NCBI RefSeq assembly: GCF_007004725.1
Contig: NZ_ML660168.1
Span: forward strand, 186,001-250,000
Source of the DNA: Aliikangiella coralliicola
GTDB taxonomy: Bacteria; Pseudomonadota; Gammaproteobacteria; Enterobacterales; Kangiellaceae
DNA: 64,000 nucleotides
Direction: 5' to 3'
Shown: positions 1 through 64,000 of the stretch, one piece after another
How positions within the stretch are numbered: position 1 is the stretch's first letter
Layout: every line of letters begins with the position of its first letter
Position numbers and translations under genes: made by a program
Notes under the pieces: generated by a model
Database searches by the model: none
The model's input: only the letters and a program-made list of their open reading frames with translations
What the model was told of the DNA's origin: nothing

Positions 1-1
1 A

Positions 2-553
2 CCTTCCGGCTGCGGTAAAAGCACGTTATTGAACATTATGGGATTGCTAGACGAACCCAGTGACGGCGAAGTGAAAGTTAACGGTAAAAGTATTACCTCT
101 TATCATGACAAAGAAATGGCCAGCCTGAGAAATAGTAAAATCGGCTTTATTTTTCAGAGCTTTCATTTAATTCAGGATCTCAGAGTTATCGACAATGTAG
201 AACTACCATTGCTTTACCGAAAAATTAGCGCGAAAGAGCGACGGCGACTGGCTACCGCGGCACTCGAACGAGTAGGTTTAAAAGCACGAACAAGTCATTT
301 CCCTTCACAACTTTCCGGTGGGCAACAACAAAGAGTCGCAATTGCCAGAGCAATCGTTGGCAAGCCCGAACTACTGCTCGCAGATGAGCCGACAGGAAAC
401 CTGGATAGCCACATGGGAAATGAAATCATGCAAATTCTCGAATCATTACATAAAGACGACAAAACAACCATTGTCATGGTCACTCATGACGATGAACTCG
501 CCAAAAGAACCGAGCGCACTATTCGTGTCTATGACGGTCAGCTAATTCACTAA
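2..553 (+). CDS. ABC transporter ATP-binding protein, MacB/LolD type (5' partial)
   Basis: This is the ATPase of a three-gene ABC exporter; it is cut by the window edge, so only the last 183 residues are seen. The visible part starts inside the Walker A loop (PSGCGKST). It continues with a Q-loop (FIFQSFHLI), the ABC signature (LSGGQQQRVAIARA), Walker B (LLLADEPTGNLDS) and the switch histidine (VTHD). This set is typical of the LolD/MacB/FtsE class, which powers FtsX-type permeases rather than classical importers. The next gene, an FtsX-like permease, starts 11 bp downstream behind an AAAGGA ribosome-binding site, so the genes form one operon. Internal ATG or TTG codons near position 29 are not starts, because the Walker A motif lies upstream of them. 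Confidence 0.95.
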   Translation, partial: PSGCGKSTLLNIMGLLDEPSDGEVKVNGKSITSYHDKEMASLRNSKIGFIFQSFHLIQDLRVIDNVELPLLYRKISAKERRRLATAALERVGLKARTSHFPSQLSGGQQQRVAIARAIVGKPELLLADEPTGNLDSHMGNEIMQILESLHKDDKTTIVMVTHDDELAKRTERTIRVYDGQLIH

Positions 554-564
554 AGGAAAATAAA

Positions 565-1815
565 ATGTTTAAAAACTATTTAGTGACAGCCTGGAAAGTA
601 TTACAACGCAGGAAGTTTTTCACGTTTATCAGTTTATTTGGTATTACGATAACTTTAACAGTACTAATGATCCTTAGCACTGTTCTTGATAATTTTCTCA
701 ACCCATCAGGCCCCAGCAAAAACAGCGATCATCTACTTTTCGTTGATCGCATCAAGGTAACCTCCAAAGATGGCAACAGCAATTGGACTTCGCAGCCAGG
801 GTTTCGATTTTTGAAAGACAATGTTCTCAAATTAAAAATGCCTGAAAAGTTTTCTATTTTCACGGTAATAGAAGAAAGTGCAAGTTACTTAAATGGCGAC
901 AAGGTCACTAACCACTTAAGGCTAACAGATTCTACTTATTGGGAAGTTTTAGACTTTAATTTTATTGAGGGTCATCCTTTTAACAAGCAAGAACTCGAAT
1001 CTGGAAAAAAAGTCGCAGTCATCAACGAAACAACTCGACGTAATTTCTTCGGTGACGCCAATGCAGTTGGAAAGTCGATTGAAATTAACAGCCAAAAATA
1101 CCAGGTCGTTGGCGTAGTGCGCGATGTTTCGTTTATGGAAATTCAAGCCTACTCTGACATTTGGCTTCCCTACACAACATCTTCGTCCACTTCTTACAGA
1201 AGCAACTTAATCGATAACTGGAACGCAATTCTATACCACTCTAACAGCAATATGATCAAATCAATGCAGGCGGAATATATCGCAATGCTTAAAAACGATT
1301 TCGTCACGCCTGATCCAGAGGAATTCCATAAGGTCGAAGGTGGCGCAGACACCTTGCTTGATATATTTGCGCGTGAATTCACCAGTTCTTATGGTTATGA
1401 CAGTGGTGCAGCGTCATTGATTTCGATATTAATAGGACTAACCATCAGTTTCATGTTACTCCCTTCTATTAATCTGATTAATCTCAATATTAGCCGAATT
1501 ATGGAGCGGTCCTCTGAAATTGGCGTCCGCAAGGCATTTGGCGCGTCGACAACACAGCTGGTAATTCAATTTGTTACCGAAAACATAATTATTACTGCCA
1601 TCGGTGGCATATTAGGACTGTTACTTAGCGGGTTGATTCTATTTCAGATCGAGCAAAGCGGACTAGTTCCCGGTGCTGATTTTCGCTACAGCTGGCACAC
1701 ATTTATTTATGGTAGCGGGTTGATCTTTTTATTTGGTTTGCTCTCTGGTGCTTACCCCGCTTTCAAAATGTCGAAGTTACACCCGGTCGCAGCTTTAAAA
1801 GGAGGCTCCAACTAA
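565..1815 (+). CDS. FtsX-like ABC transporter permease, first of pair
   Basis: A 416-residue inner-membrane permease of the MacB/FtsX family. A first membrane segment at about residues 20-42 is followed by a periplasmic MacB-like core domain (about 45-275). Three C-terminal membrane helices follow, in the FtsX domain (about 280-405). The conserved cytoplasmic stretch RSSEIGVRKAFGAS lies just after the second helix, and the protein ends with the usual PAFKMSKLHPVAALKGG tail. Start ATG 565 has a clear AAAGGA site. The stop overlaps the start of the second permease (TAATG), which points to translational coupling and a heterodimeric transporter. Family knowledge suggests export of peptides, antibiotics or lipids, or mechanotransduction; the substrate cannot be read from sequence. 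Confidence 0.93.
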   Translation: MFKNYLVTAWKVLQRRKFFTFISLFGITITLTVLMILSTVLDNFLNPSGPSKNSDHLLFVDRIKVTSKDGNSNWTSQPGFRFLKDNVLKLKMPEKFSIFTVIEESASYLNGDKVTNHLRLTDSTYWEVLDFNFIEGHPFNKQELESGKKVAVINETTRRNFFGDANAVGKSIEINSQKYQVVGVVRDVSFMEIQAYSDIWLPYTTSSSTSYRSNLIDNWNAILYHSNSNMIKSMQAEYIAMLKNDFVTPDPEEFHKVEGGADTLLDIFAREFTSSYGYDSGAASLISILIGLTISFMLLPSINLINLNISRIMERSSEIGVRKAFGASTTQLVIQFVTENIIITAIGGILGLLLSGLILFQIEQSGLVPGADFRYSWHTFIYGSGLIFLFGLLSGAYPAFKMSKLHPVAALKGGSN

Positions 1816-3005
1816 TGTTTTCACATATTGCAAAGCTAATCTGGAATCGTAAACGCTCGAACGTCCTTATCATTACTGAAATCGTGATTACATTTATTGT
1901 CTTGTTTGCCATTATTTCAGCAACCCTTCACAACTATCGATTATTTAATCTGCCTCTCGGCTTTAACTGGGAAAACACCTGGGCAATTGAACTCAACACT
2001 GGCTCCAGATGGAACAACGAAACGGATAAAAACCAGTTGAAAGCAATTGTCGAGGTTTTGAAACAACGCCCTGAAATTGCCTCAGTAGGACTGATAAGAA
2101 TGGGCGTATTTGTCAATGCCCACTGGCGTAGTTCTCGACCAATTAATGGTCGAGAATCTATTTACCATTCTAATATGGTAGACCAGGATGCATTGAAAAA
2201 CTGGGGGGTTGAGTTAGTTGCAGGACGTTGGTTCGGCGAACAAGATAACGGACAAAGTTACACTGAAATTGTGGTGAACCAATTGTTTGTCGATGAATAT
2301 TTGCCAGATCAAGATCCTGTTAATTTCGAATTCGGCGACCCGGAACAACCGCAAATTTTACCAATGAGAATTGTCGGCGTGTTCAAAGACTTCAGACAAC
2401 AAGGAGAATTCAGCGTTCCAGGTCCATATATGTTTACTCGTTATCAGATAGAAGAAGGACACACTTACGGCGTCCGAGAAATCAATATAAAGTTCAAGGA
2501 ACCAAAAACTGCAGCTTACGAAGCAACCCTGTTGAAACTCCTCAAGAGTATTGCGCCAAACTGGGAATTTAATATCAACAGTTGGGAAAAAAGACGCGAG
2601 CAACAAATACAAAATGTTGTCCTTCCTTTGGGCCTTGCCGCGGTCGTAGTTATCTTCTTGTTAATCATGGTCGCGATGGGGCTATTTGGTGTTTTATGGC
2701 AAAATATTAGTCGGCGTACTCAAGAAATTGGCTTGCGCCGAGCAATAGGCGCCAGCGAAAGATCGATTCGATTGCAAATAATCGGCGAGATCCTGGTGCT
2801 CGCCCTGTTTGGTATTTCGATAGCTTTTATTTTCCTGATCCAGGTGCCACTATTGCAATTAATCGAGCTGGTTAGCTGGAGCAACTTCTGGTTTAGCCTG
2901 CTCGCCTCAGTTAGTACGATACTATTGATAGTGATATTATGCGCCCTCTATCCAAGTCGAACAGCAATAAAAATGTCTCCGGCAGTTGCGCTACACTATG
3001 AATAG
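1815..3005 (+). CDS. FtsX-like ABC transporter permease, second of pair
   Basis: A 396-residue paralogue of the preceding permease with the same plan: an N-terminal membrane helix (about residues 18-40), a periplasmic MacB-like domain (about 42-270) and three C-terminal helices. It carries the family signature RRTQEIGLRRAIGAS and ends in PSRTAIKMSPAVALHYE. Start ATG 1815 shares one base with the previous stop, and a strong GGAGG lies at 1801-1805 inside the upstream gene. The two permeases very likely pair with the ATPase at the window start. A two-component system follows 50 bp later on the same strand, suggesting that the exporter and its regulator respond to the same stress. Confidence 0.93.
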   Translation: MFSHIAKLIWNRKRSNVLIITEIVITFIVLFAIISATLHNYRLFNLPLGFNWENTWAIELNTGSRWNNETDKNQLKAIVEVLKQRPEIASVGLIRMGVFVNAHWRSSRPINGRESIYHSNMVDQDALKNWGVELVAGRWFGEQDNGQSYTEIVVNQLFVDEYLPDQDPVNFEFGDPEQPQILPMRIVGVFKDFRQQGEFSVPGPYMFTRYQIEEGHTYGVREINIKFKEPKTAAYEATLLKLLKSIAPNWEFNINSWEKRREQQIQNVVLPLGLAAVVVIFLLIMVAMGLFGVLWQNISRRTQEIGLRRAIGASERSIRLQIIGEILVLALFGISIAFIFLIQVPLLQLIELVSWSNFWFSLLASVSTILLIVILCALYPSRTAIKMSPAVALHYE

Positions 3006-3055
3006 AGCAACATCAAAATCACAACACTAACATTTGGACTTTGACTTTAATTATT

Positions 3056-4435
3056 GTGAATAGCATTAATCAAGAACCCTTAATACTAGTTGTCGACGAT
3101 GACCGTTCTGTCACTGCATCGTTGGCACTTTTATTAAAACAAAATAATTTCAAGGCAATACAAGCGCATTCTCCAGCAACGGCACTAGAAAGTTTAAAAA
3201 ATCATCGAATTAGCCTGGTTTTGCAGGATATGAATTTTTCTCGCTCCACTTCAGGCGAAGAAGGTCTGGAATTACTGGGACAGATAAGAATTTCGTATCC
3301 GCATATTCCAGTCATTTTAATGACAGCCTGGGCCTCTATTTCTCTAGCCGTTGAAGGCATGCGCTGCGGAGCAAGTGACTTTATATCGAAACCCTGGGAT
3401 AACCAGTACCTGCTTAGGACGGTAACCACAGCGATTGGTCTGGCATCGCCGAAAGAAGATGAATTGCTAAGTCGAGAACAGCTTGACGATCAATTTAACT
3501 TTACCCATATTGTTGGAGAGTCTCCGGCTTTATTGAAAACATTAAACACCATCGGCCGCGTCTGTAAAACAGATGCCTCGATACTGATACTTGGCGAAAG
3601 CGGAACCGGCAAAGAAATGATGGCCGACGCGATTCATCAAAATTCGCTACGTAACCGCTCTCCACTGGTCAAGGTAAATCTTGGAGGTATTAACCCCAGC
3701 TTATTTGAAAGCGAGATGTTCGGTCATGTTAAAGGGGCGTTTACTGACGCTAAACATGACAGAGAAGGACGTTTTAGCGCTGCAAATGGTGGAACACTGT
3801 TTCTCGACGAAATAGGCGAGCTCGAAAAATCGTCTCAAGTAAAATTACTAAGAGTGCTTCAAGATCAAAACTTTCAAATGGTAGGCTCATCTAAAAACAC
3901 CTCGGTCAATGTTAGAGTTGTTTCAGCAACTAATCGTAATCTAGAGGAAATGGTTGAAGAAGGTAGCTTCCGTGAAGACCTTTTTTATCGAATTAATTTA
4001 ATCGCTTTTGAACTTCCACCGCTCAGAAATCGAACTAGTGATATTCCTTTGCTGGCCCAAAGCCATTTGAGAAAAATTAGTAAACTTTACGGCATGTCTG
4101 AAGCAAAAATATCACCCAAAGCACTAACCTGGCTGCAACAACAACAGTGGCCCGGAAACATTCGACAACTTTGTCAGACAATAGAACGCGTTTTACTTAT
4201 GTCGGGTAAAAACGAATTGGAATATCTTGACTTTATTCCTCGCGACGCAGTCGAACAGGAGAACAAACTAAGTGACTTTGAAGTCGGCTCGCTCACTTTA
4301 GAACAAATGGAAAAAATAATGATTGAAAAATCTTTGGCTGCCTACCAGGGAAATATATCCAAAGTGGCTGATGCACTAGGCTTAAGCCGCGCCGCTCTTT
4401 ATCGAAGAATGGATAAACACGGGCTCAACTCTTGA
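3056..4435 (+). CDS. NtrC-family sigma-54-dependent response regulator
   Basis: About 459 residues with three domains. The receiver domain (about 1-125) has the acidic pocket VVDDD, a phospho-acceptor Asp in LVLQDMN and the conserved Lys in ISKPW. The AAA+ sigma-54 activation domain has Walker A GESGTGKE, the sigma-54-contacting loop in the form GAFTDA, and Walker B GGTLFLDEIGE. A Fis-type helix-turn-helix closes the protein (VADALGLSRAALYRRM). It should activate sigma-54 promoters when phosphorylated by the kinase encoded next. GTG 3056 puts the receiver at the N-terminus; TTG 3041 is in frame and cannot be excluded, and neither has a strong ribosome-binding site. The stop overlaps the kinase start by 4 bp. 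The target is plausibly the ABC operon, whose promoter lies outside the window. Confidence 0.92.
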   Translation: MNSINQEPLILVVDDDRSVTASLALLLKQNNFKAIQAHSPATALESLKNHRISLVLQDMNFSRSTSGEEGLELLGQIRISYPHIPVILMTAWASISLAVEGMRCGASDFISKPWDNQYLLRTVTTAIGLASPKEDELLSREQLDDQFNFTHIVGESPALLKTLNTIGRVCKTDASILILGESGTGKEMMADAIHQNSLRNRSPLVKVNLGGINPSLFESEMFGHVKGAFTDAKHDREGRFSAANGGTLFLDEIGELEKSSQVKLLRVLQDQNFQMVGSSKNTSVNVRVVSATNRNLEEMVEEGSFREDLFYRINLIAFELPPLRNRTSDIPLLAQSHLRKISKLYGMSEAKISPKALTWLQQQQWPGNIRQLCQTIERVLLMSGKNELEYLDFIPRDAVEQENKLSDFEVGSLTLEQMEKIMIEKSLAAYQGNISKVADALGLSRAALYRRMDKHGLNS

Positions 4436-5757
4436 ACTTAAAAAGTAAATTCTACCTTTTAAGCATTTTCCTGCATTTAATATTGCTTGGTGCCTGCTAT
4501 TTTTTTCTGGAAAATATCAGCTATCAATTTATTGTGATCGAAGTTGTCATTCTCATATCTCTCATACTCTTCCTGAGGCTGATAAAAAAAGTCTTTGAAC
4601 CATTTGAGTTTGTTGATCTGTTTAGCGATGTTCTCAATGAACAGGAATTTACAACTCGTTTTAGCCATACCGGTAATAAAAAACTCGATAATTTAATGAC
4701 TTTATTTAACCAGATGCTCAGTCAGCTTTACGATGAACGATTAAAGCTTGGTGACAGAAAAGGCATGCTGCAACAGCTAATGAATGCCATTCCTCTTAGC
4801 ATCATCGTTTTCGACTACAACAACCAGATCAGTCAGCTAAATCCAGCGGCAGAAAAGTTACTTAAAGTTCAAACCGATGAAATAAAATCATTTTTCCTCA
4901 AAAGTATAAAACACCCGATCATCAATGATCTCGATAAATTAAAAACAGGTGAATCACAACTCATCAGTGACGCCGCAGGTAAACGCTACCGTTGTCACCG
5001 CAGCTCCTTTTTTGATCGTGGATTTGAGCGACATTTCATTATTATCCAGGAGCTCACTAGCGAGCTAAAATCCAGTGAGAGAAATACCTACGAAAAGTTA
5101 ATCAGGATGATGTCGCATGAGGTAAATAACACCATGGCGGCAACCGGCTCATTATTAAAATCTTGCTTGTATTATTCTGATCAAATTTCACCAGATGAAA
5201 GGCATGATTACAAAAGCGCACTCAACTTGGTTATCGAGAGAACAGACAATCTCAATAGCTTTATGCAAGATTATGCTCAAATCGTTCGGCTGCCTGAGCC
5301 GTCGCTGGAAAGTTGTAACTTATTTCACTTGGCGCTTTCTACCAAGCGATTATTTGAAACCACTTTAAAGCAAAAAAATATTGCGCTTGAACTACCTGAT
5401 ACAAATCCGGGAAAAACATCGATTGATGCCGATCAAAATCAATTAGAACAAGTTTTTATCAATGTTATTAAAAACGCGATTGAAGCAATCGGAGAAAACG
5501 GAAAAATCGATATTCAGTTCAAGTTCGAGAACGATAATCTGTTCTTGTTGGTCAAAGATAGCGGTCCAGGAATTTCCGAGCAACATCAGCAAAACTTATT
5601 TACTCCCTTTTTCTCGACCAAAGCAGAAGGCCAAGGTATTGGATTAATGCTGGTTAGAGAAGTTCTTGATGCTCATCAATTTGAGTTTTCATTATACAAT
5701 CGGGAAAGTCGCGGCGCCTGTTTTGAAATAAAATTCCCCCTACCATTGCTCGAATAA
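4432..5757 (+). CDS. Sensor histidine kinase with short membrane sensor
   Basis: A 441-residue kinase partnering the NtrC-type regulator, with a TTG start overlapping that gene's TGA. Two hydrophobic helices (about residues 6-25 and 32-52) are separated by only a few residues, so there is essentially no periplasmic sensor domain, as in intramembrane-sensing kinases. A PAS-like domain follows (about 105-200). The phospho-acceptor is His229 in MMSHEVNN. The ATPase domain has an N box (VFINVIKNAIEAI), G1 (DSGPGIS), F box (LFTPFFSTK) and G2 (GQGIGLMLV). This is the NtrB-like layout that normally pairs with sigma-54 regulators. The signal may be sensed in the membrane, possibly through the adjacent exporter; that link is inferred from gene order only. 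Confidence 0.92.
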   Translation: MNLKSKFYLLSIFLHLILLGACYFFLENISYQFIVIEVVILISLILFLRLIKKVFEPFEFVDLFSDVLNEQEFTTRFSHTGNKKLDNLMTLFNQMLSQLYDERLKLGDRKGMLQQLMNAIPLSIIVFDYNNQISQLNPAAEKLLKVQTDEIKSFFLKSIKHPIINDLDKLKTGESQLISDAAGKRYRCHRSSFFDRGFERHFIIIQELTSELKSSERNTYEKLIRMMSHEVNNTMAATGSLLKSCLYYSDQISPDERHDYKSALNLVIERTDNLNSFMQDYAQIVRLPEPSLESCNLFHLALSTKRLFETTLKQKNIALELPDTNPGKTSIDADQNQLEQVFINVIKNAIEAIGENGKIDIQFKFENDNLFLLVKDSGPGISEQHQQNLFTPFFSTKAEGQGIGLMLVREVLDAHQFEFSLYNRESRGACFEIKFPLPLLE

Positions 5758-5778
5758 ATTAACAGTCAAATTTTCTTG

Positions 5779-6390
5779 TCATGCCCTAACTTTTTTCATC
5801 CATTGATAAATTTGAATCGAGCCATCATCTTCCTGAGTAGACAATCCATTCAGCAAACCATCAAAATCTTGCGCTTTCTTGTTTTGACTTAATTTAGCTT
5901 TTCCTTCGATGGTCTCAATTGAAATCTTAAACCCGACAATCGCCTTAAGCATTGCACTAAGCTGCTTTTCCGAAAGCTTATCAATTGTCCATGGCTGTTC
6001 GAATCTCGCCTCGTGTTTTTGGCTTAATTTATCGAGTAAATCAATTAATTCCGCCTCATTCATCAAGGTACATTTTCCACTGACCTGAACATTGATGAAG
6101 TTCCAGGTAGGTACATTGCTATTATTGGTGTACCAATTCGGCGTAATATAAGCGTTAGGTCCGTTAAAGCAGACATTAATATCGTCAGCTTTTTCCAACA
6201 GCTTCCAATGCTGGTTTTGACGAGCGAAATGAGCGAGCAATTCTGTATTATCTTCACTCAGCAAAAATGGTGCGTGATTAACCTCCAGCTTCCCCTGGTA
6301 ACAACTGGTTATCTGACCAAAACCATATTGACGAATAAATGCAAGCTGCGACTGCCGATCATCAAATTTAAAATGTCTTGGTTGGTACAT
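5779..6390 (-). CDS. PaiB-like FMN-binding split-barrel protein
   Basis: 203 residues matching the PaiB family (FMN-binding negative transcriptional regulator). Members have a flavin-reductase-like split-barrel fold and were first described as repressors of protease and sporulation genes in Bacillus; in proteobacteria the role is unclear. The diagnostic block is NAYITPNWY followed by VPTWNFINVQVSGK at about residues 85-115. The N-terminus MYQPRHF is also typical, as is the stretch HFARQNQHW. Start ATG 6390 has GGAG about 8 bp upstream. It faces the kinase gene tail to tail with 21 bp between and no clear terminator. A direct DNA-binding role is doubtful because no helix-turn-helix is visible. 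Confidence 0.88.
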   Translation of the reverse strand: MYQPRHFKFDDRQSQLAFIRQYGFGQITSCYQGKLEVNHAPFLLSEDNTELLAHFARQNQHWKLLEKADDINVCFNGPNAYITPNWYTNNSNVPTWNFINVQVSGKCTLMNEAELIDLLDKLSQKHEARFEQPWTIDKLSEKQLSAMLKAIVGFKISIETIEGKAKLSQNKKAQDFDGLLNGLSTQEDDGSIQIYQWMKKVRA

Positions 6391-6783
6391 AGTAAAACTC
6401 CATAAGATAAAAAATCTGATAGAATATTTTTATATCAGCGTTATTTTTTCTAAGCTAATCGCCTGCCACTTCAAGATGAATTAACTAGATTTCCACCAGG
6501 CTATTATCCACCGAATCCGCTAAATTGCGATGACTTTAACTCGATAAATCCAAAAAGTTATTAGCTATATCAAACATTTACCTTCAAATTAGTTTATCTA
6601 AGGACTAGAACTAAATAAGTGCCGCGATGTCTTAATTAAATTGTGAATTCATCTCTATTTTCATAAAGAACTTTGATGTAGGCTTACAAAAAAGGTTTTT
6701 GCAACTTTTGCAAAGTCAGCGATTGATGAACTCGAAGTCAATTAGTTAACATTCTAATTCGTAGTATGGGGTGCTCAAATATC
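6391..6783. other. Intergenic region between divergent genes
   Basis: An AT-rich stretch separating the start of the PaiB-like gene from the start of the S41 peptidase. It must hold both promoters. The only pattern I see is a short direct repeat TTTTGCAA at 6697 and 6706, about 80 bp before the peptidase start. There is no RNA gene or convincing small ORF. Confidence 0.5.
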
Positions 6784-8370
6784 ATGAAAAAAATCAACAG
6801 GTTATCAATTCAACTATTCGCAGCAGCGTCACTAACCACATTGCTGGCATGTGGCGGCGGAGGCGGCGGTGATGGAAGCGTCGCAATAGGTACTAGCCAA
6901 CCGACCTGGACTGCTGGAGTTTTCGCCGATGAGAGCAGCTTCAAAAATCTTTGCCAAAGTCCACGCGCAGGAACTTCTGATCGACAAGGCACTACACTTC
7001 ACGAAAACCACTGGCTTCGTTCCTGGAGCAATAATACCTATTTATGGTATGACGAAATTACCGATCGCGATCCCGCGCTTTCGAGCACAGCCCTTGAATA
7101 CTTTGCGTTACTAAAAACCGAAGCCACAACCCCGTCAGGAAACCCCAAAGACCAGTTCCATTTTACCTACGACACCGAAGAATGGGAGCAGTTACAACAG
7201 TCAGGCGTTTCCGCTGGCTATGGTGCCAAATGGAAGATAGTATCCAGTGCTCCACCGAGAGAGATTCGAGTTGCTTATAACGAACCAAATTCTCCAGCAG
7301 CTTCGGCCAACTTAGATCGTGGCGCAGAAATACTAGAAATTGATGGTGTAGATGTTGTTAACGCGGGCGACCAAGCGAGCGTTAATACGATAAACGCTGG
7401 ACTTTTCCCTGCTGGTGCAGGCGAAACCCATACCTTCACGGTCCGAGACATTGGAAGCACGCAAACACGTTCCATCTCAATGACGTCGGCTGCCGTCACT
7501 TCTTCGCCGGTGAGAATGGTCAACACAATAGATACACCGACAGGCAAAGTAGGTTACATTTTATTTAATTCTCATATCGCGCCAGCGGAAGAAGGGCTTG
7601 TTAATGCTGTCAATCAATTGTCCAACGAAGGCGTTAACGATCTGGTACTTGATCTCCGCTACAATGGCGGCGGGTTGCTCGCAATTGCCAGCCAACTTGC
7701 TTACATGATTGCAGGTCCGACTCCAACCAGTGGCCGAACTTTCGACAACCTGACTTTCAATGATAAACATACCACAACTAACCCGGTCACCGGCCAGGCA
7801 CTTTCCCCTACGCCTTTTTATGATCGCTCATTAGGCTTTTCGGTGACAGAAGGTCAACAATTACCATTCCTTAACCTAAACAGGGTATTTATACTGTCAA
7901 CTGACAACACTTGTTCGGCCAGTGAAGCCATTATTAATGGTCTTCGTGGCGTGGACTTTGAAGTGATTTTAATTGGTTCAACAACCTGCGGAAAACCCTA
8001 TGGCTTTTACCCAACGGATAACTGTGGAACAACTTATTTTACCATCCAGTTTAGAGGCGAAAACCAAAAAGGCTTCGGTGACTATGCAGACGGCTTTTCT
8101 CCTGCTAACACGTCAGGCACTATCGGTGAAGTTGTAACTGGCTGTTCTGTAGCCGATGACTTCTCTAATCCTTTGGGTGACGCACAGGAAGGCCAGATAG
8201 CCGCAGCACTATCCTACAGAACAACTGGAACATGCCCTACTGCAACGGGTAAATCGGTTTCTCAGTTTGCAGAAAAATCAAATAACCAAGATGGTTCCCT
8301 GTTTGACTCAGAAATTTACCGTAAAAGAACACTGTTAACGGAAAACCGTATTTTAACAAATAGTCAGTAG
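6784..8370 (+). CDS. S41 family C-terminal processing-like peptidase, lipoprotein
   Basis: About 528 residues. The N-terminus MKKINRLSIQLF leads to a lipobox (TLLAC) followed by a Gly-rich linker, so it should be lipid-anchored and face the periplasm or outside. An N-terminal helical region precedes a PDZ-like segment (about 150-210, with SPAASANLDRGAEILEIDG) and the S41 catalytic core (about 235-430). The core has LVLDLRYNGGG, the likely nucleophile Ser in CSASEAIINGL and the likely general-base Lys in TTCGKPYGF. The C-terminal part is Cys-containing and probably disulfide-bonded. ATG 6766 is in frame, but 6784 is preferred because it has a GGGG sequence about 10 bp upstream and gives a clean lipoprotein signal. 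The substrate is unknown. The small lipoprotein gene follows 40 bp later and may be co-transcribed. Confidence 0.88.
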   Translation: MKKINRLSIQLFAAASLTTLLACGGGGGGDGSVAIGTSQPTWTAGVFADESSFKNLCQSPRAGTSDRQGTTLHENHWLRSWSNNTYLWYDEITDRDPALSSTALEYFALLKTEATTPSGNPKDQFHFTYDTEEWEQLQQSGVSAGYGAKWKIVSSAPPREIRVAYNEPNSPAASANLDRGAEILEIDGVDVVNAGDQASVNTINAGLFPAGAGETHTFTVRDIGSTQTRSISMTSAAVTSSPVRMVNTIDTPTGKVGYILFNSHIAPAEEGLVNAVNQLSNEGVNDLVLDLRYNGGGLLAIASQLAYMIAGPTPTSGRTFDNLTFNDKHTTTNPVTGQALSPTPFYDRSLGFSVTEGQQLPFLNLNRVFILSTDNTCSASEAIINGLRGVDFEVILIGSTTCGKPYGFYPTDNCGTTYFTIQFRGENQKGFGDYADGFSPANTSGTIGEVVTGCSVADDFSNPLGDAQEGQIAAALSYRTTGTCPTATGKSVSQFAEKSNNQDGSLFDSEIYRKRTLLTENRILTNSQ

Positions 8371-8410
8371 CCGTTAATTTAAGCAAAACAAAATGATGAG
8401 TATTTAGACA

Positions 8411-8785
8411 ATGGCATTTAAAATATCAGCAATGGTAGCAGTCATGGTTTTAATATCAGCATGTAAAACCCTGGCGGATCAAAAAGGTTCGCCAGCACTT
8501 ATTACAAACGCGTCCGCAGAAACAACGACATTAATTACTAGTAGAGTGTCGGAAGCTTTGGGTGGAGTGGCCGTGACATTATCAAACTCTGTTTTCAGCA
8601 AAAGTAGCCAATTGTCGATTGAACGGAAGCAACATCAAAATCTTGAACAAGGTGTTATTATGGGCAGAAGTTTGGAAGTTCCACATCATTTCAGGCTTGT
8701 CAAAGTAGAGCAAAAATGTTTTCTCGTTTACCAAAAAACGGACGAAAAATACTTTTTAAATGGCGTTAATTGTCGAGCTGAGTGA
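8411..8785 (+). CDS. Small predicted lipoprotein, unknown function
   Basis: 124 residues. A hydrophobic N-terminus ends in a lipobox (LISAC at about residues 14-18), so it is probably an outer-membrane or periplasmic lipoprotein. The rest is mostly polar with a possible beta-rich middle (AEATTLITSRVSEALGGVAV-like pattern) and two further Cys near the C-terminus (QKCFLVY and GVNCRAE) that could form a disulfide. I recognise no family. It lies 40 bp after the S41 lipoprotein peptidase on the same strand and is closed by the terminator at 8798-8826, so it may act with the peptidase, for example as an inhibitor or partner. That role is only inferred from position. Confidence 0.7.
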   Translation: MAFKISAMVAVMVLISACKTLADQKGSPALITNASAETTTLITSRVSEALGGVAVTLSNSVFSKSSQLSIERKQHQNLEQGVIMGRSLEVPHHFRLVKVEQKCFLVYQKTDEKYFLNGVNCRAE

Positions 8786-8797
8786 GAATCGCGTAAT

Positions 8798-8826
8798 AAA
8801 AAAGCCAGCATAATGGCTGGCCTTTT
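8798..8826. terminator. Bidirectional intrinsic terminator
   Basis: Stem GCCAGC (8804-8809) pairs with GCTGGC (8816-8821). It is flanked by an A run on the left and TTTT on the right. It sits between the convergent small lipoprotein gene and lipA and can serve both strands. Confidence 0.85.
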
Positions 8827-8858
8827 CATCAGTTTATACTGCTAACAACGAATTGAGC

Positions 8859-9860
8859 TTAATCAACATTTTTAATCCCGGCATTATTCCCTTCCAGTGC
8901 TCGTTCAGCACGATAACTTGAACGTACAAATGGTCCAGACACGACTTCCTTAAAACCTAACTCCAATCCCCATTGACGATACTTATCAAAATCAGCAGGG
9001 CTGACGTAGCGTTCTACTGGCAAGTGGTTCGGCGTGGGGCGAAGATACTGACCAAAAGTAACGATATCCAGGTTGATTTTTCGCAAATCTTCCATGGTTT
9101 CCATGATTTCTTCATCGGTTTCGCCTAAACCTAACATCAGGCTGGTTTTGGTTAATATATCAGGGCGATACTTTTTGGAATGGGCAAGTAAATCCATAGT
9201 CGTTTCGTAACTTGCGCGTGGATCCCTCACCGGGTGAGTAAGACGTTTAACCGTCTCAAGATTTTGTGCAAATACCTTAATTCCTGAATCGAGCACAATC
9301 TCTAAATGTGCCAGATTACCTTTAAAATCCGGCGTCAGGGTTTCGACGTTAACCGCTGGACTTGCTTTGATAATCGCTTTAACACAATCTGCATAATGTT
9401 GCGCGCCGCCGTCATCGAGATCGTCGCGATCGACCGAAGTTAACACAATATATTTGAGGCCTGTTGCCGCAACGGAATCTGCCGCATTCTGTGGCTCGTC
9501 TTTATCTAACCATCCTTTGGGATTGCCCGTATCAACTGCGCAAAATTTGCAGGCTCGTGTGCAAACAGCACCCATCAGCATAATCGTCGCGGTTCCGGCA
9601 CTCCAGCATTCACCGATATTGGGACACATTGATTCTTCACAAACCGTCGCCAGTCGATTAGTGCGAACATTCGACTTCATATCCTGGTATTTTCCGCCAG
9701 TTGGCAGCTTCACTTTCAACCAACCAGGCTTACGGCCAATTGGTTCAGGATGCGAGCCTTTTCGTTCTTTAACACCGTTTTTTATCGCGGAAAAACCATG
9801 CTCGGTTTCAAATTTATTACCGCTTTTAACCACTACCGGAATACGTTCACCACGCTGCAT
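8859..9860 (-). CDS. lipA: Lipoyl synthase LipA
   Basis: 333 residues, normal for LipA. It is a radical SAM enzyme that inserts two sulfur atoms into octanoyl groups on the E2 and GcvH proteins. Both iron-sulfur motifs are visible: the auxiliary cluster set [12 protein letters not shown] (about residues 75-86) and the radical SAM motif CTRACKFC (about 101-108). The C-terminal RSSYRAE contains the Ser that ligates the auxiliary cluster. Other conserved parts include [11 protein letters not shown]. It follows lipB by 95 bp, so the octanoyltransferase and the synthase are expressed in series, and it ends at a bidirectional terminator. ATG 9860 has a weak AGG site. Confidence 0.98.
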
Positions 9861-9955
9861 TCTATCGCTACCTATGAAATTTTTTACTTCCTACAAGAAA
9901 AAGCACTTGTATGAATTTAAGCGCTCTTACTATCTGCAGGGAATATAGCTAGTAA

Positions 9956-10630
9956 CTACTCACAAACCTCAATTTTCAATGATCCTGTATCAAGTAGTTC
10001 AAACTGTTGATAATTTAGGCTGTGCATTATAACACCAATCAAATCATTCGCGACTTGTTCTAGATCACCGGGTCCGCCCAACTCAGAGACTTGAGTCACT
10101 TCCATGCCTGCAAAACCGCATGGGTTGATTCTGCTAAAGGGCTCTTTATCCATATTCACGTTGAGTGCGAGCCCGTGAAACGAACAACCTTTTCTAATTC
10201 GTAGCCCCAAAGAACAGATCTTTTTATCAGATACATAAACTCCAGGCGCATCAGCTTTTGGCGCACTCTGAATGTCATACCCTGCAAGCAAAGCGACCAC
10301 GGCATCCTCAATCGCAGAAACTAATTGGCGGACCCCTATTTTTTTTCGTCGCAGATCGATTAAAAAGTAAGCCACTTGCTGACCTGGGCCATGGTAGGTC
10401 ACCTGACCTCCCCTATCAACCTGCACAACAGGAATATCGCCAGGCATAAGAATATGCTCGGCTTTACCGGCTTGTCCCTGGGTAAAAACAGGCGAATGCT
10501 CAACCAACCATAATTCATCAGTCGTATTCCCATCACGCTCGTCAGTAAAGCGCTGCATTGCTTTCCACACAGGCTCATATGCCTGCCGGCCCAATTGACG
10601 AACAATTAACTTTGAGGACAAATCAGACAT
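9956..10630 (-). CDS. lipB: Octanoyltransferase LipB
   Basis: 224 residues. It transfers octanoate from acyl carrier protein to lipoate-dependent enzymes, the first step of lipoate synthesis. The conserved [16 protein letters not shown] stretch (about residues 72-87) is present. The catalytic Lys lies in [12 protein letters not shown] and the catalytic Cys in [10 protein letters not shown], which follow the family spacing. It begins 53 bp after ybeD, the usual neighbour in gammaproteobacteria. Confidence 0.97.
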
Positions 10631-10683
10631 TACTACCCATTAAATTGCGCTTATTTTGAATGTGAAATGCGTCGTCTTTCACC

Positions 10684-10971
10684 TTAGAGGCAAAACTTAA
10701 CAGCCTCTAACTCATTAACTTCAAGATATATTTGGTCAAGCTGAGCTTTTGAGGTTGCGGTAAAACTAACGCTGACTGACACATAATTGCCTTTGCCGCT
10801 TGGTTTCAGTTTCGGCACATAATCACCAGGTACATGCTTTTGGATAATGGCGACAATTTCATCTTCAATGCCTTCTTTCGCTTGTGCCATTGCTTTAAAG
10901 AGAAACTGACACGGAAACTGCCACAAGGCTTCGTTGCCATTCTGATCATTACCGTTTTCTATATCGCTCAT
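10684..10971 (-). CDS. ybeD: DUF493 family protein YbeD
   Basis: 95 residues of the YbeD/DUF493 family, small proteins with an ACT-like regulatory fold and unsettled function. The family pattern is seen in WQFPCQFLFKAM and KGNYVSVSVSFTATSKAQLD. Its place between dacA and lipB is conserved in gammaproteobacteria and was the main support for the symbol. The ATG at 10971 is preceded by a GAGAG site. Confidence 0.93.
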   Translation of the reverse strand: MSDIENGNDQNGNEALWQFPCQFLFKAMAQAKEGIEDEIVAIIQKHVPGDYVPKLKPSGKGNYVSVSVSFTATSKAQLDQIYLEVNELEAVKFCL

Positions 10972-11089
10972 AAGTAAACTCTCAGTTTTTAATCACTTTT
11001 TTGATAGACCGCTTTGATAGACAGGCGTCAATAATAAAGCTAGTTCAGACTAGCGTAAGTTACTCTGAACTCAGGTTAAGTCTAGCCAG

Positions 11090-11121
11090 AAAAAACAACG
11101 CAGGCTAATGCCTGCGTTTGT
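11090..11121 (-). terminator. Intrinsic terminator after dacA
   Basis: Stem ACGCAGGC (11098-11105) pairs with GCCTGCGT (11110-11117) over a TAAT loop. On the minus strand it is followed by a TTGTTTTT tail. It lies about 26 bp after the dacA stop and separates the cell-wall genes from ybeD-lipB-lipA. Confidence 0.85.
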
Positions 11122-11146
11122 TTAGCCAGCTCAATATAATAAAAAA

Positions 11147-12343
11147 CTACTCGAACAGAGAATCAAACCACTGGCTAACCGAATCTGCCGCGCGGCCAAA
11201 AAATCCAGCTTCTTTCACTTCTTGTAGCGCGACTAACGGATATTCAGCAACCGTTTCTTTACCTAACATAAAGAATACTTTACCTGCTCGCTGACCCATT
11301 TTAATGGGGGCGCTCAAATCTTTTTCAACGACAAAATGGGCTTTAAGCTCCTTGACCTTGCCTCTTGGAATAGTGACATAAATATCTCGTGCAATCCCCA
11401 GCTCTACTTCATCTTCCTCTCCCATCCAGATATGAGGCTTATGCAGCATTTTCCCGGCTTCCAGCGGTTTAACTGTTTCAAAAAACCTGAAGCCATAAGA
11501 CAGAATCTTTTTGCTTTCAACTTTGCGTGATTGTTTGCTCGAAGTTCCCATGACAACTGATATCAATCGCATGTCTCCTTTAAGCGCAGAAGAAACCAGG
11601 CAATAACCCGCCTCTTCAGTATGCCCTGTTTTAATTCCATCAACAGACATACTAGGATCTGACAAAAGCGGGTGTCGGTTGTATGTTTCTATGTTGTTGT
11701 ATTTATAGGCTTTTTCTTTGTAATGCCGGTATTCCTGCGGATAGTCTCGAATGAGTGCTTGCCCTAGCAAAGCCATATCGCGCGCAGTTGTTTGATGGCT
11801 GGTCGCTGACAGACCATGGGAGTTTTCAAAGGTCGTATTGTTAAGTCCGAGCTGTTTGGCGTGATGATTCATTAACTCGGTAAATGCTTGTTCGCTGCCT
11901 GCAACATGCTCAGCCAGTGCCACCGCCGCATCGTTTCCAGAAGAAATAATTAAACCTTTAATTAATTCGGCGACGGGCACCTGCTTACCGACTTCAAGCC
12001 ACATGAGGGAACTACCTTTGAAAGTCGGGTTTTGCGCGTAAGCATTCGCACTGATTGTGACCACATCTTGTAAGCTAATATTCCCCGCTTCAAGCTCCGC
12101 AGATACCACATAGCCAGTCATCATTTTGGTCAAACTAGCGGGAGCAACGGGCAAATCAGCATTATTCTCCGCGATAATTTTGCCACTATCATAATCCATC
12201 AAAACGTATGACTTGGCGGCAATTTCGGGTGCCTTTGGTGTAATAGCTTGAGTTGAACAGGTGAAAAAAATAAAAACTAAAATAAATATCTTATGCGATA
12301 TAAAAGACAGTTTTTGTTTTAAATAAAAAAATTTTTCAATCAT
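11147..12343 (-). CDS. dacA: D-alanyl-D-alanine carboxypeptidase DacA (PBP5/6)
   Basis: 398 residues, the usual size of low-molecular-weight penicillin-binding proteins PBP5/6. It trims the terminal D-Ala from peptidoglycan pentapeptides in the periplasm. It has a signal peptide (about residues 1-33), the SxxK nucleophile motif SLTK, the SGN motif in SSGNDAAV and the KTG motif in IKTGHTEEAG. A C-terminal beta domain (about 285-375) leads to an amphipathic tail (FFGRAADSVSQWFDSLF) that should anchor it to the inner membrane face. ATG 12343 has GGA upstream. It is the last gene of the elongation block, closed by the terminator at 11090-11121. Confidence 0.96.
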   Translation of the reverse strand: MIEKFFYLKQKLSFISHKIFILVFIFFTCSTQAITPKAPEIAAKSYVLMDYDSGKIIAENNADLPVAPASLTKMMTGYVVSAELEAGNISLQDVVTISANAYAQNPTFKGSSLMWLEVGKQVPVAELIKGLIISSGNDAAVALAEHVAGSEQAFTELMNHHAKQLGLNNTTFENSHGLSATSHQTTARDMALLGQALIRDYPQEYRHYKEKAYKYNNIETYNRHPLLSDPSMSVDGIKTGHTEEAGYCLVSSALKGDMRLISVVMGTSSKQSRKVESKKILSYGFRFFETVKPLEAGKMLHKPHIWMGEEDEVELGIARDIYVTIPRGKVKELKAHFVVEKDLSAPIKMGQRAGKVFFMLGKETVAEYPLVALQEVKEAGFFGRAADSVSQWFDSLFE

Positions 12344-12639
12344 CTTTTATCCAAAAAAATTTGTAGGTTGAACAAAGACCAATTCGATTGGGCCGAATTA
12401 TAACACCTGAGATAAGGGTTCGATAGAGAATAGCGGTCAACTTAACGCAATATAGTCAACACAGTAACGTGAATACTATTACCTTTGATCTAATTTAGCC
12501 TTATTAGAATAAAGCAAATAAGTTTTCAATTTGATACTTACGCAATTTCGATTGATTCGCCTGGAGTCATTTTTCAATTGCCTCACATTTTTCAAAAATT
12601 AAATTTACCTTTTGAAAATAGTTTTACTCAGAGGCAATT
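12344..12639. other. Intergenic region between rlpA and dacA
   Basis: About 300 bp, likely holding a dacA promoter near 12344-12540. Next to the rlpA stop there is a nested inverted repeat. The outer arms are AATTGCCTC (12576-12584) and GAGGCAATT (12631-12639). An inner TTTTCAAAA / TTTTGAAAA pair lies between about 12589 and 12618. It may stabilise or end the rlpA mRNA. No ORF of interest was seen. Confidence 0.55.
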
Positions 12640-13452
12640 TTATTCATAGACCACTTTAGGCTTTCCGAGTTCCTTGATATCCAACGTGTCCACCAACTCT
12701 TGTGCCAGTTCCTCACTTGGCACAGGCCCAATTCGGACTCGATAGAGTTTGCTTCCACCTCGTTTTACCGTGGTAATCTTGACTGGCAAACGAATTTCAC
12801 GGTCAAGAACTTTGGCTAACTTTTGTGCAGTTTTATAAACAGAGTAAGCACCTACTTGCACGTAACGCTTTTTATTTCCTATATCGGAAGTACTTGCAAT
12901 ATTGTTGTTGGAAAACGTGATAGTTTCCACCTCGACCCTTGCAGTGCCCTTCTGTGCCATACCAAGTTTATGCGCTGCCGCGTAAGACAGATCAATAATT
13001 CGCCCCTTTTTAAACGGACCTCGATCATTAATCTTAACTGTAATTTGTTTCCCATTTTCCAAGTTGGTGACTTTGGCATAAACCGGTATGGGCAGAGTTT
13101 TATGGGCGGCAGTCATTTTAAACATATCATAACTTTCGCCGCTGGAGGTTCGCCTACCGTGAAATTTAGTACCATACCAACTAGCTATACCACGCTGTTT
13201 ATAGTTATCTGCTGATGCTAATACGTAATAAGTTTTGCCATCTTGTTCGTAAGATGAAGGATTTCCATAGCGACTTTTGGGTTCATATTTTGGCGTTACC
13301 TGTTCCAGCTTCGCCCAGTCATATTTCACCTTGGGCGCAGAATCTTTTTCTTCTGGTAAAACTGCGCACCCAGCAAGCAGCAATGACAAACCTGCGCAGC
13401 AGAGCCGGTAAAAATTCGATAAATTAATGGGTTGTTTTATTAGCTTGTTCAT
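12640..13452 (-). CDS. rlpA: Septal ring lytic transglycosylase RlpA, lipoprotein
   Basis: 270 residues. It has a lipobox (LLLAGC, about residues 24-29) and then a double-psi beta-barrel domain (about 85-180) with ASWYGTKFHGRRTSSGE, TAAHKTLPIP and VKINDRGPF, the last holding the catalytic Asp region. A C-terminal SPOR domain (about 188-265, KRYVQVGAYSVYKTA) binds denuded glycan strands at the septum. It should cleave glycan lacking stem peptides during division. The neighbouring mltB and dacA support the role. Confidence 0.96.
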   Translation of the reverse strand: MNKLIKQPINLSNFYRLCCAGLSLLLAGCAVLPEEKDSAPKVKYDWAKLEQVTPKYEPKSRYGNPSSYEQDGKTYYVLASADNYKQRGIASWYGTKFHGRRTSSGESYDMFKMTAAHKTLPIPVYAKVTNLENGKQITVKINDRGPFKKGRIIDLSYAAAHKLGMAQKGTARVEVETITFSNNNIASTSDIGNKKRYVQVGAYSVYKTAQKLAKVLDREIRLPVKITTVKRGGSKLYRVRIGPVPSEELAQELVDTLDIKELGKPKVVYE

Positions 13453-13496
13453 CTGAAACTATTTTAGTCTAGTTAGCGTTTAGCGCCAGCGGATTA

Positions 13497-14528
13497 TTAC
13501 TCACTTAAAAGCTGTGCTTCACTTTTCTGAAGCGCGTTTTTCTTTTCACTGATTGCCTGACTTAACTGAAATACTGCGAGCGCATACATCGAGCTACGAT
13601 TGTATCGAGTAATCACATAGAAATTGTCACCAGCTAACCAATGCTCATTACTACCGTCAGTCAATTCAAATGGGAATATACCAACTTTATCAGATTTGCC
13701 TTTTACCTGATCCAGATTAATACCGGCAGATTCAAACTTATTCAAAGAGTGGGACAATGCCAATTGCGATTGAACCAGCGATTTTTGATTGTCTTGCAGC
13801 ACAACGGGCTGAACCACAAATCCCCCTTTTCGCCATTTGTGTCGGCTAAAATAATTGGCGACACTACCAATCATGTCAACCGGATCCGAAAACAGGTTTA
13901 TTTTTCCATCTTGATTAAAATCAACACCGTAATGTCGGTAGCTACTGGAAATAAATTGCCCCATTCCCATTGCGCCGGCGTAAGAACCATTAATTTCATC
14001 CAATTCCCATTTTTGCTCATTGGCTAACAAATAATATTGTTCAAGTTCAGAACGAAAAAACTTTGATCGCTTGGGATAATAAAAACCTAGCGTATGCAAA
14101 GCCTCAATCACGGGAAAAGTTCCTTGAATTCGCCCGTAAAAAGTTTCCACACCAATTATGCCGACAATAATAGACTGTTCAACGCCATAGACGGCTTCAG
14201 CTTTTGCTAATGTTTCTGCGTGTTGTTGCCAAAATGCCACACCATCATTGATCCTTTTGTCTTTCATCCAGATTTTTCGATAGCGATGCCACGGCATTGA
14301 CTCGGCAGGCTTAGAAATTCTTTCAATAATATCCTGACGTGGTTGCATCGAAGAAAGTTTTTCAAAAATCTGTTTTTGATCAAACTGATGTTTTTTTGCC
14401 ATATCTTGCGCAAATGCTTTAATCTCTTTTTCTGCTTGCTGATTACTAACAAGCGGCACGTAATCCGCGGCAAACAACGGGAAACTCGCCAAAATTGAAA
14501 TTCCCGCTAATATTTTTTTTCTAATCAT
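13497..14528 (-). CDS. mltB: Lytic murein transglycosylase B (MltB family)
   Basis: About 343 residues of the soluble MltB/SltB family, which cleaves peptidoglycan glycan strands to anhydro-muropeptides. The catalytic Glu lies in GIIGVETFYG. Other family blocks are YPKRSKFFRSELEQYY, the motif GSYAGAMGMGQFISSSYRHY, and FNQDGKINLFSDPVDMIGSVANYF. A signal peptide is seen (IRKKILAGISILASFPLFAA); there is no lipobox Cys, so it is probably periplasmic rather than membrane-anchored. I prefer ATG 14528, with AAGGA 10 bp upstream; ATG 14537 is only about one base from that site. It sits between rodA and rlpA, a position not found in the Escherichia version of this cluster. Confidence 0.93.
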   Translation of the reverse strand: MIRKKILAGISILASFPLFAADYVPLVSNQQAEKEIKAFAQDMAKKHQFDQKQIFEKLSSMQPRQDIIERISKPAESMPWHRYRKIWMKDKRINDGVAFWQQHAETLAKAEAVYGVEQSIIVGIIGVETFYGRIQGTFPVIEALHTLGFYYPKRSKFFRSELEQYYLLANEQKWELDEINGSYAGAMGMGQFISSSYRHYGVDFNQDGKINLFSDPVDMIGSVANYFSRHKWRKGGFVVQPVVLQDNQKSLVQSQLALSHSLNKFESAGINLDQVKGKSDKVGIFPFELTDGSNEHWLAGDNFYVITRYNRSSMYALAVFQLSQAISEKKNALQKSEAQLLSE

Positions 14529-14719
14529 TGAGTTCATATCCTTGCAACCTGTTTTACAAAACATGCATGGTGATATCAAAAAGCCTTTAGCACCATAAAA
14601 TAGACTTTAGTTTAATCAGTAAAAACGACTAATGCAGATTATTTGTTTCAATCTGTTAACTCGCTACTTATTTTTTCAGCAACTTAGACTCACTAAACAC
14701 CAAGTCATTATCAATCAAA

Positions 14720-15844
14720 CTATCCTGGCAACAATTTTTTGTGAGTTTGAATTCCCATCAAAATACCAAAAGAAGCCATCAACGTTACCATCGAGGTACC
14801 ACCGTAACTGACTAACGGCAGCGGTAAACCAACCACTGGTAAAACCCCGGTAACCATACCGATATTAACAAATACGTAAACAAAAAAAGTTAATGTTATT
14901 GCGCCCGCCAGTAATCGAGTAAAAGTATCCTGCGCTTTGACTGCAATAAAAAATCCTCTGCCGATAATCGCTAAATAAACAGCCAAGAGCATGACAATAC
15001 CCAAGAAGCCAAACTCTTCACCAAGTACTGCAAAAATAAAATCGGTGTTACGTTCAGGTAAAAATTCAAGTTGCGATTGAGTACCTTCCAGCCAGCCTTT
15101 ACCTCTTAAACCACCTGAGCCAATTGCGATTTGTGACTGAATGATATGATAGCCACTGCCTAAAGGGTCCTTTTCCGGGTCAAGATAAGTAAACACTCGC
15201 TGCTTTTGATAGTCCTGCATCACAAAAAACCAGTGAATGGGTGCATAAATAAGTGCAAGAGCCGCGAGACTACCTATCCAGCGCCAGGAAATTCCTGCCA
15301 GAAAAATAACGAATACTCCCGAACTGGCAATTAAGATCGAAGTCCCTAAATCTGGTTGAATCATTATTAACAATGTCGGTACAGCAATGAGAACTGCCGC
15401 AACTAAAAGCTCTTTCACATTGGGTGGCAGCGCTCTTTCGCTAAAATACCAGGCTAACATCATGGGCACTGCCAACTTCATGATTTCTGACGGCTGAAAT
15501 CGGATCACGCCAAATTCCAACCAGCGTTGCGCCCCTTTACCTTTATCACCAACAAAAATAACTGCAACCAACAATAATACGCCGGCAGCAAAAATAAACG
15601 GCGTCCACTTTTGGTATACCCGAGGCGGAATCCAGGCAAGAAAAATCATTGCGACAAAAGCGATAGCAAGGCGCACGACTTGCCGATTAAGTTGTGCCTG
15701 GCTTTCACCAGAAGCACTATAAAGCACGATTAACCCAAACCCTATCAATACCAGCAAACCAGCTAACAAAGGTAAGTCGAGGTGCAGTTGTTGCGGCAAA
15801 CTTTTACCACGACGATCGGAGTTATCGTAATCAATCAACGCCAT
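14720..15844 (-). CDS. rodA: Rod shape-determining glycosyltransferase RodA
   Basis: 374 residues, a SEDS-family membrane protein with about ten helices that polymerises lipid II in the elongasome with PBP2. Conserved SEDS features include MIQPDLGTS, the [21 protein letters not shown] stretch and the C-terminal [11 protein letters not shown]. Its ATG overlaps the last base of the mrdA stop (TAATG), so PBP2 and RodA are translationally coupled, as expected for partners used in equal amounts. Confidence 0.97.
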
Positions 15845-17757
15845 TAAAATTTCTCTTCAGATGCCATTTTCGCAGCCATTCTGTCCGATTTTTTATTATT
15901 AAAATACTCATCTAATAATTGACGCGCTATCGGCGCGGCTTCACTGCCACCGTGACCGGCATTCTCAACCACAATGGCAACCGCGATCTCCGGTTTATCA
16001 TAAGGCGCGTAACCAACGTATACTGCATTATCCCGCAGCCGCTTTGCGACTTTATTAGCATCATATTTTTCTTCGGCTTGCGTGACTAATTGAACTGTGC
16101 CCGTTTTCCCGGCGGACTGATATTGAGAATCTTTAAATGCTGTTTTTGCAGTTCCGCGGGGAAACTGGGTTACTCTGCGCATAGCCCGTTGCACCACACT
16201 CAAATTCGCAGCATTAGAAAAGTCGGCTTGTTTTTCGGAGGGCTCAGGGATGACCTTAACCCACTCGTTTTCAACTTGATACTCATTCACAAGATTCAGT
16301 TGATAACGAGTTCCGCCAATACCTAACTGCCCAATCGCATTGGCCAACTGAAGCGGTGTTGCTATCCAGTAGCCTTGACCAATACCTGTGATTACAGTTT
16401 CTCCAGGAAACCAGGGGATCTTACGCGTATCTCTTTTCCATTGTCGCGACGGCATAATCCCTGGAACTTCTTCTCCCATATCGATCCCGGTATATTGACC
16501 AAATCCGAAGTCCAACATATTCTTGGATAATGTATCGATCCCCATTCGGTAAGCCAGATCATAAAAGTAGGGGTCGCAAGATTCGATAATCGCCATATTC
16601 AAATCAACTTTAAGACCATGTCCACGACGATTCCAGTCTCGATAAACCCGCTCTTCTTCATTGGGGATAACCCAGTAGCCAGGGTCTGCGACTGTGCTTT
16701 GCGGCGTGATTAATCCTTTTTCCAGACCAATCCAGCCAATGTGCGGTTTAATCGTCGAGCCGGGAGAATAGAGTCCGCGTAATGCGCGATTAAACAAAGG
16801 GCGGTCTTCAGAGTTCATTAGTTTCTTGAAGTTTGCCGTCGAAATTCCGGTAACAAACTCATTAGGATCGTATCCGGGATTACTGACTAACGCTAAGACC
16901 TCACCATTTCTTGGATCAATGGCGACAACAGAACCTCGATCAACCCCCATTGCCGCCGCAGCCACTTTTTGTAGCCGAATATCGAGTGAAAGTCTAAGAT
17001 TTCTTCCGGGTACCGGTGGCTTTTCAAACAAAGGTTTTCCAATGACACGCCCCTGAACATCAATCTCTACTCTTCTGAAACCAATCGTGCCGTGTAGTTG
17101 ATCTTCATAAAACTTTTCCAGACCGACCTTACCAATATGCCGCGTGGCCTTATAGTTAGCCTGATCAATTTGCCCTAACTCTCTATCATTAATTCTGCCA
17201 ACATAACCCAAAGCATGAACCAGCTCTGCGCCAAAAGGATAAAATCTCACTAGCCTTGCTTCTATTCTCACACCAGGAAATTTAAAACGATCAACTGAAA
17301 ACCTGGCAACTTCCTGTTCGCTCAATCGAGACTTAATCGCAATGCTTTTAAATCGTCGCTGACCGCGCAGATCCTTTAAAAACTTCTTTTTGTGCTTTTC
17401 TTCAATCAGACCTGTTGACAACAATCTGGTCAGCGTTGCCTCCAGATCATCAACCTGCTCAGGGATAATTTCAAGGGAATAGATTGAGCGGTTTTCCGCT
17501 AGCAAAATACCATTGCGATCATAAATCAGGCCGCGTTTAGGTGGTAACGGCTGAATGCTGATGCGGTTGTCATTCGAGCGAGTTTGATAGTCCTCGTACT
17601 TCACAACTTGTAAATGCCAACTGCGTATCAATAGCGCACAGAGCATAACCACCACCACAGCAAAAGCAATAATGCTCCTGCTGATCAGTAGTTTTCTTTC
17701 TTGATAGTGATCTTTAAAAGAATGGCCGTTGCTATAGCGAGTACTGGATTTCAACAT
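15844..17757 (-). CDS. mrdA: Peptidoglycan transpeptidase PBP2
   Basis: 637 residues, a class B penicillin-binding protein that cross-links peptidoglycan during elongation. An N-terminal membrane anchor (about residues 29-49) is followed by a pedestal domain and a C-terminal transpeptidase domain. The active site has the SxxK motif SPGSTIKP, the second motif in [11 protein letters not shown], where SxN is replaced by SCD as is normal in PBP2, and KTGTVQ. It forms a unit with rodA just downstream and follows rlmH by 15 bp. Confidence 0.97.
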
Positions 17758-17772
17758 CTTAGCCCAGTTCCA

Positions 17773-18243
17773 CTACTCACGATGGTAAGGATGGTTAACA
17801 GTGACCGTCCAGGCTCTGTAAATAGCTTCGGCAAGAACAACACGAACCAATGGATGCGGCAATGTTAACCCAGAAAGAGACCATCGCTCTTTAGCTAATG
17901 ACAAACACTTTGGCGACAGACCATCGGGACCACCAACCAGAAGAGAAACATTGCCTCCCTTGTGTTGCCAGTCAGTTATTCGCTGAGACAATTGTTGAGT
18001 ACTCCAGTTTTTACCTTTAACGTCCAGCGCAACCACCCAATCGGATTTATCAACCACCTTTAAAATCTGTTCGCCTTCCTTTTCCATCCACTGGGTTGCC
18101 ACTGAATTTCTTGTTCTTTTGGCCGCAGCAATTTCAATAAGTTCCAAACTACAATCACGTGGCAGTCGCTGAGCGTAATTGGTGTACGCCTTAATCACCC
18201 AATCGGGCATTTTTGTTCCCACCGCGATTAACTTTATTTTCAT
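17773..18243 (-). CDS. rlmH: 23S rRNA pseudouridine-1915 N3-methyltransferase RlmH
   Basis: 156 residues from the chosen start MKIKLIAVGTKMP, matching the usual 155. A longer frame reaches 18279, but the family begins at this Met. It is a SPOUT methyltransferase acting on assembled ribosomes. The knot region contains LLVGGPDGLSP and SLSGLTLPHPLVRVVLAEAIYRAW, and it ends in NHPYHRE, a strongly conserved C-terminus. It lies in the normal rsfS-rlmH-mrdA order. Confidence 0.97.
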   Translation of the reverse strand: MKIKLIAVGTKMPDWVIKAYTNYAQRLPRDCSLELIEIAAAKRTRNSVATQWMEKEGEQILKVVDKSDWVVALDVKGKNWSTQQLSQRITDWQHKGGNVSLLVGGPDGLSPKCLSLAKERWSLSGLTLPHPLVRVVLAEAIYRAWTVTVNHPYHRE

Positions 18244-18336
18244 TGATTTGCTTACCTTATCCACCAGGTTAACCGTCAACCAGGTAACCTGAAAATGTTA
18301 GCAATGTTCGAATTATAAACAACTCGAAAAAGCCAA

Positions 18337-18654
18337 TTACTCCCAAAGCTTTTCTAACTGGTAATAATCTCGAGTTTGAGGGAGCATAACGTGGACGATG
18401 ACATCAGCAGAATCAACCAAAACCCACTCTGCAGCATCCTCTCCTTCAACGCCAATAGGTGGAATATTTTTATCTTTTAGCTCTTTAATCAAAAGTGTCG
18501 CGATCGATTTCACATGACGATTTGAAGTACCGCTACAAATCACCATAAAATCCGCGATAGTCGATTTATCTCCAATATCCAGGACTTTGATATCCCGGGC
18601 TTTGATTTCTTCCAACTGCTCAACAATAAAGTCTCTTAGTTCTGTGCTTTGCAT
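18337..18654 (-). CDS. rsfS: Ribosome silencing factor RsfS
   Basis: 105 residues. RsfS binds ribosomal protein L14 and blocks subunit joining under starvation. The family core is seen in DIKVLDIGDKSTIADFMVICSGTSNRHVKSIA, given here only as its two halves for orientation, and GEDAAEWVLVDSADVIVHVM. Its ATG overlaps the stop of nadD by one base (TAATG), so the two are co-translated. Confidence 0.96.
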   Translation of the reverse strand: MQSTELRDFIVEQLEEIKARDIKVLDIGDKSTIADFMVICSGTSNRHVKSIATLLIKELKDKNIPPIGVEGEDAAEWVLVDSADVIVHVMLPQTRDYYQLEKLWE

Positions 18655-19310
18655 TAACTCTTTTCACTCATATATAAATGATTTTGACAAATGTATTCTA
18701 TAACACTCTCAGGAAGCATTGAATCTAAGGTTAGTTTATTCCTGACCGATTGCTTGATTTGTGTCGAAGAATGGATTTTTTCTTTCATAATCTGGAAATA
18801 AGCGTTGCCGGCTTTCATGGTTGTCAGCGCATTAAAAGATTCAACTAATCGAAAGTCAGCGTCTTTTGTCGCTTGCTCAACCGCTTCGTTAGATATTCCC
18901 GGACGATTAAATATCAACAGGTGACATATTTGAGACAATTTTTGCCATTGATACCACTGTTGAATAGAAGCCACTGTATCAGCCCCCATAACCAGGACAA
19001 ATTGTTTGTCGGGATAATCTTTTTTTAATGTGACAAGGGTATCCAACGTGTAAGATGCGCCTTCCCGATCAACTTCTCTTTGATCAATGATTATCTGCTT
19101 GAAGTTTTCCGTCGCCAATTCCAGCATTTCGACTCTTTGCTCAAACAAAGTGCTCGGTTTTCCCTTGAGCGCAGGCACGGCACAGGGAATTATGCGGATA
19201 GGCGTATCAGGCGCTAATGTTCGTAACCCGTCAATGATGGCTAAATGCCCATAATGGACAGGGTCGAAAGTCCCCCCATATAGAAATTCCAGACTCGATG
19301 ATGTCGTCAT
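18654..19310 (-). CDS. nadD: Nicotinate-nucleotide adenylyltransferase NadD
   Basis: 218 residues. It adenylates nicotinate mononucleotide in NAD synthesis. The nucleotidyltransferase motif GGTFDPVHYGHL lies at about residues 12-23 and the second motif HSSTQIKQSVR near 180. VLVMGADTVASIQQWYQW is another family block. It begins 3 bp after the end of holA and overlaps rsfS, in the standard order. Confidence 0.96.
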   Translation of the reverse strand: MTTSSSLEFLYGGTFDPVHYGHLAIIDGLRTLAPDTPIRIIPCAVPALKGKPSTLFEQRVEMLELATENFKQIIIDQREVDREGASYTLDTLVTLKKDYPDKQFVLVMGADTVASIQQWYQWQKLSQICHLLIFNRPGISNEAVEQATKDADFRLVESFNALTTMKAGNAYFQIMKEKIHSSTQIKQSVRNKLTLDSMLPESVIEYICQNHLYMSEKS

Positions 19311-19313
19311 AAA

Positions 19314-20300
19314 CTAACCGGCACGTCCCCAAATTCTCTGACCACTAATCATCCAGAGACAAAGCTCTAATTCTTGCCAGATATTGCCGCTTTCTTGTCC
19401 TTTGATCATTCTGTCAAGGTAGGCCAAACGGGCAAGAAGCCGCTGCCAAACCGGCGCTGGAAGACGTTTTACCGCAGCAACGATTAATCTTTTTTTACTA
19501 TCCCAAAGGAATGTTTTTGCCAATGCCTGCATCGCTGACTGACCATTGTACTCAGCCAATGCAGCCGTGTTGCACAATTCTACTTCTCTGGTTAAATTAA
19601 CCAGAATGGAAATCGGTGCAACCGCTTCTTGCTCAAATTTATGTAGCATTCTTACTGCACGCTCACCTTTACCGGCCAAGGCTTCATCTAGACATAAAAA
19701 CACAGAATAACGCGCATTATCAGAAATAATGTCAGAGAGTTGAGCAACAGAAATGACTTCATCAGGATATAACAAGTGAAGTTTATCTAACATTTGACTG
19801 GCCGCGAGCAAATTGCCTTCAGTTTGCTCAGCCAACATTTGGCCCGCATCAGCCGCAAGCCTTACTCCTATCCGTTGCATTCGACCTTTCAGCCATTGAG
19901 GAAATTCATGGGGTTTCGGGGGCCATAGTTCTTGAAAACGGGCATTGGCTGACAGAGACTTAAACCATTTGGCGCTCTTCTGACGTTTTTCCATTTTTGG
20001 TAAACGAATCAGGAGCAGGTTTTCCTGACTCGCGCTCTGAGCGAGTTCAACGAGCGCTTGTTGTGCTTCTTTGTTAGGCGCTTTGGTGAATCGAATATCG
20101 GTGAGTTTTATTTCGGAGAACAAGCTTAAACTAGAGCTATTCGCGAGCAAATCCTTCCAGCTAAACTTATCCAAAACATCGACAATTTCTCTTTGCTCAA
20201 CGCCTTTTGCTCTCACTTCAGACACAATTTCATCGCACGCTTCCATCTGAAGTAACGGTTCGTCAGAGCTGACTATATTGACCGGCGAGAATTGCGTCAT
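19314..20300 (-). CDS. holA: DNA polymerase III delta subunit HolA
   Basis: 328 residues. The delta subunit opens the beta clamp within the clamp-loader complex. Recognisable parts are the N-terminal DEPLLQMEACDEIV, the clamp-binding segment SSLSLFSEIKLTDIRF, and LRLAADAGQML-type helices in domain II (ADAGQMLAEQTEGNLLAASQ). Its ATG overlaps the TGA of lptE (TGATG). Confidence 0.95.
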   Translation of the reverse strand: MTQFSPVNIVSSDEPLLQMEACDEIVSEVRAKGVEQREIVDVLDKFSWKDLLANSSSLSLFSEIKLTDIRFTKAPNKEAQQALVELAQSASQENLLLIRLPKMEKRQKSAKWFKSLSANARFQELWPPKPHEFPQWLKGRMQRIGVRLAADAGQMLAEQTEGNLLAASQMLDKLHLLYPDEVISVAQLSDIISDNARYSVFLCLDEALAGKGERAVRMLHKFEQEAVAPISILVNLTREVELCNTAALAEYNGQSAMQALAKTFLWDSKKRLIVAAVKRLPAPVWQRLLARLAYLDRMIKGQESGNIWQELELCLWMISGQRIWGRAG

Positions 20301-20941
20301 CAGTTTGCTTGAGGACTACTTATATTTAAGCGACTAGTATTTAAGTTATTAGTGTTTGAGCTGCCTGTATTCGAACCATTTTTTCTGGCCAGCGTTTCAA
20401 TTTGTCGTACCAGCTGACTGGATAGCATGGTCAACAAAGCTTGCCGTGTTTCTCGTCTTTGCGTCTCACTGCCAACGGTGTTGCGATAATCTTGATAATA
20501 GCTCTGATTGGCAGTAATCGACCTGATGGGTAGTAACCCATTGTCAGTTTCATTTGCCTCAGACACTTTATCGTTCAATTCGCGACCTTTTGAATCGGAT
20601 AGGTTGATCAATCGATAATCCAATTTTGCCATCATGACAAACTCGTTGGCGCGACCAGTTTCGTCACGGCTAACACCCTGTTGAGAATAGCTGAGCTCGA
20701 TCAACTCAATTTGCCAATCCGACTGAAGAGAACTGGATACAACTTTCGCTCCTGAGGCGCTTAAACGTTGGTTTAAACGCTTTTCAAACTCCCCGTATGG
20801 TGTTTGCGAAATCACCGATAGCCTGGTTCCGTTTAAACTGGCACCATCGGTACCTCTTAAATGAAAACCGCAGCCAGAAATCCCGACAATCATCAGCGCG
20901 ACTAGCAGGATTTTGCTGAACCTTTTTTCCATAAAATTCAT
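20300..20941 (-). CDS. lptE: LPS-assembly lipoprotein LptE
   Basis: About 213 residues. LptE plugs and supports LptD in outer-membrane insertion of lipopolysaccharide. The lipoprotein signal ends in GISGC, followed by GFHLRG, the hallmark of the family. The tail after about residue 185 is rich in Ser and Asn (GSNTGSSNTNNLNTS) and looks unstructured. The start is either ATG 20941 or ATG 20932; an upstream TTG at 20965 would overlap leuS and is less likely. It lies 13 bp after leuS, the usual neighbour. Confidence 0.93.
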   Translation of the reverse strand: MNFMEKRFSKILLVALMIVGISGCGFHLRGTDGASLNGTRLSVISQTPYGEFEKRLNQRLSASGAKVVSSSLQSDWQIELIELSYSQQGVSRDETGRANEFVMMAKLDYRLINLSDSKGRELNDKVSEANETDNGLLPIRSITANQSYYQDYRNTVGSETQRRETRQALLTMLSSQLVRQIETLARKNGSNTGSSNTNNLNTSRLNISSPQAN

Positions 20942-20954
20942 TTCTAAATATTGA

Positions 20955-23549
20955 TTAATTCGCAACGATATTCACCAATCTGCCTGGAACAACAACGACT
21001 TTTCTCACGGTTTTTCCTTCAACAAATTTAGCGACGTTTTCATTTTCCATCGCTAATGACTCAATCTCATCTTTCGACGCGTCAGCCGCAACACTAACCT
21101 TACCGCGAACCTTACCATTAACCTGTAAGATAATCAGAATCTCATCTTTAACCAACGCGGCTTCATCAACTTGCGGCCAGGCTTGGTCAACAATCAGCGT
21201 TTCCTTACCAGAAGCTTGCCACAATGCCTGCGCCATATGAGGTGCAACCGGCGATAATAATATAATGGCGTTATCTAATGCGTGCTTAACCACTGCTTTG
21301 TCCATTTCATTTTGGTCATCCGCGTCAAACTTCGAAATCGCATTGGTCAATTCCATGATTGCTGCTATTGCAGTATTAAACGCGTGACGTCGCCCGTAAT
21401 CGTCACTGACCTTAGCAATCGTCTCATGGGTTTTGCTGTAAAGCTTTTTCTGTTTGCCAGAAAGCGTTTTTAGATCAACAGGCTTAACATCCACTAAAGC
21501 GTAATCAACATAAAGTTTCCATAACCGTTTGATAAATTTGTGTGCTCCGTGAACACCGTCCTCCCGCCATTCCAGTGACTGTTCAGGTGGCGAGGCAAAC
21601 ATGGTGTACAGTCTGGCTGTATCAGCGCCATACTCGTTAATTATTGCCTGTGGATCAACGCCATTATTTTTTGATTTAGACATCTTTTCCATGCCGGCTA
21701 AGATGACTGATTCGCCCGTCGATTTCAAAGTGCCACTAATCACTTTGCCTTTGCTGTCTTTAACCACTTCAACGTCTTCCGAGGAATGATAGTGCTTAGT
21801 ACCTTTTTCATCGCGCGTTAAAAAGGTATCAGATAGCACCATTCCCTGAGTTAACAAATGTGTGGCTGGCTCATCAGATTCAACTAACCCTTGGTCACGC
21901 ATCAATTTGTGGAAAAATCTAAAGTACAACAAATGCATTGTTGCGTGTTCGATACCACCAATATATTGGTCAACCGGAAGCCAGTAATTCGCCTCATCGC
22001 TGTCTAGCATAGCATCATGGCTTTCAGGGCAAGTGTAGCGAGCGTAATACCAGCTGGATTCCATGAAGGTATCAAATGTGTCGGTTTCTCGTTTGCCTTT
22101 AACGCCATCAATCACAACATCTTGAAAAGAAGGGTTGTTGACCAATGGAGAATTAGCACCATCCAATTTAAGCTCTGTCGGCAGCTCAACCGGAAAATCT
22201 ATAGCTGTTACCATTTCACCGGTTTCTAGCTTTACCATTGGAATTGGCGCGCCCCAGAATCGTTGGCGTGAAACGCCCCAATCCCTCATGCGGTAATTGA
22301 CCTGTTTTTGGCCTAAACCACGCTCAGTTAGCCAGGCAGCAATATTATCAAATGCTTCTTCAGATGACTGGCCATCAAACTCACCTGAATTCACCAGAAT
22401 GCCTTTTTCGGTAAAAGCTTCTTTACCGAGATCGCATTCCAGTTCGCTACCGGCGATTGGCTCAATAACCTGTAAAATTTCAATATTGTACTTGTGGGCA
22501 AATTCCCAATCACGTTGATCGTGACCCGGCACAGCCATTACTGCGCCTGACCCATAATCCATTAATACAAAGTTCGCGACCCAGATATCAACCAGGTTGC
22601 CGGTCACAGGATGAACCGCTTTAATGCCGGTCGCCATCCCTTTCTTTTCCATTGTGGCGATATCAGCTTCTGCAGTTGTCGAGCGGTTACATTCGGCGAT
22701 AAACTCCGCCAATTCAGGGTTATTTTTAGCCGCAGCTTCGGCAATTGGGTGTTTGGCTGCGACTCCCAGGTAGGTCACGCCCATCAAGGTGTCAGGTCGA
22801 GTGGTATAAATCGAAACAGACTCTCCTGATTCGCCGTCAGCAAGCTTAAAGGTCATCTCAACGCCTTCAGAACGGCCAATCCAATTGCGCTGTTGAGTTT
22901 TGACGCTATCGGGCCACCCTTGCAGATCATCAATGCTTTTTAATAATTCTTCAGCATATTCAGTAATTCGAATAAACCACTGATCAATTTCTTTCTTTTC
23001 TACTGGCGTGTCACAACGCCAACAACAGCCGTCATGCACCTGCTCATTGGCCAAAACCGTCTCGTCGTTTGGACACCAGTTAACCGCTGAAGTCTTTTTG
23101 TAAGCCAGATCTTTTTCGATCAACTTAGTGAAAAACCATTGTTCCCACTTATAGTAATCAGGTTTGCAAGTGGTTACTTCCCGCTCCCAATCATAGGCAA
23201 ACCCTAAGGATTTCAATTGCTTCTTCATGTAAGCAATATTTTCTTCGGTCCATTGACCGGGTTGTGCTTTATTTTTAATTGCTGCATTTTCTGCCGGCAG
23301 ACCAAAAGCGTCCCAACCCATTGGTTGTAAAACATTTTTGCCCTGCATCCGCTGATAACGTGCGATCACATCACCAATGGTGTAATTTCGCACATGTCCC
23401 ATATGGAGCCGTCCACTTGGATATGGCAGCATAGACAAGCAGTAGAATTTCTCTTTGCTGGTATCTTTAACGGCTTTAAAAACTTTATTCTCATCCCAGA
23501 TTTTCTGGACTGACTGCTCGACTTCGCGAGGGCTGTATTCTTGCTGCAT
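20955..23549 (-). CDS. leuS: Leucyl-tRNA synthetase
   Basis: 864 residues, full length for the bacterial enzyme. The HIGH motif appears as [15 protein letters not shown] (about residues 42-56) and KMSKS as [10 protein letters not shown] (about 620). The CP1 editing domain contains [16 protein letters not shown], and there is a Cys-rich insert ([21 protein letters not shown]) of the zinc type. The C-terminal domain ends with VNGKVRGKV. It is the first gene of the minus-strand block that runs through to dacA. Confidence 0.98.
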
Positions 23550-23896
23550 ATTAAAAAAATTTCTCAGAAATATAACTGGCCAATTAACTCTACAGGTTAA
23601 CCACCATAAAATTAGCTGATCTTCGGTGAAAATTTAAAGAATATCGTCAAATTGACAGATTATCGTTAATTTTGCAGAACATCGTTAGTTGGCGCAATTT
23701 TAACGACTTTCAGGGAATAGCAAAAGGAAAAAGGCGCAGATATTCGATTTAAAGTCTATTATTTTCGAAATAGCTGCGACCAGGGAAATGGCAACAATCT
23801 TAGTAACAATCGACATTGTTTAATTTAAGGGTATTGAACACCGCTAATTTGGGTAAAAACCACGGGCCGAAACCAAAAGGTTACGGCCAGATTTTT
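23550..23896. other. Intergenic region upstream of leuS
   Basis: This region holds the leuS promoter and the end of the upstream membrane-protein gene. At 23642, 23661 and 23680 three imperfect 19-bp units begin (each with a core like ATCGTTAA or ATCGTCAA), about 95-150 bp before the leuS start. A strong hairpin at 23865-23888 is listed separately. I see no gene here. Confidence 0.5.
23856..23888 (-). terminator. Probable terminator of the 1398-residue gene
   Basis: Stem GGCCG (23865-23869) pairs with CGGCC (23884-23888), continued by AACC/GGTT around an AAAA loop. It begins 8 bp after the stop of the minus-strand gene. A T run follows about 5 bases further on that strand (AAAAA at 23855-23859 on the plus strand). 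The offset of the T run makes efficiency uncertain. Confidence 0.55.
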
Positions 23897-26800
23897 CTAC
23901 TCTTCTGCCTTAGGTTCTTTCTCGCCACTTTCGTTTACTTTACTTTTTTTATCCTTGGTGTTGACTAACCTGGTTTCAGATAAATCTTGCCAACTCCACC
24001 CCAACCACTTAATCAGTGAGAAGCTCAGCCAGGTAGCCCACAACAACATCAGACCCTTGTATACCCAGATAGGCAGAGTGTAGACGGTCACTTCGCCAAA
24101 ACCAATATCTCCCTGGTCTAGAAACCATAGCAATGAATTTTTATAAGATCCGTTGCCAACAACGCCCATATCAGGAGTTTGCAGTAGTCCATAAGGCACC
24201 GCAGCGATTAAAACCAGCACCGCTGTAATCGTTGACAGTAAGATTAGCCAACCGGACAACAGCGGCTGCTTATCTGAAACAGCCTTATTCTCTCGGCGCC
24301 AACTTCCGGCTAATAGCCAAATTGATACCCATGCCATCGCGGGCCAGGAAAAAGTACTCATTCCCAATCCAAGAATTAGCCATTGCCAATAACTTAATGG
24401 AGAAAACGATAAACGACTCAACCCAATTGCCAGTAATATAAAGAAGATGAGCTCTCCCCAGTAAATCACCGCTGGACCATAGCCAGGACCATCAGCAGCA
24501 ATCAACCAACGACTTGACGGTAAGTTAACTCGAGTTGATAAGTTCGTGAATTCTCGATTAACCACGGCACCGGCAAGGTTGAGTTTAAAGTCGACCTCTT
24601 GCGGTGCTTCAAGCTTAAGTTGCAATTGGTGCTTACCCGGCTTTAATCCTACCGATACCACTCCATCTACTTCTCCAAGGTTAATCTGCTTGCCATCGTG
24701 GGTTAGTTGTTTAAGCTCAGCCTTGCCGATATGCAGCAAAAACTGTTCTGCTCGCGTTGAACGATAATCAATATTCAAGTCGGTGGTCGTCTTACGCTTA
24801 CTCACACTGTAATTCTGAGTGACCTTGGTAATCGCCAGAGAGGCGCCTTTAGATGCAGAAGGCTTGTGAATAGAAAAGGAAAGTTTTTCTCCCGCTCTTG
24901 GAAAGTATTGATAAACCCAAAAATCATCATTAGCCGAGTTATAAGGCCTCACCGCGGGTAAACCATTGAGCTGAATATTCCAGTTTGGATAAACGAGAAT
25001 TTCCCACGATTCACTCATTGAACGATTATTGCTAGCGACCAACTCAAATTCACTCACACCAGATTTAGATTCAGCCAATTGAGTTTTATTAGCCTTTTCG
25101 CTCGTCACCACACTCGAAATCCAGCTCACCGAATGTCGTTTGTTTGGCAATACCACCTGCATTTCACCGTTTTTAATGTTATCGGTCATTTGCAACGGTT
25201 GTTCATATTTCAGCAACGGAATGTTAGTGGTGAGTGTTCCTTGTTTAGGCGCCACTCGATTAACTCGGGTGGTTAATTTCCATTGACTACCGAAACTAAA
25301 ACTTCGCGTCACAAAAAATAAATCTGCTATTGATTGCTCCATCGCTTCCTGTGAATTCACAGTATCTTTATTCAGCTCGTTTTTAGCGCTTTGCACTACA
25401 CGAGTTAACTGTAAACTATTGCTGACCAGACGCTGCAAATTAACACCTGACACTTCCCACCCTTTAACTTGATGCTCAAGTGTTTTTGGTTTTTCAGGAA
25501 AACGGATGGTTAAATCAGATTTGTCTTTAAGCTGAGTTTTCAGGACAACCTCAGAATTTCCCTTTGGTAATTGGATCCAGCTACCTGATTTGTTTCGCCA
25601 GATATTTTTAACGGGTCGTTGATTAATGAAAATCTCACTGATTCGCCAATCCGTCGATTCTGGTAACAATCCTGCGACATTCGAACCGCTTTGATATTGA
25701 AGAATTAGTTCGGCGTTTTCCTCATTAATATTCAGATCGGCTCGCGATATCAACACACAGTCCGGCTGACATTCAGGTGCAGGATAAAGACGGGCTTGAA
25801 GTTCCTGCAACAACTTATCACTGGGATAGTTATTGGCGAACACCGATTGAGTTGAAGCGCCGCCAAACAGGGCAATCGCCCCAATTAAAAACACCAGGCT
25901 AGAAACCGGCGAACCGGAAGCGTTATTTTTTTGATTGTCATCTGCTTCAGAGTTTCGATTAAATAAACTCGACCATCTATTTTTAATCGTATTATTTCGA
26001 CTAAAAATCACAAGCAGCCAAATCACAGAAAATATTATCAGGGCAACCCGCCACACTCTGACCCAATTTTCAGACAAGATGATCAGGTCGACTTTTTCAC
26101 TTCCAGCGACCGGCCCATTCCAGCCGTAACCTGCCTTTTGCCAGTTCCACCCAGGCCTCCCTTTTCCTGCCTGAATAACCGCCCCTTGTTCGTAAGTCGT
26201 ATCAAGCTCATCGCGTCTTAGCCTTGACCCTGTTACCTCTATTTTTTGTTGTTCCCTCAGCTTTGGTTTAGCAGCAGAGGGAGCTCTTCGCATAAGTTTT
26301 TCTTCAGCAAGCTGTGCTACCGGTGACGAAGCTAAATAATTGTCAGAATAAGAAGAGCCTAGTGACTTGTTCATTTCCAGTTGCGGGTATAATGTATAAC
26401 GAATTTGATCCGCTAAAAATGGCAACAAAGTTAACACTAATATCACCACCGAGCCCCACTTATAAATATTGAGCGCTTTTGATAATTTTTCGCTGGTGAC
26501 TTTAATTGCTAAACTCATTGCCACCATCAAGTTAAACCAGCCGAATACCGGCATATTAGACTCATGATATCCCAACACCAATGTCACAGCCGCTACAGCA
26601 CCGGCAATCACACCAAAGACTTTAAACACCAGCGCAACTGTCACTAAAACGAAAAAAATATCGATAAGTTTCCATCGGTTGACCCAATCACCGTAAGCAG
26701 AGTCGGTTCCGGAAATATTGATCAATTTTCTGCCCGGCGGAATATTCAGGACGACTTTCGTTGTAGCAAAATCGATATCCCAACCAGAAGCGTGAGACAT

Positions 26801-28093
26801 GTCTTCAGATTGCACTTCACCGCCTGCGCGAATATCTAAAACTGGAGTGCGTATTTCTGCGCCCGTTCGCTGCTTATCATCTAAGGTAATTAATCGTTCA
26901 TTGCCGTGGTTACTCAGTTGAGTTAATCGGTAATTTTCTAAAGTATTGACTCGCCAGTCTTTAGATTTGCTTCCCTTGATCGAGTCGAAAAAATAATAGG
27001 TCTGATTGTCAAAACTAAGCCACATTTGTCTGTCGAGTGATAAGCTATCACCATTGTGAGATAGCCCACGCTGTCGCTCATTAATGGTGAATTTATCACC
27101 TTGATTAACGACATAATGAGGTAAGTTTTGCCATTCGCTCATCAAACCCTGTTCAGCATCAATCGGTGACACATCAACAATCTGGGTTGAACGAAGTCGC
27201 TCATTACTTTGGTAAACCCAAAGTTCCTGTGCAGGCCAGTGCTTACCTGTTTCGGTAAATATCAATTGCTGGGGAAAATCGTGTATTTTAAATTCGAGTT
27301 GAATGGAGTGCCTGCCCGGTTTTAATTGAACCCACAAATCCCCCTGGCTATCAATTCTGGTATTTAGCGCGGACTGAATCGCCATTAGCTGGTAATGTTC
27401 AGGATTAAATCGAGTTAGCAATTCTTCTCGGGCACGCCCTGAAATCTCCAACTGTATAGCTAAAGTCATGCGCATAGGGTGAGCGTCGGTAATCAGTCGA
27501 TTGACTCTCAACTTTAAAAAATCTTGTTGCTTGATGGCTGCCTTTTTAACACTACCTAACCAGACTTTACCTTTTTCTCTAAGTATAAATGCCTGCTTTT
27601 TTTCATTAACGGAGACATCAAGTAGCGAAACTTCATCCGGAACCCGCAATGACTCAGGCCGCTTAAGCCAGGAAATATTTCCACTGACAACATACGCCCC
27701 TTTGTCCAGTAGTAAGTATGGAAGTCCCTTTTTCTCGATAACCGTTAAGTCTTTCTTGTTGACAGTGACTCTCTGCGGCCAAAAGTTCTGCTCTCCTGGT
27801 AACGGTATGAAAGTTTCATCGAGCACTTCCCAGCGTTGCGTAAAGCTCGCACCGGAATCATTAGCATCAATTAATAGTTGGCCAGGCCAGGCACACAGGT
27901 GATTTTTTTTATTACCAACTTTTGTGCCATTCAAATTTGGACAGCCCCGGTAGCTTTGCTGGTACTGAACCCAGTCTTTCCAATCGGCCAGATCAGAAGG
28001 AATTTCTTTAGCAGTAATTTGGTTTGCAGCAGACTGACTTGCAAACGAAACGATAGACAGAAGAAGAATCATAGCGGTGATACGTATCAACAT
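23897..28093 (-). CDS. Large multidomain membrane protein, unknown function
   Basis: 1398 residues; I do not recognise a named family. It has a signal peptide (1-24), a predicted beta-rich periplasmic region (25-475), a cluster of hydrophobic helices (about 477-570), a polar segment (573-665), a helix (about 675-698), another helix ending in a signal-like sequence (about 728-754), a second beta-rich region (755-1205), and four or more C-terminal helices (about 1208-1368). The tail is highly charged. Two similar strands, LKPGRHSIQLEF (257-268) and LKPGKHQLQLKL (1150-1161), suggest that the two beta regions are related. Residues 617-627 read KIEVTGSRLRR, nearly the same as the start motif of the TonB receptors in this window. 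ATG 28093 has a good AAAGGA site. It seems monocistronic. The gene is intact. Confidence 0.9.
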   Translation of the reverse strand: MLIRITAMILLLSIVSFASQSAANQITAKEIPSDLADWKDWVQYQQSYRGCPNLNGTKVGNKKNHLCAWPGQLLIDANDSGASFTQRWEVLDETFIPLPGEQNFWPQRVTVNKKDLTVIEKKGLPYLLLDKGAYVVSGNISWLKRPESLRVPDEVSLLDVSVNEKKQAFILREKGKVWLGSVKKAAIKQQDFLKLRVNRLITDAHPMRMTLAIQLEISGRAREELLTRFNPEHYQLMAIQSALNTRIDSQGDLWVQLKPGRHSIQLEFKIHDFPQQLIFTETGKHWPAQELWVYQSNERLRSTQIVDVSPIDAEQGLMSEWQNLPHYVVNQGDKFTINERQRGLSHNGDSLSLDRQMWLSFDNQTYYFFDSIKGSKSKDWRVNTLENYRLTQLSNHGNERLITLDDKQRTGAEIRTPVLDIRAGGEVQSEDMSHASGWDIDFATTKVVLNIPPGRKLINISGTDSAYGDWVNRWKLIDIFFVLVTVALVFKVFGVIAGAVAAVTLVLGYHESNMPVFGWFNLMVAMSLAIKVTSEKLSKALNIYKWGSVVILVLTLLPFLADQIRYTLYPQLEMNKSLGSSYSDNYLASSPVAQLAEEKLMRRAPSAAKPKLREQQKIEVTGSRLRRDELDTTYEQGAVIQAGKGRPGWNWQKAGYGWNGPVAGSEKVDLIILSENWVRVWRVALIIFSVIWLLVIFSRNNTIKNRWSSLFNRNSEADDNQKNNASGSPVSSLVFLIGAIALFGGASTQSVFANNYPSDKLLQELQARLYPAPECQPDCVLISRADLNINEENAELILQYQSGSNVAGLLPESTDWRISEIFINQRPVKNIWRNKSGSWIQLPKGNSEVVLKTQLKDKSDLTIRFPEKPKTLEHQVKGWEVSGVNLQRLVSNSLQLTRVVQSAKNELNKDTVNSQEAMEQSIADLFFVTRSFSFGSQWKLTTRVNRVAPKQGTLTTNIPLLKYEQPLQMTDNIKNGEMQVVLPNKRHSVSWISSVVTSEKANKTQLAESKSGVSEFELVASNNRSMSESWEILVYPNWNIQLNGLPAVRPYNSANDDFWVYQYFPRAGEKLSFSIHKPSASKGASLAITKVTQNYSVSKRKTTTDLNIDYRSTRAEQFLLHIGKAELKQLTHDGKQINLGEVDGVVSVGLKPGKHQLQLKLEAPQEVDFKLNLAGAVVNREFTNLSTRVNLPSSRWLIAADGPGYGPAVIYWGELIFFILLAIGLSRLSFSPLSYWQWLILGLGMSTFSWPAMAWVSIWLLAGSWRRENKAVSDKQPLLSGWLILLSTITAVLVLIAAVPYGLLQTPDMGVVGNGSYKNSLLWFLDQGDIGFGEVTVYTLPIWVYKGLMLLWATWLSFSLIKWLGWSWQDLSETRLVNTKDKKSKVNESGEKEPKAEE

Positions 28094-28165
28094 GCCCGAT
28101 GTCCTTTAATTATGTTCGTTATTGAATGGACTTTATCTCACAAATAACAACCAGATAAAAAAGGC

Positions 28166-28181
28166 AATCAACTAGTTGATT
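28166..28181. promoter_or_regulatory. 16-bp perfect palindrome upstream of the giant gene
   Basis: AATCAACT followed directly by its reverse complement AGTTGATT. It lies 73-88 bp before the start codon of the 1398-residue protein, a usual place for an operator or activator site. The binding protein is unknown. Confidence 0.5.
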
Positions 28182-28316
28182 AATATAAGACAAAGCGTTG
28201 AGAATAATAACACTTTAGCCACAAGCTCTGTTCAAATTAACGCCAATTAGTGTAAATGGGGGTTAGTCGAATCGGTTTTGGCAAAACTGATGGCGGGAGG
28301 AATTTATTAAAATTGG

Positions 28317-28874
28317 TTATTGTTTTTTGATAACGGCTTTAGTGAAATTGGCGAGACCATCCAAACAACCGTTCCAGCCGATAGTGTGACTTTCTTTAAT
28401 CGCGTTGGTTGCGATCTGTTCGTGTATCACAATGACTTCTGTAGACTGTACCAAAGGCTTAAAATGCACTGTTACGCGCTCCGCCTTAGCTTTGCTCTCA
28501 CTATGCTCTAGCCCGTCAGAATGTACTGTTTCGTTACTCGTTTCACTACTTGCTTCACTATTATTTTTTTTATTATTCGAGCGCTCGTCAGCAATACACC
28601 AGGTGTAAACCAGCTTGTGTGGCCGTTCAATCGTCTCGAATTGTCCATAAATCCACAACAGATTGCCATCATCCATCTGGTTGGCGATCCGATAGTTACC
28701 ACCAACTTTAAGATCCACTTCCGCATCTGGGCACTCGACATTTTCTGGCCCCCACCACTGTGTGAGTAATTCAGGTTGAGTCCAGGCATCAAATAAACGC
28801 TCAGCAGAAGCAGGGATAATCCGCCGAACAATCAAATTGAGCCTTTGCTCATGAACAACTCTAGCTTCACTCAT
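28317..28874 (-). CDS. SRPBCC (AHSA1-like) domain protein
   Basis: About 185 residues from the start MSEARVVHEQR. The family motifs are ASAERLFDAWTQPELLTQWWGPE and VDLKVGGNYRI, typical of the AHSA1/START-like fold that binds hydrophobic ligands. Between about residues 105 and 140 there is a low-complexity insert rich in Ser, Asn, Glu and Lys (for example SNNKKNNSEASSETSNE) that breaks the usual beta-strand order. The start overlaps the end of the arsR-type gene by 8 bp, the widespread ArsR-SRPBCC pairing. A role as ligand binder linked to the regulator is inferred. Confidence 0.88.
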   Translation of the reverse strand: MSEARVVHEQRLNLIVRRIIPASAERLFDAWTQPELLTQWWGPENVECPDAEVDLKVGGNYRIANQMDDGNLLWIYGQFETIERPHKLVYTWCIADERSNNKKNNSEASSETSNETVHSDGLEHSESKAKAERVTVHFKPLVQSTEVIVIHEQIATNAIKESHTIGWNGCLDGLANFTKAVIKKQ

Positions 28875-29226
28875 CGTCGCTTTCCCTGGCGACAAACTGC
28901 GCCAGCTTATCGAGCTTCTCATTCCAGAACTCACGGTAATCTGTCAGCCAATGTTCTACGTTCTGCAAAACCTCAGGTTGGAGCTGACAATAGTGGACTC
29001 GACCAGACTTTTTACAGCTTACCAACTTCGCTTTTTCCAGAACTTTAAGATGTTTAGATGCCGCGGGCAACGACATATCAAAAGGCTCCGCTAATTCACT
29101 AATTGATGCAGGACCTTTTACCAGACGCGCCAATTGCGCTCGTCGCGTCCGATCAGACAGCGCCTTGAACAACCGATCAAGAGCGTCATCATTGTATGGT
29201 ATCGATTTGGAGTAATTCACTTTCAT
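28867..29226 (-). CDS. ArsR-family transcriptional regulator
   Basis: About 119 residues from ATG 29226; a longer frame would start at a TTG and cover the operator. It is a winged-helix repressor: LFKALSDRTRRAQLARLVKGPASISELAEPFDMSLPAASKHLKVLEKAKLV is the usual ArsR fold, cited here only as a region (about residues 15-65). It lacks the metal-binding Cys of ArsR/SmtB. It resembles the SdpR-like group found next to SRPBCC genes. Two matching operators lie just upstream and it overlaps the SRPBCC gene, so it should regulate itself and the divergent SRPBCC gene. Confidence 0.93.
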   Translation of the reverse strand: MKVNYSKSIPYNDDALDRLFKALSDRTRRAQLARLVKGPASISELAEPFDMSLPAASKHLKVLEKAKLVSCKKSGRVHYCQLQPEVLQNVEHWLTDYREFWNEKLDKLAQFVARESDDE

Positions 29227-29236
29227 AAAATTATTG

Positions 29237-29252
29237 TTAACCAGTTGGTTTA
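29237..29252. promoter_or_regulatory. ArsR operator candidate, site 1
   Basis: TTAACCAGTTGGTTTA, an interrupted palindrome with AACCA/TGGTT arms, 11 bp before the arsR-type start codon. It differs at one base from site 2, which lies 53 bp away. Confidence 0.7.
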
Positions 29253-29289
29253 GTATTGCAATCAAAAATTGCTTGTTTTAATATAAAAC

Positions 29290-29305
29290 TTAACCATTTG
29301 GTTTA
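29290..29305. promoter_or_regulatory. ArsR operator candidate, site 2
   Basis: TTAACCATTTGGTTTA, one base different from site 1, 36 bp before the start of the divergent SRPBCC gene. The 53-bp separation is about five DNA turns, so both dimers face the same side of the helix. Confidence 0.7.
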
Positions 29306-29340
29306 CTTTTAATTCTCAAATGCTATGGAGAGACAACGAT

Positions 29341-29727
29341 ATGGCAATTCACCAGGAAGTCGTATTCGACACTAATACTAAAACCCTTTACGAAATACTC
29401 ACAAATTCTCAACAGTTTACTAATTTTTCGGGTGCACCAGCAGAAATAGGCACTAGTCCGGGTGAAAGTTTTACCGCTTTTGGCGGGATGATTACCGGTC
29501 AAACGATAGAATCTTTGCCTGGAAAAAGGTTGGTTCAAGCGTGGCGCGCCGGAAATTGGGGGGATGGGGTTTATTCGATAGTGAAATTTGACCTGGAGCC
29601 ACTAAATGACGTTCAAACCAAACTTGTTTTTGATCACACAGGCTATCCAGAAACTCACAAGGAGCATCTGGAACAAGGATGGCATGAGAGATATTGGGCG
29701 CCCATCAAAAACTACATAAAAGAGTGA
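29341..29727 (+). CDS. SRPBCC (AHSA1-like) domain protein, divergent
   Basis: About 128 residues from ATG 29341, which has GGAGAG about 10 bp upstream; ATG 29320 is in frame but has no such site. The domain is the short AHSA1 type: IHQEVVFDTNTKTLYEILTNS at the N-terminus (a helix-grip fold start), GQTIESLPGKRLVQAWRAGNW in the middle and EHLEQGWHERYWAPIKNY at the end. It is divergent from the arsR-type regulator and shares the two operators, so it is probably derepressed with the other SRPBCC gene. The ligand is unknown. Confidence 0.9.
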   Translation: MAIHQEVVFDTNTKTLYEILTNSQQFTNFSGAPAEIGTSPGESFTAFGGMITGQTIESLPGKRLVQAWRAGNWGDGVYSIVKFDLEPLNDVQTKLVFDHTGYPETHKEHLEQGWHERYWAPIKNYIKE

Positions 29728-29803
29728 GCAATATAACTCAAAAACAGGGATGTAAGCTGACTTTATCGACTTAATAAGCGCCAAAAAACTCTGGCGGCAG
29801 ACG

Positions 29804-30316
29804 CTAATACCAGTCAATTAACTCAAGCTGATTTTCGCCTTCGGCTAAGTTCATTTTGATGATCTGATTATTTTTTGCAACGGTAATCAATCGAGGTATG
29901 CCTGCTGCTGCAAACTTTTTGTAAACCGAACGGTCAGGATCCGCCGCTAACGGAACATTAATACCATGCTCATCTCGCCACGCCTTCACCGTTTCAATAG
30001 ACTCTTCTCGGGCAATTGCGATAACTTCAATTGTATCATCCTTTAAAATTTCCGATTGATTCAAAGCCTTTAATGCCCTGTTTGAATCTGAACACCAGGT
30101 CGCAAAAAGAACGACTAGTTTTCTTTTATCGGGGTTACCTAGATCAACAGTAATTCCGTTAACGTCTGTTATTTGATCAAGCGGTAATTTCTCACCAGAA
30201 ACAACGAACTCTTCGTAAGCAACTTTTTCAGTAGCATCGGTTAAAGTTTCAGTCGTCTGGCAGGCAGATAAAACGACAATACTAAATGTGATAAAAAATA
30301 ATTTAAGCGTCAACAT
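29804..30316 (-). CDS. Thioredoxin-like (TlpA/redoxin) lipoprotein
   Basis: 170 residues. A lipobox (VVLSAC) is followed by a thioredoxin-fold domain (about residues 45-165). The expected redox motif after the first strand is LVVLFATWCSDSNRAL: the first Cys is present, but the second Cys of CxxC is replaced by Ser. The cis-Pro loop is GIPRLI. It is therefore a one-Cys protein facing the periplasm, unable to form an internal disulfide by the usual site. It could act as a mixed-disulfide reductase or a peroxidase-like protein. It is alone on its strand, downstream of ilvA by 185 bp. Confidence 0.85.
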   Translation of the reverse strand: MLTLKLFFITFSIVVLSACQTTETLTDATEKVAYEEFVVSGEKLPLDQITDVNGITVDLGNPDKRKLVVLFATWCSDSNRALKALNQSEILKDDTIEVIAIAREESIETVKAWRDEHGINVPLAADPDRSVYKKFAAAGIPRLITVAKNNQIIKMNLAEGENQLELIDWY

Positions 30317-30355
30317 TCGAGTTCCCTAAAGTTTTAGCGATTGGTTTTTATTCGT

Positions 30356-30380
30356 GCCAGATTAGCAATTGCGATCTGGC
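30356..30380. terminator. Stem-loop between ilvA and the redoxin gene
   Basis: GCCAGAT (30356-30362) pairs with ATCTGGC (30374-30380), with a GCAATTGC palindrome in the loop. It lies about 120 bp after ilvA on the same strand. There is no T run, so it is a weak terminator candidate or an operator for the redoxin gene. Confidence 0.3.
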
Positions 30381-30501
30381 AAAGATTACCGCGCCACAGT
30401 ATAGATAAAAATGACGCGATAAAATACCAGCAAGATGAAAAACTACGACAAAAAATTGAAGTTGCGTGACTTTAAAACTCAGCCAACTCAATTAACGACT
30501 G

Positions 30502-32046
30502 TCAAGCGAAACGCTGTAAGAACTGTTTAAAAGCAGGATTATTTGTCTCTTCCTTAAAACTATAATTTAGTGCTTTCAAGTGCCTGAAAAAATTCAATTG
30601 CTCTTCTTCCGGCACATCAAAACCAGCTAATACCTGCCCAATCGCTGAACCATGGTTACGATAATGGAACAAAGTAATGTTCCAATCACCACCAAGCGTA
30701 TCTAGAAACTTCTCCAACGCGCCGGGATACTCAGGAAACTCAAACTGAAATAACCTTTCTTGTAACTTGACCGGGCTCTGCCCTCCTACCATATAGCGAA
30801 TATGTAACTTAGCTAATTCGTTATCTGTAAAATCTTCCACAGTGTAATGCTCTGACAGATCCGATACTAACTTAGTTAAATCACTCTCTCCATGGGTAAG
30901 TTTGACACCAACAAAAATATTAGCCTGCTTGTGATCGCCGTACCGATAATTGAATTCAGTGATCACTCTACCGCCGACGATTTGGCAAAACTTTTTAAAA
31001 CTACCTTTTTCTTCAGGAATGGTTACCGATAACACCGCTTCCTTTTTCTCGGCAAGTTCGCATCTTTCAGACACGTATCTGAGTGTATGAAAATTCATGT
31101 TAGCGCCGCTAAGAATACAAACAATTTTTTCATTGCCGACACTTGATTGCGAATAACGAATACAACCCGCTAATGACACTGCTCCCGCAGGTTCAGCAAT
31201 GACTCTTGTATGTTCAAATATTTCCTTAATTGCACCGCAAATTTCATCATTGCTCACGGTAAAAATCTGATCACAAAAGGCACGAATTAACGGGAAGTTT
31301 TCACTGCCTATTCTTTTAACCGCAACGCCATCTGCGAACAATCCAACCTGTGGCAAGTCTACAGGTTTACCAGCAGCCACTGCAGCACTCAAACACGCAG
31401 AATCTTCAGCTTCAACACCGATGATTTTTATAGAAGGTTTTAATTGTTTCAAATAAGTGGCAATGCCCGCCAATAATCCCCCGCCACCAACAGGAACAAT
31501 TACCACGTCAGCATCAGGTAGTTGTTGAAGTATTTCTTTGCCAACAGTTCCTTGACCGGCAATCACATCTTTATCATCAAACGGTGGAATAAAAACTCGA
31601 TTTTCATCTTTAGCTAACTGAATTGCGGCGCTATTCGATTCGTTAAAACTGGTACCAATCAACTTGACCTGAGCTCCCAAACGGCGAACACTTTGCACTT
31701 TTATTTCAGGAGTTGTTATTGGCATCACAATAGTTGCCTCTATCCCTAACTTTTGCGCCGATAAAGCAACACCTTGAGCATGATTACCAGCCGACGCCGC
31801 GACCACACCGCGTGCTTTTCTTTCTTCGTTCAGGTTTGCCAATCTGTTGTAGGCCCCTCGCAACTTAAAAGAATGCACCGGTTGTTGATCTTCCCGTTTC
31901 AAATAAATTTGATTATTTCGTTCTTTCGACAAACGAGAAAGGTAAGTCAACTCAGTTTCTTTGGCGACATCATAAACCGGCGCCAATAAGATTCTGCGCA
32001 AATAATCTAGTCCTGTATCTTGTTGTGAAACCGTTGCTGTTTGCAT
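30502..32046 (-). CDS. ilvA: Threonine ammonia-lyase, biosynthetic
   Basis: 514 residues from the start MQTATVSQQ, which has a GGAAG site upstream; the frame extends further to 32073. It deaminates threonine to 2-oxobutanoate, the first step to isoleucine. The catalytic domain has the PLP Lys in SFKLRGAYN, a Gly-rich phosphate loop (VPVGGGGLLAGIA) and NHAQGVA. Two ACT-like regulatory domains follow (about 335-510), expected to bind isoleucine and valine. It is the last gene of ilvGMEDA, 56 bp after ilvD. Confidence 0.97.
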   Translation of the reverse strand: MQTATVSQQDTGLDYLRRILLAPVYDVAKETELTYLSRLSKERNNQIYLKREDQQPVHSFKLRGAYNRLANLNEERKARGVVAASAGNHAQGVALSAQKLGIEATIVMPITTPEIKVQSVRRLGAQVKLIGTSFNESNSAAIQLAKDENRVFIPPFDDKDVIAGQGTVGKEILQQLPDADVVIVPVGGGGLLAGIATYLKQLKPSIKIIGVEAEDSACLSAAVAAGKPVDLPQVGLFADGVAVKRIGSENFPLIRAFCDQIFTVSNDEICGAIKEIFEHTRVIAEPAGAVSLAGCIRYSQSSVGNEKIVCILSGANMNFHTLRYVSERCELAEKKEAVLSVTIPEEKGSFKKFCQIVGGRVITEFNYRYGDHKQANIFVGVKLTHGESDLTKLVSDLSEHYTVEDFTDNELAKLHIRYMVGGQSPVKLQERLFQFEFPEYPGALEKFLDTLGGDWNITLFHYRNHGSAIGQVLAGFDVPEEEQLNFFRHLKALNYSFKEETNNPAFKQFLQRFA

Positions 32047-32102
32047 TGATGATGCTTCCTTAAACCTGCTCAAGCGTTACCAATCAATTGATTGAGCAAA
32101 AA

Positions 32103-33944
32103 CTATTTTAATTGACTTAAATCGCGAACCGCTCCCAGATCAGCACTCGTTGCCAACATCGCATAGGCTTTCAATGCTGCTGAAACTTTTCTGGCTCGTT
32201 CAATTTTCGGTTGCCACCCTTGTTGATCACGTACAACTTTACGTTGAGCGAGAACTTCATCAGTTACTTTTAATTCGATTTTTCGTGAAGGAATATCAAT
32301 CTCGATCAAATCGCCTTCTTCAACTAAACCGATGACGCCATGACTTGCTGCTTCAGGTGAAACATGACCAATCGATAATCCTGACGTCCCGCCTGAGAAA
32401 CGTCCGTCGGTAATCAAAGCGCATTTTTCCCCGAGTCCTTTTCCTTTTAAATAACTGGTCGGATACAACATTTCTTGCATACCCGGACCACCTTTAGGGC
32501 CTTCATAACGGATAACAACAACATCGCCCGGATTAATCTGGTCTCCGACAATAGCGTCAACGGCCGCGTCCTGGCTCTCAAATACTCTTGCGGGGCCTTC
32601 AAAAGTTAAGCAGCTGTCGGCCACGCCTGCGGTCTTGACGATACAGCCGTTTTCCGCCAGGTTTCCTTTCAATATCGCCAAGCCACCGTCTTTGCGGTAC
32701 GCATTTTCAAATGACCGAATACAGCCATTGCTTCGATCATCGTCCAAAGTGTCATAGCGACAAGATTGTCCCATGGCTTTCGTTGTTCGAATACCTGCGG
32801 GTCCAGCTCGAAAAAAATCTTTAACTGATTTGTCTTCGGTGGTTTTCACATCCCACTTAGCTAATGTATCCGACAGTGTGCCTTCGGCAACATGCAGACA
32901 ATCCATATGCAATAGATTTGCTCTTGCCAGTTCGCCAAGGATACCGGCAACGCCACCTGCTCGGTGCACATCTTCCATATGATATTGATTACCGGATGGA
33001 GCCACTTTACATAAGTGGGGAACCTCTCGAGACAAACGATCAATGTCGCTCATATCAAAATCAACCCCAGCCTCTTGCGCAGCTGCAAGTAAATGGAGAA
33101 CGGTATTAGTTGACCCGCCCATGGCAATATCCAGTACCATCGCATTTTCAAAAGCTGCTTTGTTTGCAATTGATCGAGGCAACACAGAATCATCATTTTG
33201 CTGATAATATTTTTGGCAAAGCTCAACAATTTTTCGCCCTGCTGTTTCAAACAATGAACGACGGTCGGCATGAGTAGCAAGCATGCTTCCATTTCCTGGT
33301 AACGCCAGTCCCAATGCTTCAGTCAAACAGTTCATCGAATTCGCGGTAAACATGCCCGAGCAAGAACCACAAGTTGGACAAGCTGATTCTTCAACTTCCT
33401 TAACTTGTTCATCAGAAGTATCGTCATTGACAGCTTGTACCATTGCATCGACCAAATCGAGTTTGATAATTTGATCAGACAAGGATGTTTTGCCTGCTTC
33501 CATTGGGCCGCCAGATACAAAAATCACTGGAATATTAAGACGCAAAGCAGCCATCAACATTCCCGGGGTAATTTTGTCACAGTTGGAAATACATACCATC
33601 GCGTCGGCACAATGCGCATTAACCATATACTCAACTGAATCAGCGATCAGATCTCTGGAAGGCAAACTATAGAGCATTCCATCATGACCCATCGCGATCC
33701 CGTCATCGATTGCAATGGTATTAAACTCTTTAGCCACACCGCCGGCTTGTTTGATTTGTTCTGCAACTAACTCGCCGATAGGTGCTAAATGCACATGACC
33801 AGGAACAAATTGAGTATAGGAGTTGACTACCGCAATAATCGGTTTACCAAAGTCAGACTCTTTCATACCGGTTGCGCGCCACAATGCACGCGCACCGGCC
33901 ATTCTTCTACCTTGAGTACTGGTCGCCGAACGTAACTTAGGCAT
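32103..33944 (-). CDS. ilvD: Dihydroxy-acid dehydratase
   Basis: 613 residues from [17 protein letters not shown], the standard N-terminus; a start at 33959 is less likely. It dehydrates dihydroxy acids in valine and isoleucine synthesis and carries an iron-sulfur cluster. The Cys ligands are in [11 protein letters not shown] and [18 protein letters not shown]. Its start overlaps the end of ilvE by 8 bp, so the two are coupled. Confidence 0.98.
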
Positions 33945-34905
33945 GTGCAACCTCAGCAAGTTTTTGAGTATTATTTTCGGTTTGATTAACCGGCTCTAAC
34001 CATCCCCATTCGTCGGTAGTCGAACCGTCAAATAAACCAAAGAAAGCATTTTGCAATGACTCGGTTATCGGTCCGCGCTTGCCGTTACCAACATGAATTT
34101 GATCAACGCTTCTTACAGGAACAATTTCCGCTGCTGTACCAGTCATAAATATTTCGTCAGCAAGGTACAATGCTTCACGCGCGATTAATTCTTCGCGAAC
34201 TTCGTACCCATGTTGTTTCGCAAACTGGATAACAGTATCGCGAGTAATGCCCGGCAATATACAGCCCGATAGTGGCGGCGTGTAGATAACATTATTTCTG
34301 ATAACGAACAGATTTTCTCCCGCCCCCTCGCTGATCATGCCATTAACGTCCATTGCGATACCTTCATGATACCCATGGCGTTTTGCTTCCATAGAAATTA
34401 ACTGCGAACTCAGATAGTTTCCACCAGCTTTGGCACCTGCAGGCATGGTGTTAGGTGCTAGTCGATTCCAAGATGAAACACAAACATCAACACCGTTTGC
34501 TAAACCATCTTCACCCAGATAAGCTCCCCACTCAAATGCAGCAACAGCAACTTCAACCGGAACTCTTGGCGGAGTAAGCCCCAAACCAACATTGCCGTAA
34601 AAAGCAATCGGTCTTAAATAAGCGCTACTCAATCCGTTTAGAGATACTGCCTGTTTACAAGCCTGACTGATTTCCTCATGTTCAAAGGGAATGTCCATGC
34701 GATAGATTTTGGCCGAATCAAATAAGCGTTGTACATGATCAGTAAGGCGAAAAACTTGAGGACCATCTGGCGTATCGTAAACTCTGACACCTTCAAAGAC
34801 AGAAGAGCCATAGTGGATAGCGTGAGTTAATACATGTACCTGAGCCTGATGCCAGGGAACCATTTTGCCGTTAAACCAAATCAATTCGGGAGTGCTGCTC
34901 GCCAT
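33937..34905 (-). CDS. ilvE: Branched-chain amino acid aminotransferase
   Basis: 322 residues, fold type IV PLP enzyme. It makes the last transamination to valine, isoleucine and leucine. Family marks are [18 protein letters not shown], the PLP Lys region [13 protein letters not shown], and [23 protein letters not shown], described here by its ends. ATG 34905 has GAGGA upstream. It lies between ilvM and ilvD in the classical order. Confidence 0.97.
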
Positions 34906-34952
34906 TAGTTAATCCTCAATTTTTACAACTTAAAATAAAACTTACTACTTAC

Positions 34953-35213
34953 CTATGAAATATGTGCTCTTGCTGCCTGTGCCTGCTCGACATAAACCTG
35001 GTTAATGTCGACAAGTTTCATCAGTTGGTTTTCTAACAAATGAATCGGCCGTTTACTTTTAACACTAACCTGAATATCCAACGCCTGATCTTGCGGTAGA
35101 ATATTCATTGAAATTCTATCGACTTTAAATCCTCTAAACCTCACAACTCTGAGCAACTGCTCTAAGGTAGTCGGTTGATTATTGGCTTTAATTTTTATTA
35201 AGTGTTGTTGCAT
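34953..35213 (-). CDS. ilvM: Acetolactate synthase II small subunit
   Basis: 86 residues with an ACT-like fold (about 1-80), the length of IlvM. The pattern LEQLLRVVRFRGFKVDRISM and the long charged end fit the family. It starts 3 bp after the stop of ilvG, with the site AGGA inside the overlap zone, so it is made together with the catalytic subunit. Confidence 0.92.
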   Translation of the reverse strand: MQQHLIKIKANNQPTTLEQLLRVVRFRGFKVDRISMNILPQDQALDIQVSVKSKRPIHLLENQLMKLVDINQVYVEQAQAARAHIS

Positions 35214-35216
35214 TTC

Positions 35217-36884
35217 CTATCCCTCCAGCATCGCTTGATTTGCTGTGTTTGGCGGCACTAACGGCCATACGTTTTGGTCTTCATTTATTCTGACATGTAA
35301 CAGGTAAGCCTTTTTTGAATTAAGCATTTTTTCGAGTGCTCCCGCTACCTGCTTTGGTTCTGTAATTGTTTCTGCTTCGATATCAAAAGCGCTTGCTAAT
35401 CGCACAAAATCGGGGTTGTCTGAAAGATCAGTTTCGCTAAATCGTTGATCAAAAAATAACGATTGCCACTGTCTGACCATGCCGAGTTTAGTGTTATCAA
35501 TCAGTAAAATTTTAAGCGGTAAGCCAAAGCGTTTTATAGTTCCCATTTCCTGTACGTTCATCATGAATGAGCCATCACCGCTAACCGCAATGACACAATC
35601 ATTCGGACGTGATAATTGAGCGCCGATTGCTGCAGGTAAACCAAAACCCATAGTGCCCAGCGCACCACTAGTTAACAAATTTTTAGGCTCGCCAAAACTC
35701 ATATGCTGCGCAACCCACATTTGGTGTTGGCCCACATCAGTCGTCACAACTGCATCGCTCGGCATCATTTGGCTTAATTGGTTTAGCATTGAGGTTGGAT
35801 CAATATCACCAGTCGAATTATCACGATTGTCCAAATACTTAAAACCGAAATCACGAGACATTTCCTGGCAGTGATTTCGCCATGCTTCAATATCTAACAA
35901 GTTACTATCTAACGCGTTTAATAGTTTTGGTAGACTATGTTTAAAATCACCAAGAACCGTTACGTCTGCGCTGCGTAATTTGTTCACCTCTGCCTTATCC
36001 ACGTCCAGGTGTATTACCTTGGCGTGTGGCGCAAACTCCGCCAATTTACCGGTTACCCGGTCATCAAATCGCGCGCCAACTGCCATTAATAAATCACACT
36101 CCTGAACAGCCAGGTTGGAAGCTTTTGTTCCGTGCATCCCTATCATTCCAAGGTAAGCACTGTCATTCGGATCCGCCGCACCTAAACCTTTTAATGTCGA
36201 TACACTTGGCATCCCTGTTTTATTGGCGAACATTCTTAGCTCACTAACGGCATTTCCCAACGAAACTCCGCCCCCGACATAAAGCATTGGTTTTTTTGCT
36301 TGATGCAACAAACTCACTGCACCTTGTATTGATTCATCATTAGCTTTTCCAAGATCATTAGTTCCCACCAACATCGGTTTCGAAGTCACTTGCGCCAATT
36401 GAATATCTTTTGGAATATCGACGATTACTGCACCTGGGCGACCACTGGAAGCAATTTCAAATGCTTTGTGCAATGTCGACTCTAGCTCTTCTACGTCAGT
36501 CACCTGAAACGCATGCTTAGTCACCGCTAATGATAATCCTAATACATCAATTTCCTGGAAAGCATCGGTTCCCATTAAATGCGAAGTCACTTGCCCGGTG
36601 ATTGCGACAACGGGTACAGAATCCGCCGTAGCATCTGCCAGACCAGTGATTAAATTTGTTACACCGGGACCGGAAGTCGCAAAACAAACACCAACTTTAC
36701 CGCTCGCTTTTGAATAACCTAAAGCTGAAAATGCAGCGCCTTGTTCGTGACGGCACAGGTAGTGCTTCACCTCACTGTCAACCAACGCATCGTACAACGG
36801 CATAATGGCACCGCCTGGATAACCGAAAACAGTGTCAACACCATGGCGGGTAAGCACTTCCAAAGTCAGCTTGGATCCATTCAT
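35217..36884 (-). CDS. ilvG: Acetolactate synthase II large subunit
   Basis: 555 residues, a thiamine-diphosphate enzyme that makes acetolactate or acetohydroxybutanoate. The activating Glu is in [19 protein letters not shown], and the cofactor motif is [21 protein letters not shown], cited by its GDGSF...N core. A Trp-region [22 protein letters not shown] is also typical. The frame is intact. ATG 36884 has AAGGAAG at 7 bp spacing. It is the first gene after the attenuator. Confidence 0.97.
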
Positions 36885-36975
36885 CGACAGAGCTTCCTTT
36901 TAGCAAGTAGTAGTGTTTTAACCTTGTTTGATTTGCGCATTTTTTTCTCTTTAAAAAATATTTATCCCTGATAAC

Positions 36976-37010
36976 AAAAAACCCCCGGTTCTTTCGAAGC
37001 GGGGGTTTTT
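36976..37010 (-). terminator. ilv attenuator terminator
   Basis: On the minus strand a stem made of ACCCCCG (37006-37000) and CGGGGGT (36987-36981) is followed by a run of T (A run at 36976-36981 on plus). It lies after the leader ORF and before ilvG. One arm can pair instead with the leader RNA at 37047-37053 (see the antiterminator). Confidence 0.92.
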
Positions 37011-37027
37011 GAATCTAGTGTTTGTTT

Positions 37028-37117
37028 TTAATCAGACAATAGCTTCCCCCCGCGGGAAATAATAATCACCACGACGAGAATGAGAATGTTGTTTAATATT
37101 GACTGAGTGTTTCGCAT
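37028..37117 (-). CDS. ilvL: ilv operon leader peptide
   Basis: A 29-residue ORF on the minus strand, MRNTQSILNN then ILILVVVIII then SRGGKLLSD. Ten consecutive branched-chain codons (residues 11-20) stand just before a GC-rich hairpin and the terminator, as in the classical ilvGMEDA leader. Six Ile, five Leu and three Val occur in total. It resembles the Escherichia IlvL core VVVIII. No strong ribosome-binding site is seen (AGAAA only), and an in-frame TAG eight codons upstream excludes a longer ATG form. Stalling here when charged Ile, Val or Leu tRNA is scarce should favour transcription of ilvG. Confidence 0.88.
   Translation of the reverse strand: MRNTQSILNNILILVVVIIISRGGKLLSD
37044..37058 (-). 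promoter_or_regulatory. ilv leader pause hairpin and antiterminator arm
   Basis: In the leader RNA, TTCCC pairs with GGGAA around GCGGG (37058 to 37044). The segment GCGGGGG (37053-37047) is also complementary to CCCCCGC (37005-36999) in the left arm of the terminator. The two pairings exclude each other, giving the alternative folds needed for attenuation. Confidence 0.75.
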
Positions 37118-37579
37118 TTTTAATTTCTGATTAATTTTCTAATTTAAATTCTGTCTTATTTAGTCTTGATTGATAAATCAATTTTGGCACTCGTCAGAGA
37201 ATTTCAAAGACAATGTGCTTCGCTCATGTGCGTATAAGTATCATAGTAAATTGTTAATATACAAATAATTTTTAATCACTCTTCCGTTTAAAGTAATACG
37301 CAATATGCAATCGCCTATTTAAAACTGGCATAAACTGAGCGAGAAAAAATCTGATTATTCTTTAAAAACAATAAGATAAAAAGATCATTTTAAATTCTAC
37401 GGTGAACAAAAATGCGCATCAACCTTCTAACTAACTTTTAGTTATATAGCACAATGCCAGCCAATTTTACGCTACGGAAATGGGCCTTGCATAAGCAATA
37501 TAGTATTCCAGATCGCCCTCTGAACCAATCACGAAGACAATATAGCGATACTAAATCTCACCCCAAAGTCCAGCTAAAA
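37118..37579. other. Intergenic region with the ilv promoter
   Basis: About 460 AT-rich bases between the ilv leader and the end of the acyltransferase gene. The ilv promoter must lie near 37130-37260 on the minus strand, but I could not place the -10 and -35 boxes with confidence. A 91-residue frame at 37454 on the plus strand runs into the acyltransferase gene and is not a gene. Confidence 0.5.
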
Positions 37580-38770
37580 TCAGCGCTTGGTGACATTCCT
37601 TTCCGGCGCTTCGTCATAAGGAACATTCCTAAACAACTGCCTGATGAAGTAATTAACAACGGGTACTCTGTGTCTGGCCCAAACATAGGCTTCAACAGGT
37701 TTTGCGCCGAGATTAGCTTTAGGTTCTAACGCTGTACGCCCAAAAGAAATTGTTCGGCATCCCATTTCCAGGGCACACTCAATCACAAGTTGGAGTAATC
37801 GAAAATAGACTGGCATGCGACCATTTGCCTCATAATCAACACCAACGTAATAAGCAATCGCCTGATTGCCATCTTTGATGACAGTCACAAAACCAGCCAA
37901 ATGCTCATCGGAAGTGATTCCATAACAGTTGAAGTTTTCCTGTAAGTTTCGTGCCATTCCCAAAAAATACCCCTTGGGCAATGTGGCAAGACGTGTGTTT
38001 GATTTGTTTTCAACATTTAAGTACAACTGGTGAAGCTTAGTATCAAGCGCTTCTGTGAGCTGCAGTTTTTCGCATCGATAGCCTTCAGACTCGATAGCCT
38101 TTTTTATTTTTTTAACTCGAGCTCGGTACTTCGACGTTAGCAAAGCGAGATAAGCATCAAAAGTGTTAACATCTTCTGGCAGCGTTAAAATCATGTCGGG
38201 ATCTGTTTTAATTCGCCGATAACTATAACGCTCGACTATTTCCGACGTTTCAAGATAATCACCTTTAATATCTTTAATCATCACAAAATCAATAGTGCCA
38301 TTAAGTTGTTCGCCACGCCGAATTTTATATAAAGCCTCGGCAACAATTCTCCAACCATCCTGTTCTGCAACATTTTTATCAAAAGCGATACCGTGCAAAC
38401 CGCTCGACACCAGATTTCCACATACAAGTATCCTTTCGCGAAAATTTTCTGCCACTTTATTTTTTATTCGATTATCTGTTCGCGTGAAATTTGTCCCACT
38501 AATTTCTGCAATCTGGCAGGCAATTACAACGACCGGCTTATCATTATCATAGGCGATAACGTAGCGTTGCTGCGTATTTTCTGGAGAATAAGCTTCGATA
38601 GTTTCCAGGTACCCAGTACCAAGAAAAATACTGCCCTGAGATGCCACAGTTTGCCAATCATTAGCATTGAGAAATCGAATACTGTCGGCAATAACAAAAC
38701 GATAACCAAGCGGCGTATGGCGTTCTTGATGCCTTTTTACTTTATCTTTTAATCGACTAATTACTTTCAT
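37580..38770 (-). CDS. GNAT-like N-acyltransferase (BioF2/FemAB-type)
   Basis: 396 residues with the double GNAT-like fold of the BioF2-like acyltransferase group, which includes FemAB-type enzymes. Evidence is DVNTFDAYLALLTSKYRARVKKIKKAIESEGY in the middle (a helical substrate segment), and FVTVIKDGNQAIAYYVGVDYEANGRMPVYFRLLQLVIECALEMGCRTISFGRTALEPK near the end, here cited as regions about 195-225 and 285-350. The last part carries the usual GRTALEPKANLGA motif. It likely transfers an acyl or aminoacyl group to an unknown acceptor. It stands alone, with its start (AGG site) divergent from the metallo-hydrolase. Confidence 0.8.
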   Translation of the reverse strand: MKVISRLKDKVKRHQERHTPLGYRFVIADSIRFLNANDWQTVASQGSIFLGTGYLETIEAYSPENTQQRYVIAYDNDKPVVVIACQIAEISGTNFTRTDNRIKNKVAENFRERILVCGNLVSSGLHGIAFDKNVAEQDGWRIVAEALYKIRRGEQLNGTIDFVMIKDIKGDYLETSEIVERYSYRRIKTDPDMILTLPEDVNTFDAYLALLTSKYRARVKKIKKAIESEGYRCEKLQLTEALDTKLHQLYLNVENKSNTRLATLPKGYFLGMARNLQENFNCYGITSDEHLAGFVTVIKDGNQAIAYYVGVDYEANGRMPVYFRLLQLVIECALEMGCRTISFGRTALEPKANLGAKPVEAYVWARHRVPVVNYFIRQLFRNVPYDEAPERNVTKR

Positions 38771-39086
38771 TGAGCAACCTGTTTTACTTTATTTGAATAT
38801 CGGTTTGACCAGGAAAATCATCAAAATATCAATTTGGTAACGCTTCAACAGCATAAATAAAGTTATTCCTGATGTATATGGTTACGACATTCTTACTAAC
38901 AATTAGGGTTATTTATATCAATACATCCTTTAATAAAACACTGCCAGTCGCAAATAGCTTCCAAATTGTGAGTACGCAAGAAACTATAGAACTCAAAAAA
39001 ATAGAAAAGTTGAATTATTCATTCTGTACTTGGCTATTTGCTTTCTATGCCATAAAGTAAAGTTAAACAAAAAAGGTTTGTCGATT
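38771..39086. other. Divergent promoter region
   Basis: About 316 AT-rich bases between divergent genes for the acyltransferase and the metallo-hydrolase. A 62-codon frame at 38872 has no ribosome-binding site and an odd composition, so I did not call it. No clear repeats or RNA. Confidence 0.45.
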
Positions 39087-39908
39087 ATGAATATCATATT
39101 GCGTTCCATAAAGTACTACTGGCTAAGCGTATTTTTTATCGCTTTCTCCTGCTACGGAAAACAACCTCCAGAACTTGTTTATACTGCTAACGCAGGAGTA
39201 ATGCTCAAAACAGATAAAGGCAATATTTTTATTGATTCAATATTCAAACTCCATAAAAACTGGGGAGGCTTTCGCTACTCACATTTAAGCGAACAACAGC
39301 AACACGAGATAATTAATGGGATAGGAGACTTTTCGGAAGTACGCCTTGTTTTAGCCACTCACATTCACCGCGATCATTTTCATCCTGAACTAGTTGGCCA
39401 TGTTTTAAAAAATAACCCAACAGCACGGCTCTTTGCCAACCAACAAATTACCGAAAGTGTGTTGGAAGGTTTTGTGAATTCAAATCCCATACGTGACCAG
39501 CTCATCCAGTACTCTCCGCAACGAACAAGCTGGCAAGATGAAGATATTCAAGTCACTATTTTTCCGGTTCCCCACGGTGGTAGCAGACATCAGTGGATAG
39601 ATAATAGTCTGATCATGCTGGAAGTTAATGGTCATAAATTCCTTCACCTTGGAGACGCAGTTGTCGATAACCAGAGCTTCGCAAAATACAATTTTCCTGA
39701 GCAAAAAATTGATACTCTAATTACGCCCCATTGGTTTCTGACCGGGAAAGGAAAACAAATTATTAATCATCATATCAAACCTGAGCGCATTATCGCGCTT
39801 CATTTGCCGCCAGATAAAACTCGCCAAAATAAAATAAAAAAAGCAGTTCAAAACCTCTATCCAAATCTGACGATTATGGTTAAGAATATGGCCTTGATAG
39901 AACAATAA
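39087..39908 (+). CDS. MBL-fold metallo-hydrolase, exported
   Basis: About 273 residues from MNIILRSIKYYW, with AAGG upstream; a longer frame from 39030 would put the signal peptide inside the protein. The N-terminus is a signal sequence that ends in AFSC, possibly a weak lipobox. The metallo-beta-lactamase motif HIHRDHFHP supplies the zinc ligands, with further ligands likely at PHGGSRHQW, LHLGDAVVD and ALHLPP. It is like the L-ascorbate-6-phosphate-lactonase/UlaG group of the fold. The substrate is unknown. Confidence 0.82.
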   Translation: MNIILRSIKYYWLSVFFIAFSCYGKQPPELVYTANAGVMLKTDKGNIFIDSIFKLHKNWGGFRYSHLSEQQQHEIINGIGDFSEVRLVLATHIHRDHFHPELVGHVLKNNPTARLFANQQITESVLEGFVNSNPIRDQLIQYSPQRTSWQDEDIQVTIFPVPHGGSRHQWIDNSLIMLEVNGHKFLHLGDAVVDNQSFAKYNFPEQKIDTLITPHWFLTGKGKQIINHHIKPERIIALHLPPDKTRQNKIKKAVQNLYPNLTIMVKNMALIEQ

Positions 39909-40030
39909 ATAATATACCGGCGCCCATTCTGTGCCCCTAGTTCAACAAACGGTCATAAATTTGTCTATAATTAAACTAAGGTGATATACAGCAAAGGTGC
40001 TCAAATACGATTAAATTTAAGGAAAACAGT

Positions 40031-41401
40031 GTGATTAAAAGACCGACAATAAATGCTTCCGTGACTCCCAAAGGAAGCCTTGAAATCCTGTCTCAAATAG
40101 AGGTAGAGAAGTTGAAAAAGGTCGGCGAAAATGGGCTCTACGCTCTATTTCGACAATGTGCTCTCGCTATTTTGAATACAGGCTCTGATAGTGACAACGC
40201 TAAGACTATTATGGAAGCCTACCCCGATTTTGAAATAGAGATTATTCAACAAGATCGTGGAATTCGACTCAACTTATCCCAAGCTCCCGCAAATGCTTTT
40301 GTAGACGGAGAGATGATCGCATCCAGTCGAGAGATGCTGTTTAGCTCGATGCGAGACATCGTTTACTCAGAAACAGAAAGAAGACGCAACCGGAGTGATT
40401 TATCTTCTGGCACAGGCTTAACAGACTACGTTTTTCATTTACTCAGAAATGCAGGCATATTCCGCACCGGCGAAGATCCCAATATGATAGTTTGCTGGGG
40501 AGGCCACTCAATCTCCGACGAAGAATATGAATATACCAAAGAAGTTGGCCACTCCCTCGGACTGCGTGGTTTAGACATATGCACCGGTTGTGGCCCAGGC
40601 GCAATGAAAGGGCCGATGAAAGGCGCCACGATTGCGCACGCCAAACAACGGCATGATCGCTCGCGTTTTCTTGGATTAACCGAACCGGGAATTATTACCG
40701 CGGAAGCCCCAAATCCAATTGTAAATGAACTGGTTATTTTACCCGATATAGAAAAACGTCTGGAGGCATTTGTTCGCGTCGGGCACGGCATAATTATTTT
40801 TCCCGGCGGCGCAGGAACCGCGGAAGAATTGCTTTACCTGCTAGGTATTTTGCTCGACCCTGATAATATCGAGCTACCGTTTCCACTTGTTTTAACAGGG
40901 CCAAAATCGGCTGAACCTTACTTTCAGCAACTACACGAATTTATTAATGATACGCTCGGTTTTGAAGCGCAACAAAAGTATAAAATAATTATCGATGATT
41001 CCGAACAAGTCGCGCGGACGATGGCGCAAGGTATGCAAGAAGTTAAAGAATACAGACGCCGCTTGAATGACGCCTATTACTTTAATTGGAGTTTGAAGAT
41101 TCAGGAAGAATTCCAAAATCCCTTTGAACCAACTCATGAAAACATGGCGTCGCTAGCACTGAATACAGGAATGGAAACACACCAACTGGCCGCGAATTTG
41201 CGTCGTGTTTTTTCCGGGATTGTCGCAGGCAACGTGAAGGAAACCGGCATTAGAGCGATTGAGGAAAATGGACCTTACCGAATTCACAGTGACAAATCGA
41301 TAATGAAGCCACTGGATAATTTGCTCAAAGCTTTCGTAAAACAGAGACGCATGAAATTACCGGGCTCGGAATACATTCCTTGTTATCAATTAGTCGAATA
41401 A
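40031..41401 (+). CDS. ppnN: Pyrimidine/purine nucleotide 5'-monophosphate nucleosidase
   Basis: 456 residues, nearly the length of the Escherichia PpnN (YgdH), with the same N-terminus pattern (SLEILSQIEVEKL...LYALFRQCALAILN). The central LOG-like domain has GCGPGAMKGPMKGA and the PGGAGTAEELLYLLG motif, which bind the nucleotide and hold catalytic residues. It splits nucleotides into base and ribose-5-phosphate and is known to bind (p)ppGpp. GTG 40031 follows an AAGGA site. It is monocistronic with a terminator after it. Confidence 0.95.
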   Translation: MIKRPTINASVTPKGSLEILSQIEVEKLKKVGENGLYALFRQCALAILNTGSDSDNAKTIMEAYPDFEIEIIQQDRGIRLNLSQAPANAFVDGEMIASSREMLFSSMRDIVYSETERRRNRSDLSSGTGLTDYVFHLLRNAGIFRTGEDPNMIVCWGGHSISDEEYEYTKEVGHSLGLRGLDICTGCGPGAMKGPMKGATIAHAKQRHDRSRFLGLTEPGIITAEAPNPIVNELVILPDIEKRLEAFVRVGHGIIIFPGGAGTAEELLYLLGILLDPDNIELPFPLVLTGPKSAEPYFQQLHEFINDTLGFEAQQKYKIIIDDSEQVARTMAQGMQEVKEYRRRLNDAYYFNWSLKIQEEFQNPFEPTHENMASLALNTGMETHQLAANLRRVFSGIVAGNVKETGIRAIEENGPYRIHSDKSIMKPLDNLLKAFVKQRRMKLPGSEYIPCYQLVE

Positions 41402-41456
41402 ACTGACTCGATATTTAACCTGAACTCGGGATAAGAACAACCATCCAGCACAAGTA

Positions 41457-41487
41457 CAAAAAAGCCGCGGTTTAACGCGGCTTTTTT
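41457..41487. terminator. Bidirectional intrinsic terminator
   Basis: GCCGCG (41464-41469) pairs with CGCGGC (41476-41481), with A and T runs on either side. It serves the convergent ppnN and pnp genes. Confidence 0.88.
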
Positions 41488-41524
41488 CGGCAATCAAATC
41501 CAGTAATCAAACAAATCTGAATGA

Positions 41525-43681
41525 TTAAGATTCTTGTGCACCATCATCATTGTCTGACGCTTCAGACTCTTGAGCTGGCTCTTCTTTAGGTGCCGGTGGA
41601 TCAAGTAGGACTTTGCGGCTTAGACGAATACGACCTTGTCTGTCTACCTCAAGAACCTTAACTTCAATTTCATCTCCCACAGAGAGGTGATCCGAAACCT
41701 TGTTCACACGCTCATGGGCGATTTGAGAAATATGGACAAGCCCTGTTTTATTCCCCATGAAATCGACAAAAGCACCAAAGTCAGCGATCTTAGCAATCAC
41801 ACCTTTGTAAACGCGTCCTTCTTCAACATCTTCAGTCAATTCTTTTACGCGCTGTACAGCAAGGTCAGAGGCTTCTTTTTCAACCGCTGCAATCTTAACA
41901 GTACCATCTTCCTCGATTTCGATTGTAGCGCCAGTCTCTTCAGTTAATCCGCGAATAGTCGCGCCGCCTTTACCAATCACATCACCAATTTTCTGTGGAT
42001 CGATTTTAATGGTTGTAATGCGTGGTGCAAAAGGAGAAATATCTTCACGAGCAGTACCGATAGCTTCATTCATAACTTTCAAGATATGAAGACGACCACC
42101 TTTAGCCTGATGAAGCGCTTTTTCCATGATCTCCTGATTAATACCTTCAATCTTAATATCCATTTGCAGCGCAGTAATACCGTTCTCACTACCAGCCACT
42201 TTAAAGTCCATATCACCAAGGTGATCTTCGTCACCTAAAATGTCAGAAAGAACAACGTAGTTGTCGCCTTCTTTGACCAGTCCCATCGCAATACCGGCAA
42301 CAGGCGCTTTTACAGGGACACCCGCATCCATCAATGCCAAGCTGGTTCCACACACTGACGCCATTGAGCTTGATCCATTAGATTCGGTGATTTCTGAAAC
42401 AACGCGAATCGTGTAAGGGAAATCAGCCTGTGATGGAATCACTGCTTGAGTTCCTCGCTTGGCCAACTTGCCGTGACCAATTTCACGACGCTTTGGCGCA
42501 CCCATAAATCCAGCTTCACCAACACAATAAGGTGGGAAGTTATAGTGCAGCATGTAAGACTCTTTTGATTCGCCCAGTAGTCCATCTACAATCTGTGCGT
42601 CTCTTTCAGTGCCTAAAGTTGCAACCACTAACGCCTGCGTTTCACCACGGGTAAACAAAGCCGAACCGTGAGTTCTTGGAAGAACACCAGTGCGAATGTA
42701 TAGTGCGCGAACCATATCATGCTCACGACCATCAATTCTTGGCTCGCCGGCAATTACACGGCTACGCACAACTGATTTTTCAATTTTTGAGAATGAAGCT
42801 TTGACTTCATCTTCAGCCGGAGAATCTTCTGCATCGGTAACTAAAGCGGCAACAGCGGCTTCTTTAATTTCACTTAGCTTATCCTGACGCTCCATTTTAT
42901 CAGCGATAGCATAAGCTGCAGTAATCGCGTCTTTCGCATTGGCTTCAACTTGTTCAATTAAAGAAGTATTTTCTTCTGGAGCCTGCCAATCCCACTGCTC
43001 TTTACCAACTTCTTCTGCAAATTCACTGATCGCTTTAATTGCAACCTGCATTTCTGCGAAACCAAACATCACCGCGCCTAGCATGACAGACTCAGAAAGC
43101 TCTTTCGCTTCTGACTCAACCATTAATACCGCGTTTTCTGTACCAGCAACGGCGAGGTCTAGTTCAGACTCAGCCATTTCATCAACTGTACCATTAAGGA
43201 AGTATTCGCCGTTTTTATAACCAACGCGCGCAGCACCTACTGGCCCGTTAAATGGCAGACCAGAAACAGATAACGACGCAGAAGCACCAAGTAATGCAAC
43301 TAATTGAGGATCGATTTGTGGGTTAATAGAGATTACAGTACAAACGATTTGAACTTCATTTTTGAACCCCTTCGGGAACAACGGACGCAACGGTCTGTCG
43401 ATCAATCTGGCTGTTAACGTCTCGCTGTCAGATGGTCGGTTTTCACGCTTGATAAATCCACCGGGAATTTTACCAGCAGCATAGCGCTTTTCTTGATAAT
43501 TGACGGTCAGTGGGAAAAAGTCTTGCCCAGGTTTGGTTTCTTTTTTTCCAACGGTTGATACTAAAATAGTCGTTCCTTCGACATCAATGATTACGCATCC
43601 TGATGCCTGGCGAGCAATTTCGCCGGTTTCCAGTGTTACGGTATGATTACCGAATTTAAATGATTTTTTTATAGGATTCAC
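41525..43681 (-). CDS. pnp: Polyribonucleotide nucleotidyltransferase
   Basis: 718 residues from GTG 43681 ([17 protein letters not shown]), which has AAAGGA upstream; a further GTG at 43729 is in frame but without family support. It degrades RNA 3' to 5' with phosphate in the degradosome. Two RNase PH domains (about 1-215 and 310-540) are joined by a helical domain and followed by KH ([18 protein letters not shown]) and S1 ([20 protein letters not shown]) domains. The tail after S1 is acidic. It is downstream of rpsO, with a long stem in its leader. Confidence 0.97.
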
Positions 43682-43893
43682 TTTATTTCCTTTGTTGATA
43701 TTCTGACTTGGCAGTTCCAATTTAATCACTCTGATTGGCTGTTTTTCTCATTCCACTAAATTTCTGATTAAGCTCGGTATTTGAGCAACGGATAATAAAA
43801 GAAATGTTTGTGGCGAAATAATTCAATTAACAACTATAAAACCAGCAAATACTGTGTGACCTGATGAAATCTCCAAGCTTGGGTTAATTTTTT

Positions 43894-43970
43894 GTCTAGA
43901 CTATTCAATTAAGGCCTTGTGAAAAGCAACTTGATTAATTTTAGTGACTTCTTAATTGAATAACCTAGAC
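43894..43970 (-). promoter_or_regulatory. Long stem-loop in the pnp leader (RNase III-type)
   Basis: Arms at 43951-43970 and 43894-43913, 20 bases each, separated by 37 bases. On the plus-strand DNA they match at 18 of 20 positions. On pnp-sense RNA the other two become G-U pairs, so all 20 positions pair. In Escherichia a stem at this place is cut by RNase III and lets PNPase repress its own synthesis; here the same is inferred. Confidence 0.7.
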
Positions 43971-44017
43971 GTTCATTTTTATTTAATAAAGCAAAAGTTT
44001 TGCTACCAAAAGAACAC

Positions 44018-44043
44018 AAAAAGGGGCACAAGGCCCCTTTTTG
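44018..44043 (-). terminator. Terminator after rpsO
   Basis: AAGGGGC and GCCCCTT form the stem around ACAAG (44021-44040), with a T run on the minus strand after it. It sits 14 bp after the rpsO stop. Part of the transcripts should read through into pnp. Confidence 0.85.
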
Positions 44044-44056
44044 AAAGATTCATCGC

Positions 44057-44326
44057 TTATCGACGTAATCCCAAGCTACCTATCAGAGCAGTGTATCTTT
44101 CGACATTTTTCCCTTTAAGGTAATCAAGTAATTTACGACGTTGGCTAACCATTCGTAACAAACCACGACGTGAGTGATGGTCATGAATGTGCTCTTTGAA
44201 ATGGCTTTGCAGGTGATTGATTTGATGACTTAACAAAGCTACCTGAACTTCAGGAGAGCCAGTATCACCTTCACCACGTGCATATTCTGCAACAATCTTA
44301 GCTTTTGCTTCAGCAGTTAGTGACAT
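44057..44326 (-). CDS. rpsO: Ribosomal protein S15
   Basis: 89 residues from [12 protein letters not shown], the standard length. It binds 16S rRNA early in small-subunit assembly. Typical blocks are [38 protein letters not shown] (regions about 20-58) and the end [15 protein letters not shown] 44326 has GGAG upstream; the frame extends to 44371 without a good site. It precedes pnp, as usual, but truB does not precede it here. Confidence 0.98.
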
Positions 44327-44343
44327 ATAAAATACTCCAATTA

Positions 44344-44361
44344 GTACTACTTCAATAGTAC
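44344..44361 (-). promoter_or_regulatory. Hairpin in the rpsO leader
   Basis: GTACTA (44361-44356 on the mRNA) pairs with TAGTAC (44349-44344) around a TTGAAG loop. It ends only a few bases before the GGAG ribosome-binding site of rpsO. S15 represses its own translation through leader structures in several bacteria, so this is a candidate, by analogy only. Confidence 0.5.
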
Positions 44362-44471
44362 GACTTAACAAACAACACAGCCGATCACTAATTCAGCCAT
44401 GTCAGGACGGGCGAATTGTACAGGAGGCAATAGGGCCAGGCAAGTTTTACCCTGTAAAATCAGGGAGAAAT

Positions 44472-44508
44472 GTGAGATTTGCTATTTCGTCACAGCTGAG
44501 GATCTCAC
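44472..44508 (-). terminator. Weak stem-loop after first TonB receptor
   Basis: GTGAGAT (44472-44478) and ATCTCAC (44502-44508) form a 7-bp stem with a 23-base loop, 37 bp after the receptor stop. Only a poor T tail follows, so termination is uncertain. Confidence 0.3.
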
Positions 44509-44544
44509 CGCTTTTAAGACCAAAAGTAGACGTTGGAATTTGAA

Positions 44545-47280
44545 TCAAAGACTGGTATCAAGTTGTAAATAGAACTCTCGCCCTATCGGATTGTAATATC
44601 CGCCACCATTGAAAAACCATGGCCAGTTAACCTGAGTGGGATCCTGAGGTGGCTCTTCGTTCGTTAAGTTATTGATTCCAAAACGTATTCTTGTGTACTC
44701 AGAGTATGAATAGCGGGTATTTAAACTAAAAGTTGTCCAAGAGTCGATATAATCATCATCATCGCAGGCTGCGCAAAACTGCCCTACCAACTCATCAATA
44801 TAATTGACTCTGAATGTTGCGCCCCAGTTTTGATAGCGCCAGTCAAACATTAAATTGATTCGATATTCCGGTAACTCACCAAGACCGACTCGCTCAACTT
44901 TAGCAGAATCTCGTGTAAATCTCGTTTTGAAATTGCTCACCCAGGTAGTATTCAGTGAGGCGGACCATTTTCCTGCTTGATTGCTCCAATCATAGTTGAA
45001 GGACAAATCAACACCATCGGTATCTTGTTCTGCAAAGTTAATCGCTTGTGTTGTAATCGATGCGCCGCCGCCACTCAAAGTTCCCATTGCATCCCGATTA
45101 ACAAACTCACACAACACATCAAATTCAGAACAAACCGCGACTATCCATTGAGCGGAAGGCGCCGCAACCACTTCATCAAGCTTTATTTGAAAGTAGTCCA
45201 GACTAACGGACAAATCTTCATTTGGCTCCCAGACAATCCCCAGGTTAACGTTGCTACCCTCTTCCTCGTTCAGATCGATATTAGACAAGGTTGTCACCCG
45301 AACCGATTGAACTAGCGCAGGATTACAAGTTGGATCAGCATCGGGATCAGGACAAAAGACACCATTACTATCGATCTGAAACTCCGGGTCTACGATATCG
45401 ACAAATGCCCTGGTCGCGCCGCCGAACAAACGTTGCATATCAGGTGCTCGAAAGCTTTTCCCCCAGGAAAAGCGAGTCAAAATTGTGTCCGTTGGACGAT
45501 AGCCCATGGCAACCCTTGGACTAAATGCACTATCAACACTTGATGCATCGTCATAATCATCCCATCGTAGTGCAATATCCAGTTCGAAATTGTCACTAAA
45601 TGGGAAGCTTAATTCACCGCCGACGCCTAAATGCTTCCTTTCACCTCGGCCTGAACTACTGCCATCAAATGCATCTCCTTGCGCAACCAGCGGATCTGGC
45701 TGATCACTGTATTCTTCTTTGATCTTCTCAGCGGCAACTGCAAATTGAATTGGGCCGGCTTCAAAACCGATATCGAGATCACCAGAAATCGAGAAATCAA
45801 TCGCTCTGTTTGACGAATAGGAGTTTCGGTTTGCAGTAAAAGTTAGAGCATTGACCGTCGATTGTGGAATCGGTTGAAACAAATCCAGGCCATTATCCAC
45901 GGCGCTATTGAGCGCGCTCAATAATATGTTGTTCGAATCGATGTCTAAATCGGTTTTATTATAGGAAACACCAAATTCCCAATCATATTGCCCACCGCCA
46001 AAACTACCTTGCAAACCACCCAGTAAGTTATAAGCATTGTTATCAATATCAATTTGGCGCGGGCCAAACTCGATTAGCCTGCGGACAAATACTCCAGACT
46101 CTTCGAAAGCCGTTCCTGTGGTTGGATTATTAATGGCACCCGGTGGCAAAATTGCGCCATTGTTCGCAACTGCAGAGCCAAATCCATTAAAAACAGCGCC
46201 ACCATAAAAGTTCGGCTCAAGTTGTACATCAGTCTGCGTATTTGAAAAACCAATTCGGCCGAAGAAGGATAATTCAGGACTCACTTCGTAAGTCAGTCGA
46301 CTCATTAGCGAGCTTCTATCTTGCGGCGCAATTAATTGTCGAAAAGCTGACCGGTCAAAACCACACCAGATTTCACCCTGCTCAAAAAAGCTAAACTCAA
46401 CATTGGGGACGCCTAGCCCGCCCAATGGATCATTGGGCGTTCCACAATCCGGATGTTGATAGGTTTGACCGCTATCTAGCCCGTAAAATGTCGCTCCACC
46501 GCCGCTATATTCTCCGCGAGGATTGGACACATCGCTTGCTGCATAATCCCGTTGGGACGCCCACAAGGCTTTTTGACGCCAGAAATCAAGGATCAGGTCG
46601 ATTTGGGTATCACCATTTCTGGCGCCGGTTAATAAATTGAAGCGATGATTTTCATACCCTTCGTCACTGGTATCGCCAAATCGATAATTCATGGCAATCC
46701 CTTCAATGTCCTTACGGGTAATAATATTAATAACACCAGATACCGCATCAGAGCCATACACAGCTGACGCGCCATCGGTTAATACGTCAATACGTTCAAC
46801 AAAGGCCATAGGAATCGACGATAAATCAACAAAGTTGCTCGTTCCGCCTATACCTATTGGATAAATAGGTAGTCTTCTGCCATCAACCAACACCAGCGTG
46901 TGGCCAAACCCAATACCGCGTAAATTTACCGATGATGCGCCGGGAGAAAACCCAAAAGTGGCAGAATTATCAAAAGTTCCACCCGTGTTTTGAGTCAGCC
47001 CGTCAATAACATCTTTGACAGTGGCGTACCCTTGTTTATCAATATCTTCGCGGCTGATAGAAAGAATTGGTGAAAGATTGTTAATGTCTATTTTTTTTAT
47101 GCGAGTGCCGGTGACAACGATTTTTTTATCGTCTTTTTCTGTATTTTTGGGCGTTTCCTGTGCCGATAACGCACCAGAAAGCATCACACAACTAAAGGCT
47201 ACCCCAACAATTAAAGGCAATTTCTTTGTTTTTTTGTATGATTTGCTAGGTTTTTGCGTTAGTTCTATTTTTTTGTACAT
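44545..47280 (-). CDS. TonB-dependent receptor 1
   Basis: About 911 residues from ATG 47280 (MYKKIEL); a TTG two codons upstream is in frame. It is an outer-membrane active transporter. A long signal peptide ends near LSAQETP, followed by the TonB-box-like KKIVVTGTRIKK and a plug domain (about 60-180, with SVNLRGIGFGHTLVLVDGRRLP and VERIDVLTDGASAVYGSDAVSGVINIITRK, cited by their ends). The rest is a beta-barrel, with the motif SFRAPDMQRLFGG and C-terminal NWPWFFNGGGYYNPIGREF. It is a close relative of receptor 4. An acidic loop CDDDDYIDSW lies near residue 840. It lacks the repeat element found before receptors 2-4. The ligand is unknown. Confidence 0.93.
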   Translation of the reverse strand: MYKKIELTQKPSKSYKKTKKLPLIVGVAFSCVMLSGALSAQETPKNTEKDDKKIVVTGTRIKKIDINNLSPILSISREDIDKQGYATVKDVIDGLTQNTGGTFDNSATFGFSPGASSVNLRGIGFGHTLVLVDGRRLPIYPIGIGGTSNFVDLSSIPMAFVERIDVLTDGASAVYGSDAVSGVINIITRKDIEGIAMNYRFGDTSDEGYENHRFNLLTGARNGDTQIDLILDFWRQKALWASQRDYAASDVSNPRGEYSGGGATFYGLDSGQTYQHPDCGTPNDPLGGLGVPNVEFSFFEQGEIWCGFDRSAFRQLIAPQDRSSLMSRLTYEVSPELSFFGRIGFSNTQTDVQLEPNFYGGAVFNGFGSAVANNGAILPPGAINNPTTGTAFEESGVFVRRLIEFGPRQIDIDNNAYNLLGGLQGSFGGGQYDWEFGVSYNKTDLDIDSNNILLSALNSAVDNGLDLFQPIPQSTVNALTFTANRNSYSSNRAIDFSISGDLDIGFEAGPIQFAVAAEKIKEEYSDQPDPLVAQGDAFDGSSSGRGERKHLGVGGELSFPFSDNFELDIALRWDDYDDASSVDSAFSPRVAMGYRPTDTILTRFSWGKSFRAPDMQRLFGGATRAFVDIVDPEFQIDSNGVFCPDPDADPTCNPALVQSVRVTTLSNIDLNEEEGSNVNLGIVWEPNEDLSVSLDYFQIKLDEVVAAPSAQWIVAVCSEFDVLCEFVNRDAMGTLSGGGASITTQAINFAEQDTDGVDLSFNYDWSNQAGKWSASLNTTWVSNFKTRFTRDSAKVERVGLGELPEYRINLMFDWRYQNWGATFRVNYIDELVGQFCAACDDDDYIDSWTTFSLNTRYSYSEYTRIRFGINNLTNEEPPQDPTQVNWPWFFNGGGYYNPIGREFYLQLDTSL

Positions 47281-47467
47281 TATCAATAATAAATTCGATA
47301 TTGATAGCCCCGGAGCGCATACGATAACAAATTTTTTTGCTCTGTGCAGGTATTAGTTTTGGAAATGTCGATGGATTCCAATCTCCACAAATTAGTTAAA
47401 TTCTCCATTTAACCTCAAGGTCTTATGTAATCAGAAAATAGCCATTGACTCAAGCGAACTATTGACG

Positions 47468-48436
47468 CTAATTTTTACGACAACATAAAATTTGCCCAAT
47501 CGATTGCCCACTTTGCCCAGGCAAGGGCTCAAAAAGGTCGATGATAACACTACTGGAATTAAGAAACTCCGTTATATTAGCAATATCTAAATCGGTAATT
47601 GCAGCACTTAACATGGCGTTTTGTCGCTCTGCATAAGCATCTAATTCATCAGAGACCCGGTCAAACCAACTTAATACGTCGGCACTGGAATATTGCTCCA
47701 TCTTGCCATACATCTGACCAATATCCTGAAATATTTTCACCAGAGTTTTTCCGACTGTCGTGTTAGACGCAGGCGCAAGAAGTTTTTTGGTCGCTTCAAC
47801 CGCAGGTGCCAACAAAATATCTGCGTTCTGAAAATCTCTTTGAGAACCTGTTTGGTTAACAATAGCATATCCAGCTGCAAATGCATTTCTTGCTAATGGA
47901 ACAACTTCTGTAGCCTTAAATTCATTAATAATATTCAAATTATTTTTACATTCTTGATAAATTCCACTTCCCTTTAAATGCATTACAAACATTAAAATCC
48001 CACAATCAGATAAAACTCTGACAGCTTCTTTTATTCCCTGAATGCCAGCATATTCAATTCCAAATTGACTCACAATAATATCAAATTGCTTATCGTTAAA
48101 AGCAAGCTCGCGCGCATCCGCTACACTCGCGTTCACCGTCGGCCATTGTGATTTAATCGCGCTAATTGCGCCTTCACTAAAATCCGCGCAATAAAAATTG
48201 ACATTAGTATCCAGGTTAGTTGCTATTTCAATGGCGTTTGCAGTAACAACACCATTGCCGCAAGCAATATCGAGCAAATTAAATTGCTCTGGCTTTACCG
48301 AAAATTGTTCGGTAAAAAAACGATTCCAGGTTGTCGCAAGTGTTTTTTGTAATTCACTACCAGACTGATAGGCACCATTTTCTATAGTGTCCAACCAGTA
48401 GCTATCCCAACCCAGTGACCCGGCGTTTTCAGTCAT
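47468..48436 (-). CDS. SAM-dependent methyltransferase
   Basis: 322 residues. A class I methyltransferase fold is clear: motif I in NLLDIACGNGVVTANAI, motif II in NFYCADFSEGAISAIK, motif III in VADARELAFNDKQFDIIVSQFGIEYAG. The N-terminal YWLDTIENGAYQSG may be a substrate cap. It is 35 bp downstream of the TPR-sulfotransferase, on the same strand and almost certainly co-transcribed. The acceptor is unknown; a link to the product of the sulfotransferase is inferred. Confidence 0.85.
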   Translation of the reverse strand: MTENAGSLGWDSYWLDTIENGAYQSGSELQKTLATTWNRFFTEQFSVKPEQFNLLDIACGNGVVTANAIEIATNLDTNVNFYCADFSEGAISAIKSQWPTVNASVADARELAFNDKQFDIIVSQFGIEYAGIQGIKEAVRVLSDCGILMFVMHLKGSGIYQECKNNLNIINEFKATEVVPLARNAFAAGYAIVNQTGSQRDFQNADILLAPAVEATKKLLAPASNTTVGKTLVKIFQDIGQMYGKMEQYSSADVLSWFDRVSDELDAYAERQNAMLSAAITDLDIANITEFLNSSSVIIDLFEPLPGQSGQSIGQILCCRKN

Positions 48437-48471
48437 AAATTATCTCAGTGTTTCCAATTAATCTAATAAAC

Positions 48472-50109
48472 TTACGGTGTGATACTCTCAAGATGCTTTT
48501 CATAGTGACGCCATCGTTCACTCGATCTCGTATATAAAGGTTCCCGCACCTGCCACAAACTGGCTGTTTTAACCTGGTTGTTCCGCTGATGAAAATCTAG
48601 ACAGCCAGATTCCCACTCCAATCCACAAAAATCAAGCAAGCTTCTCACGGTTTCTTCTGGTTTACTCACTAACTCTTCATAATTCAGATCGTAAATATCA
48701 TGATGAAAAAAAGTTTTCCAATGGTCCATCAATCGTTGGTATTGAGTATAATAGTGATTGATATCGCTTAATGAGTTTGCATAACGAAACTGCTCTGACA
48801 ATTGTTGAAAATAAATCGACAAACAATTATCAAGTTTGTTGCGGACAGTGTGAATAATTTTTGCCTCTGGAAATAGCTTTTTGATCAAACCTAAATACTG
48901 AAAATTGTCCGGTCGTTTGTCAGTTAATAGTTCAGCATCAGGAAAACGGGCATTGCAATGTTCTCGATATTCCTGGGCCAATGTTGCCAAATCATTTTCA
49001 GATATTTTTTCAACCGAACTGGGAAAAGGCGACAACCGGTTTTCAGTTAGTTCTGGAAAATACGATAACTCACCACCCGCGGTAATTTTTGAATGTCCGG
49101 CAAGAATTTGTTCCGCTAAAGTGGAACCTGAACGGAACATGCCACATATAAAAACCACCTTACCATTTTCCGCAGAGTTTCGGCTAACAAACCAGTCGCT
49201 CGAAAATGTTTTCATCAAATCACTAAGATAAACTTCATGATTTTGATGTTTATACTGAGGTACTCGTTTTCGGCTCAATTCATTCGCACGATGATAATAA
49301 TGAATGGCGTCATCATATTGACCACAATCATCATGTACTTTACCAAGAGAAAACATCAAACCTTCTTGTGTTAATGGATCGACGTTGATTTTTCTTGAAG
49401 CGCGTTTTAATTTTTTAATGATTGGATCATCCGCTCGAGAAATTCTCAGGGCGTTACTCATTCTGACCAGAGCATTCAAATATCCAGGATCTTGTTTAAG
49501 CACTTCTTCGTAAAGTGCCACCGCATTCTCTTTATGTCCTTGCTCTTCGAGTAATCCTGCTAGATTAAATTTCGCCGAAAGATAATTACCATTAGTTTTT
49601 AGTGCCGTTTCAAAACAATCTTTTGCTTCCTGTTTTTTTCTCATTTCTGAATAAATGACACCAATATTGTTGTAAACCTCTTCTGGCTGACTAATATTGT
49701 TTTTCAAGGCTTGTTGGTAGGCGTTCACAGCCTCATAAAGCTCACCTTTTTGCTTCAGTATGATAGCTAAATTAAAGTAGGTATCTGCGTTATCGGGATT
49801 GCACTTTAAATAGTTTTTATAGCAATTTATCGCGTCATCGATCCGGTTGAATCTTAGTAGTACATTGGCCAGACTATCACAGTAAAATAATTCAGCTGGC
49901 TTAAGTTTAACCAACGCGCTGAGGCACTGAATGGCTTTTTGGTTTTGATTTGAATTGAGAAAGAGCTCAACTTGTAATTGTAAAACCTGTTCCTGGTGTT
50001 CTTTCAGCTCAAGCAATCTAATGTAAATAGACTCTGCAGCATCATACTGACCTTGGTTTGCCAGTCTTTTTGCTTGATCGAGTTGCTCGATAAATTCTGA
50101 ATATTGCAT
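48472..50109 (-). CDS. TPR-containing sulfotransferase
   Basis: About 545 residues from ATG 50109 (MQYSEFIEQL). The N-terminal half (about 1-270) is made of tetratricopeptide repeats such as NADTYFNLAIILKQKGELYEAV and PEEVYNNIGVIYSEM. The C-terminal half is a sulfotransferase domain, with the PAPS-binding loop FICGMFRSGSTLAEQILAGH and the 3'-phosphate motif IHTVRNKLDNCLSIYFQQ. It is similar in layout to bacterial tyrosylprotein-sulfotransferase-like proteins found next to TonB receptors. The TPR region would bind a protein or peptide. There is no signal peptide, so it acts in the cytoplasm. Paired with the methyltransferase in one operon. Confidence 0.9.
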   Translation of the reverse strand: MQYSEFIEQLDQAKRLANQGQYDAAESIYIRLLELKEHQEQVLQLQVELFLNSNQNQKAIQCLSALVKLKPAELFYCDSLANVLLRFNRIDDAINCYKNYLKCNPDNADTYFNLAIILKQKGELYEAVNAYQQALKNNISQPEEVYNNIGVIYSEMRKKQEAKDCFETALKTNGNYLSAKFNLAGLLEEQGHKENAVALYEEVLKQDPGYLNALVRMSNALRISRADDPIIKKLKRASRKINVDPLTQEGLMFSLGKVHDDCGQYDDAIHYYHRANELSRKRVPQYKHQNHEVYLSDLMKTFSSDWFVSRNSAENGKVVFICGMFRSGSTLAEQILAGHSKITAGGELSYFPELTENRLSPFPSSVEKISENDLATLAQEYREHCNARFPDAELLTDKRPDNFQYLGLIKKLFPEAKIIHTVRNKLDNCLSIYFQQLSEQFRYANSLSDINHYYTQYQRLMDHWKTFFHHDIYDLNYEELVSKPEETVRSLLDFCGLEWESGCLDFHQRNNQVKTASLWQVREPLYTRSSERWRHYEKHLESITP

Positions 50110-50223
50110 TTTAGTCAACCTGAAAGATTTTAATAGCAAACTGCGGCTACTTATCTATTTATGGCGCAAGCCAAATTTCAACTAAGCTAAATCAAGGCTA
50201 TTGAGTATGACAAAATTGAAGCA

Positions 50224-50254
50224 ATAAAAAAACCAGCCCGAAGGCTGGTTTTCC
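50224..50254 (-). terminator. Terminator after TonB receptor 2
   Basis: AACCAGCC (50231-50238) pairs with GGCTGGTT (50243-50250), with a T run on the minus strand after it. It lies 22 bp after the stop of receptor 2 and separates it from the sulfotransferase-methyltransferase pair. Confidence 0.85.
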
Positions 50255-50272
50255 TTATTACTAACTAACAAC

Positions 50273-53161
50273 TTACAGTCGGTAAGTTACACCAGCAAAG
50301 ATATAGCGTCCCAGAATGTCGTATGACCCAGGGAAAGCATTACCATTACCGACACCAGATGGTGCGTTAGGAATGATAGGTGGCTCTTCATCAAGTAAGT
50401 TTTTGATACCAAATCTTAATGTTGTGCTATCCATCACATCCCAGGTTGCACCCACATCCAGATAAGTTTCTGCATCTAGATCGGTTGGGCCGTTGTTAAG
50501 CTCGTCAACTTCACCGAAGTAACGAAGCGTTCCTGTAATGCTCATATCCCATGGCGTTACCCAGGTAGTCACTAAATTCCAGCGCCACTCAGGTCGTGGA
50601 TTTTCACACGCATTTCGATCCCAGAAACCGGCACACTCAATAACGTCAGATACAGGCGTTGGTTTCTTATCAAATGCTAATAGATGTGTTCCTAATAAGT
50701 TGAAGTTCAACTTACCATTTTCACCCATTTCAAATTCGTAAGAAACGTCAAAGTCAATCCCTTCAGTTTCAAGGAAACCGATATTCAGGTTATTCTGAAT
50801 AATGTTATCTTGACCAACCCACAAGGTTTGTGCAGGACCACGATTAATCATTGCACAGAACTCTGGTAGATTATCGATAGCACACTTCTCCAGGATAAAC
50901 TCAGCTGGAATAGTGTCGATCGCATCTTGAACATCGATTTTGAAATAGTCTAAAGCAACGTCTAAACCTTCCATCGGCTGAAATACCACACCAAATGAAG
51001 TGGTTTCAGATTCTTCCGGCTCAAGATCAGGGTTACCACCTTCTAAACCATTGTACTGACCCGCAGGACTATCAGCGATAGTTCCGTAGCGATCTGCCGT
51101 AACCCCAGTTCTAGCACACTGTTCTGCAGTGTAGGTTGGAGTCGCGCCGGCACATGGATCTTCGTCCATATTGAAAAGACCAATTCCAATCGGCTCAAAT
51201 AACTCACGAATGTTTGCGTGACGAGTCGCGCTCTGGAAACTTGCTCTGAACTTCAAGCTGTCATTCACTTCCCAGTCTAACGCGACTTTATAGGTGTCTG
51301 TCGTCTTACCGGTTGAGTAATCTGAATAACGATAACCTAAGTCAACGGTGATGTAATTTGCAAAGTCACTGTCTTCAACAATTGGTAAGCTGAATTCAGA
51401 AAAGACTTCGTTAACATCTAACTTACCGCTAACAACAGAAGTTGGCCCACCTTGTCCAGCACCATCACCAGAGATAAATCCTTGGTCAGGGTTATAGTCC
51501 AATGTATCTTCTCGATACTCAAGACCTACAACGATGCTAGCTCCATCAGAAGCACCAGGCATGACCACACCGGCATCAGTTAGGTCTCCACTCAAGAAAG
51601 CGACAGTTTGCTTAGACTCAGTTTCACCGGTAGCAAACAAAGGCAATACCAGGTAGTTAACCATTGCGTCAGTTACAGCGCCGGTTTCAAATACGTTCCA
51701 TGGAACACAGTTTGGATCGCTACCGTCGATAACCGATTGACAAACGATGTTGCCATTAGCATCGGTAGTCGCGTTCAGCGCTCTGATAATTTTAGTGGTT
51801 GATAAATCGTTGTTGTAAACTTCACTCATCACAACAGTTGAATAACTGGTGAAGGCGTCATAGCTCCAACTTTCGTTGATATCGCCTTTAACACCAACCA
51901 AGCCACGATATGAAGTATGTCTCAGGTCGTGATTTCTCGGTCCACCTTCAACATTTCTTCGGCCGACGTAAGCAGTTTGAACATCTGCGGCGGTCAAACC
52001 AAATTGGCCACACAATTGTTGAAATTGTTGTGCTGACAAAAACGGGTTAGAACATGGAATCGTATTAGTAACGAAAAAAGCACCTGATGGTGCGATCTGT
52101 GCATTACTTTTATCGTCCATAAAGTTGAACTCGGCGTACATTTCAGCATCATCGCTAATTTCATAATGTGCGAAAACACCAGCAGTTCGACGTTGATCAG
52201 GCCGTTGAAAGTGGTTCAAAGGTCCATAGTTATAAAGTGAGTTAAACGGAACGAAATCAGTTCCAGCAACCTGGAAGTCAAAACCGCCCGCAAAATCGGT
52301 TACACGGGTATTAGGAATCGTACTCGAACCGGCACATTCCAAGTTGTTATTGGCATCCAAATCTAGCGCACAGCTACTGTAATCACGAGAATCTTGAGTA
52401 ATCGCCTCAATGTCTCGAATTGTTGCATAAGCGGTTACATTGCCTTTTCCGTTAGCGCTGTTTGCACCAATCAAAATAGAAAAGTCATGGGTATCACCGT
52501 CAGAAACGCTGCCGTCAGCCGTTTCAAATCCTGAAGTCGTTACCAGGTTTTGAATCATGCTATTGTCGTTGTCATGTTGATAAAAGCTGTATTGATAATC
52601 AACAGAAACGCCTTCAAAGTCCCTTTTCATAATGAAGTTGATTACACCGGCAATCGCATCAGAACCGTAAGTTGCTGATGATCCACCCGTTAACAACTCA
52701 ACACGCTCAATCAGCGCAGCAGGGATTTGGTTAATATCAGCGCCCGCGCCATCAACCTTCGGAGAACCCGTTGGTAAACGTCGGCCGTCGATTAAAGTTA
52801 AAGTTCTTTGAGCTCCCAAGAATCTTAAATCTACAGTCGCAGTACCAACAGCACCGTTAGCGGTTCCTGATACTTGACCGGGGAATACCTGGGGAAGTTC
52901 GTTCAGTAGGTCTTCTACTTTGGTAATACCACGAATGGTAAAGTCTTCTGATCCAACAGTTGTGACTGGCGAAGCAGTCATCAGGTTACTTCTTTTAATT
53001 CTGGAACCTGTTATTACAATTTTTTGAGATTCCTCGTCTTCTTCAGCCTCTGTTTCAGCAGCAAATGTATTCGCCGCAAAAGAAGCACTACTTAGGGTAC
53101 CGCAAACAAGCGCAAAGCGAATTGCTTTAGACAGCTTGCTATGCTTATTACTCACTAACAT
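50273..53161 (-). CDS. TonB-dependent receptor 2
   Basis: 962 residues, outer membrane. The signal peptide ends near AANTFAAETE. The TonB-box-like QKIVITGSRIKR is followed by a plug (about 60-190, with VDLRFLGAQRTLTLIDGRRLP) and a barrel whose last residues are GVTYRL. It differs from the other three: the motif SFRAPDM is replaced by QSATRHANIREL, and the C-terminus lacks the GRE segment. ATG 53161 has GGGAG. A triple repeat element lies about 150 bp upstream. It is divergent from the winged-helix regulator gene. The ligand is unknown. Confidence 0.93.
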   Translation of the reverse strand: MLVSNKHSKLSKAIRFALVCGTLSSASFAANTFAAETEAEEDEESQKIVITGSRIKRSNLMTASPVTTVGSEDFTIRGITKVEDLLNELPQVFPGQVSGTANGAVGTATVDLRFLGAQRTLTLIDGRRLPTGSPKVDGAGADINQIPAALIERVELLTGGSSATYGSDAIAGVINFIMKRDFEGVSVDYQYSFYQHDNDNSMIQNLVTTSGFETADGSVSDGDTHDFSILIGANSANGKGNVTAYATIRDIEAITQDSRDYSSCALDLDANNNLECAGSSTIPNTRVTDFAGGFDFQVAGTDFVPFNSLYNYGPLNHFQRPDQRRTAGVFAHYEISDDAEMYAEFNFMDDKSNAQIAPSGAFFVTNTIPCSNPFLSAQQFQQLCGQFGLTAADVQTAYVGRRNVEGGPRNHDLRHTSYRGLVGVKGDINESWSYDAFTSYSTVVMSEVYNNDLSTTKIIRALNATTDANGNIVCQSVIDGSDPNCVPWNVFETGAVTDAMVNYLVLPLFATGETESKQTVAFLSGDLTDAGVVMPGASDGASIVVGLEYREDTLDYNPDQGFISGDGAGQGGPTSVVSGKLDVNEVFSEFSLPIVEDSDFANYITVDLGYRYSDYSTGKTTDTYKVALDWEVNDSLKFRASFQSATRHANIRELFEPIGIGLFNMDEDPCAGATPTYTAEQCARTGVTADRYGTIADSPAGQYNGLEGGNPDLEPEESETTSFGVVFQPMEGLDVALDYFKIDVQDAIDTIPAEFILEKCAIDNLPEFCAMINRGPAQTLWVGQDNIIQNNLNIGFLETEGIDFDVSYEFEMGENGKLNFNLLGTHLLAFDKKPTPVSDVIECAGFWDRNACENPRPEWRWNLVTTWVTPWDMSITGTLRYFGEVDELNNGPTDLDAETYLDVGATWDVMDSTTLRFGIKNLLDEEPPIIPNAPSGVGNGNAFPGSYDILGRYIFAGVTYRL

Positions 53162-53309
53162 AGTCTTACTCCCATCAAATTTTTAGCTCATTTTATGAGC
53201 TGTTTATTGTGTTTGTTAGGCAATTTTTTATCTCAATCACAGATATACAACATGGTATATAACTTTTTGAACTACCCCTACTTGTGAAAGAAACATACTA
53301 ATTAGCAAT

Positions 53310-53334
53310 ATTGAAAAATGTTGAAAAATATTGC
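53310..53334 (-). promoter_or_regulatory. Triple direct repeat upstream of receptor 2
   Basis: On the minus strand GCAAT, TCAAC and TCAAT occur exactly 10 bp apart (plus-strand 53330, 53320, 53310), 149-173 bp before the start codon. With one gap the element can be aligned with that before receptor 3 (shared core ATTTTTCAACA). It is a candidate site for an OmpR/PhoB-type protein. Confidence 0.6.
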
Positions 53335-53379
53335 ATTTCCATAAAACTAGATTAGGGTATTTCAAACAAGCCTTTCGGC

Positions 53380-53397
53380 ATTGAATATTTATTGAAT
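53380..53397 (-). promoter_or_regulatory. Paired ATTCAAT repeats upstream of receptor 2
   Basis: Two copies of ATTCAAT on the minus strand, 11 bp apart, 219-236 bp before receptor 2. They repeat the pattern of the main element and may be a second binding site. Confidence 0.5.
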
Positions 53398-53739
53398 TAC
53401 TCCAACAAAAAACCTATTTTTATGGCCAACGACATTTTGGCAAAACTATTAAAAAACGAAATACTATTTCTGTAACTTTTTCAAAAACCTAGTTTTTTTC
53501 GCAAAAAAAAACTCTTGCGGAGATTAGAACTTCTTAAAAAAGCAGCAAATAAAGTCAAACCTCCCTTAAGTGGGAAAATTGTCCCACACTCATAGAAATT
53601 GTTAACAAGTTAGAACAATACATTTTAAATTTTCTCGACTAATTAAGTGGACGAAAAATAATTTGAAACATTTGGAAAAACATTCAAAGGCTAATTGCAC
53701 CTAAAATAGTCTTGAATTACGAAGTCATTCGTTGTTTAA

Positions 53740-53755
53740 TACGAACAAGTTCGTA
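53740..53755. promoter_or_regulatory. Perfect inverted repeat upstream of the winged-helix gene
   Basis: TACGAAC, AA, GTTCGTA, 52-67 bp before the winged-helix start. Related half-sites (CGAAGTCATTCG at 53720-53731 and GCGAACTTA at 53763) lie close by. It could be an operator of this gene. Confidence 0.55.
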
Positions 53756-53806
53756 GATACTTGCGAACTTACCATCCGCTTATTCTGATAACAGAGAATA
53801 ATTGAT

Positions 53807-54262
53807 ATGAATGCTATAGAGCCCAGGGATTTGAACCAGACAGCAATTCGCTTTTGTGAATGTTTATTAGATCCGGAAACCCAGACATTACAAACCAAAC
53901 ACGGCTTTGTTCGGTTACGCAGTAAACTTTGGTTAGTATTAATCGAGCTCACCAGGCAACCGAATAAATTGGTGCTGAGAGAGTCTCTAGTCAAAGATAT
54001 CTGGCGAGGCAATAACTATACAGGCGAACAGGGACTAACTCATGCTATCTGCCATCTGCGCAGAATACTCAAAAGTTACAACATCCCTGCAAAAATCATC
54101 ACTCTGCCCAAGAAAGGCTATATCTTGCAAAAGGAAAACGATGTATTTAGCGCCGATTCGGCGATGCAGAGCATAACGCCCACTCAAGGTTTGGATGTGT
54201 TTAACCAGAGCTACAATCAAATTGATAATTCCAAGATTGAAGTAAGATACACAATCGGCTAA
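53807..54262 (+). CDS. Stand-alone OmpR/PhoB-type winged-helix regulator
   Basis: 151 residues. Residues about 20-112 form the OmpR/PhoB C-terminal DNA-binding domain: LDPETQTLQTKHG, VRLRSKLWLVLIELTRQPN, LVKDIW, then the recognition helix region QGLTHAICHLRRILK and the wing KIITLPKKGYIL. There is no receiver domain and no membrane helix, unlike two-component regulators and CadC. The tail (112-151) is polar. It lies between receptors 2 and 3, next to a sulfotransferase gene, and its family binds direct repeats spaced 10-11 bp. It is therefore the best candidate to bind the repeats before receptors 2, 3 and 4. How its activity is controlled is unknown. Confidence 0.85.
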   Translation: MNAIEPRDLNQTAIRFCECLLDPETQTLQTKHGFVRLRSKLWLVLIELTRQPNKLVLRESLVKDIWRGNNYTGEQGLTHAICHLRRILKSYNIPAKIITLPKKGYILQKENDVFSADSAMQSITPTQGLDVFNQSYNQIDNSKIEVRYTIG

Positions 54263-54540
54263 GGAATTATCATCGGTTAGCTCGAAAGCTACAGCATGTG
54301 TGGCGTCACAACGCTGCATGTGCTCACTACGCAAAAATCCCTTCAATTTCTTTAACTTACACCCAATTTTATACAACATCTGATATGTGAAATAGCCGTT
54401 TTTCAGTTACTCCAGTCATGCTCGAAAACGGTCAGGCTTTAGATTCAGCCTTATTAATCCTCGATTTATACCTTTATTTTCTATAGGCTTAGCCTAGTTT
54501 AATCACACCGCAAGATTAGTAATTAATGTTAGGGGAGCTC

Positions 54541-55329
54541 ATGCCTAGAATCGTCGCAAAACAAGACAACCTCAATGAACTAAATCAGAATTATGAACAA
54601 AAGCCGCTTAAACACCCCGTTTTTCTTAATTCGGTCCCTAAGTGTGGTACACACCTCATCAGAAATATTTTTAGAATGTTTGTTCCTGTTTCGCAGCAAT
54701 ATCACCAGACATTTATTCAGATTCCAGTCTTAAATCAACATCTGGCTGCATTTTCAACACAAAACCCCTATTTAAGTTGGGGACATTTACTTTTTTCAGA
54801 CGACTCAGCTACAGCAACTCATCAGGTCAAACAACTCATCATCGTCCGCGATCCCTACAGTTGGGTTTTGGCCCGAGCGAGATTTTTTCTGTCAGATACA
54901 TTTCAAGGTAATCTGGAGCATTTGAAGAGTGGCAAAATATCAGTAGAACAAGTACTGAACATGATGATTTTTGGAATTTACCAGAAAGCACCGACGCTGC
55001 AGGAAATTTATACACATAACGCAGTCTCCTGGTTGGGGACTCATACTGAGCTGGTAAAATTTGAAGATATTATTCAGCATCTAAAAAATCTGGACTCCCC
55101 GCAAGCTAAGGACTATTTTCAGGGTTTATTCGATGCCTGTGAAATGGGAGAGCTTCCTCCTGATTGGAAAGAGCGAATAAAAGTAGGTTCCGACAGAAAA
55201 CAAAGCGGTACTGCGAGAGAGAATCTATCTGGGAAAAAATTTGATATTCCTAATGAACTACCTGAAACGCAAAAACAAATGGTCGAATTTGCTGCGCCGG
55301 GTTTAAGAAAAATACTGGGGTATGAATAA
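54541..55329 (+). CDS. Sulfotransferase domain protein
   Basis: About 262 residues from ATG 54541, which has GGGGAG 6 bp upstream; ATG 54526 is in frame but has no such site. The PAPS-binding loop is NSVPKCGTHLIRN and the 3'-phosphate motif IIVRDPYSWVLARARFF. Later LVKFEDII and the C-terminal FAAPGLRKILGYE fit the family. Unlike the other sulfotransferase it has no TPRs. No signal peptide is seen. It follows the regulator gene by 278 bp and precedes receptor 3. The acceptor is unknown. Confidence 0.88.
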   Translation: MPRIVAKQDNLNELNQNYEQKPLKHPVFLNSVPKCGTHLIRNIFRMFVPVSQQYHQTFIQIPVLNQHLAAFSTQNPYLSWGHLLFSDDSATATHQVKQLIIVRDPYSWVLARARFFLSDTFQGNLEHLKSGKISVEQVLNMMIFGIYQKAPTLQEIYTHNAVSWLGTHTELVKFEDIIQHLKNLDSPQAKDYFQGLFDACEMGELPPDWKERIKVGSDRKQSGTARENLSGKKFDIPNELPETQKQMVEFAAPGLRKILGYE

Positions 55330-55351
55330 ATACTTTGACATGGAATTCTGA

Positions 55352-55392
55352 ATAAAAAAAAACCCTCGGATCGGCAGATCATAGAGGGTTTA
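55352..55392. terminator. Terminator-like hairpin after the sulfotransferase gene
   Basis: AACCCTC (55361-55367) pairs with GAGGGTT (55384-55390), with GATC in both loop halves. Downstream on the plus strand only TTT follows, while nine A lie upstream, so it looks stronger for the minus strand. It is the only hairpin after the gene. Confidence 0.55.
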
Positions 55393-55647
55393 CAACCAGG
55401 GATGTAGCAATAATGCTACCCCTCTATGAAACCACTTTTCCACCCTGATAAACAATAGGACCCCGGTTGAATTTAAATTGAAAATATATTGCGTAAATAT
55501 TTAAAAATGTTTCAGTCATTTATTAACAAAAAAAGATCAAAAATTTAAAATTTAATTCAATAATTTTTATATGCAATATTTACCTTGACCCCCCTAGATA
55601 AGTTTACTTTTTGTTCAAAAAATCACATAAATTATCTCAAAACCAAA

Positions 55648-55682
55648 ATTCAATAATTTTTCAACACCGGTTCAATATTCAA
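55648..55682 (+). promoter_or_regulatory. Triple direct repeat upstream of receptor 3
   Basis: TTCAATAATTT, TTCAACACCGG and TTCAATATTCA begin at 55649, 55660 and 55671, exactly 11 bp apart, 113-146 bp before the start codon. A further TTCAA starts at 55678. Candidate site for the winged-helix regulator. Confidence 0.65.
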
Positions 55683-55794
55683 TTAGTTGTTTTTTTGCTT
55701 TGATACCGCCTGCGGAAATTACGAGCAATTTTTACTTGCCTGTCTGTTCCCAAATAAAAAGATAACAACCTCTTAAATTAGGGTAAATCAATCA

Positions 55795-58671
55795 ATGAAG
55801 AAGAAATTATTCAAAATAAAGCCTTTGTCGTATGCACTAAAAAGTGCACTTTATGCGGCGGCTGGAATGATGGCATTTAATGTCGCATCCATCCAAGCTG
55901 CAGAAGAAGATGAAGCCGCAAGTGACGATAACAAGATTATCGTTACAGGATCACGTTTAAGCAGAACTGATGTTGAAGGCGCAGCACCGGTTCACATCAT
56001 TACTGCCGAAGAAATTGAAGCCAATGGTTTTACAACGGCATTTGAAGCTTTAAAAGCACTGACTCAAGTTAATGGTTCCAATCAAGGAGCTCAAGACGGC
56101 GGTACTTTCACACAGGGCGCTGACTCTCTAAACCTTCGCTCCTTCGGCGCAGGTAGAACGCTGACGTTGGTTAACGGTAGAAGAATGGCAGATTACCCTC
56201 TTCCATTTAACGGTCAAAGTAACATCGTCAATGTTGCTAATATCCCTTCAGTTATGATCGAAAGAATTGAGGTTCTATCATCAGGCGCTTCAGCAATCTA
56301 CGGTTCAGATGCAATAGCAGGCGTATTTAACATCATATTGAAAGACGAAGTCGATGGTCTGCATGCTACAGCACGCTTCGGAGATACCTCCGATGGTGGT
56401 GGCGAAAGCTACAGATTCCAACTTGTTGGTGGACATCAAACTGACAAACTAAATATGGTATACGGACTAGAGTTGTTTAATCGTGAACCAATAATGGCAA
56501 GTGACAGAGACTATATGGACTCTATTCTTGACAATCCTGATGTGATCAATGGTATATCAACTCCAGTAAACTCTCGCTCGTTTCTCGTTCTAGATCCATT
56601 TGATATTGATGGTGATGGCTCTCGATATATTGACCCAGGCCAAGCAACTTGTGACACACTTTCACATTTAGCAAACGGCACTATCGAGTATTCAACACGA
56701 CCAGGCGCGGGTAATTTCTGTGGGACCGCTTATGACATAGGTTTTAGTAGTATCCGTAACGCGAAAGACAACGTAACAGGCTACTTAAATTTATCATACG
56801 AATTAAACTCTTCTCACGAGTTATTCGCGACTATGGTGGTAACCGACTCAAGAACCGAATTTAATACAGGAACTACCTATTGGGCTTATTCTGGCGAATC
56901 AGGTATCGGAGATAACTACTTCCTAAATTCCGCTTCTCCCGATTTAGCAGGAATAGGTGGTCGACCAGAATACTGGCAAAGGCTTATTACACCTGAAGAA
57001 ACATCGAATAACGATAATAGATTTTCAGAAACAGCAATTGACATTACCATTGGTGCTAATGGTGAATTTTTTGGTGGGTTTGACTACGAAGCTTCTTTAA
57101 GCATTTCACAATACGACTTAACAAGAAAACGTCGTTTGATTGATGCTGCCACTGCAGATGCTTTCTTTTTAGGTGCGCAACAAGGAACAGCAAACTTCGG
57201 CCAAGGAACATGGAACGTATTCAACGCTGACATATCCAGACTTTATCAACCGCTAACCACCGCAGAATATGATTCTATTACTGGTATCGACAAAACCACA
57301 GCGGACTCTAAAAATGTCTCGACAACATTGGTATTAACCAACGAAGATATTTTCGAAATGCCTGCGGGTTCTGCCGGTTTAGCGTTAGTCGTTGAAGCAG
57401 CAACTCAAGAATATGAAATTAATCTTGATCCAAAATTAATCAACGGCGAATGGTTCGGATTTACCGGAACAGGCGGTGGCGGTGAGCGTGACCGATATGC
57501 ACTTGGCGCTGAATTTAAAGTTCCTTTAACTGAAGATTTGCAAGCCACCTTTGCAGCTCGCTGGGATAAATATGACGACGAGACCAATGTTGACGACGCC
57601 ACAACTTTTAATATTGGGTTAGAGTATCGTCCGATTGAAAGCCTATTAATCAGAGGAAGTTATTCAACCAGTTTCCGCGCGCCAGACATGCATTACGTAT
57701 ACGCTGCACCGAGTGGTTACTTCGCAAACGTGACAGACCAATATTTATGTCGTCGTGATCAATTAGCTGAAATCACACTACCTAACGGAAATCTCGATTA
57801 CAACCTTTGTACACTCAATGCAAGTGTAGATGGTGTTGGTTTAGACGGAACCTACAACATTGAAGGTGCTCGCCAGGGTTCAACTTTCCTTGAAGAGGAA
57901 GAAGGCGAATCAGCAACTATCGGTTTTGTTTTTGACTTTACCGATGACATGAGTCTAACAGTTGATTACTACCAAATTAAGCTTGAAAACGCGGTACGTG
58001 ATCGAAGCAGAGCAAGTTTGTTAGAAGTTGAGGCTGATTGCCGACTTGGTGTAACAACAGGTGGTAACTCTGTCGATATTAATTCTGCAGAATGTCAAAA
58101 TGTACTAAGTTTAATCACACGAAATACAGCTAACGGCACAATTACACAAGAGTTCATTGACTCAATTGTTACTGGCCCTATTAACGCTGCACTTCGTGAA
58201 ACTTCAGGTTTTGATGTCGCTTATAACTACAGACTTGTTACTGACTCAATCGGTGATTTTGCATTCAGAGTGAACTACAACATTACTGATTCTGACGAAG
58301 ACCAGCAGTTTGCCGGCGACGAAGTTCGTGACAGACGTCACCACAAACAGTTCTTTGACTTCAGAAGTCAGGTTAATGTGTCTGCTAACTGGAAAATCGA
58401 TGACTGGAGCACAACATTGTTTGCTCACTACACTGGTTCTGTTCCAAACTGGGCAGAAACAGACAGATGTTGTGAAGTTACAACCTATAACCTTTCTGTT
58501 GCCTATCAAGCAACTGATGATTTGAAAGTAGGTTTATTTGTTAAGAACTTACTGGATGAAAATCCTCAGCAAGATTCTACATTCAACACCTACCCATACT
58601 ACCAAACAGGTCAGTATGACGGTTATGGTCGCGAATATAGCTTGCAGTTTGATTATGCTTTCGGAGAATAA
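55795..58671 (+). CDS. TonB-dependent receptor 3
   Basis: 958 residues, outer membrane. The signal peptide ends near VASIQAAEED. It has NKIIVTGSRLSR, a plug (about 50-180, with SLNLRSFGAGRTLTLVNGRRM and IERIEVLSSGASAIYGSDAIAGVFNI, cited by ends), and a barrel with the motif SFRAPDM. It belongs with receptors 1 and 4 rather than 2. The last residues are FDYAFGE: the expected terminal Phe is followed by Gly-Glu, which is unusual for a beta-barrel signal. Several Cys pairs are predicted in loops. ATG 55795 is behind TAGGG. It follows the triple repeat. Confidence 0.93.
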   Translation: MKKKLFKIKPLSYALKSALYAAAGMMAFNVASIQAAEEDEAASDDNKIIVTGSRLSRTDVEGAAPVHIITAEEIEANGFTTAFEALKALTQVNGSNQGAQDGGTFTQGADSLNLRSFGAGRTLTLVNGRRMADYPLPFNGQSNIVNVANIPSVMIERIEVLSSGASAIYGSDAIAGVFNIILKDEVDGLHATARFGDTSDGGGESYRFQLVGGHQTDKLNMVYGLELFNREPIMASDRDYMDSILDNPDVINGISTPVNSRSFLVLDPFDIDGDGSRYIDPGQATCDTLSHLANGTIEYSTRPGAGNFCGTAYDIGFSSIRNAKDNVTGYLNLSYELNSSHELFATMVVTDSRTEFNTGTTYWAYSGESGIGDNYFLNSASPDLAGIGGRPEYWQRLITPEETSNNDNRFSETAIDITIGANGEFFGGFDYEASLSISQYDLTRKRRLIDAATADAFFLGAQQGTANFGQGTWNVFNADISRLYQPLTTAEYDSITGIDKTTADSKNVSTTLVLTNEDIFEMPAGSAGLALVVEAATQEYEINLDPKLINGEWFGFTGTGGGGERDRYALGAEFKVPLTEDLQATFAARWDKYDDETNVDDATTFNIGLEYRPIESLLIRGSYSTSFRAPDMHYVYAAPSGYFANVTDQYLCRRDQLAEITLPNGNLDYNLCTLNASVDGVGLDGTYNIEGARQGSTFLEEEEGESATIGFVFDFTDDMSLTVDYYQIKLENAVRDRSRASLLEVEADCRLGVTTGGNSVDINSAECQNVLSLITRNTANGTITQEFIDSIVTGPINAALRETSGFDVAYNYRLVTDSIGDFAFRVNYNITDSDEDQQFAGDEVRDRRHHKQFFDFRSQVNVSANWKIDDWSTTLFAHYTGSVPNWAETDRCCEVTTYNLSVAYQATDDLKVGLFVKNLLDENPQQDSTFNTYPYYQTGQYDGYGREYSLQFDYAFGE

Positions 58672-58701
58672 TCACTTAGGTTAAGCGTTTTTAAGAAACG
58701 T

Positions 58702-58741
58702 ACAAAAAGCCGGTTAGCGAATGTTAATCGGCTTTTTTGTT
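58702..58741 (+). terminator. Terminator after TonB receptor 3
   Basis: AAAAAGCCG (58704-58712) pairs with CGGCTTTTT (about 58729-58737) with short inner pairing, and a T run follows on the plus strand. About 35 bp after the stop. Confidence 0.75.
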
Positions 58742-58938
58742 GCTTTGATGAAACACTCTGGACTCTAGGCCGCTGCTGTCAATAGAATGTCTTTTCGACT
58801 TAGCTTAACTACAAACTACCCGCGTGAAGAGCTCTCCTACAGACTTTGATTCACTCAACGATTTATCAAATATCAATATAAGAAAATCATTCCAATCAAA
58901 TAAGGCTTCGTCTGTAAAGGGCGTTAAGCTAAGCTACC

Positions 58939-59442
58939 CTAATTATTTGCAGATACCAGCTTTAAAACGTCACAGATAAACGATGTTTTTTCTCGCGTGT
59001 ATTTTTCTCTATCGCCATTAGATTCTCTCGCAAGCTGACGTTTTAAGGCTGCATATTCTTGGGCAACGATGGGATGAGAACGCAAGTAGTCGCGAAATGC
59101 CAATCTCTCAAACCACAATTTACTTTCAAAAGGAACAAGATGAAGGTGGTGCGTCCTGATTTCGGGGGATGGCTTACAAAACCAATGCATTACATCGCCT
59201 TTGTAGGGATGATAACAATAGCCATTGACTTCCATTATTTGTATCGCTTTTTTTGAAGATTCAAGAGTTTTTACACCTACCATGATATCAATAACAGGTT
59301 TTGCAGCCAGCCCTTTAACAGCTGTACTTCCAACATGTTCAATGGTTCCGTGAATGAAATCTTCGAGTAAGGAGCCTATAAAGCGTCTCTCTTCATCAAA
59401 CATATCAGGCCAATCAGGGTTGTATTCTAGTATTGATATCAT
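58939..59442 (-). CDS. GrpB family protein (UPF0157)
   Basis: 167 residues of the GrpB/UPF0157 family, which has a nucleotidyltransferase-like fold but no settled function. The marks are YNPDWPDMFDEERRFI, HGTIEHVGSTAVKGLAAKPVIDIMVGV (regions about 8-60), GDVMHWFCKP and THHLHLVPF. The VGSTAV and DIMV parts fit the catalytic GS...D pattern of the fold. It seems monocistronic, between receptors 3 and 4, and may not belong to the same pathway. Confidence 0.88.
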   Translation of the reverse strand: MISILEYNPDWPDMFDEERRFIGSLLEDFIHGTIEHVGSTAVKGLAAKPVIDIMVGVKTLESSKKAIQIMEVNGYCYHPYKGDVMHWFCKPSPEIRTHHLHLVPFESKLWFERLAFRDYLRSHPIVAQEYAALKRQLARESNGDREKYTREKTSFICDVLKLVSANN

Positions 59443-59530
59443 CGCTTTCTACTGTAATTTCTATTAATCATAATAGTAACACCTCAATACCTGATTACTT
59501 TTACAAATGTCGATCACTTAATAAATGAAA

Positions 59531-59563
59531 TAAAAAAAGCCCCATCAAAGATGAGGCTTTTAA
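59531..59563 (-). terminator. Terminator after TonB receptor 4
   Basis: AAAGCC and CATC pair with GATG and GGCTTT around AAA (about 59536-59560), with a T run on the minus strand. It is about 26 bp after the stop of receptor 4. Confidence 0.8.
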
Positions 59564-59588
59564 ATGGCTAACTGACTAACTTAAGAAG

Positions 59589-62363
59589 TTAGAAAGAAAC
59601 AGTGTAAGTAACTGAGTACTCTCTGCCAATCGGGTTAGAATAACCACCATTGTTGAAGAACCAAGGCCAGTTATTATTGGTCGGATCTTCTGCTGGGTCT
59701 TCGTTAAACACGTTGTTAATACCAAGGCTTACTCTGCCCGCGTCGCCGAAATCATATCGACCACTGATATTAGTTAATGCATAAGTATCGATAAACTCAT
59801 CAGCAGTACAGTTAACACCATTAACGCCGCACATTTCATCTACCCAAACATAACGAACCGTCGCTCCCCAGTTATCTCTAGTCCAATCAACCGTCAGGTT
59901 GAAACGATAGTCAGGTTGAGTCGCGATACCCGTATTTTCAACTACAGGAGAGGTTTCATTGAACTGAGTTTCAAATGAATCAACGTAAGCCAACTCACCC
60001 TTGAACTTAAATTCACCAGCTTGTTCCGTAGTCAACTTATAGTTTACTGTAAAGTCAGCGCCCAGAATTTCCTGGAATGACAAGTTACGAGCTGTTGCGG
60101 CGATATTTGCCAAAACACCTTGTGGGTTACGTGAAATGTTCTCACAGAAAATCCCGTTTTGATCACAGCTATCAATAATGAATTGAGGAGTTGGTGTATT
60201 AACAATTTCCTCAAGTCTGATATTGTAAATATCCATGCTGAAATCGAGATCATCCGTTGCTTGCCAAACAATTCCGAAGTTATAGTTTTCACCTTCTTCT
60301 TCTTGTAGCGCAATGTTAGATCCAGTTGTCAATGGAACAGATTGTTCTCTCCAGACTGCTGCCGCTGCGGTAGAACAGAATGCGTTAGCAATTGGAATTC
60401 TTACACCAGGATTATTTGGATCTAAACAGAAGTTAGGATCATTTACAGTTTGGAATGCTGAAGTCGTCGCGCCAAATAAACGTTGCATATCAGGGGCACG
60501 GAAACTTTCACCGGCGGTGAAACGCAGCATCAACTCTTCAATTGGTCGATAAGTAACAGCGATACGAGGACTTACTGCGCTTCCTGTTTCAGACGCATCA
60601 TCGTAGTTATCATGTCTTACAGCAATATCAACTTCTAATTGATCCGTCACAGGTAACGCAATCTCAAAACCTATGCCGGTATGATCTCTCTCACCCGCGC
60701 CAGCTGAACTACCATCAAAGGCATCACCAGCTAGTGAAATTGGATCAGCTGTATTAAAGAAACTTTCACGCTGAAAATCTGAGAACACCGCGAACTGGGC
60801 ATTACCGCCACTTAGCTCAAAAGGTAGCTCGCCAGAAATCTGGAAGTCCGCACTGAAGTTGTCAGATTCTGCTTCACGAAGTGAATCAAAACTAACGCTA
60901 TCAATCACTGACTGCGGAATAATCTGGAATAAATCCAACCCGTTGGTCACAGCATTGTTGAACGATGAGCTAATAATGTTACGTCGTTTATTAGTAAAAC
61001 GAATTTTATTGTAACTAATAGAAGCTTCCCAATCGTACATTGCATCACCGAAACTTCCTTCAAGACCAATCAGGACATTAACGCCATCATTACGAAGTTG
61101 ACCAGTTCTGTCTCCAAACTCAAATAAACGACGACGGAAGAAACCATCACGCTCATTTGCAGTTCCAGTTGTTGGGTTGTTAGCGGAACCAGCAGGAACA
61201 AGACCCCAAATATAATCTGGAGAACCATCTGCTAAAAATCCAAAATCAGTACCAGCTAACACTGTACCCGCCGCTGAAGGAGCAACAGTTGTCAAGTTAC
61301 TTCCTGGCTGCTGTCCGCCCCACCACGCATTGTAGTAGTTTGGCTCAAGATTTGTTCGAGTTTCATAAGTCGAGAAACCTGCACGAACATATCCACTCAA
61401 GTCTGGCGTGAATTCTCTATCGACTCTTACCGACAAGGCTGCGCGCTCATTCTCAGGGAACAATTGGCGATGCTGAGTTCGGTTGTAGCGGCAGAAATCA
61501 CCAGGAATTCCGGTATTAACCAATCTGCTACCTAGTGGATCATTTGGATCACCACAAAGTGGGTAGGCGATAGTTTCAGTTGAAAAGTCAGGGTTAACAG
61601 CTTGGAAACTTGCACCACCAGAACTTAACACACCTCTTGGGTTAGCAAGATCTGAAGCAGCATAATCTCGCTGGCTTGCCGCCAGTTCATCGTTATGTTG
61701 ATATTCTGCTATAACGTTCACAGTTGTTTTACCGCTAGTTGCGCCAGCAACAACAGAAACACGTTCATTTTGATAGCCGCCGTCAGACGTATCGCCTAAG
61801 CGTACAGAAACTTCGGTTCCTTCAAAATCTTTTCGGGTGATAACATTGATTACACCAGAAATTGCATCAGATCCGTAAATAGCCGATGCACCATCGGTCA
61901 AAATTTCAACCCTTTCTATCATTGATGCCGGAATCGCTGATAAATCAACAAAGTTACTGGTTCCAGAATTCGCTACTGGATAAATGGGAATTCGCTTGCC
62001 ATCGATCAAGGTCAATGAGCGACCGTTACCGAAGCCACGCAAGTTAACTGATGATGCACCAGGTACAAACCCGAATGTGAAACTTTGGTCTACTGAACCA
62101 CCAGTGTTTTGTGCCAAAGAGTCCAATGCATCTTGTAAGGTTGAATAACCTTGGTTATCCATATCTTCTCTAGTGATAACAACAACAGGTGACGCGCCTT
62201 GTGCATCGATTCTTTTAATTCGACTACCTGTTATTACAATTTTTTGATCGTCTTCACTTTCTTCCGCTGCTTGTACTCCCGGAACAGCGAGAATAGCAAT
62301 TCCAAGTGCAGCAATACTTGAACGTACTGCTTTTGAAATTGGTGAGTAATTATGTACTTTCAT
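59589..62363 (-). CDS. TonB-dependent receptor 4
   Basis: 924 residues, outer membrane. The signal peptide ends near PGVQAAEES. It has QKIVITGSRIKR, a plug (about 45-175, with SSVNLRGFGNGRSLTLIDGKR) and a barrel with ESFRAPDMQRLFG. The end, NWPWFFNNGGYSNPIGREY, is nearly the same as in receptor 1, and the last residue is Phe, as is usual for barrels. It is probably a duplicate of receptor 1. ATG 62363 has GAGG upstream. A triple repeat lies 174-200 bp upstream. The ligand is unknown. Confidence 0.93.
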   Translation of the reverse strand: MKVHNYSPISKAVRSSIAALGIAILAVPGVQAAEESEDDQKIVITGSRIKRIDAQGASPVVVITREDMDNQGYSTLQDALDSLAQNTGGSVDQSFTFGFVPGASSVNLRGFGNGRSLTLIDGKRIPIYPVANSGTSNFVDLSAIPASMIERVEILTDGASAIYGSDAISGVINVITRKDFEGTEVSVRLGDTSDGGYQNERVSVVAGATSGKTTVNVIAEYQHNDELAASQRDYAASDLANPRGVLSSGGASFQAVNPDFSTETIAYPLCGDPNDPLGSRLVNTGIPGDFCRYNRTQHRQLFPENERAALSVRVDREFTPDLSGYVRAGFSTYETRTNLEPNYYNAWWGGQQPGSNLTTVAPSAAGTVLAGTDFGFLADGSPDYIWGLVPAGSANNPTTGTANERDGFFRRRLFEFGDRTGQLRNDGVNVLIGLEGSFGDAMYDWEASISYNKIRFTNKRRNIISSSFNNAVTNGLDLFQIIPQSVIDSVSFDSLREAESDNFSADFQISGELPFELSGGNAQFAVFSDFQRESFFNTADPISLAGDAFDGSSAGAGERDHTGIGFEIALPVTDQLEVDIAVRHDNYDDASETGSAVSPRIAVTYRPIEELMLRFTAGESFRAPDMQRLFGATTSAFQTVNDPNFCLDPNNPGVRIPIANAFCSTAAAAVWREQSVPLTTGSNIALQEEEGENYNFGIVWQATDDLDFSMDIYNIRLEEIVNTPTPQFIIDSCDQNGIFCENISRNPQGVLANIAATARNLSFQEILGADFTVNYKLTTEQAGEFKFKGELAYVDSFETQFNETSPVVENTGIATQPDYRFNLTVDWTRDNWGATVRYVWVDEMCGVNGVNCTADEFIDTYALTNISGRYDFGDAGRVSLGINNVFNEDPAEDPTNNNWPWFFNNGGYSNPIGREYSVTYTVSF

Positions 62364-62536
62364 TTTTTTTCCTCATGAGACTTCAGTTGAGTTAAATCCC
62401 TAATGTGAGATTTGTTATTTGCCTGTCATAACTCGACTACTTTTATTTATTATGTTTATGCTTTTCTTTTTTTATTTACTGAATCCAAGCAAGCTATATA
62501 AAACTAAATATATCTTGGTCTAACAAGTTCAAACAT

Positions 62537-62563
62537 ATTGAATTTACATTGAGTAATCATTGA
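62537..62563 (-). promoter_or_regulatory. Triple direct repeat upstream of receptor 4
   Basis: On the plus strand ATTGA begins at 62537, 62548 and 62559, exactly 11 bp apart; on the minus strand these read TCAAT. The element matches that before receptor 3 at about 22 of 31 positions. It lies 174-200 bp before the start codon of receptor 4. Confidence 0.65.
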
Positions 62564-62786
62564 ATAAAGCTTTACCTAAATAGAAATTACTATTCACAAA
62601 AGCCGATGTGGAAAAAATTCATTTCAATTTGCAATAAAAATTTCAGCTAAAATTTTGATTAACATATCAACAGTTTTTTAATAAATCGCTATAAATAGGC
62701 TAAATTACGCACAATTCAAAATCCTCAATTAATAATTTAGATGATGAACAAAAATTAATTTTATGATTTTTAGATTGAAAAAAATT

Positions 62787-62803
62787 ATTGAATAATTATT
62801 GAA
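62787..62803. promoter_or_regulatory. Paired ATTGAA repeats, distal site
   Basis: Two ATTGAA copies 11 bp apart (62787 and 62798), between receptor 4 and oxyR. A related ATTGAA at 62774 is 13 bp away. It may serve receptor 4, oxyR or both. Confidence 0.4.
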
Positions 62804-63015
62804 TTTATATCGGCAAAATATTTTATTCACAAAAATTATGGAACTAGAATTGGGCTAGATTGTCATCGCAAAAATCGAATATTTCTAAATGAAATATTTT
62901 TATTTGATAATGAGTTTACGCTACGGAAATAACAAGAAATTAAAAGATTTATTCAATTTTAAATAAATAAAAATTAGCTGGTTTTCTTCTGGCAAAAAAC
63001 AATTGAATTTAGAGA

Positions 63016-63044
63016 TTGCAGTAAGTCCATTATAGTTTTATCAT
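63016..63044 (+). promoter_or_regulatory. Candidate oxyR promoter
   Basis: TTGCAG (63016-63021) and TATCAT (63039-63044) are separated by 17 bases, as in sigma-70 promoters. The -35 box is weak. It is 31 bp before the start codon. Confidence 0.4.
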
Positions 63045-63074
63045 ATCAAAAAACACTAACTCTATAAATCAACT

Positions 63075-64000
63075 ATGACTCTTAACGAATTGAGATATGT
63101 TGTCGCTGTCGCTCAAACACAGCACTTTAGTAAAGCGGCAGACTCTTGCCATGTCAGTCAGCCCAGTTTGAGCATCGCAATCAGAAAACTGGAAGAAGAA
63201 CTTGGAATAACCATATTCCAGCGGGGCAAACGCCAGGTTGAGGTGACTCCTGAAGGAGAAACCGTGGTTCAGCAAGCCCAAAAGGTCATCGAAGAGGCAG
63301 AAAAGCTGACTTATTTGAAAACGGTGCAAAAAAATCCCCTGGAAGGTGTTTTAAAAATTGGCGCAATTTTTACTATTGGACCCTACCTGTTTCCCTCACT
63401 TATCCCTTACATTCGCCAGCATTTCCCGGAAATGCCTTTGCACATTGACGAAGACTACACTGAAAACCTGCGAAAAAAGCTACTCAAAGCTGAAATCGAT
63501 ATCGCAGTTCTTGCATTACCTTTCTCAGATCCGGCCATAGAAACCCTTGAAATCTATGATGAAGATTTTATGCCGCTTTTTTATGAAGGCCACCCGTTTG
63601 GCGAAATGCCTGAAATAAAAGTCAACGATGTGCCCAGCAAAGATCTACTAATGCTGGGTAAAGGCAACTGTTTTCGTGATCAAGTAATCGCCGCATGCCC
63701 GACTTGCAGCTCACCAACAAGTAGCGTCGATGATTGGGTCGTTGGCAGTTCTTTAGAAACAATTCGCCACATGGTTGCAATGAAGCTAGGCATAACGGTG
63801 ATGCCTGTTACCGCATTAGCCAAACAAACCGACTACCCGGGTTTAGACTCAAGACCCTTTGCCGAACCAGTGCCTAAAAGACGCATTGTTTTAGCATGGC
63901 GTTCAAGTTTTCCGCGTAAAGAGGCTGTCAAAGTCATTGCTGAGTCATTACAACAAGCCCTGGCAGCTCAAGTTGATCTACTCCCTTTGAAGTTAGAGCG
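63075..64000 (+). CDS. oxyR: Hydrogen peroxide regulator OxyR (3' partial)
   Basis: About 308 residues are visible up to the window end, so the C-terminus may be missing by a few residues. A LysR-type helix-turn-helix is at residues 1-60 (MTLNELRYVVAVAQ...FSKAADSCHVSQPSLS). The redox Cys are at positions 199 and 208 (CFRDQVIAAC), the same numbers as in Escherichia OxyR, which form a disulfide on oxidation by peroxide. An extra Cys at 211 follows. It is divergent from receptor 4. Identity is firm from these Cys and the HTH. Confidence 0.95.
   Translation, partial: MTLNELRYVVAVAQTQHFSKAADSCHVSQPSLSIAIRKLEEELGITIFQRGKRQVEVTPEGETVVQQAQKVIEEAEKLTYLKTVQKNPLEGVLKIGAIFTIGPYLFPSLIPYIRQHFPEMPLHIDEDYTENLRKKLLKAEIDIAVLALPFSDPAIETLEIYDEDFMPLFYEGHPFGEMPEIKVNDVPSKDLLMLGKGNCFRDQVIAACPTCSSPTSSVDDWVVGSSLETIRHMVAMKLGITVMPVTALAKQTDYPGLDSRPFAEPVPKRRIVLAWRSSFPRKEAVKVIAESLQQALAAQVDLLPLKLE

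Follow-up and report, generated by a model that had tools for sequence, protein, structure and literature searches.

A putative local regulon of TonB receptors centred on a stand-alone OmpR/PhoB-type protein, phased TTCAAY arrays and a conserved RNA-like element

A locus of Aliikangiella coralliicola encoding TonB-dependent receptors carries phased TTCAAY arrays beside the gene for a stand-alone OmpR/PhoB-type protein. Judging from the sequence, the locus probably forms a local OmpR/PhoB-type regulon that controls the receptors together with a small RNA repressing a further receptor. In the proposed mechanism, the 151-residue protein would bind TTCAAY half-sites in tandem, its subunits arranged head to tail and each occupying one 11-bp turn, in a mode resembling that of the DNA-binding domains of PhoB, KdpE and PhoP. 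It would thereby control, presumably as an activator, receptors 2, 3 and 4 as well as a small RNA whose transcription leads away from receptor 3. This RNA would end at an intrinsic terminator and expose a conserved seed, which is predicted to pair with the Shine-Dalgarno region of an unlinked TonB receptor, so that this receptor would be shut down and one receptor set would replace another. Because the protein has no sensor domain, it would exert control by way of its own abundance, which a second regulator may set from paired palindromes ahead of the gene. A genome can encode dozens of TonB receptors (this one has 57 Plug-domain matches) and, in our judgement, the cell's choice among them is poorly known. 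The locus would offer a compact, testable case that combines a small sensorless protein with a defined operator and a small RNA whose target is predicted.

Phased TTCAAY arrays before the receptors

All positions refer to the window, that is, the whole stretch of 64,000 nucleotides that was analysed. Receptors 2 (50273–53161, minus strand), 3 (55795–58671, plus strand) and 4 (59589–62363, minus strand) each match PF07715 and PF00593. The initial annotation had placed helically phased repeats before these three genes and none before receptor 1 (44545–47286, minus strand), and re-reading of the coordinates confirmed both positions and spacings. The array upstream of receptor 3 (55649–55683, plus strand) consists of TTCAAT at 55649, TTCAAC at 55660 and TTCAAT at 55671, in steps of 11 bp, plus TTCAAT at 55678, and no other site in the genome matches three units spaced by exactly 11 bp without a mismatch. 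Upstream of receptor 4 (62537–62564, minus strand), the units at 62537, 62548 (CTCAAT, one mismatch) and 62559 are also 11 bp apart; upstream of receptor 2 (53310–53335, minus strand), units at 53310 and 53320 and a weak third, TGCAAT at 53330, follow at 10-bp steps. The units precede the start codons by 117–146 bp (receptor 3), 179–201 bp (receptor 4) and 154–174 bp (receptor 2, with the distance of the weak unit obtained by arithmetic). No TTCAA was present upstream of receptor 1, where the array score was 1.4, and none pointed towards this receptor in G001, G005 or G006 either (one TTGAA in G005). In addition, several units had been missed. These are a second TTCAAT pair upstream of receptor 2 (53380–53396, minus strand; 53380 and 53391, 11 bp apart), additional TTCAAT units before receptor 4 (62774–62803, minus strand; 62774, 62787 and 62798) and an array upstream of an RNA-like element (55466–55493, minus strand; 55466, 55477 and a degenerate unit at 55488), which points away from receptor 3. 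A lone TTCAAT at 55556 had likewise gone unnoticed.

When scored with a matrix built only from units of other genomes, chosen by eye, the arrays of receptors 3, 2 and 4 reached 26.7, 23.6 and 22.5 and took ranks 1–3 among the upstream regions of the 57 Plug-domain genes. They exceeded all 158 of 158 background regions scored with the same matrix (best 20.9), the background regions being trimmed at neighbouring genes and the receptor upstreams untrimmed. The repeats are thus not equally common elsewhere. Noncoding DNA of this genome contained five exact 11-bp pairs in 2.0 kb at the locus as against two in 53.8 kb of background, and 14.0 kb of intergenic DNA near the regulator in 13 genomes contained 15, ten of them in genomes other than this one. 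Dinucleotide-preserving shuffles of the latter set (300 in number) averaged 0.05 such pairs and never exceeded 1; at 21–22 bp the same set held nine pairs compared to 0.05 in the shuffles. It could be argued that the repeats arose by chance or reflect the curvature of AT-rich promoter DNA: the intergenic DNA is indeed AT-rich, and comparable runs of four units are present at C1:336026, C4:2071 and C8:249031, where inspection by eye recognised no receptor within 3.5 kb. We regard this as extremely improbable, since shuffling almost never reached the observed phasing, the background held so few pairs, and the distance from the array to the 5′ box of the RNA-like element is maintained across genomes. 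On the strength of matrix ranking, shuffles and background pair counts, we reject chance or AT-richness as the origin of the repeats.

Genome-wide, 36 pairs of exact units 11 bp apart were counted versus 23 in a reversed control, five of the 36 sitting within 9.4 kb at the locus. Two-unit sites are thus only slightly over-represented in the genome as a whole. A genome-wide regulon consequently found little support, 12 of the 19 off-locus three-unit sites whose surroundings were viewed lying inside an ORF.

Conservation of the repeats in relatives was borne out in part. Exact 11-bp arrays stood beside relatives of the regulator in 5 of the 13 genomes examined, including one from another family, and an exact 11-bp pair near the regulator was absent in the other eight (G002, G004, G008, G009, G011, G012, G018 and G022). 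All eight retain the regulator near a receptor, and G002 has a 22-bp pair despite lacking an exact 11-bp pair. In the genome from another family, G067, phased units lie on the receptor side (0, 11 and 33) and two regulator homologs face the element; the homologs of G067 and G009 match PF00486 above the cut-off.

A stand-alone OmpR/PhoB-type protein

The putative regulator (53807–54262, plus strand) is a winged-helix protein of 151 residues with PF00486 as its sole Pfam domain (residues 35–107; 39.1 bits, cut-off 26.2), which is preceded by 34 residues and followed by a tail of 44. A Pfam search detected no receiver domain with a phospho-acceptor aspartate in the protein, which on this count is no response regulator. 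Nor does it resemble ToxR or CadC, which have a transmembrane segment and a periplasmic sensor: no hydrophobic segment was seen by eye in the 44-residue tail, and the CadC model matched weakly (residues 13–120 only, 32.9 bits against 400). Of the 61 genomes searched, 40 contained matches to the regulator, many of which were larger proteins that include the domain; syntenic orthologs were present in eight genomes. A TonB receptor gene lay at most 1.7 kb away in 17 of 22 loci examined, which include paralogs and represent the best matches, a subset of all regulator matches. The probable recognition helix, LTHAICHLRR, is conserved, and the form THxxCHLR is also kept in G004 and G012, both of which lack arrays. 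The arrays and the receptor linkage fit the small regulon that the initial annotation had ascribed to this protein. That picture was incomplete, having overlooked the conserved RNA-like element at 55354–55424, which also has an array.

Upstream of the regulator gene are two palindromes of the form TACGAA-N4-TTCGTA, 22 bp apart (53718–53755), the copy at 53718–53733 with one mismatch and that at 53740–53755 exact, and this pair is possibly the operator of another regulator. A pair at 22 bp was also present in L071, L072 and L073; L066 has two exact copies 238 bp apart and L070 one copy with a mismatch. The palindrome was absent from L068, L069, L074, L231 and L078–L081, and 400 kb of background yielded no match.

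The RNA-like element and alternative readings

The RNA-like element (55354–55424, minus strand) is divergent from receptor 3 and comprises a hairpin (GGGTAGC..GCTAC), the seed AUCCCUGGUUGU and an intrinsic terminator with 9 U. It may be a second effector of the regulon. The seed CCUGGUUGU is identical in nine of nine aligned elements, the G067 element having been found through this very seed, and the terminator stems vary. Changes on both sides were observed in four of seven terminator stem pairs; this covariation is modest, and a one-column shift of the 3′ side gives a similar score, probably because some rows sit a column out of register. The intrinsic terminator thus accompanies a conserved unpaired seed, part of which is paired in the predicted fold of G006. 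The element is single-copy in the genome and, at 55354–55424, matched none of 4227 Rfam models up to E = 5. No paper on the element or the regulator was found among literature titles and the starts of abstracts.

The putative promoter of the element is similarly laid out across genomes. The proximal array unit starts 51–52 nt before the GTAG box in G000, G001, G005, G006, G008 and G018 (52 nt at this locus), the units of G008 (TACAAT) and G018 (AACAAT) being degenerate and chosen because they are in register; in G067 the distance is 40 nt, one 11-bp step nearer. A −10-like box was seen by eye ahead of the element in five genomes. No element was found in G002, G012 or the main locus of G004 although the regulator is present, and any copy in G011 is no more than a diverged candidate. 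Model R2 of the element matched 28 of 394 genomes of the order at E up to 0.05, its strong matches being the nine training sequences only and all others having E above 0.001. A weak match in G015 is only partly supported by this model. A seed-plus-T-run pattern occurred in 34 of 295 genomes, from which G067 was chosen as element-like by eye, a few of the others having been viewed as sequence.

Conceivably, the arrays are a real operator of some other protein, such as another PF00486 protein, a two-component regulator or the conserved LysR-type protein encoded nearby, with the 151-residue protein regulating something else or serving as a partner. There are 66 PF00486 matches in the genome, one of which, a protein of 711 residues, is separated from a divergent TonB receptor by a TTCAAT pair (C10:157103); the LysR-type gene neighbours the regulator in G002, G004, G005 and G018 too, and the regulator is kept in G004 and G012, which have no arrays. 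We nevertheless consider a different binder unlikely, as the arrays cluster at the regulator's own locus and recur beside its homologs in another family. LysR proteins, moreover, typically recognise inverted T-N11-A sites rather than tandem repeats of the kind seen here. G003, which has no regulator match, also has no R4-type receptor at the cut-off used; G002 likewise has no such receptor yet possesses the regulator.

The element, in turn, could be a cis-acting attenuator whose terminator sets how much transcript reaches the receptor gene, the free-standing copies being relics or simple terminators. The element of G009 and that of G022 terminate some 40 nt ahead of a receptor start codon, and base-pairing is possible between the first hairpin (GTCTTTGA) and the ribosome site (TCAAAGAGG); the second locus of G004 has a weak match in the same position, probably a receptor leader. 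This leader position suggests a cis-acting role, and in G008 and G018 the element lies downstream of a receptor gene with which it shares the strand. However, in G000, G001, G005, G006 and G067 no gene comes after the element on its strand, the element instead converging on the 3′ end of either the regulator or an inserted gene, and in these five genomes it has its own phased array. Attenuation as the general function of the element thus appears improbable to us, and the local regulon with a small RNA as its second effector is the reading that we prefer.

A wider proposal that accommodates both positions is put forward tentatively. The bare OmpR-type domain and its cognate small RNA, with its deeply conserved seed, could form a minimal cassette built around TonB receptors in at least two families, in which one 11-bp array type switches on both the local receptors and the RNA silencing a competing receptor elsewhere, and in sister lineages the RNA might have become the attenuating leader of the receptor. 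If so, trans-acting RNA and cis-acting leader would be two evolutionary states of one element, and its shift between free-standing and leader positions would make it possible to examine how RNA control passes between trans-acting and cis-acting forms.

Candidate target and related systems

The candidate target of the seed is an unlinked receptor (C7:442786–445653), which displays 12 nt of complementarity, including two G-U pairs, over the Shine-Dalgarno sequence. Among the 293 start regions of this genome that served as the pairing background, this run was the longest, tied with one other. A TTCAAT pair at 11 bp ends near 87 bp before the start codon of this receptor; it scores only 12.4, a value that about 6 of the 158 background regions reach. 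In G009, which belongs to another genus, the closest homolog (52% identity) offers 12 Watson-Crick pairs with the seed at nearly the same place, −21 as against −19 in the C7 receptor. The run was absent in the homolog of G010, a genome in which no element was found, and in the homologs of G001 and G011. Other targets were rejected. Seed pairing with the start regions of receptors 1–4 was no better than background, and pairing with the regulator mRNA was not above background despite an 8-nt perfect match at its coding start here, an equally good match free of G-U being absent from the regulator coding start in the other genomes checked. A search of seven genomes of the genus for the 15-nt seed complement with 0–1 mismatch returned only the element itself.

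The proposed arrangement has counterparts in known systems. In Escherichia coli, the gene for GcvA adjoins that for GcvB, the small RNA it activates, which represses uptake genes; GcvA is of the LysR type, the targets of GcvB are ABC transporters and the two genes are divergent. Here, by contrast, the regulator is of the OmpR/PhoB type, the predicted target is a TonB receptor and the genes are convergent. OmpR itself is a complete response regulator that works with a sensor kinase, whereas the protein described here is a DNA-binding domain alone.

According to PMC11162775, EnvZ-OmpR of Enterobacteria switches on OmrA and OmrB, small RNAs that target the TonB-dependent receptors cirA, fecA, fepA and btuB, so that both there and, by prediction, here an OmpR-type regulator is combined with a small RNA aimed at a TonB receptor. 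Unlike OmrA and OmrB, the present element has no Rfam family, and regulator, RNA and receptors are adjacent. The SisA/CrfA small RNAs of Caulobacter crescentus have a conserved single-stranded core and repress TonB receptor mRNAs (PMC12559287); they differ in being alphaproteobacterial, in their core UUUCCUCCCU and in the involvement of a sponge RNA, and the relevant part of PMC12559287 describes no linked regulator. As for the arrays, PMC4832192 reports that PhoP of Mycobacterium tuberculosis, an example of tandem-binding OmpR/PhoB domains, binds head to tail on direct repeats that recur every 11 bp, that its isolated DNA-binding domain binds cooperatively and that the full-length protein prefers three or four repeats to two. 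The protein at our locus differs from PhoP in having no receiver domain, and the half-site is TTCAAY with 5-bp gaps rather than a 7-bp motif with 4-bp gaps.

The receptor locus and its TTCAAY arrays

Four TonB-dependent receptor genes, R1 (44545-47286), R2 (50273-53161), R3 (55795-58671) and R4 (59589-62363), are placed around the gene for a 151-aa protein (53807-54262, plus strand) in which Pfam recognizes a single domain, PF00486, a winged helix of the OmpR/PhoB type. We consider it fairly probable that this locus represents a local OmpR/PhoB-type regulon of receptors, complemented by a small RNA that would repress a further receptor. The genome comprises 7.04 Mb in 22 contigs, and the same regulator locus is present in G001, a genome of the same genus. 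Methyltransferase and TPR-sulfotransferase genes lie between R1 and R2 (47468-50139), and TonB receptors are adjoined by TPR-sulfotransferase homologs at three fetched loci as well (L066, L067 and L070). On the minus strand, rpsO is preceded by the ribosomal protein S15 leader RF00114 (44270-44404; 85.7 bits).

The initial annotation had described phased TTCAAT repeats before R2, R3 and R4 and none before R1. The repeat positions proved correct when rechecked in the sequence, and additional TTCAAY-type units were found at 53380/53391, 55466/55477/55488, 55678 and 62774/62787/62798. An array matrix, built from 30 units of other genomes that were chosen by eye and allowing steps of 10 or 11 bp, was used to scan 300 bp upstream of the 57 Plug-domain genes of this genome. 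R3, R2 and R4 ranked first to third (26.7, 23.6 and 22.5), followed at 19.7 by the next-best receptor upstream, and the R1 upstream scored 1.4. As background, 158 noncoding regions upstream of other genes were taken from 400 kb of this genome, and the best of them reached 20.9, where background regions were trimmed at neighbouring genes and receptor upstreams, with script-chosen starts, were left untrimmed.

The phasing was also evident in relatives. Intergenic DNA beside the regulator homologs of 13 genomes (14,035 bp) contained 87 TTCAAY units, compared with a mean of 38 in 300 shuffles. Pair distances peaked at 11 bp (15 versus a shuffle mean of 0.05 and maximum of 1), with a second peak at 21-22 bp (9 versus 0.05). 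Exact 11-bp pairs occurred in the window's genome (five), G001 (six), G005 and G006 (one each) and G067 (two), the last belonging to another family in the order; the regulator-side intergenic DNA of G002, G004, G008, G009, G011, G012, G018 and G022 contained none. In G002 and G006, the two R2 units are spaced by 22 bp, and a unit with one mismatch stands exactly midway. According to PMC4832192, the isolated DNA-binding domain of Mycobacterium tuberculosis PhoP binds cooperatively to 11-bp direct repeats, and PhoP itself prefers three or four repeats to two.

The regulator and its neighbourhood

The 151-aa protein qualifies as an OmpR/PhoB-type DNA-binding-domain protein, and neither as a response regulator nor as a ToxR/CadC-type membrane regulator. 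Among 22 regulator loci, which were the best matches fetched with many larger domain-bearing proteins left out, 17 have a TonB receptor gene no more than 1.7 kb away from the regulator; the 57 Plug-domain genes of the 7.04-Mb genome amount to ~1 per 124 kb. These 17 are the window, G001, G002, G004, G005, G006, G008, G012, G018, G009, G022, G011, G067 and the paralogs L076, L083, L084 and L085, the partial receptor in L078 being identified from N-terminal sequence only. No receptor gene was found within 1.7 kb at L075, L077, L081, L082 and L214, the last spanning 3 kb only. G003 (listed as 92% complete) had neither a regulator match nor R4-type receptors. L075 (9134-9541) and L077 (9038-9526) carry another branch of single-domain regulator, found in two genomes, which adjoins a small glyoxalase-like gene and glycine cleavage system-like genes, as judged by eye.

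When 25 homologs were aligned, the presumed recognition helix read THxxCHLR in G000 (the window's genome), G001, G002, G004, G005, G006, G008b, G012, G018a, G018b and G067b. The variants are CQLR (G008a), YHLR (G067a), CMLR (G009, G022 and G011), CILR (G019) and CKLR (four paralogs). The match between motif and arrays is imperfect, and we slightly lowered our overall confidence because the motif is also present in two genomes without arrays, G004 and G012.

Two palindromes, TACGAA-N4-TTCGTA, lie 22 bp apart at 52-89 bp upstream of the regulator gene (53718-53755), where they may serve as the operator of another regulator. The pair recurs before the regulator gene of G006, G008 and G018, and thus in four genomes in all (L071 16177-16214; L072 4339-4376; L073 8511-8548). 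In G001 two exact copies are separated by 238 bp, and G005 contains a single copy with a mismatch; none precedes the regulator gene in G002, G004, G012 or G067, and none occurs in 400 kb of background.

An RNA-like element divergent from R3

Between a sulfotransferase-like gene and R3, the minus strand carries an RNA-like element (55354-55424) that consists of a hairpin, AUCCCUGGUUGU, and a terminator hairpin with nine U. The neighbouring gene (54526-55329, between regulator and element) encodes a 267-aa protein with a sulfotransferase-like N-terminal motif, recognized by eye, and had no match in Pfam or NCBIfam; it was not seen between regulator and element in G001, G005 and G006. Six sequences could be aligned over the element (G000, G001, G005, G006, G008 and G018). 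Folding was better than that of shuffles in all four tested (z -2.5 to -4.4), the conserved stretch, or seed, being partly paired in G006. The window's genome holds one copy, and Rfam gave no match at the element. Among 40 family genomes, a covariance model matched strongly in six, exactly its training genomes; its other two matches, at another site in G001 and in G015, were weak. CCUGGUUGU was the same in all nine aligned elements.

In the putative promoter of the element, the last array unit begins 51 or 52 nt before the 5′ GTAG box in the six genomes of the first alignment, where the unit in G008 and G018 is degenerate (TACAAT, AACAAT) and was selected by register, with an exact unit 11 bp farther up. 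In G067 this distance is 40 nt, one 11-bp step closer. A -10-like box (TATANN or CATANN, by eye) starts 9 nt before GTAG in G000, G001, G006, G008 and G018. The G067 element, found in a search that relied on the seed but not on the neighbourhood, is faced by two homologs of the regulator (49% and 41% identical), and a Plug-domain receptor is divergent from it. That search, with a pattern of seed plus T-run, matched in 34 of 295 genomes of the order.

The element is missing from G002, G004 (main locus), G012 and G019 or escaped detection there; for G011 there is at most a diverged candidate. A diverged candidate, CTGGTTATTA with a terminator (model E 0.11), was seen at L080 9040-9090, ~450 bp before a TonB receptor and between it and a regulator homolog. 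At L214 1510-1569 (G001:C129), a seed and terminator with a weak model match directly follow a regulator paralog on the same strand, as though in its 3′ untranslated region.

In a search limited to regulator loci, G009 and G022 showed an identical seed with a different terminator stem. There, and perhaps in G004, the element lies within a TonB receptor gene's 5′ leader (L079 11106-11217; L078 8203-8312; L085 6719-6807), and in both L079 and L078, GTCTTTGA of the first hairpin and TCAAAGAGG of the ribosome site are complementary. For these leader elements, cis-acting attenuation is just as likely as action in trans.

A candidate target and the proposed circuit

When 293 start regions of this genome were compared, the longest run complementary to the seed (12 nt, two G-U) was at -19 of an unlinked TonB receptor gene (C7:442786-445653), where it covers the GGGGA Shine-Dalgarno; its length is equalled in one further region, at -55 and with five G-U. 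Ranking the 293 by pairing energy put the C7 receptor third when the G000 seed was used and first with that of G009. The AGGGA portion of the match is expected from any Shine-Dalgarno; the remainder is not. In G009, the closest homolog (52% identity) carries AACAACCAGGGA at -21, which forms 12 Watson-Crick pairs with the seed and again covers the Shine-Dalgarno, the 293-region background referring to G000 only. The run is missing from the homologs of G010, where no element was found, G011 and G001. TTCAAT-11-TTCAAT also precedes the C7 receptor, its near end 87 bp before the start; the three-unit score of 12.4 is reached by ~6 of 158 background regions.

Most likely, the 151-aa protein would have its level set by another regulator; it would occupy the arrays head to tail and activate R2-R4 and the RNA, and the RNA would repress the C7 receptor. 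We infer activation rather than repression by the 151-aa protein because the arrays sit roughly 10 bp upstream of the expected -35 box position. The proposed regulator and RNA would work like OmpR with OmrA/OmrB, and in its predicted targets the circuit resembles the SisA system of Caulobacter. Elsewhere in the genome, at C10:157103 (L194 7103), TTCAAT-11-TTCAAT lies between the gene for a 711-aa OmpR-type-domain protein and a divergent TonB receptor, possibly a second system of the same design.
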